Source of the DNA: a virus
DNA: 25,189 nt
Strand: one strand, 5' to 3'
IMG/VR virus record: IMGVR_UViG_3300020163_000017
Span: 1 to 25,189 of that record
Part shown: in pieces, positions 1 to 25,189 of the stretch
How the letters are laid out: every line of letters starts with the position of its first letter
Numbering within the stretch: the stretch's first letter is position 1
Notes under the pieces: generated by a model
What the model was told of the DNA's origin: nothing
Seen by the model: only the letters and a program-made list of their open reading frames with translations
The model's database searches: none
Position numbers and translations under genes: made by a program

Positions 1-105
1 AGTTAATAATGTATCTACTAAACCAATTAGTTTATTTGACGAGGTTTCTGTCATACCTTCTCTTGCAATTAGATTCATTAATGATAATATCATTTCATTT
101 AGCAT
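1..105 (-). CDS. Unidentified small protein, cut by the window edge
   Basis: An open frame starts at the ATG at 105-103, overlaps the last 11 bases of the radical SAM gene upstream, and stays open for 35 codons to the edge of the window. The visible part begins MLNEMILSLMNLIAREG and ends GLVDTLLT; it looks helical and leucine-rich with few charged residues. The overlap suggests translational coupling to the enzyme gene. The ribosome binding site is weak (AAAGAGTGA), and a second in-frame ATG lies at 93-91. I do not recognise the family. It could be a further member of the radical SAM cassette or simply the next phage gene (lysis genes often follow fibre genes), but nothing here decides this. 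Confidence 0.55.
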   Translation of the reverse strand, partial: MLNEMILSLMNLIAREGMTETSSNKLIGLVDTLLT

Positions 106-1480
106 TTTGCATCACTCTTTCTTTTTGAACTCTGTCAACCTGAAGTAAGATTTGTTGGCACATAATATACCGAAAATCACTTGAGGATATTTTTGACATA
201 TATTCAAAAACTCCAAGTCCTACGTACACATCTATAAGATGGTTATATTTGGTTTTAAACATATTACAAACTATTGGATCTGGCATAAATGCATCTTCCG
301 TATTCTCGTACTGTTCTCCAAAACAACCCCTGAGACAAAATCCATTGTATTGACAGACGTCACAACCATGGTGAGAAGTCAAATTATTACTGAAATAAAT
401 TTTGGATGCGAACGCCGTATTATTAGCATTAACTCCAATTATTTTTCCATTTTCTAATTCAAACTTCCCATAAATATACTGTGGATAGGCCGTCCTATGA
501 CATGGGACCAATGATAAATCCCCAACACGAACGAAAAGACAACTGGGTATTGTACATCCAGCTTGAGTCTTAGCCATCGGCATGGCAATATTAATATAAC
601 CATTTGACGGCTCATCTCCACCTATACAGAATACCTTTGCAAGAAAGTTATCAAAATTATGTTTTGCCTCTTCCCAAAAACCAACTATTTGATGAGTATA
701 ATATTTCTTTAGATACTCAAGTTTTTCATCTGTCCAATCTGGATTTCTTACTTCCAACATCATAATAGCATCTGGAAATTTCATGTCATACTTTACACAC
801 ATTTCCTTAAACCAATCATAGTTATCGTTCCATTTTTCAATTGCAACAGCAGAAACCATCGGATGAAAAAAGAAATTATTCTTCTTTGCAAATATAAAGA
901 GGCGATCATAAAATGATTGATCTCTTATTGTAGTTGTCGATTTCATCGGCCTACTTATATCTTCCAAAAATATACCATCGACAGAATGAGAAATAATTAG
1001 TGAAGTGCCGCATTCTTTAAAAGAATCTACAAAATATTGCATTTGATTTAGTGTGGCATCTTCCAAAATAAATGTTGAATTTGTAGGAAGTGAAATGGCT
1101 CTTAGCCTCAACCCTTTTCTCGTATATGATAGAATCGTCTCGAGAATTTTTATTCCATATGGAAGGTGCCAAATTTCACCAGAGAACAATGATAATTCAT
1201 TTACATAAAAATCATTCTCTAACCACCAGTCGAATATTTTTAACAAATTTTCATAAATGAGTTCTTCTTTTCTGAATTCTTTTGGATAAAGTTGATCACC
1301 TCTTGTATTCAAATAACAGTATTCACATTTAAGATTACATTCAGAAGTAATATAAAGTTCTAAATTTGACAGTTCCCATAGTTTATTTCCTTCTGAATTT
1401 TTCCAAATTGAAAAGAATCTTTTATCAAGTATTACTTTTAGGAGTTCATCTTCTTCCATTTGATAAGTAGATCTGTTCAT
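95..1480 (-). CDS. Radical SAM/SPASM maturase with complete auxiliary-cluster cysteines
   Basis: 461-residue radical SAM enzyme. The [4Fe-4S]-SAM motif CNLKCEYC is at residues 48-55 (CxxxCxxC) and is followed by Tyr56. An S-G-E at 100-102 stands where the family has its GGE motif. The C-terminus has a near-canonical SPASM pattern: C309, C314 and C327, then C373-x2-C376-x5-C382-x3-C386, then C405. SPASM proteins carry two extra iron-sulphur clusters and usually modify ribosomally made peptides or proteins. About 45 residues before the first motif could help bind the substrate, but no clear RRE fold can be called by eye. I chose the ATG at 1480 because GGAGG lies five bases in front of it; the upstream ATG at 1498 would place that site inside the gene. 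It lies 19 bases after the other radical SAM gene. The expected substrate is the repeat protein at 2859-3899 (inference). Confidence 0.9.
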   Translation of the reverse strand: MNRSTYQMEEDELLKVILDKRFFSIWKNSEGNKLWELSNLELYITSECNLKCEYCYLNTRGDQLYPKEFRKEELIYENLLKIFDWWLENDFYVNELSLFSGEIWHLPYGIKILETILSYTRKGLRLRAISLPTNSTFILEDATLNQMQYFVDSFKECGTSLIISHSVDGIFLEDISRPMKSTTTIRDQSFYDRLFIFAKKNNFFFHPMVSAVAIEKWNDNYDWFKEMCVKYDMKFPDAIMMLEVRNPDWTDEKLEYLKKYYTHQIVGFWEEAKHNFDNFLAKVFCIGGDEPSNGYINIAMPMAKTQAGCTIPSCLFVRVGDLSLVPCHRTAYPQYIYGKFELENGKIIGVNANNTAFASKIYFSNNLTSHHGCDVCQYNGFCLRGCFGEQYENTEDAFMPDPIVCNMFKTKYNHLIDVYVGLGVFEYMSKISSSDFRYIMCQQILLQVDRVQKERVMQNAK

Positions 1481-1499
1481 TTTTTCCTCCACGGGCATA

Positions 1500-2843
1500 C
1501 TACTTGACCCAATTTATTGAATTTTTATCCTCCAACAACTGATGGGCACCGTTAAATAAAAACTTCAACATTCCATTATGGATCATAGTTAGAGATCCTG
1601 TTGTCGCATGGTTATCCCTTACACAAAAAGCAGTATGACTTTGATAAAAGATAGCAGCTTTTATTGCCTCTACGTCATCTTTATATAAGGGCAGTACCTG
1701 ACCGGCATGTGCTAACAACACTAATTGAGTAGCAATAGTAGCAACCCTTGCAGATGTACCCTCACAATTAAAACAAGCCATTTGATTTTCATATTTATTA
1801 TAATCATTTTTATGAAAAATCATACGGTGTTTTTGTTCTGAGAGAAATATCTTTGCATCAATTGTGGATCTACCATCGTTAGCATTCGCAAATTTTTTAT
1901 AGTTTGAAACAATATCAACGAATCCATTATGGCATGACGAAACCATTTCATTTGGTAGAAACCCAATAGTTGTATATCCAGTCCCACAAGTAAAATTCTT
2001 ATGTTTCAGAGTAAGATTAACATCACCCATTGCGCCATTAGAAAACGGTGTAATATTCTTATAATATAATAAATATCGTCCAATATCTTTTTCGATCATT
2101 CTTGTTGTTTGACAAAGATTTGCAAAAAATATCCCGTCTTCCTTTGTTGCCAGAGAAGGACATGCCAAATTCGGAATTCCTTCTCCTATAGATATATTAC
2201 TGCGATTTAGTTTTCGTAGACGATCTATAAGTTTATCAAAGATCATATAATACTCGATTATCGCATTTTTTGAATTAAGCATTCTCACCGTATTAATATC
2301 TAATGTTGGTTTAAATTGAATTAAAAGATTCACATTTGGCGGAAGAATTTCAGTAAGTAATCCTAACATCTTTTCATAATTATCCAAAATTTTGTTAGTT
2401 GTTCCATTTCCTCTTGTCATATCTGTAAATTCTTCTGGACCATCCAAAGAGACTTGAAGACAGTAGTTAAAAATTCTTCTTGGAAAATGCCCAAATATTT
2501 TCATTAAACCGAAGAACTGTTCATTCCATTGGTCAAAAGCCATATTTGTAGAAGCGAAGAAACCAGCAAGATTTGGATATTTTGGAATAATTCTTTCCAG
2601 AGTATTGTAAATTCTGTCCATTCTTAGAAATGGTTCTCCGCCCCAAGTCTCCAAAGTTTTCAATTGGTTCGGGTCGGGAAACATTTCTAATATAAACTTT
2701 TCATAATAATCTCCCTTAAAACTTTCATCTAGAATGTTATCTATTTCCACCAACGCCTTATTTTTATCGATATAACAATAAACACAATTAAGATTACAAG
2801 TTGCTGTTGTATATAGAACTACAGTCTCCCGATTTTCAATCAT
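1500..2843 (-). CDS. Radical SAM enzyme with reduced SPASM/twitch-like C-terminus
   Basis: 447-residue radical SAM enzyme. The motif CNLNCVYC is at residues 16-23 and W-G-G-E-P at 67-71; both are textbook positions for binding the iron-sulphur cluster and SAM. The motif is almost at the N-terminus, so there is no N-terminal recognition domain. The C-terminal cysteines are fewer than in the neighbouring enzyme: C286, C304, C357-x2-C360 and C407. The run C-x2-C-x5-C-x3-C is not present, so it may hold one auxiliary cluster or a degenerate SPASM domain. It starts 15 bases after the repeat protein's stop with a G-rich site (GAGAGGGG) and ends just before the second radical SAM gene, so the three genes look like one operon unit. 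The two enzymes differ enough that I expect different reactions or a division of labour on one substrate. Confidence 0.9.
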   Translation of the reverse strand: MIENRETVVLYTTATCNLNCVYCYIDKNKALVEIDNILDESFKGDYYEKFILEMFPDPNQLKTLETWGGEPFLRMDRIYNTLERIIPKYPNLAGFFASTNMAFDQWNEQFFGLMKIFGHFPRRIFNYCLQVSLDGPEEFTDMTRGNGTTNKILDNYEKMLGLLTEILPPNVNLLIQFKPTLDINTVRMLNSKNAIIEYYMIFDKLIDRLRKLNRSNISIGEGIPNLACPSLATKEDGIFFANLCQTTRMIEKDIGRYLLYYKNITPFSNGAMGDVNLTLKHKNFTCGTGYTTIGFLPNEMVSSCHNGFVDIVSNYKKFANANDGRSTIDAKIFLSEQKHRMIFHKNDYNKYENQMACFNCEGTSARVATIATQLVLLAHAGQVLPLYKDDVEAIKAAIFYQSHTAFCVRDNHATTGSLTMIHNGMLKFLFNGAHQLLEDKNSINWVK

Positions 2844-2858
2844 TTTAAGGGCCCCTCT

Positions 2859-3899
2859 CTAGTTTGTTTTTGAAGCATTCGAATTTCCAACATCTACTAC
2901 AGTAGTATTAGATTTCAGAGTATTACTATTAATTCCATTTCCATAAGAAACATTCGAATTTGTTCCATTTGGGCATGTTCCATTTGGGCATACCCCATTA
3001 GAATAATTACCGTTACCGCACGCACCATAACCATTTGAACCATAACTATTAGTACCATTGGTACATGCTCCGTTACTATGATAATCGTTACTTAATGCGC
3101 CGTTACTACATGTTCCATTACTATGATAACCGTTACTCATTCCGACATTTGACTGTGTTCCGTTAGGATTTGTTCCATTACTATTTGTAGTATTACTCTT
3201 TGTACCGTTACTCTTTGTACCGTTACTCTTAGTCCCTAATAAATTTACGCCATTGCTATTTGTCCCATTGGAATTAGTTAGATTTAAATGTGTTCCATTA
3301 CTACATATTCCATTACTACATGCACCATTAGAATTTGTTCCGTTGGAATTAAATAGATTGGTTTTATTTGTATGTGAGTTTGTTCCGTTGGAATTAAATA
3401 GATTGGTTTTATTTGTATGTGTGTTTGTTCCGTTGGTACATGCTCCATTAGAACAAGCCCCGTTTGTATTTGTACTATACGTCTGTAAGGTTAGACTCAT
3501 AGTACCCTGACTGCACGTTCCATTATTACAAGTACCATTAGGATGGCTTCCATTAGTATTAGTCCCATTTGTATTTAAACCATAAGCATTTGTCGCATTA
3601 TTTCTACATATAATTGTTGCATCTACAGAATTAAGTGTATTCTGAAAGGCTGTCTTTTGACTCGCCAAAGTTTTAACTCCAGTGGTAACTCCACTAACGT
3701 CGGAATATGTAGCATATTGGAAATATGTATCAACACTCATCGTGGCAAATTCAGATTTTAGTGTACTCACATCGGCGATCAAGGTAGGATTACCCGGTGT
3801 AATAGTAGGCGCAGTAATTGTACCCAAGCCAAGTCTCACGCGAGAGGCATTTAGTTGGGTATACCACGCATCAATATCTGTTTTTAATATATTTGCCAA
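2859..3899 (-). CDS. Asn-Gly pentad-repeat protein, likely radical SAM substrate and virion-associated
   Basis: 346 residues. Residues 1-105 form a non-repetitive, probably helical domain containing one cysteine (C98). Residues 106-345 are 48 consecutive five-residue units in unbroken register, consensus N-G-[T/A/x]-x-[S/T/P], followed by a final Asn. Eleven cysteines occupy only the fourth unit position (124, 129, 149, 154, 194, 199, 264, 279, 294, 304, 309), ten of them as N-G-x-C. Units such as SNGTN resemble pentapeptide repeats (A-[DN]-[LF]-[ST]-x) but with Gly where the core Leu/Phe should be. Translation starts at TTG (3899), set by AGGAGG seven bases upstream. The gene lies between a fibre-like gene and two radical SAM genes, which suggests a tail-fibre or surface protein that is modified after translation. 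I do not recognise a named family; the modification is inference. Confidence 0.85.
   Translation of the reverse strand: MANILKTDIDAWYTQLNASRVRLGLGTITAPTITPGNPTLIADVSTLKSEFATMSVDTYFQYATYSDVSGVTTGVKTLASQKTAFQNTLNSVDATIICRNNATNAYGLNTNGTNTNGSHPNGTCNNGTCSQGTMSLTLQTYSTNTNGACSNGACTNGTNTHTNKTNLFNSNGTNSHTNKTNLFNSNGTNSNGACSNGICSNGTHLNLTNSNGTNSNGVNLLGTKSNGTKSNGTKSNTTNSNGTNPNGTQSNVGMSNGYHSNGTCSNGALSNDYHSNGACTNGTNSYGSNGYGACGNGNYSNGVCPNGTCPNGTNSNVSYGNGINSNTLKSNTTVVDVGNSNASKTN
3193..3230 (-). repeat. 15-bp direct repeat, two full copies and a partial third
   Basis: The 15-base unit ttactctttgtaccg occurs at 3193-3207 and 3208-3222, and eight bases of a third copy follow. It encodes successive T-K-S-N-G pentads. 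One pentad equals one repeat unit, so this is expansion by single units. Confidence 0.85.
3334..3421 (-). repeat. Two near-exact 45-bp copies inside the pentad array
   Basis: Bases 3334-3376 and 3379-3421 are identical over 43 bases and are offset by 45 bases. The unit is 15 residues (HTNKTNLFNSNGTNS), i.e. three pentads, so the duplication keeps both the frame and the five-residue register. This indicates recent slippage or unequal recombination within the array. Confidence 0.9.
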
Positions 3900-3911
3900 G
3901 ATTATTCCTCC

Positions 3912-4109
3912 TTACCCCCAAACTCCGACGATACTAACCCAAGCCGAACCGTTCCAATAACTCGCCACACTTGTTGTAGAATTTATCCATAAAACAGAAG
4001 TATTTCCTGTAGGTGCGCTAGATTGTATTGCAATAGTTGTTGGATTCAAATTTCCAGCATGCCAAACTGTATTATCATTAAATTTTAACTCGATCCCGAA
4101 AATCTTCAT
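3912..4109 (-). CDS. Small tail-fibre-like protein
   Basis: 65 residues starting MKIFGIELKFND. It holds a V-W-H-A-G-N motif near residue 20, followed by a segment with SAPTG, VLWINSTTSVASYWNG and SAWV; both pieces are common in phage tail-fibre and receptor-binding proteins, so a fibre tip, chaperone or decoration role is likely. The ATG at 4109 is chosen because GGAGGTG lies seven bases ahead; the upstream GTG at 4118 overlaps that site. The gene follows the 384-residue fibre gene and precedes the repeat protein. Its ribosome binding site is partly inside a hairpin (4119-4134). The exact function is unknown. Confidence 0.7.
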   Translation of the reverse strand: MKIFGIELKFNDNTVWHAGNLNPTTIAIQSSAPTGNTSVLWINSTTSVASYWNGSAWVSIVGVWG

Positions 4110-4118
4110 TATTTGCAC

Positions 4119-4134
4119 CTCCAGAAAACTGGAG
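4119..4134 (-). promoter_or_regulatory. Hairpin overlapping the ribosome binding site of the 65-residue gene
   Basis: On the transcript the sequence CTCCAGTTTTCTGGAG forms a perfect 6-bp stem with a TTTT loop. The 3' arm includes GGAG of the Shine-Dalgarno site GGAGG (4122-4118) that serves the ATG at 4109. Folding would hide the site, so translation of this gene could be tuned. The structure is read directly; the regulatory effect is inference. Confidence 0.5.
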
Positions 4135-4136
4135 CA

Positions 4137-4163
4137 GGTAGTGCTGTAGCTGCCAACACTACC
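4137..4163 (-). promoter_or_regulatory. 10-bp hairpin between fibre gene and repeat-protein cassette
   Basis: On the transcript GGTAGTGTTG pairs with CAGCACTACC (one G-U pair) across a seven-base loop. It lies just after the stop of the fibre gene. No U-run follows, so it is not a classic intrinsic terminator; it may be an attenuator, an RNA processing or stability element, or chance. Confidence 0.4.
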
Positions 4164-4177
4164 TACCCTTTGACTTC

Positions 4178-5332
4178 TTACCCAATAATGGTAACAGTGT
4201 AGAGATCAGCTGTTGGAGCAGTTGCAAAAGTAACAGTTAATGTATTAACTGTTGTGAATTCGATGTCGGCATAGACTTCTCCGTACGGAGAACCGGTTTG
4301 ACGTATCATAACAATAAGATCTCTGGAATTCAGATTATGGGTAATAACATAAGACGTAGCTGCTCCATCTCCCATGGCCGCAGTAACTTTAGATGCTACT
4401 TGTGTAGTAATCAATGTTCCCGTGACCGCGCCCTGAGTGACCTGCCATTTTCCAGTACTATTATTAAAGGTCAATAAGGCATCTTTACGAGTTGCGTTAT
4501 CTGCCATCAACCTTTTAATAGCTAGACCACCATCAGAATTTGCAGCACTAGTCGTGATGTCGGAATTCAACAGTATTTCAGAGTCGCCAATATTAACTTC
4601 ATTAGAGTTAATTGTGGTTGCGGTGCCTTCCACAACAAGGTTCTTTACTCTAATATCAGCATAGTCAGTATCGCCATTGTTACGCATCTGTATTTCGCCA
4701 GAAGAATTCTTTACTTTCGGCCCACTAGTGCCAATTATAAATGTGTTGCTGGAGGTTCCAGTATCAGTGTTCTGCGTATGCGACGCTGCATCGGCATGAA
4801 CGTGATCTCTACGGGCTGCTGTCATCGCCGTACCAGGACTTGCCGACCCAATTGCTGCTGGATTGGTGGCATCAAACAACGGCTTGTTTGTAATAGCAGT
4901 TTCGCCATTTGCAATTCCAAGAACATTCATTAATCCAGCTGCAGGAGCCACGGCTTTAGGTGCAAGACCATGTGCAGTAGTTGACGTGTCAAGAGTTGTA
5001 ACATCCGTAGTAGCTCCTAACGCTTCGAGCGAAGGAGTAGTGATGGCGTGTTTATGATCCGATCTTGCAGCAGTAGCCGCCGAACCATTATTAACACTAC
5101 CACCAACAGTTTCGGCAGTACTACCAATGTTTGCCACAGCCAGTTGCGAAGCGTCGGCCGCGTCCATACCCACCCAACCAGTGCCATTAAACTTGAACGC
5201 ACGATGAGATGTGGTGTTGTAATATATTTGTCCTTCTACTGGAGCAGGACTCGTAGGTGCAGCTGCCAGTTTCTGTATCAGAACATTCAAGAGTTGATTA
5301 TAGTTCATGTCCAAATTTGTTAAATGTTTCAT
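4178..5332 (-). CDS. Tail fibre protein with HxH motifs
   Basis: 384 residues, start ATG 5332 with GGAGG five bases ahead. Residues ~1-55 form a fibre-type N-terminus containing VEGQIYYNTTSHRAFKFNGT, a segment frequent in phage fibres. R-S-D-H-K-H (near residue 93) and R-R-D-H-V-H (near residue 175) are HxH motifs of the kind that bind iron along trimeric fibre shafts such as T4 gp37. A repetitive, Ala/Thr-rich shaft follows, then a C-terminal beta-rich domain (THNLNSRDLIVMIRQTGSPY onward) of a type often seen at fibre ends. It probably forms a trimeric fibre at the tail tip that contacts the host surface. Host specificity cannot be read from the sequence. Confidence 0.85.
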   Translation of the reverse strand: MKHLTNLDMNYNQLLNVLIQKLAAAPTSPAPVEGQIYYNTTSHRAFKFNGTGWVGMDAADASQLAVANIGSTAETVGGSVNNGSAATAARSDHKHAITTPSLEALGATTDVTTLDTSTTAHGLAPKAVAPAAGLMNVLGIANGETAITNKPLFDATNPAAIGSASPGTAMTAARRDHVHADAASHTQNTDTGTSSNTFIIGTSGPKVKNSSGEIQMRNNGDTDYADIRVKNLVVEGTATTINSNEVNIGDSEILLNSDITTSAANSDGGLAIKRLMADNATRKDALLTFNNSTGKWQVTQGAVTGTLITTQVASKVTAAMGDGAATSYVITHNLNSRDLIVMIRQTGSPYGEVYADIEFTTVNTLTVTFATAPTADLYTVTIIG

Positions 5333-5343
5333 GTGATCCTCCT

Positions 5344-5661
5344 TTAATTCATGTATACTTTGCCTGAAAAACTACTGCTAAATGTAAGCGTTAGATGATT
5401 TAGATCTACATACACAATGTCGCCTATAACAACACTATTACCAGTATCAACAATTATTACAGATGGAAACTTTCCCATATGATGATTCACATTCCATACT
5501 GCTGCAGCAACTTGTTGGTCGTGCACATATGTATGAATATGATTAGGCATTATTGCCACAGGAGAAACTACCAAATGTATAGTTGGTATTATTGCCACAG
5601 GAGAAACTACCAAATGTATAGTTGATATGGATGTCACGACAACTAATGAAATATCAGGCAT
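5344..5661 (-). CDS. Small fibre/baseplate protein with C-terminal phage beta-domain
   Basis: 105 residues. The N-terminal third contains a tandem 13-residue repeat (IHLVVSPVAI plus I/M, P and T/N). H-I-H-T-Y-V-H follows (HxH). The C-terminal ~60 residues (VWNVNHHMGKFPSVIIVDTG, then a segment ending FSGKVYMN) match a domain widespread in Bacillota phage fibre proteins. The first eight bases overlap the end of the upstream gene and only a distant AAGGA is present, so translation is probably coupled. The repeated hydrophobic strands may form a short shaft. A partner or regulator of the large fibre is possible. Confidence 0.75.
   Translation of the reverse strand: MPDISLVVVTSISTIHLVVSPVAIIPTIHLVVSPVAIMPNHIHTYVHDQQVAAAVWNVNHHMGKFPSVIIVDTGNSVVIGDIVYVDLNHLTLTFSSSFSGKVYMN
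5549..5624 (-). repeat. Tandem 39-bp duplication in a fibre gene
   Basis: Bases 5549-5585 and 5588-5624 are identical over 37 bases with an offset of 39 bases. The unit is 13 codons, so the reading frame is kept. The near-identity indicates a recent duplication. Confidence 0.9.
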
Positions 5662-5983
5662 GCTGCGTCACATCCTTTATTATCAGAACTGTAAAGGTAG
5701 GAGATGATTTAGGTTTTGCACTGAGAAGAAATTCCAAATCAATTTCTAAGTTTCCTAGTGGCCAACCGGTCGTGTCGTCTTTTTCAACCAAATATTGACC
5801 GGGAATATTTGTGGATGAAATGTCGAGATCGTCAATTAAATTTCCATGACTATCTCTAATTTGACTACTTATCAGGCTATCATCGATAACAATTGCCTGA
5901 TTAAATTCGTTCTTTAACTCAGCAAAGAACGAAAAGTAGTCTCCACGTTTATGTGGTTGTAACGCCTGTACTACATCTGACAT
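5654..5983 (-). CDS. Baseplate upper protein N-domain-like small protein
   Basis: 109 residues starting MSDVVQALQPHKRGDYFSFF. The sequence (K-R-G-D near the start, then IRDSHGNLIDDL, GQYLVEKDDTTGWPLGNLEI and a closing strand ending VLIIKDVTQHA) resembles the beta-sandwich N-terminal domain of BppU-type baseplate proteins, here as a stand-alone gene. It probably joins fibres to the tail tip. The ATG at 5983 is chosen because GGAGGAGGT lies a few bases ahead; reading further upstream runs into a duplicated copy of the same gene start. The first 16 codons, the ribosome binding site and the previous gene's end are all duplicated just upstream (6025-6114). Confidence 0.8.
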   Translation of the reverse strand: MSDVVQALQPHKRGDYFSFFAELKNEFNQAIVIDDSLISSQIRDSHGNLIDDLDISSTNIPGQYLVEKDDTTGWPLGNLEIDLEFLLSAKPKSSPTFTVLIIKDVTQHA

Positions 5984-6114
5984 ATCATTCACCTCCTCCT
6001 TATGGCCCACCAACTGCGTGCCATAAGTAGTCTCCACGTTTATGTGGTTGTAACGCCTGTACTACATCTGACATATCATTCACCTCCTCCTTATGGCCCA
6101 CCAACTGCGTGCCA
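5934..6114 (-). repeat. Perfect 90-bp tandem duplication across a gene boundary
   Basis: Bases 5934-6023 and 6025-6114 are identical and are offset by 91 bases. Each copy holds the last codons of the fibre protein, its stop, the ribosome binding site and the first 16 codons of the next gene. Both neighbours remain intact: the right copy ends the fibre gene and the left copy starts the small gene. A real recent duplication and a short-read assembly error are both possible. Confidence 0.9.
6000..6074 (-). pseudogene. 24-residue remnant ORF made by the 91-bp duplication
   Basis: This ATG has a full copy of the GGAGGAGGT ribosome binding site. It encodes the same first 16 residues as the downstream gene, then switches to LWHAVGGP, the tail of the upstream fibre protein, and stops. 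If the duplication is real the peptide would be translated, but it probably has no function of its own. Confidence 0.6.
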
Positions 6115-7527
6115 ATAAATTGTGCCTGTTGGTTTATACCCATTTTCCCAAGTTAAGGTAAACCCAGAAGCATTAGGTGCATAAGTCACATGCCCGTATT
6201 CAGTAGGCGGTACCCCCCAACCTGTTGACCGCCATTGATGAAGACCATTTAAAGCTTCAATAAAAAATATAGCCGACCAATCTTGGCCTAGGATATTATC
6301 TCTCATTATTGACCAAGCTAAACCCCCAGTTATACTCCCACCAACCATTATCAGTGTGGGCCGAAAAGCCATTCCCGTAACCGTTAATACATTTCCTATA
6401 CTAGCTGGGTTTACATTTCCGTTAGCGTATCCTACTTTACCCGTACCATCTGGTAATGTTCCAGTTATACCGGCAATGACAACCCCACTTTTAATATTTC
6501 CAGCAGATAAGTTTGACAGATCTTTTGTGCCAGTAATTTTTGTCAAAGGGTCATTACTATATCCGGTCTTTCCAGCAAGTAAATCGCCAGCAACCATGTC
6601 GCCAGTTAGTGTCTCACCTCCTTCACCCAACAATTGAAAAGACGATGTACTTGCGTTGTAGCGAAGACCAACAATACAACTTAAAGGCATTTTTCCTGCT
6701 GTTAATGCGGCCCCTTTTGCATCTACAATAGCTTTTACACCAAGTCCACTCCAATTAAAAGTTGATGCGCCCGTATTAGCAGCAATGACATTATCCAAAT
6801 ATACGGACATACCGTCCACTAATGATGTTGCTGACATGGCGCTGAATGTGTAAGCATCAACGACTCCAGTTGCTGGACCGAATGCAGGATTACGCACATA
6901 ATCAGCAATATGATCATCGATTAAATTTAACAAATTTCCTGCTGTATTTTCGTCCAAAATATCAGCAAGTGTGTCCATCCAACTATGAAATTCACTATCC
7001 CACTGAGTAAGTAAATCAGAAATATCAACAGTTTCAAGAATTCCTGTAATGAACGGACAGTCAATCGTTCCAATCTTATTCGTAATATTAGCAGTAATAA
7101 TTGAAGTAACTCCAGCCCCAACATAAATATGAGCCAATGGATACTGATGAACAAACTCAGTATTAACAAGTGTTGGAGCTATAGGCGAACTACCAGGAGT
7201 TCCTTTAATTACTTTAATGGTATTGGCACGAATTTCTTCACTCATATCAGTTTCCAAAACTACCATATCAATACGATTAAGAACCGATTCAGATGCAGCG
7301 ATAACTAATACTAACGCCCCGTCATTATTTGTCCATGTCTTGTTGAACCAGGCTCGTCCAGAACCAACAATAACATTCATTCCCGTTGATGCAATAACAA
7401 CCAATGCGTCCCCAATCGACATGAAGACTCCATCATTAATTATTCCATCAAATAAAGAGGATAACTGCGTGGCACTATATGCACGATCGCCACCTATTGA
7501 GTCATAAAAACCATATGTTACACCCAT
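6091..7527 (-). CDS. Tail-tip structural / receptor-binding protein
   Basis: 478 residues starting MGVTYGFYDSIGGDRAYSAT. The N-terminal ~190 residues (GDRAYSATQLSSLFDGII, VIASTGMNVIVGSGRAW, SVLNRIDMVVLETD, ASSPIAPT-like GTPGSSPIAPT, PLAHIYVGAGVTSI) match a phage structural domain common in Bacillota siphoviruses just after the tail-tip gene. The middle holds repeated glycine-rich strands, and the C-terminus (WSIMRDNILGQDWSAIFFIE to WHAVGGP) looks like a receptor-binding head. The ATG at 7527 is chosen over TTG 7545 because AAGGAG lies directly ahead of it. It starts 10 bases after the Gp37-like gene's stop. It is likely the attachment base or shaft of the host-recognition apparatus. Confidence 0.8.
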   Translation of the reverse strand: MGVTYGFYDSIGGDRAYSATQLSSLFDGIINDGVFMSIGDALVVIASTGMNVIVGSGRAWFNKTWTNNDGALVLVIAASESVLNRIDMVVLETDMSEEIRANTIKVIKGTPGSSPIAPTLVNTEFVHQYPLAHIYVGAGVTSIITANITNKIGTIDCPFITGILETVDISDLLTQWDSEFHSWMDTLADILDENTAGNLLNLIDDHIADYVRNPAFGPATGVVDAYTFSAMSATSLVDGMSVYLDNVIAANTGASTFNWSGLGVKAIVDAKGAALTAGKMPLSCIVGLRYNASTSSFQLLGEGGETLTGDMVAGDLLAGKTGYSNDPLTKITGTKDLSNLSAGNIKSGVVIAGITGTLPDGTGKVGYANGNVNPASIGNVLTVTGMAFRPTLIMVGGSITGGLAWSIMRDNILGQDWSAIFFIEALNGLHQWRSTGWGVPPTEYGHVTYAPNASGFTLTWENGYKPTGTIYWHAVGGP

Positions 7528-7537
7528 GTGAATCTCC

Positions 7538-8593
7538 TTACTCAATCATGGTGAATGTTGGATACACATCCACGCTAGATAAACTCTGTGAATAGATAAT
7601 TTCAGTAACTCGAGACTTTGCTTCCATACCATACTCATTTGCTATCTGGACAATATCACCCATGAAGAATGATTCACCAAATGTATACATAACTTTAGGA
7701 TCTATCTGTCCGTCAAATGTTTGAGCGAGAATATGGTTTGTTAAGTCCTCGGTCCCACGTTGCGCTAACTGTAAAAGGTAATCCGCTTCAAGCATCTCGT
7801 TTCCGTCAACTGTCTGAGAAAGGTCTCGTGCATCCGTATACATCTCTCTACGTGTAAGGTTTGCTGCCATACCGACAACTGTTGTTATTCGGTCCGGTCC
7901 TTCACCCTCACCAGCAACAAGAGTAACAGTCTTTACTGTCTTCTTACTCTCTGTATAGTTACTGTTTATGAGATTCTCATAGTATGGTGAGAATATAACG
8001 TACGGATTCACAAATTGATCATATGACCGATCGGCCCCTGCGTATAACTTGAATACAAACTGGTCGTCCTCAAGAGTTACTTGAAATCCGATATTATTTG
8101 CAGCACAGAGACCTTTAATACTATCATACAAGTTTGTCCACGTGAACTGTGCATCAACGGTTAGGGTTGTAACAAGGGGATCGGTCGAGGCCTCAAATAT
8201 AAAGTTATCAATTGTTCGATCTGATATTACTGGTGAAATAACATTTTCATTAAGTAACTTTTCTATCCCATCCTGTAGGTTACCGGTTAGTACAGTTTGA
8301 CCCCAAATAATACGACGATCAAGAAGTGATTCAAGCGATCTCCCTGTAACTACTAACCGGTTACCTAACTCAGAATCGGACTTAATCTGTATTCCTTCGA
8401 TTATCATTTGATGATTTGATTCTTTAAGCCAAAGATAATAGTCTTCTCTTAACCAAGTTATTAGTTCGTTTGTCGCCAATGTATAGATTTCAAACTCTCC
8501 ATTCCCACAATATCGATCTGTCCATAACAGAGATTCAAAGGTATCTACAGCAGCAACGGCTTCTAAATTAGTGTTTAAAACTAAAATGTCCAT
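7538..8593 (-). CDS. Gp37-like tail-tip protein
   Basis: 351 residues starting MDILVLNTNLEAVAAVDTFE. The opening, with SLLWTDRYCGNGEFEIYTLA, and the later YLLQLAQRGTEDL and VYPTFTMIE end are characteristic of the siphovirus ReqiPepy6 Gp37-like family, found directly after the distal tail protein. Family members are related to the tail-associated hub fold (gp27-like) and are taken to form the tip of the tail. No peptidoglycan hydrolase motif is visible. AAGGAG lies six bases before ATG 8593; the longer reading from 8677 overlaps the Dit gene and lacks such a site. The gene begins one base after the upstream stop codon, so translation is probably coupled. Confidence 0.88.
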   Translation of the reverse strand: MDILVLNTNLEAVAAVDTFESLLWTDRYCGNGEFEIYTLATNELITWLREDYYLWLKESNHQMIIEGIQIKSDSELGNRLVVTGRSLESLLDRRIIWGQTVLTGNLQDGIEKLLNENVISPVISDRTIDNFIFEASTDPLVTTLTVDAQFTWTNLYDSIKGLCAANNIGFQVTLEDDQFVFKLYAGADRSYDQFVNPYVIFSPYYENLINSNYTESKKTVKTVTLVAGEGEGPDRITTVVGMAANLTRREMYTDARDLSQTVDGNEMLEADYLLQLAQRGTEDLTNHILAQTFDGQIDPKVMYTFGESFFMGDIVQIANEYGMEAKSRVTEIIYSQSLSSVDVYPTFTMIE

Positions 8594-8594
8594 C

Positions 8595-9500
8595 TTAAAC
8601 TCCTTCGTAAACCGTTTGATTCTCCACTCTAAACTGTAGATTTGTACCTCCTGATTCAGCACTAAAGGCAAATACATTATCGCCTCTTGCTAACTGAAAC
8701 CAATCTACATTTTTATCTAAACAGTTTAGAATATTTGTATAGGTACCATCTCTGAATAATGTTATAGACTTTTGACCTTTTATTGTAGATATGAATATGT
8801 CATCTCCCATGATGATTCCAAAACCAGTCAATGTGGCTAAGCGATCGGTATCAATTTTCATAACTTCTTGTGTTCCTGAGTTGTAAATTGTTAACATGTC
8901 TACATCGCCAAGAGCATGAATTGAAATAAATACTCCAATTTCAGCATCTCCGGTATAGTAAATTGTTTGCTCTGCATTGGTAAGAATGCTGCCCATTACA
9001 AGAAGATTTTCTGATAATGACTCATTAGAAAACGGAAACTCAAATTCTGGATTAAGTCCTGAAAATATAGTTATCGTTGTTCCTTGAGAATAGAAATATG
9101 GATTAGGACAGACAATAGAAATCTGAGTGGTCTCTTCTTTGCTAAATATGTTTGGGTCATTTGATTCAACATACCCATAAATCTCGCACGTACGCGTGTC
9201 TGATTCTATAAGTAACTTAACACGCTTCTTGATTGGAAAGTACTTGTATGTGTTCTGCCGTGTAATCTCAATTGTTGGATTTTCAAGAAGTCTTATAGTA
9301 AATACAATATTTCTTCTATTAATCCTAGCTGAGTTATACACTGAACCATCGCCTGTGGATAGATCTGTCATGTTTATGTCAGCTTTACTGGGACTAAGAC
9401 CTGCGATTTCTTGAATGAGGAACCCGGATTTCTCCGGGAACCCCAATTCAAGTGCAACCGACTCATTTAAATAATTTGTAACGGTTACAGAATTAATCAT
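8595..9500 (-). CDS. Distal tail protein (SPP1 Dit-like)
   Basis: 301 residues. The N-terminus (MINSVTVTNYLNESVALEL, SGFLIQEIAGLSPSKADI, GSVYNSARINRRNIVFTI) and the following VKLLIESDTRTCEIYGYVES and ISIVCPNPYFYS segments match the Dit-like phage tail family. The C-terminal part is beta-rich and galectin-like in position. Dit forms the ring that joins the tail tube to the tip and baseplate. The start ATG overlaps the tape measure stop as ATGA, with GGTGG seven bases ahead. Its position between tape measure and Gp37-like protein fits this role. Confidence 0.88.
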   Translation of the reverse strand: MINSVTVTNYLNESVALELGFPEKSGFLIQEIAGLSPSKADINMTDLSTGDGSVYNSARINRRNIVFTIRLLENPTIEITRQNTYKYFPIKKRVKLLIESDTRTCEIYGYVESNDPNIFSKEETTQISIVCPNPYFYSQGTTITIFSGLNPEFEFPFSNESLSENLLVMGSILTNAEQTIYYTGDAEIGVFISIHALGDVDMLTIYNSGTQEVMKIDTDRLATLTGFGIIMGDDIFISTIKGQKSITLFRDGTYTNILNCLDKNVDWFQLARGDNVFAFSAESGGTNLQFRVENQTVYEGV

Positions 9501-12500
9501 GTGCCGACCACCATTCCTTTCATTGCCGAAAGTTGATTCTTTGTCTGTCGATAAATTTCAAGTCTCGACAATGCTACAGGAGAATAGTTATTCTGTGTTA
9601 AAGATATGGTTGCTCCTTGTGTGGATTGGTTATTCGACGCGTTAGTGCTATTAGTTTGTGCAGTCTGTGCTAATTCACGACTTCCATTTTGAACTGTTTC
9701 AACTGCCAACTTACTCGATGCAGTTCCAAAAAGAACTGGTGCCTTAAGCAATTTGGAAATGTCATTAGGACGAATACCACTTAGATCAATGACTGGAGTA
9801 ATTGTAAAGGACAAGTCATTTGAGTCTTCCATTTCGGCCAATGCCTGTGATACTGCTGCAATTGGTCCTCGAGCCATCTCTTCGCTTGCCTTCTCAGCTT
9901 GGTAAGCATAGTTAATGATACCATTTGCGAAACCCATGCTAACAAACTTACCAATTCCTTCAAAGACTTTACTTGGAGACTTCTCGTTAAGAGTTCCTTC
10001 TGCTGATGTAACTGCACTACGAGCAAGATAAGCAGCTGCATTTACTGCTAAATATGACCCATTACGAATACCTTGGGCAAATCCAGCAGCAGCATTTGTA
10101 CCTGCTGTAATAAACTCTGAATTGACAGCATCAAAGGAAGTTTTGATTGCAGGAACTAAGGTGCTAAGTGATGAAATTGTATTAGGTATAATGTCCTTGA
10201 GTGTTGATCCAAAGGAAGTTGTACTGTTTGTTCCACCGGTTCCAAAGGTCTTTGCGACTTCGCCAAGTTTTAAACCAGTATCTGTGTTGAGTTGTGCGAG
10301 TCTAGTTTTGTTATTTTCAATTAAATTAATAAGTTCTTTTTCAGTCAGTCCAACAATAGTTTTCATGTTTGTTTGGAAGGTGGTCTTCATTGTCGTAAGG
10401 TCTTCTGTAAGATCAGTATTAATCTTACTCAATGAAGTAGTATACACGGATTTCATGTCAGTCATTTTACCAGTTGCTTCAACAACAAGATCGTGTATAC
10501 CATCAAGCCAAGTAGTTTCTATCTCGCCAAGTTTTTTATTAAGGTCGCTTTTGATTTCAGCCAATACTTCTTCATGAGTAGTACGAATTGTACCCATATC
10601 TATTGCCATGTTACTATCAATTGTGGCCATAGAAGTGGTGAATTCAGCTTCTAAAGTAGAAAGATCAATGGCTGTTTGTGCATTGAGACCTTGAATTGCT
10701 AGAGCAGTACTATCCTTCAAACCTACAAGTTCTTCTTCTGCCTTTGTTCGTGCGAAGGAGTATTTACTCTCGAATAAACCAACATATTCTGTAAGTTGTG
10801 TGTCAGTAAGGGTAAGAAGAGCTTTAATTTGGTCCTTGGAGGTAGGTCCCATAGCCTGAAGATCTTGAATCATAGCATCACCGACGCCACGACCTGCGAG
10901 ATCTGCAAGGGATTGTTTCCATTCAGCAAGTGCTGTACTTTGACCCTGTAAATTCTTTAAAAGTTGGGCACCAGTGATCTTAGTATCGGGTTCGACTGCT
11001 GCAAACAAACCATAAGAATTGAAGATTGAATCTGCACGAGACTTGACAGCAGATTCATAGGCTTTGTTTTGAGCATCAATATCAGATAGAAGCTTTTCGT
11101 TGATTGACTTTTGATCTGTGGCATACTGTTCGCGAAGTCTTTGTCTATCTACTTCAGATCTCTCGAAAATGGAAGTAACATCCTTATTGTAACTCTCATT
11201 CTCCTTTTCGAGTTTCTTATCAGCAGCGACTTGAGCATCAAACGCATCATCAGTATGCTTTTTCATGATTTCCGCGCCTTTTTTGTCGGCGTCTTCTAGT
11301 AAGTCGGCCACGTTCTTATCATAGTCGGCTTTTAACTTGGCCTTTTCTTTAACCGCATCAGCTTCGGCCTTCTTGACACCGTCGATATATGCGATCTGAG
11401 CTTCATAGATTGTCTTAAGACGAGAATAGATTTCACGATCAATCAATTTACGTTGTTCGGAATCTTCTTTGTATTTTGCATGTAATACTTCAAGCATTTT
11501 CAATTCTTCATTGATCGTGATAGTACCGTAGAACTCTCTCTCTTCAAAAAGTGCTTTGAGTTTCTCTAGTTCAGTTTTGACAACTTTCTGAACATCTCCA
11601 AGTCCAGTCTGCATTTCATCTTTGTAGGCATCCGTTGCATCTTTTCCAGCAGCTTCAGCAGCAGCTTTAACAGCATTTGGATCAAGCAACTCCATAAGAG
11701 CCTCGATACTGGCTGTGAGCCCACCAGGGGCACCAGCAGTACTAGCTATTCCAGATATAAAACCTTTAATCGTCATGTTACCAGTATCGATGCCAAGACT
11801 ATCTGCTGCGTCGAGTACTATGGCGGTTCCATTTTGAAGTGTATCGACGATTCCTTGAGGAATTTCAAAACCAATCTTTTTCATTGCATCGACTAGTGCG
11901 GGTATTCCTGCTTTAGCTCCACTCCCCATTCCCGAGACAAAAGAACCACCTAGACGAGATCCGACCGTGCTATCTGAATGGATCCCCAATGTATTGCGAA
12001 CTGCTTCTTCGGTTGCTTTTGACATGTTAACACTGGCTTTAACAGCAGAATCAGTCTCTCCTTTGATACCTTTGGCTAGACCAAGTGTGAACCAACCACC
12101 AAGTGTTTCAAAGACTCTACTAGGAGAATTCGAGTCGGCCTCTTCACGTGCTCCAAATATAATAGCACCAACAACACTCTTAATTATTTCAACAGCAGGT
12201 GTTTTCTTTGACTCTATCCCAGCATTCAGCCCCGCGATAATGTTTTCGCCAAGTGTCTTAAACTCTTCCACATAAGAGGCGCCTTTATCTAAGACCTCTT
12301 GAAAGATTGAAGAAAGTTTATCGACAAAGGTTCTCTTCTGCGCATCAAGATTCTGGGTAGGTTCGGCAAGAATAGAGGCAACTACCGTTTGAAACGGCTT
12401 TTTATTATTTTCAAATGATAGTCTAGCATTTTCAAGAACAGTAGCGCCAAGTACTTGAAAGGATGTTGTAATGATGTCCATAGCAGCCATTGCAGGAGCG

Positions 12501-15500
12501 ACTATAGTAAAGTCAGCACCAGTTAATGTCTCAGTAAAAGCTCGAAGATCGTTCCCAAATGTATTAAGAGCAATTCCTTGATAGGCAGTTAGACTAACGG
12601 TAAACTCTGAAAATGTTTTAAGATTTGGAAGCATATCGGTATTCATCTTTTGAAGATTAGAAATAGCTAACTTAAGTTGAGTTTCATCAAGGCCCCCAAA
12701 AGTTGTAACAAGACTAGCAAGTTTTAAACCAAATGCTTCGATATCCTTTACTCCGCCAATCTTGGTACCAAGCCAACTAGCACTTGAAGGAATTTCTTGA
12801 GCAGCAAAAGCAAATGTCTTAAGATATCCTGCCATTGGTGTCATAGCCAATAGGATCGATGAAGAATGAAAAACTTGCGTAAGAGTAAGAAGTGCAAAGG
12901 CATTAACAAAAGCAACAAGTTGAGTACCAAAATCGCCAACATTTTTAGTGCCAAGGAAATCGCCAACAAACCCACCAGCCCTAGGAATAGCTTTTGCCGC
13001 TTCGGCAAATATCTTAAGGTTGTCCGCCATTGGTGCCATAGCGAAAAGAGTTACCGAAGACTTAATTGCTTGCCCAATACTAACATTTGCAAAGGCGTTA
13101 ACAAGACCAGCAAGTTGAATACCAAAATTCTCAATAGTTATGTTGTCACCAAGGAATAAACCAACAAACCCACCAGCTCTAGGAATAGCTTTTGCCGCTT
13201 CGGCAAACAGTTTAAGATTATCGATCATGGGTTTCATTGCGGTTAAAATAACAGATGCTTTGTCTGCATCATCTGTGGAAACCTTATTGATGGCCGCGAT
13301 TAACCCAGAGAGTTGTGTACCAAACGTTTCCATTGGGGATGTACCAAAATTAGTAAGTCTGCTAATACCTTCTAAAATTGAAGCGCCAGTAATAAGAACT
13401 ACTGCCTCGGCAAGATTTTTGATTCCAAGTAGAGATTCAGGAGCGAAAGAGATAGTACTAAGTGTTCTAGCAAAATTAGCAATACTTACACCAAGACGTT
13501 CAAGATTTGCTCCAATTGAACCGCCAGCCATAGCTTCAATAAAACGACCGATTCCAGCAGCAACTATTACAAGTAGATTGAGTCCTTGAGTAAGATTTTC
13601 AGCATTTGGTATTAACGCATTCATAAGTAAAGCTAATCCAACTGTTGCTAAAATGACTACTGCCATTCCAACAATTGCTATACCTATACCTTTAAGAGAA
13701 TTAACACTACCTTTGCCTAATGTTTCGAAAGACTTCCCTAGTAGCGCAATGCCACCAATAATTAAAGTTACAGCACCTAGTGCAGCAAGAAATACCGTGA
13801 GATCCTTCCAGTCAACTTGTTTAACGGTTGGAAGAACGAAACCCAAAAGACCAAATAGAGATGCTGTTAATAGAAGAATTCCACTCATCGCAATGAATCC
13901 AATTTTAAGACCGTTGAATTGTTTATCGAGTTGTATATCAGTCACTTGTTTTCCGGTATGGCCAAAGGCAATAACCAATGCACCAATCGCACTCATAGCA
14001 GTAAGAAATATCGCGAGATCTTTCCATTCAACTTGTTTAACGATTGGAAGAACGAAACCCAAAAGACCGAAGAAGGATGCTGTTGCGAGAAGAATTCCAG
14101 CCATTGCAGCAAACCCAGCTTTAAGACCGTTGAATTGTTTTTCCAATTGTTTATCAGTCAATTGTTTTCCAATATAACCAAAAGTAGCGAATAATGCAGT
14201 TATTGCACCAAGACCAATAATAAACTTACCAATATCCTCCATATTTACATTTCTAACAATAGGAAGAATTAGGGCCAAAACACCAAAGAAAGACATTGTT
14301 GAAAGAAGAACTATTCCAAATGTGGCAAATCCAGATCTAAGACCATTAAACTGTTTTTCCAGTTGTTTATCAGTAAGTTGTTTTCCGATATAACCAAAGG
14401 CAGCAAACAATACAGTTACTGCACTAAGGCCAGCAACAAATATACCAAGATCCTTCCATTCAACATCTTTAACGATTGGAAGAATTAAACCTAAAAGACC
14501 AAAGAAGGATGCTGTTAAAAGAAGAATTCCACCCATTGCGGCGAAGCCAACTTTAAGGCCGTTGAATTGTTTTTTCAGATCTGTCTTAGACATTGAGCCA
14601 ATAGCACTAGATATACTTTTCATAGCAATTGATAGGGCTACAATCGCTGCTGATGCAATTGCTAGAGATATAGTTGCTTCGCGAAGAAATCCCTGATCAA
14701 TTACACTTAGAAGAGCAAGTGACCCAGCAAGAGCAATAATAGCTATACTAACACCCATCAAAGATGAAAACATTTTTGCATTCCCACTAATGCTGGATGC
14801 CATGGCTGTAAAAAATTCGATAACACTAATTAATCCAACCATTTTGTTCAAAGTAATCATACCCTGATCAACAACGGCTTGTTTCATGTTACCAAGAATA
14901 GCAACAACTCCTGTAAATGAAAGTAGAGTAAATGTAACTGCACCAAGAATTCTTTGAACCTTTGCCCCACCGGCAATACGAGCCGAAAGAGCCGTTAATA
15001 CCTCAATACCACTAATAACGCCAGCCATCTTGGCTACATTAATAAGTCCTTGATCGATAGTTGTTTTTTTCATGTTACCAACAATGGCTATTAATCCAAC
15101 CATTGCAAGCATCCCTACTTGAATTGCAAGAATATTAGTTTGAATCTTCTTACCGCCACCTAAACGGCCAGCCAATCCCATTGTCACTTCGACGCCAGCA
15201 ATAATAAGTGTGATAAGTGCTAAATTGCTAACACTTTGAGTAATAGTGGTTTTGTCTATGAAAGAAAGAAGTTTAATTAGTCCGATCATGGACGCAATTC
15301 CAATTGCCATTCCAGCAATACTAACAGCGACTTTATTGCCGCCACTAAGACCAGCAGCAAGAGCAAAGACTGCCTGTAATGCACCAATAACAAATAAGAT
15401 TGAAGTCAGTTTACTAAGACTTGATTTAAGTTCGCCAATACCGAAAAGATTTAGAAGTTTTAAAGCACCAACAAGTGTTAGAATTGCAAAGGACATTCCA

Positions 15501-17935
15501 AAGAGATTCGCCGAAATCTTTTGTTGATTTGGAAGCATGCTAACCAAAGCCGCTAAAAGTTGATATGCAGTGATGAAACCAAGCATTGCGCCTAAGACGA
15601 ATGTTGAATTCCAAACCATTGTTTTGTCAACTGTACTAATGGTCTTAACGGCAACCGCCATAATTAACAAAGCAGCTGCAACACCCGTAAGACCAAAAGC
15701 AGATGTAGCCATATCTTTATCTTTCATGAGTTTTGATGCACCAACATTGATACCTTGAATTAAAAGATATGCGCCTACAAACATTCCCATTGCTATGGCT
15801 AATCCACGAAGACTTCTATCAAGATCTGTTGCTGGAATACGCGATAAAATCCAAATACTTGCAGATAGAACACCAATAGCATATGCCATGTCACGAATCG
15901 CGCCAGTTGCTGGTAGTTTTAAGAACTTTTTCGTAAAACTATTAACGGCACCACTGAGAGAACTAGTAAATCCAGTCATAGCCTTAGTTAACTCTGTCAA
16001 CTGACTAATAAAGATTAATAGAACTCCGCCAACTACAAATGTTGCAATTTTATTAAAGTCGAGATTTTTGATAACATCACTGAAACTTTGGAATCCATCA
16101 ACAACTTTACCACCAATAAATCCGACAACTTCTTTCAAAATTTTGAGTATCGATGGCCAAATACCGACGGCTGATTCATCAAAGATTCCACCGAAAAGAT
16201 CTGAAACGCCCTTAACAGCTTTTGCGAAATTACCAGAAATCCAGGACACTACCATTTTGATTCCTTCGATAAGTCCGGAGAAAACTCTACTCCCGACGTT
16301 CTTGAGATACTCAAATGGGTCTTCTGCATTCCATAAACCAGTCACAAACTCAGAAACAACGGAGATGATTTTGGAAATGCTGTCTCGTAAAAGAGCCACA
16401 CCAATTTTAACCGCCAATAAACCATACTGAAAAACTCCAGAGGACTTAATGGCTTTATTGATGTTAACTAGAAGGTCTCCTAGAGAAGCAGATGTGCCAA
16501 GGAAGCTACTACCAAGAGGGATAAAGATCTTGACAAGTTCAAAGGCTGCGTTGCCTAAGAACTTCACAACTTGCCATCCAATATCGATAACTGCAAATAG
16601 CCCCGCAAAGGTACGTCGAATTTTATCGCTAGTAGAATCTGCAATAATTAAACCTGCTGTAAAATTCTTAAATGCTACAGTTAATGCTAACCATTGTTCT
16701 TTCGTTCGTGGTGGAAAGATTTGGTCAAACGCTTGAGAAATAGGTTTAAGAATGGTTAATAATGAAAATGCAGAAGTTTTAAGTCCCTGAAAAACATTCG
16801 AAATGCCACCAAATTCTTTTAACCACGCAAGCATTTCATTTCGACTTTTAGCACCACTAGCAAATACAGTCCATAAAATTCCAGTTAAGGCTGTAAAATT
16901 CTTTTTGGCTTCATCCAAATCTCCGAACATAAGTTCATATGTACGCATCCAACCAGAAGAAACTGCATCTATTGTTGCACTAATAGATTCAGTAAATGTT
17001 TTAGCTGTTTGAGCTGCAGCAAAACCTTTTTCGGCAATCATAGAATACTTTCCAGCTAAAAATTCCATTGCTTCTGCTGCTGTTTCGTATTCACCTGCTT
17101 TAACGAGTTTATACGCAGCCTCAGAAAGTTCAGAAAATTTACCAAAAGCCTTTTCCATAACTTTGGTATTAGCCCATTTATCTTGCAATGATGAAGCAAA
17201 AGTACCAATGTTGACAAGTGTACCCTTAGCGGTTCTACCATTCTTATCGAGGGTTCCTAATGCTTTTCCTGTATCAATAAATACTTTTGCAAGATCTTTG
17301 CCCGCTACGCCGGCTAGTTGTAAACTACCCCAATCTAGGTTTTGAAGACTTCCTTTACCATAAGACTGATTTAGATTAAACATTGCTCGACTAAATTCAC
17401 CAGCACCTTTACCAACAAAAGCTGTTGCATTTGCAACACCAGTAATCATTGGAATAAGGGTCTCTATTTTTCCACCAGATGATGTCATCTGTGCTAGGGC
17501 CGCTGTCATATCAGTAAAACCATAACTTGTTTCGTCTGAGAACCACATTAATTGATCAAGATAACCATTTACTTCACCAATACTTTTACCAGTTGCGTTC
17601 ATTATAGTTTGAACGGCAGCTGTTTTTTGTTCATATTTAGTCATCCCCGCAATTGCTGGTTCAATTGTCATGCTTTTAATCAATCTAGATCCAGCATTTA
17701 TTGCTGCTTCGCCGATTCTTCGTAAAGCACCAATACCTATTTGTGACATTGCAGAGAATGAGTTTGCTAAAACACCTACAGACTTTTCAAGACTTGAAAA
17801 ATCTTTAGCTAAATCAGTGTCCTTAAGTGCATTAGAAAACTCTTTTAAACTATTTTTAGATTGGGAGATGCCTTTCTCAAACTTCTGATTCTCGAAAGAC
17901 ATCTCCACGATTCTTTGATCAATTTTGTCGCTCAT
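9497..17935 (-). CDS. Giant tape measure protein
   Basis: 2812 residues. The N-terminus (MSDKIDQRIVEMSFENQKFE) and the GMTKYEQKTAAVQTIMNATG region are typical of tape measure proteins. Residues ~450-1500 hold many hydrophobic segments, including four 72-residue repeats (1120-1407). Another ~70-residue repeat family with AEAAKAIPRAGGFVG lies around 1535-1780. An alpha-helical, Lys/Glu/Ala-rich coiled-coil stretch lies around 2120-2300. SPSRVFETLGGWF-type motifs occur near 1940 and 2660. The protein sets tail length and enters the host membrane on infection; at ~0.15 nm per residue it implies a tail of ~420 nm. I see no lysozyme or NlpC domain. ATG 17935 overlaps the previous stop as ATGA and follows GGAAGGAGG at ten bases; GTG 17959 would swallow that site. 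Confidence 0.95.
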   Translation of the reverse strand: MSDKIDQRIVEMSFENQKFEKGISQSKNSLKEFSNALKDTDLAKDFSSLEKSVGVLANSFSAMSQIGIGALRRIGEAAINAGSRLIKSMTIEPAIAGMTKYEQKTAAVQTIMNATGKSIGEVNGYLDQLMWFSDETSYGFTDMTAALAQMTSSGGKIETLIPMITGVANATAFVGKGAGEFSRAMFNLNQSYGKGSLQNLDWGSLQLAGVAGKDLAKVFIDTGKALGTLDKNGRTAKGTLVNIGTFASSLQDKWANTKVMEKAFGKFSELSEAAYKLVKAGEYETAAEAMEFLAGKYSMIAEKGFAAAQTAKTFTESISATIDAVSSGWMRTYELMFGDLDEAKKNFTALTGILWTVFASGAKSRNEMLAWLKEFGGISNVFQGLKTSAFSLLTILKPISQAFDQIFPPRTKEQWLALTVAFKNFTAGLIIADSTSDKIRRTFAGLFAVIDIGWQVVKFLGNAAFELVKIFIPLGSSFLGTSASLGDLLVNINKAIKSSGVFQYGLLAVKIGVALLRDSISKIISVVSEFVTGLWNAEDPFEYLKNVGSRVFSGLIEGIKMVVSWISGNFAKAVKGVSDLFGGIFDESAVGIWPSILKILKEVVGFIGGKVVDGFQSFSDVIKNLDFNKIATFVVGGVLLIFISQLTELTKAMTGFTSSLSGAVNSFTKKFLKLPATGAIRDMAYAIGVLSASIWILSRIPATDLDRSLRGLAIAMGMFVGAYLLIQGINVGASKLMKDKDMATSAFGLTGVAAALLIMAVAVKTISTVDKTMVWNSTFVLGAMLGFITAYQLLAALVSMLPNQQKISANLFGMSFAILTLVGALKLLNLFGIGELKSSLSKLTSILFVIGALQAVFALAAGLSGGNKVAVSIAGMAIGIASMIGLIKLLSFIDKTTITQSVSNLALITLIIAGVEVTMGLAGRLGGGKKIQTNILAIQVGMLAMVGLIAIVGNMKKTTIDQGLINVAKMAGVISGIEVLTALSARIAGGAKVQRILGAVTFTLLSFTGVVAILGNMKQAVVDQGMITLNKMVGLISVIEFFTAMASSISGNAKMFSSLMGVSIAIIALAGSLALLSVIDQGFLREATISLAIASAAIVALSIAMKSISSAIGSMSKTDLKKQFNGLKVGFAAMGGILLLTASFFGLLGLILPIVKDVEWKDLGIFVAGLSAVTVLFAAFGYIGKQLTDKQLEKQFNGLRSGFATFGIVLLSTMSFFGVLALILPIVRNVNMEDIGKFIIGLGAITALFATFGYIGKQLTDKQLEKQFNGLKAGFAAMAGILLATASFFGLLGFVLPIVKQVEWKDLAIFLTAMSAIGALVIAFGHTGKQVTDIQLDKQFNGLKIGFIAMSGILLLTASLFGLLGFVLPTVKQVDWKDLTVFLAALGAVTLIIGGIALLGKSFETLGKGSVNSLKGIGIAIVGMAVVILATVGLALLMNALIPNAENLTQGLNLLVIVAAGIGRFIEAMAGGSIGANLERLGVSIANFARTLSTISFAPESLLGIKNLAEAVVLITGASILEGISRLTNFGTSPMETFGTQLSGLIAAINKVSTDDADKASVILTAMKPMIDNLKLFAEAAKAIPRAGGFVGLFLGDNITIENFGIQLAGLVNAFANVSIGQAIKSSVTLFAMAPMADNLKIFAEAAKAIPRAGGFVGDFLGTKNVGDFGTQLVAFVNAFALLTLTQVFHSSSILLAMTPMAGYLKTFAFAAQEIPSSASWLGTKIGGVKDIEAFGLKLASLVTTFGGLDETQLKLAISNLQKMNTDMLPNLKTFSEFTVSLTAYQGIALNTFGNDLRAFTETLTGADFTIVAPAMAAMDIITTSFQVLGATVLENARLSFENNKKPFQTVVASILAEPTQNLDAQKRTFVDKLSSIFQEVLDKGASYVEEFKTLGENIIAGLNAGIESKKTPAVEIIKSVVGAIIFGAREEADSNSPSRVFETLGGWFTLGLAKGIKGETDSAVKASVNMSKATEEAVRNTLGIHSDSTVGSRLGGSFVSGMGSGAKAGIPALVDAMKKIGFEIPQGIVDTLQNGTAIVLDAADSLGIDTGNMTIKGFISGIASTAGAPGGLTASIEALMELLDPNAVKAAAEAAGKDATDAYKDEMQTGLGDVQKVVKTELEKLKALFEEREFYGTITINEELKMLEVLHAKYKEDSEQRKLIDREIYSRLKTIYEAQIAYIDGVKKAEADAVKEKAKLKADYDKNVADLLEDADKKGAEIMKKHTDDAFDAQVAADKKLEKENESYNKDVTSIFERSEVDRQRLREQYATDQKSINEKLLSDIDAQNKAYESAVKSRADSIFNSYGLFAAVEPDTKITGAQLLKNLQGQSTALAEWKQSLADLAGRGVGDAMIQDLQAMGPTSKDQIKALLTLTDTQLTEYVGLFESKYSFARTKAEEELVGLKDSTALAIQGLNAQTAIDLSTLEAEFTTSMATIDSNMAIDMGTIRTTHEEVLAEIKSDLNKKLGEIETTWLDGIHDLVVEATGKMTDMKSVYTTSLSKINTDLTEDLTTMKTTFQTNMKTIVGLTEKELINLIENNKTRLAQLNTDTGLKLGEVAKTFGTGGTNSTTSFGSTLKDIIPNTISSLSTLVPAIKTSFDAVNSEFITAGTNAAAGFAQGIRNGSYLAVNAAAYLARSAVTSAEGTLNEKSPSKVFEGIGKFVSMGFANGIINYAYQAEKASEEMARGPIAAVSQALAEMEDSNDLSFTITPVIDLSGIRPNDISKLLKAPVLFGTASSKLAVETVQNGSRELAQTAQTNSTNASNNQSTQGATISLTQNNYSPVALSRLEIYRQTKNQLSAMKGMVVGT
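13715..14578 (-). repeat. Four tandem 216-bp units in the tape measure gene
   Basis: Four copies of a 72-codon unit run 14578-14363, 14362-14147, 14146-13931 and 13930-13715. Each starts L-[K/E/D]-K-Q-F-N-G-L and contains a strongly hydrophobic stretch (GILLLTASFFGLLGLILP type), then W-K-D-L and a second hydrophobic stretch; the first three end G-[K]-Q-[LV]-T-D-[KI]-Q. The copies are homologous but diverged, so the array is old. Gain or loss of one unit would change tail length by about 11 nm. Confidence 0.88.
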
Positions 17936-18303
17936 AAGCCTTGAACCTCCTTCCAGCACTCTTGTGCAATTTGATCAAATATGGGGCGAAGAGCAGGATT
18001 AATAAAATCAATACCTTCAACATATCCGCCACTTCGCGTAGCATGTCCATACTGAATCAAAAGTGCCACAGAGTAGCCGTTTTGGATGTTCGCGTTATTA
18101 AATCCAATACCCCAATTTTCAATAGTATAAGACCAACTATTGGCAGTTAGACCACTATCTTCTGGGGTCGCCGATCGAAGCGCTTCGACTCCTTGTGCGC
18201 CATATCTCTCGAACGCGGTTCTAAGCCTACGACTGAGATCTTTGCTGTTATCGAAGAATCGTTCGGCATTTTTAAAAGACCCACGTTGAGTCATTTTAAC
18301 CAT
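17932..18303 (-). CDS. HK97 gp10-like tail completion/neck protein
   Basis: 123 residues starting MVKMTQRGSF. The pattern ALRSATPEDSGLTANSW, then LIQYGHATRSGGYVEGIDFI and NPALRPIF is that of the HK97-gp10 family, small neck or tail-completion proteins. AGGAGG lies nine bases ahead of the ATG. It overlaps the tape measure start by four bases. In many siphoviruses this gene sits before the major tail protein; here it is directly in front of the tape measure, which could mean a tail-tube or tail-assembly role instead. Confidence 0.8.
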   Translation of the reverse strand: MVKMTQRGSFKNAERFFDNSKDLSRRLRTAFERYGAQGVEALRSATPEDSGLTANSWSYTIENWGIGFNNANIQNGYSVALLIQYGHATRSGGYVEGIDFINPALRPIFDQIAQECWKEVQGL

Positions 18304-18330
18304 GCCTATCGTCCTCCTTAATTTTATAGG

Positions 18331-18870
18331 TCAACCTTTTGTATTATACTGAGCCCTACGAAGAGCATTCTGCTCAGCATAGTGTGCTGCTGTCTGCTTC
18401 TTATTCATTTTGGTAGGTGGGCTATTCTTTGAATCGCAAACCCTTATTAAAGTAAGTAAACGATTCAAATGCCACTTTTGACATTCCATAGGGATGTTAT
18501 CGGCAAACATTCGGGAATAAAGAATTTCTGCTGTTACTACTTGTTTAGACATAGAGTTTGGACTCTTTGAAAAAGTTGTCGCTGTCATTGGATCGTCGAT
18601 ATAACTTCGAATTTGAGCAATATTATCTGATGAAAGTGCGGAAAATACATAGTCATTTTTAACAGGTCCAATAACCATACATCGTATATAGTCCAACTCC
18701 TGTGCAAAGGTTCTTTGTTTGGCGTTTAAATATGGAGTATGCCACTTTGCTTCCCACTTGGCCACAGAGATCAAAGAATGCTCGAGAGATAATATGCAGG
18801 AAGGACTAGAAATAAATTTATTTTGTCCAGGATGAAAAAACTCATTCTCTGGCACTGTTATCTCAAGCAT
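18331..18870 (-). CDS. Conserved phage tail assembly protein (chaperone position)
   Basis: 179 residues. LSLEHSLISVAKWEAKWHTP, ELDYIRCMVIG, ITAEIL-like VTAEILYSRMF, MECQKWHLNRLLTLIRVC, and the end NALRRAQYNTKG belong to a widespread Bacillota phage protein that always lies between the tail tube and tape measure genes. This is the place of the second tail assembly chaperone, which often carries this job in other phages, but the biochemical function of this family is not established to my knowledge. AGGAGG is eight bases before ATG 18870. No slippery-sequence frameshift joins it to the upstream chaperone gene, which ends with its own stop 12 bases earlier. Confidence 0.75.
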   Translation of the reverse strand: MLEITVPENEFFHPGQNKFISSPSCILSLEHSLISVAKWEAKWHTPYLNAKQRTFAQELDYIRCMVIGPVKNDYVFSALSSDNIAQIRSYIDDPMTATTFSKSPNSMSKQVVTAEILYSRMFADNIPMECQKWHLNRLLTLIRVCDSKNSPPTKMNKKQTAAHYAEQNALRRAQYNTKG

Positions 18871-18882
18871 TCAACGTCCCTC

Positions 18883-19314
18883 CTAGCCGTCTGTCTTCTT
18901 GGTAGGAAATGCTATAGTTTTTGTTTCTTCCAATTTGGCTAATGCTTTCTCGCGAACTTCGGGAGGGATGAGACCGAGGAAAAATTCCTTAGACTTCGTT
19001 TCGTCGTATGCCAAATCATAGAAGAGTTCACTAAAAGCTTCGGTCTTACTGAAACGAATAGCCCGGTCGTCATCTTTTTCAAACACACCAGTTTCGGAAT
19101 TCTTCTCGCCATAGGCACGAAGGATAATCTTTTTCAGAAGATCAATTGTCTTCTTGGCATTATTAGTTTCCAGAGCATTCTCAAGGTTTTCAATGAGACC
19201 ACCTTTGGTGTATGTCTCAAGTTCCAGCCACTCAAACTTGTTCAAATGAAAATAACAAACTAGAGTAGCAGGTTTACCTTCATAGTCTGTATAAGCTACA
19301 GTCTGTTTTAGCAT
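18883..19314 (-). CDS. Tail assembly chaperone
   Basis: 143 residues. The order LVCYFHLNKFEWLELE, GGLIENLENALETNNAKKTI, IILRAYGEKN, F-E-K-D-D-D, F-S-K-T-E-A-F-S-E-L-F and FFLGLIPPEV is characteristic of phage tail assembly chaperones that bind the tape measure while the tube polymerises on it. It lies between the tail tube gene and the second chaperone-position gene. AAGGAG is ten bases ahead of ATG 19314. A hairpin (19345-19378) stands between it and the tail tube gene, which would fit lower expression than the tube protein. Confidence 0.85.
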   Translation of the reverse strand: MLKQTVAYTDYEGKPATLVCYFHLNKFEWLELETYTKGGLIENLENALETNNAKKTIDLLKKIILRAYGEKNSETGVFEKDDDRAIRFSKTEAFSELFYDLAYDETKSKEFFLGLIPPEVREKALAKLEETKTIAFPTKKTDG

Positions 19315-19344
19315 AATATATAATCTCCTTCTTTAACTTTAAAC

Positions 19345-19378
19345 TTAGGAGGCCCCCATATTTCAGAGGACCTCCTAA
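19345..19378 (-). terminator. 13-bp hairpin after the tail tube gene (possible partial terminator or attenuator)
   Basis: On the transcript TTAGGAGGTCCTC pairs with GGGGGCCTCCTAA (11 Watson-Crick and two G-U pairs) across an eight-base loop. It lies 41 bases after the tail tube stop. No clean U-run follows (AAGTTTAAAG), so it may act as a leaky terminator, an mRNA stability element or a processing site that keeps tube protein expression above its downstream neighbours. The stem contains an AGGAGG, but no start codon follows at a usable distance. Confidence 0.5.
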
Positions 19379-19418
19379 TTCCACATCAATACATTGGTTC
19401 AATGACTAGAGGCAAGAT

Positions 19419-20378
19419 TTACAGTGCTACAACCGTAAAGTTCTTCACTACTGCAGTAAGGGCCTGTCCATAAATATCTACTACGCCGCCGACAGTAACG
19501 ATGTAAGATGCAGAGTTGGTCAAAGACGCGGTCGGATCAAAAGTAAGAATCTTTCCTGTTACATCCCAGGTCTTGGCGCCAGCAACAAGAACACCAGCAT
19601 TAGATGTAACAACAACAGCTTCGCTTGCGATTTGGTTGTTGAACGTAAGAACGATGTTTGCAGTGACTGCTATGTTAGCAGCATCATCAGCAGGAACAAT
19701 GGTAGACAATGCAATAGCAGACGGGGCCCCTGTCGCAAACAAAGTAGCAATTTCATCAGGCAAAGGAAGGCGAGGAGCAAGTCCAACAGTTCCGAACAGA
19801 ATGTCTTCGAAAGTTGCCAGCGTTGTTCCATTAACCTTAGAAGAGTCGACAACCAGGTGGGCGGAGGGTTTGGCATTGGTGACAGGAACCTTGGTGGCGG
19901 TGAAATCGAAACTCAACTCTTCAAATGCGGGAGAGTCGTTAATAGTCGTATGATCGCGAGCAGAGATTCCAGCAATAGAATTGTAAACGAGATGGAGTTT
20001 GTAACCATACTCCAAACCATCTATGTCGTTAACGATCTCGGTACGGTATGCGAAACCAAACTTAGTATGAGTCTGTTGCCCAATAGAAACACCTGCAGAC
20101 AGATCGGCTTCACCAACACAGGCTTTGAAAACATCAGGATAAGTGTAGCAGCCAATGGTGCCAGCGAATTCTTCTGCAGATGTGATTTCGAGGTACTTCT
20201 GGTTGTCAGCATAGAAGGGAGTAACTTCTGCACCAGTAGGCGCTTCACCAACTGAAGTCAAACCATTCCAAGCTACACCAGCGCCATAAACACCACCCGA
20301 AAGCGGATACAGAACACCATTTTTAATACCGGTTTCGGCGAATTTTGCGCCAGTAGTATCCCAAACTAATTTAGCCAT
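19419..20378 (-). CDS. Major tail tube protein with C-terminal Ig-like domain
   Basis: 319 residues starting MAKLVWDTTGAKFAETGIKN. Residues ~1-220 have the tail tube pattern (GVLYPLSGG, WNGLTSVGEAPTGAEVTPFY, ITSAEEFAGTIGCYTYPDVF, GYKLHLVYNS, FTATKVPVTNAKPSAHLVVD). Residues ~225-319 (STIVPADDAANIAVTANIVL, VTGKILTFDPTASLTNSAS, VTVGGVVDIYG) form a SbsA/Big-type immunoglobulin-like domain, a common decoration of tail tubes that may bind host surface sugars weakly. AAGGAG lies six bases before ATG 20378. It is the most abundant tail component in such phages. Confidence 0.9.
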   Translation of the reverse strand: MAKLVWDTTGAKFAETGIKNGVLYPLSGGVYGAGVAWNGLTSVGEAPTGAEVTPFYADNQKYLEITSAEEFAGTIGCYTYPDVFKACVGEADLSAGVSIGQQTHTKFGFAYRTEIVNDIDGLEYGYKLHLVYNSIAGISARDHTTINDSPAFEELSFDFTATKVPVTNAKPSAHLVVDSSKVNGTTLATFEDILFGTVGLAPRLPLPDEIATLFATGAPSAIALSTIVPADDAANIAVTANIVLTFNNQIASEAVVVTSNAGVLVAGAKTWDVTGKILTFDPTASLTNSASYIVTVGGVVDIYGQALTAVVKNFTVVAL

Positions 20379-20391
20379 TGTTTTCTCCTTT

Positions 20392-20715
20392 TCAAAAATA
20401 TAACGTATAGACGTCATGATTTAAACCGTCTACCGCGAAGTGTGTAGAAAAAGCACAGTATGGTAGTTCCATTACTTTGTCGGGAATTAAAGAATCTGGA
20501 TTTTGATCTACGACTGTGACTAAGTATTGCTTCACACCTAAATATATGCGATCGCTCGAAAAGAAGTTTTTTCGATTGGAACGCGTATAGATAATACACG
20601 GATACTCCATCTTAGTCGCGGTTGGTGGTTGAAAGTATACACGAGATATAGTCTTATCAGTTGTTCCAAGAATGTCGATGAAAATATCGTGTAGGTCGAG
20701 TCTGTTACCTGCCAT
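20392..20715 (-). CDS. Tail terminator protein
   Basis: 107 residues starting MAGNRLDLHDIFIDILG. Size, position before the tail tube gene and the pattern VYFQPPTATKMEYPCIIYTR, GVKQYLVTVVDQNPDSLIPD and C-terminal VYTLYF match tail terminator/completion proteins (gpU-like fold) of Bacillota siphoviruses, which cap the finished tube and join it to the head. GGGGGA lies seven bases before ATG 20715; the longer frame from 20802 is buried in the upstream gene. It overlaps that gene by 11 bases. Confidence 0.8.
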   Translation of the reverse strand: MAGNRLDLHDIFIDILGTTDKTISRVYFQPPTATKMEYPCIIYTRSNRKNFFSSDRIYLGVKQYLVTVVDQNPDSLIPDKVMELPYCAFSTHFAVDGLNHDVYTLYF

Positions 20716-21022
20716 TGTATATTCCCCCAATCTGTAAAACAATTCGAGGTCGATTAATGGCAAGTGAGTTGACATTCCACTTCTGCCCGTGCCAAATAAC
20801 ATACTTTATAAATCCAAAATTTGCATAGGCATACGTATCTGCAACAATCGAGATAGAATTATCGAGGCTGAGATTGCTATTAACGCCCTCAGTTTTCTGC
20901 CATCTCTGTTGGGCGAGAATGACATCCCCTCGATAATTCTTCTCGGTTATTTGGTCTTCCCAGACTCCTGGGGCAGTTTCAGTTTGAATGGCATAGCCTA
21001 TCACGCCATAAAACTTAGCCAT
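20705..21022 (-). CDS. Head-closure (stopper) protein
   Basis: 105 residues starting MAKFYGVIGYAIQTETAPGV. GVWEDQITEKNYRGDV, NLSLDNSISIVADTYAYANF, IKYVIWHGQKWNV and RPRIVLQIGGIYNG are typical of a conserved phage family that follows the capsid gene and acts as head-closure/head-tail joining protein. GGGAGGT is eight bases ahead of ATG 21022. A separate gp6-type adaptor gene is not seen between the capsid gene and this one, so this protein, or the displaced gp10-like protein, may contact the portal more directly. Role assigned by position and family resemblance. Confidence 0.78.
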   Translation of the reverse strand: MAKFYGVIGYAIQTETAPGVWEDQITEKNYRGDVILAQQRWQKTEGVNSNLSLDNSISIVADTYAYANFGFIKYVIWHGQKWNVNSLAINRPRIVLQIGGIYNGR

Positions 21023-21069
21023 AATAGGCTACCTCCCTTCCATTTTGAATTATTTGTTAGGACTAAGGT

Positions 21070-22236
21070 TTAGAGCGCATCGATGTGTTCGGTTCTCCAA
21101 TAAGCAATGGCGGAATGAGGCATGGTCAGCGCGCCAGAACAGCGAGTTTCAATCAGGTATTTATACTGATTGAAATCGATATCGAAGTCATCAAACATAG
21201 CAACGGCGCCGCCCTTGTCTGCACCAAGAGAGTAATCGGCCATATTGACAGAGATGCCGATAAGACGTTTCTGACTACCAGCAACACCTTGCTGTGCCGG
21301 AAGAGTTACAACAATTTTGTTCTCCATAACCGGAACTTCAATGATTTCGCGGGCACGAAGTCCAGCTGCCAGATCTGACTCAGTATTGTACAATCTACGA
21401 CCAGTGCTGTCTTTCAGGAGAAGCATGTCGCCATTGACATCCGGAGTGGTGAAGAAAGTGGGAGTGCCAGAACCAAGGTAGCTCTTACGACCAAGAATAA
21501 TTGCATCGATCATCTGAGCTACTGTCGCAGATTCAGCAATCGTAACTGCAACGGTGTATACACCATCGTCGGTAGCGATTGGGCGGATCTTGTCTTCCTT
21601 GATCTTGTCATCGGACATGGAGCTGCGGCCGTCACCAACAAGTTGGGCACGGGCAATTTCCTCTTCAAGCATCATGCGCATTTCAGCACGCAACCAGATG
21701 ACAACATCAAAGTCAACGATGTCAATGATGTCATCACGATCGAGTTTCTGCTTTTTGTAAACGGTCTGGGGATCGGTGGTGCGCTTCAAGAGAGTGATAA
21801 CCTCGTCCACCTTCTCGTTGCCCTTGACATAACCCCTGGCGCGAGCATCGTCAGCAGTGATGTCGGCCATGAGGGTCTTGATGCGGCTGAAAGGAATATG
21901 TTTGGCGCCGCCAAAGACTTTGGTTACCCATTCGGTATTACGTTTGATAAAGGTCGGGGTGCTGTCTGATGACCGAGCATCGGGAAAGAGATAATCGACA
22001 TTTTCCGCGATACCATAGGTGTTGACGTGCGCCAGAACGTCGTCGCGATGCTCATAAGAATCCAACGCATCGGAAATAGTCATGTAGCCGTGCGCAAGAA
22101 AGGCATTCTTAAGAGTCGACTGAGATTGACGAGCGTCAGAGAAGATTGAGCGGAGTTCATCGCGGGTCAGTGCCTCATGCTTCAACGCGTCTCCACCAGT
22201 AGCTGGGGCCGTTTTGTCAAAAATGTTTTTCTTCAT
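21070..22236 (-). CDS. Major capsid protein from an internal in-frame start
   Basis: 388 residues starting MKKNIFDKTAPATGG inside the protease-capsid frame. AAGGAG (22250-22245) lies just upstream of this ATG at good spacing, which is unexpected inside a coding region and argues for internal initiation. This would supply many capsid subunits per protease-scaffold fusion, similar in logic to nested scaffold genes such as lambda C/Nu3 but with the capsid as the inner product. Capsid features include FIKRNTEWVTKVFGGAKHIP, RARGYVKGNEKVDE, DIVDFDVVIWLRAEMRMMLE and KYLIETRCSGALT. The internal start is strongly suggested but not proven. Confidence 0.7.
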   Translation of the reverse strand: MKKNIFDKTAPATGGDALKHEALTRDELRSIFSDARQSQSTLKNAFLAHGYMTISDALDSYEHRDDVLAHVNTYGIAENVDYLFPDARSSDSTPTFIKRNTEWVTKVFGGAKHIPFSRIKTLMADITADDARARGYVKGNEKVDEVITLLKRTTDPQTVYKKQKLDRDDIIDIVDFDVVIWLRAEMRMMLEEEIARAQLVGDGRSSMSDDKIKEDKIRPIATDDGVYTVAVTIAESATVAQMIDAIILGRKSYLGSGTPTFFTTPDVNGDMLLLKDSTGRRLYNTESDLAAGLRAREIIEVPVMENKIVVTLPAQQGVAGSQKRLIGISVNMADYSLGADKGGAVAMFDDFDIDFNQYKYLIETRCSGALTMPHSAIAYWRTEHIDAL

Positions 22237-23007
22237 TGTAGATTCTCCTTTTTCTTTATTTGTGTGTTGTATGGGCGCACCGTCTGAGATACCTTTGTCG
22301 TCTTCGGTTTCGTCTTCATCCTCGTCCTCGGATTTTTCGCCATGTGTAACAGCTTTACCTTCAGAAACTTCGAGAGCATGTGCTACCATTGCATAGACCA
22401 CAGTTTTCTGTTTCTCGGAGAGAGTATTAAAGATATCACCGACGGTTTCTTGTGAATTTTCAGTTCCAGTATCAACATGTGCGAGATCTTCTTTTTTCCC
22501 TTCTGCCTCCTCTTCTTCAATATCAAGTGCGTCGTGCGACAAAACACCCGCGCAGATGATTGCTTCCGTCTCATCGGTTGAGACAGTGCCGTCCCCATGC
22601 TCGAATGCAAGGTTGTCAATATATGCTTCGGGATTAGCGCCAGCAATAACGATTGAAACTTCACGAATAACTCCATGAACAACGTTCTTGGCCTTCTCCA
22701 CTAAGGAATTGGCATATATACTGAGTGCTGTAATATCTCCATGCTGAACAAGTGCCTTAGCTGTCTTACCAGATTCAGTATCATTCAGCGAACAGTATGC
22801 ATATACACCATCTTTACGATTCTCTAAAATCGCATGGCCAAGAATATTTTTAGGATCATTATGCATGTGCTGGTAAACAAGTGGAACAGTCTTTCCATCA
22901 GCATCTGCAAATGCATCTTGAAGAATGGTACGACCGTCCGAGCATTTCAGACCGACCTTGGTGGCATAACCACTAAAGTCAAACTTCTTCTTGCTGGTTT
23001 TGGGCAT
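21070..23007 (-). CDS. Prohead protease fused to HK97-fold major capsid protein
   Basis: 645 residues. Residues ~8-135 are a S78-type prohead protease: H47 or H49 (Y-Q-H-M-H-N-D-P) and S96 (I-T-A-L-S) are the likely catalytic His and Ser, with E116 close by. Residues ~140-257 form an acidic, low-complexity linker (EDEDEDE-type) that probably serves as scaffold. From residue 258 (MKKNIFDK) comes an HK97-like capsid protein ending TEHIDAL. In related phages the two are separate genes; here one frame runs through with no stop. GGAGGG lies before ATG 23007, and the frame overlaps the portal gene by 29 bases. A second strong ribosome binding site before residue 258 probably allows the capsid part to be made alone. 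Confidence 0.88.
   Translation of the reverse strand: MPKTSKKKFDFSGYATKVGLKCSDGRTILQDAFADADGKTVPLVYQHMHNDPKNILGHAILENRKDGVYAYCSLNDTESGKTAKALVQHGDITALSIYANSLVEKAKNVVHGVIREVSIVIAGANPEAYIDNLAFEHGDGTVSTDETEAIICAGVLSHDALDIEEEEAEGKKEDLAHVDTGTENSQETVGDIFNTLSEKQKTVVYAMVAHALEVSEGKAVTHGEKSEDEDEDETEDDKGISDGAPIQHTNKEKGESTMKKNIFDKTAPATGGDALKHEALTRDELRSIFSDARQSQSTLKNAFLAHGYMTISDALDSYEHRDDVLAHVNTYGIAENVDYLFPDARSSDSTPTFIKRNTEWVTKVFGGAKHIPFSRIKTLMADITADDARARGYVKGNEKVDEVITLLKRTTDPQTVYKKQKLDRDDIIDIVDFDVVIWLRAEMRMMLEEEIARAQLVGDGRSSMSDDKIKEDKIRPIATDDGVYTVAVTIAESATVAQMIDAIILGRKSYLGSGTPTFFTTPDVNGDMLLLKDSTGRRLYNTESDLAAGLRAREIIEVPVMENKIVVTLPAQQGVAGSQKRLIGISVNMADYSLGADKGGAVAMFDDFDIDFNQYKYLIETRCSGALTMPHSAIAYWRTEHIDAL
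22245..22250 (-). promoter_or_regulatory. Internal ribosome binding site for the capsid protein
   Basis: AAGGAG on the transcript, followed by nine bases and ATG (22236). It lies within the protease-capsid frame in the E-K-G-E-S-T-M stretch, exactly at the expected boundary between scaffold linker and capsid. Confidence 0.7.
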
Positions 23008-24253
23008 TATTATTCCCTCCTTTACTATTCTTGGAAAGGCTATTAGTGGCTGGCGTGGTTGAATTGGGCATGTTCCTGTTCTGTAATTCACTTGCATGTG
23101 GAGCGTCTGATGGTTTACGTCCAACGATCTGACGTAGTTCATTAGGGGTTAGAATTTCATTTCGACTAAATACATCAGCCATAGTTCCAATTTCGGTAGC
23201 CGGAATCAACCTAAATACATCACGGAAGCCCATGATTGATTGCCCCTGAGATCTTGCTGTTTTTGTCAAGAACTTTCGGAGCAATTCCTCAACAATGACC
23301 GTCACGATGGGTTCAATTGTCCGATCATAGTAGTTACGCAAAATTGGTTCAGTTGCCTTTCCATTGAAAATATCGTCCGTAAACCCTAATTGGTTGTAAA
23401 ACTGAACGGTAAGATATTGAATTTGGGTAAGAAGATTACTTTCAACAGGTCTATTTAACTGTGTTACTTTTTCAGTAGCATCAGTATAGGCCACACCATA
23501 CTTGCTTCCCTTAAGTTGAGTCTCGATAGACTTTAGTCGTTCTTCGGCTTGAACTTGTCGAGCTTCAGACTTAATTGTATAGGGAAGTTGAATAATTAGA
23601 TCAAGTTTTCCTGAACTTGTTGCCGCGTCAACACTATCCAAAAGACTCAGCTTCTGAATAAGTCGTTTAAGTGTAGAGTTGGGTTCGTTCATAACTGCAT
23701 AGAGTGGGTTCTCGACAATGCCAACCAGATTTTTAGGCATTAAGATTCGTTCTTTATGCCCGGTCCGATCGTTATAGACCTCAATTCGAACATAATTAGG
23801 GTACCACTCCACAATTTTACCAGTACGGATAGACATAATGTTATATGAACCAGTTAAGTTTGGGTCAATGCTTGTTTCAACTGGAACAATAGCAACCGAT
23901 CCTTCATCAAACATACTCATTACAATATCTTGAATAAGAACTCGGCCTGTTTGATCTTTATTGGCCTCGACGCGAAGACACTGATTAAGTGAATCGTCAA
24001 TGGTCTCCAGATATTGGCCATTTTCATCAGTTCGGACGTGTTCGATATTGAAACTTGCTACGTCTAATGCAATTCGATTAGTAATGGAGGTTAATATAGA
24101 TCGTTCATTGCGAGGGGAAAGTCTAATACGGGCGGGGTTTTGTGTTGAATTGAAAAGGCCCGTATCTTGATGGACATAAAAGTCAGATTCTGTCTTGTCG
24201 CGTGTTTGAAAGGCATTCCAAGCATGGGCAAGTCTTTGACCGATAGAGCTCAA
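22979..24253 (-). CDS. Portal protein
   Basis: 424 residues. Portal signs of the HK97/PF04860 type: SPRNERSILTSITNRIALDV near the N-terminus, DEGSVAIVPVET, a central KLDLIIQLPYTIKSEARQVQ segment, YNQLGFTDDIFNGKATE and FRLIPATEIG. It forms the dodecameric ring at one capsid vertex through which DNA passes. The C-terminus is low-complexity (N/S/Q-rich). It starts at TTG 24253, two bases after the upstream stop codon, with only a weak G-rich site, so translation is probably coupled. Its end overlaps the protease start by 29 bases. Confidence 0.92.
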   Translation of the reverse strand: MSSIGQRLAHAWNAFQTRDKTESDFYVHQDTGLFNSTQNPARIRLSPRNERSILTSITNRIALDVASFNIEHVRTDENGQYLETIDDSLNQCLRVEANKDQTGRVLIQDIVMSMFDEGSVAIVPVETSIDPNLTGSYNIMSIRTGKIVEWYPNYVRIEVYNDRTGHKERILMPKNLVGIVENPLYAVMNEPNSTLKRLIQKLSLLDSVDAATSSGKLDLIIQLPYTIKSEARQVQAEERLKSIETQLKGSKYGVAYTDATEKVTQLNRPVESNLLTQIQYLTVQFYNQLGFTDDIFNGKATEPILRNYYDRTIEPIVTVIVEELLRKFLTKTARSQGQSIMGFRDVFRLIPATEIGTMADVFSRNEILTPNELRQIVGRKPSDAPHASELQNRNMPNSTTPATNSLSKNSKGGNNNAQNQQEEV

Positions 24254-24255
24254 CC

Positions 24256-24735
24256 TTAACCACCGCCTTTCATAAGATTTTCCTTTTTATAAGCCACTTT
24301 ACCAGAGTCAAAAACTCCACGTTTAAGTTGCGTGAGGTCGTATCCGGCATCGGCTACTGCAGTATGAACTCCGATTTCGCCCCGCTTTGCCACAAATCGT
24401 AAAACTCGTCCCGAAGGCGCCTGAATATCAGGAATTCGAGAGTTCATAAGTTGAGCAAGTTTATTGTTGTATCGTAAGATTGTACTAGATGAAATTTTTC
24501 CTTTTGAAGTATAAGACATTGCCAGTTGAGTACGTACAAACTCGTTCATATCATTAGAAACACTTTTTTGAACTTTTTGTTTGATCTTCTCTCCTTTGGT
24601 CGATGCCCATTTGTTATCCTTTTTATCGAGACGAACTTGTCCTTTTGGAGTTAAAGAACCATCGGGATTTTGAAATCGACGAATGCCCCAGTGCATACCA
24701 AAGATACCATGATGTTGGAGGACTGTTTTATTCAT
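24256..24735 (-). CDS. GMHWG-motif phage structural protein
   Basis: 159 residues. The N-terminus LQHHGIFGMHWGIRRFQNPD with GSLTPKGQVR is the hallmark of a widespread phage protein encoded beside the portal or capsid genes; its function is not established. The remainder is basic and helical (KKDNKWASTKGEKIKQKVQK), followed by a segment ending KENLMKGGG. GGAGGAAAG lies nine bases ahead of ATG 24735. A minor head protein or head-assembly role fits its place directly before the portal. Confidence 0.8.
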   Translation of the reverse strand: MNKTVLQHHGIFGMHWGIRRFQNPDGSLTPKGQVRLDKKDNKWASTKGEKIKQKVQKSVSNDMNEFVRTQLAMSYTSKGKISSSTILRYNNKLAQLMNSRIPDIQAPSGRVLRFVAKRGEIGVHTAVADAGYDLTQLKRGVFDSGKVAYKKENLMKGGG

Positions 24736-24776
24736 TATAAATCACTTTCCTCCTCCCTATATGAATTTCATTGGCA

Positions 24777-25189
24777 TCAATATACCGAACCGAGGGCAAT
24801 TCGGCGCCAATTTGTTCCGGTTATGGTATTTGCAATTGGACAAGCGTATAAATATGTGGAATCCATCATAAGTTTGAAAGCATCAGAAACAGTACCATCC
24901 ACACCACCACCAAGAGTTCCTGCTGCAAATACATTTGTTCCGGCAGTAAATGTTTCGGTTGTCGGAATATCATTTCCTGCTACTCCTGCCACTAATGCAG
25001 TTATTATGGAAATATCCAATGCAAAGGCGCCAGCACTTACAAGTGGATGTGGTGTATTTATTCCATCGCTTCCATTGATTGCAGCAACGAGTGCCGACTG
25101 AGCTCCTGCTAAATCTGTCCCAACAGAAACATCGCCATCTAAGGCAGGTGTTCCTGCTGTAACAAATTTAAATACTTTTATACCAATAG
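24777..25189 (-). CDS. Phage structural protein, N-terminus outside the window
   Basis: The frame is open from the right edge to the TGA at 24779-24777, giving at least 137 residues; the true start lies outside the window. The visible part (VFKFVTAGTPALDGDVSVGT, DLAGAQSALVAAINGSDGI, LDISIITALVAGVAGNDIPT, TLGGGVDGTV, and the end NTITGTNWRRIALGSVY) is a beta-rich domain found in phage virion proteins. The TTG at 25019 is not convincing as a start because the same domain continues upstream. It may be a head decoration or structural protein; its exact role is unclear. Confidence 0.75.
   Translation of the reverse strand, partial: IGIKVFKFVTAGTPALDGDVSVGTDLAGAQSALVAAINGSDGINTPHPLVSAGAFALDISIITALVAGVAGNDIPTTETFTAGTNVFAAGTLGGGVDGTVSDAFKLMMDSTYLYACPIANTITGTNWRRIALGSVY

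Follow-up and report, generated by a model that had tools for sequence, protein, structure and literature searches.

What does a phage do with a long Asn-Gly repeat protein whose gene is directly followed by two radical SAM genes? The question is raised by the window analysed here, which comprises an entire 25,189-base virus record; it is a fragment and is open at least at the end where these genes lie. Our preferred answer, to which we assign a probability of about 0.72, is that the three genes belong to a phage-specific RiPP-like maturation cassette, which would modify every repeat unit of a polymer that bears a leader and is produced late in infection.

Organization of the window and the cassette

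The main genes of the window were all found on the minus strand. The repeat protein (RP), enzyme A and enzyme B are encoded, in this order, by directly consecutive ORFs at the tail-fibre end of the record. The features are as follows:

22979-24253, minus strand: portal
21070-23142, minus strand: capsid protein gene
19419-20417, minus strand: gene read as major tail protein
9497-17959, minus strand: gene read as tape measure
8595-9500, minus strand: Dit
7538-8677, minus strand: minor tail protein
6091-7545, minus strand: fibre or virion gene
4178-5332, minus strand: probable virion/fibre gene upstream of the cassette (PHROG 8309, 1e-35; 16122 virion structural protein, 3e-10; 2647 head decoration, 2e-8)
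3912-4118, minus strand: small gene with a fibre-tip-like motif at its end (LWINSTTSVASYWNGSAWVSIVGVWG; PHROG 4120 minor tail protein, E 0.0025)
2859-3899, minus strand: RP, putative substrate, 346 aa (ORF and homologous RPs)
3606-3899, minus strand: N-terminal three-helix domain of RP, leader-like, residues 1-98 (AlphaFold2 block, pLDDT 60-89)
2910-3581, minus strand: repeat region of RP, pentads [S/T]-N-G-[T/S/A]-x
2862-2909, minus strand: conserved C-terminal tail of RP (TTVVDVGNSNASKTN; alignment of RPs)
1500-2843, minus strand: radical SAM enzyme A, 447 aa
95-1498, minus strand: radical SAM/SPASM enzyme B, 467 aa as ORF
1-105, minus strand: fourth cassette gene, first 35 codons only (MLNEMILSLMNLIAREGM...), cut by the record end

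A preliminary description had placed two radical SAM genes directly after the repeat protein on the same strand, within a phage fibre region. The ORFs and Pfam models agreed with the former, and the tail, fibre and head genes upstream of the cassette with the latter. RP starts with TTG, ahead of which there is a good ribosome site (AAGGAGGAATAATC), while the true start of enzyme B is likely the ATG at 1480, behind GGAGG. Counterparts of the truncated fourth gene (the helper) are about 170-200 aa long and complete in L125, L127, L141, L142, L144 and L145; for the helper, Pfam gave nothing above cut-off and PHROG nothing at all. The final ~40 aa of the 3912-4118 gene were 44% identical to L121 and 38% to L127, and in both of these loci, too, a gene with this type of end precedes RP. 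The 21070-23142 gene encodes 690 aa and, read by eye, looks like a fusion of prohead protease and major capsid protein.

The repeat protein

RP contains 29 Asn-Gly pairs, 28 of which fall in one phase of five, and NGxx[S/T/P] occurs 25 times. The 48 N-G-x-x-[S/T/P] units counted previously were thus too many; that figure equals all pentads of the 240-aa repeat region, including numerous degenerate ones. NG-x3-NG was found 17 times compared with 0.39 in shuffled sequences (maximum 5 among 2000), which is far above chance. Since Asn-Gly is encoded by all 8 synonymous codon pairs, the protein repeat itself has been kept by selection and not by DNA copying alone. Cys makes up about 4% of the repeat region, most repeats having none, and the C-terminal end [IV]D[VTI]xN[SA] is kept in most aligned RPs of the window clade.

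In the AlphaFold2 model only residues 1-98 fold; the repeats of the unmodified chain have a pLDDT of ~26 and no predicted fold. This pattern is as expected for a leader followed by an unfolded core, and low-complexity sequence generally yields such pLDDT values too. The repeats might conceivably form a pentapeptide-repeat fold (A[D/N]LXX, Gly taking the place of Leu), although AlphaFold2 predicted no fold for them. For the leader domain, neither Foldseek nor VIA gave a convincing relative (best Z 3.9). The hardened or host-binding fibre shaft suggested earlier found no backing here beyond gene position: no fibre fold was predicted, and the N-terminal domain was absent from the other phage proteins sampled.

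Homologous loci and co-occurrence

Direct searches brought little. The window enzyme sequences had no tblastn match in 50,697 phage records, nor did a window enzyme sequence as sole query have one among viral contigs. Against phage records, tblastn with the L168 enzyme gave no match and with the L165 enzyme only remote Campylobacter phage genes, and enzyme B of L175 had no match among plasmids. The family was entered through a scan for the Asn-Gly DNA pattern, which yielded one true relative, L121, a phage whose structural genes differ but whose cassette has these three genes in identical order; an alignment with L121 then led to the remaining loci. The later profile searches, which covered viral contigs and a few Clostridia genome contigs, used the enzymes only and were blind to RP.

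About 30 distinct homologous loci were obtained in this way (near-copies counted once), nearly all of them on viral contigs, so that the three-gene neighbourhood which the preliminary description proposed to look for in phage genomes does recur. A and B were both present as a pair in 30/30 loci, wherever the flank was available; in L129 and L167 other genes, repeat proteins included, lie between them. A polar repeat protein was encoded within ~3 kb on the same strand in 30/30 loci as well. Repeats and cargo genes are abundant in phage fibre regions, and the neighbourhood might have arisen where low-complexity fibre genes and cargo came to lie side by side by chance. The counts refute this, leaving its probability practically nil: among 294 other genes from the contigs concerned, only 6 passed the same polar-repeat composition test, the same leader domain recurs in 27/30 loci, and the gene order is the same across unrelated phages. 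The leader domain was detected with two profiles, and five of the 27 loci (L156, L172, L175, L177 and L178) had not been used in profile building; the RP N-terminal profile was not found at comparable strength in ~120 other phage loci. No leader domain was detected in L145, L168 and L171. In L145 the RP lies downstream and has Asn at every fifth residue, and in L171 it consists of His-x-Ser repeats, with other genes between RP and the enzyme pair. The RP of L179 also lies downstream of the enzymes.

Enzyme genes without any repeat protein had been named as an observation that would count against the idea. There were none among the 30 distinct loci. L143, an extra copy from the same assembly as L142, retains only the RP end, behind a join to other sequence (8641-9994) that may be an assembly fault or a recombination. 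Because no enzyme locus without a repeat protein occurred among the 30, we infer with good support that the enzymes modify RP. The earlier proposal of a modified fibre protein therefore keeps its first half, modification of the repeat protein, while its fibre shaft has nothing but gene position in its favour. When bacterial genomes were searched in three groups (398, 397 and 394; ~1,190 in all) at E 1e-30, only the seed genomes matched, and the system thus belongs to phages. The carriers are a family of mostly uncultured bacterial viruses, whose enzyme pair very probably modifies RP repeatedly. According to ORF coverage, TAG is read as an amino acid (taken as Gln) in L128, L149, L151, L154, L155, L156, L165, L172 and L178, and TGA as Trp in L130.

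Enzymes A and B

Both enzymes fit radical SAM models in general (PF04055: B 3e-7, A 1.6e-4), and no known subfamily scored above its cut-off. The CxxxCxxC motif of the superfamily was found at C16/20/23 in A, invariant in 27 sequences, and at C54/58/61 in B, invariant in 26 sequences. In A the only further invariant cysteines among the 27 sequences are C286, C304 and C407. In B, C315, C333, C379, C382, C388, C392 and C411 are invariant in the 26 sequences, which places B among SPASM proteins; the TIGR04085 (SPASM) domain matched B below its cut-off. The structure model of A (mean pLDDT 86.6) was closest to CteB (VIA Z 21.9, rmsd 3.9, 325 aligned), followed by ChlB (Z 19.8), anSME (19.6) and TigE (PDB 8vpo; 17.9); viperin reached only ~11. 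Profile searches led from A to CteB, ChlB, anSME and SkfB, and from B to CteB, TigE and ChlB. The nearest structural and sequence neighbours of A and B are peptide maturases.

It could be argued that the enzymes act on some other substrate, such as another virion protein, tRNA, a nucleotide (as for viperin) or host metabolism, and that RP is an unmodified partner. There are weak matches to viperin, and the radical SAM genes of phages CP220 and CPt10 are thought to be metabolic (PMC2853527). However, the closest folds are those of peptide maturases (Z 19-22 compared with 11 for viperin), B carries the SPASM cysteines, and RP type and enzymes co-occur and co-vary by clade, as described next. We consider another substrate very unlikely.

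Repeat types, selection and exchange of the cassette

RPs of the window clade consist of pentads of the form [S/T]-[N/Y/D/Q]-G-[S/T/A]-[N/C/K]. Those of a second clade consist of tetrads of the x-Y/V/H-D-S/G kind, often with two RPs in tandem, and Ser/Thr/Cys-rich or Cys/His-rich RPs were found in L128, L152, L154, L155, L177 and L178. Loci with the same repeat period (5 or 4) group together on the trees of both enzymes: period 4 required 4 changes on the enzyme tree compared with 10.3 in shuffles, none of 500 being as low. Furthermore, the distance matrices of A and B were correlated (r 0.873; 0/5000 permutations). The cassette genes are under purifying selection, with dN/dS of 0.05-0.09 for A and B, 0.13-0.17 for the RP N-terminus and 0.15-0.21 for the helper.

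The cassette moves as a unit and is exchanged independently of the backbone. Within the flanks available for each locus, L002 has relatives (40-67% identity) of ten backbone genes of the window, from capsid to minor tail; the 17 other loci compared have none. The reverse holds for A and B, which have relatives in those 17 loci and not in L002. Apart from A and B, sharing in this comparison was confined to the N-terminus of RP and the fibre-tip end of the 3912-4118 gene. The window cassette thus occurs in unrelated phages with the same gene order.

The same genome slot of L002 holds another cassette, consisting of a PapB-like SPASM enzyme (209 bits), a repeat protein of C-x-C-x-x-R-[T/S] units and one more radical SAM enzyme. 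The slot can thus house either of two different enzyme sets, each with a repeat protein to serve. This second cassette type was located in the following tail regions:

L002, 11990-15020
L199, 5980-8972
L200, 5977-9029
L204, 5965-10239
L205, 5980-9903

Arrays of several radical SAM genes beside small proteins were also seen in L133 (5167-9768) and L134 (5497-9946). The L133 array includes a C-x-C repeat protein with a weak match (E 0.036) between its N-terminus and the RP leader profile.

Comparison with known systems

A leader and core beside tailoring enzymes, by which RiPP systems are recognised, are represented here by the leader-like domain, the repeat core and the paired maturases, with YcaO in L152, L155 and L172. 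The cassette is built of known parts, i.e. radical SAM/SPASM peptide maturases and leader-core logic, and by the models it lies outside the Hxs, PapB and viperin families. A close analogy is TvgA/TvgB, in which one radical SAM enzyme, TvgB, modifies every TVGG unit of TvgA to give cyclopropylglycine (PMC9062424). TvgB is the precedent for the once-per-repeat action that we propose for A and B. TvgA/TvgB and TigE, however, involve a bacterial cluster, one enzyme and short Val-containing repeats, whereas the phage cassette has a fixed enzyme pair, five- or four-residue repeats in which no Val is conserved, a leader domain of ~100 aa and a place in phage late regions.

The Hxs system (HxsA/HxsB/HxsC; TIGR03979, 03978, 03977) likewise pairs a repeat protein of short period with two radical SAM enzymes, and the His-x-Ser repeats of L171 gave HxsA4/HxsA model matches below cut-off. 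The window enzymes are not Hxs enzymes: A scored 29.7 (HxsB) and 17.1 bits (HxsC) against cut-offs of 370 and 268, and B was not listed. For A and B of L171, neither the HxsB nor the HxsC model matched at E 0.001. PapB/CteB-type ranthipeptide and SCIFF maturases share the fold of enzyme A and the SPASM domain of enzyme B. Assignment to the PapB ranthipeptide maturases (NF047865) was rejected, as B scored 46 and A 26 bits against 340 and RP is not Cys-rich. Viperin (pVip) was rejected as well: the matches were partial (22 and 29 bits; NCBIfam viperin 24 against 180 bits), and the window enzymes, with 447-467 aa and extra C-terminal Cys, differ from that short nucleotide-acting enzyme. Scores for the CefB and sulfatase maturase families were far below the model cut-offs.

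Radical SAM genes, 11-12 in number, are also known from Campylobacter phages CP220 and CPt10 (PMC2853527). These are phage-borne like the cassette, but the similarity is remote (20% identity), and no link to a repeat protein was found in that paper. No description of virus-encoded RiPP-type radical chemistry on a repeat protein was found in the literature searched, which omitted many subscription papers and bioRxiv; to that extent the earlier remark that no phage system of this kind had been described holds.

Genomic setting and proposed mode of action

Tail or fibre genes precede RP in several loci, and lysis genes, read by eye, follow the cassette in others. In several loci tail-fibre matches of the gene before RP were weak or missing, and the neighbours in L128, L177, L149 and L156 are not clearly fibre genes. 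A fusion of the L168 RP repeats to a fibre-like domain was checked against L173 and discarded (E 0.011, too weak). With tail-fibre genes on one side of the cassette and lysis genes on the other, the polymer is presumably made during virion assembly.

We propose that the folded, leader-like N-terminal domain of RP is the probable docking site of the enzymes, from which A and B would act as a pair along the long, unfolded and variable repeat region. The enzyme families and their co-occurrence suggest that the same small change would be installed in each pentad or tetrad. Its likeliest site would be the Ser/Thr, Asn or Gly position, these being the conserved positions in the window clade, and the likeliest product would be a crosslink or a C-alpha change. 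The modified polymer would, to judge from gene position, most likely end up outside the tail or fibre.

Alternatively, RP may be no virion polymer but a multi-core RiPP precursor, the modified repeats of which would be released by cleavage as many small diffusible peptides; these could resemble bacteriocins or target the host or co-infecting phages. A leader and repeated core with radical SAM enzymes, and sometimes YcaO, is the usual RiPP pattern, and each RP chain carries many repeats. However, no gene for a peptidase or an exporter stood out in the flanks that were inspected, the repeats are still followed by a conserved C-terminal tail, and the cassette sits between fibre and lysis genes. 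We therefore regard diffusible peptides as unlikely.

Partner genes

The virion polymer that we favour might in some loci be acted on by further enzymes. In recoded phages and others, YcaO genes (E 1e-25 to 1e-35) were found directly before RP in L152 (3772-5574) and L155 (3709-5586), and further downstream in L172 (11419-13158); in L154 a gene resembling YcaO, a candidate, precedes RP. Aldo/keto reductases with Fe-S clusters occur in L128 and L171, and glycosyltransferase genes follow in L149, L154 and L173. These partners, too, may act on RP.

On a wider reading, which we hold tentatively and at a little under even odds, phages of anaerobic bacteria would build a remodelled repeat polymer on the virion by means of radical SAM pairs, some with YcaO, aldo/keto reductase or glycosyltransferase, and the C-x-C cassette of the L002 type would do the same job. 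As the cassette varies its repeat and swaps between unrelated phages, this would therefore be a new virus-specific modification class and perhaps a new route of adsorption or protection. If so, phages would be equipped with chemistry of their own to remodel a protein made at virion assembly, for which the mass shift of a single repeat protein offers an experimental handle. The natural variation among pairs, repeats and leader domains could also be mined for new radical SAM reactions and could teach how one enzyme pair treats many sites.

Two other neighbours were observed. A shared protein of ~300 aa (IPGMWE..., NPQFCIWDGGRIF) is encoded near the pair in L175 (10626-11495), L172 (10486-11412), L178 (13271-14152) and L152 (9853-10800); the L175 copy had no Pfam match, and we take the protein to be reminiscent of U32-type proteins. 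In L129, a pantoate-beta-alanine-ligase-like gene (3252-4124) lies directly ahead of radical SAM enzyme A.
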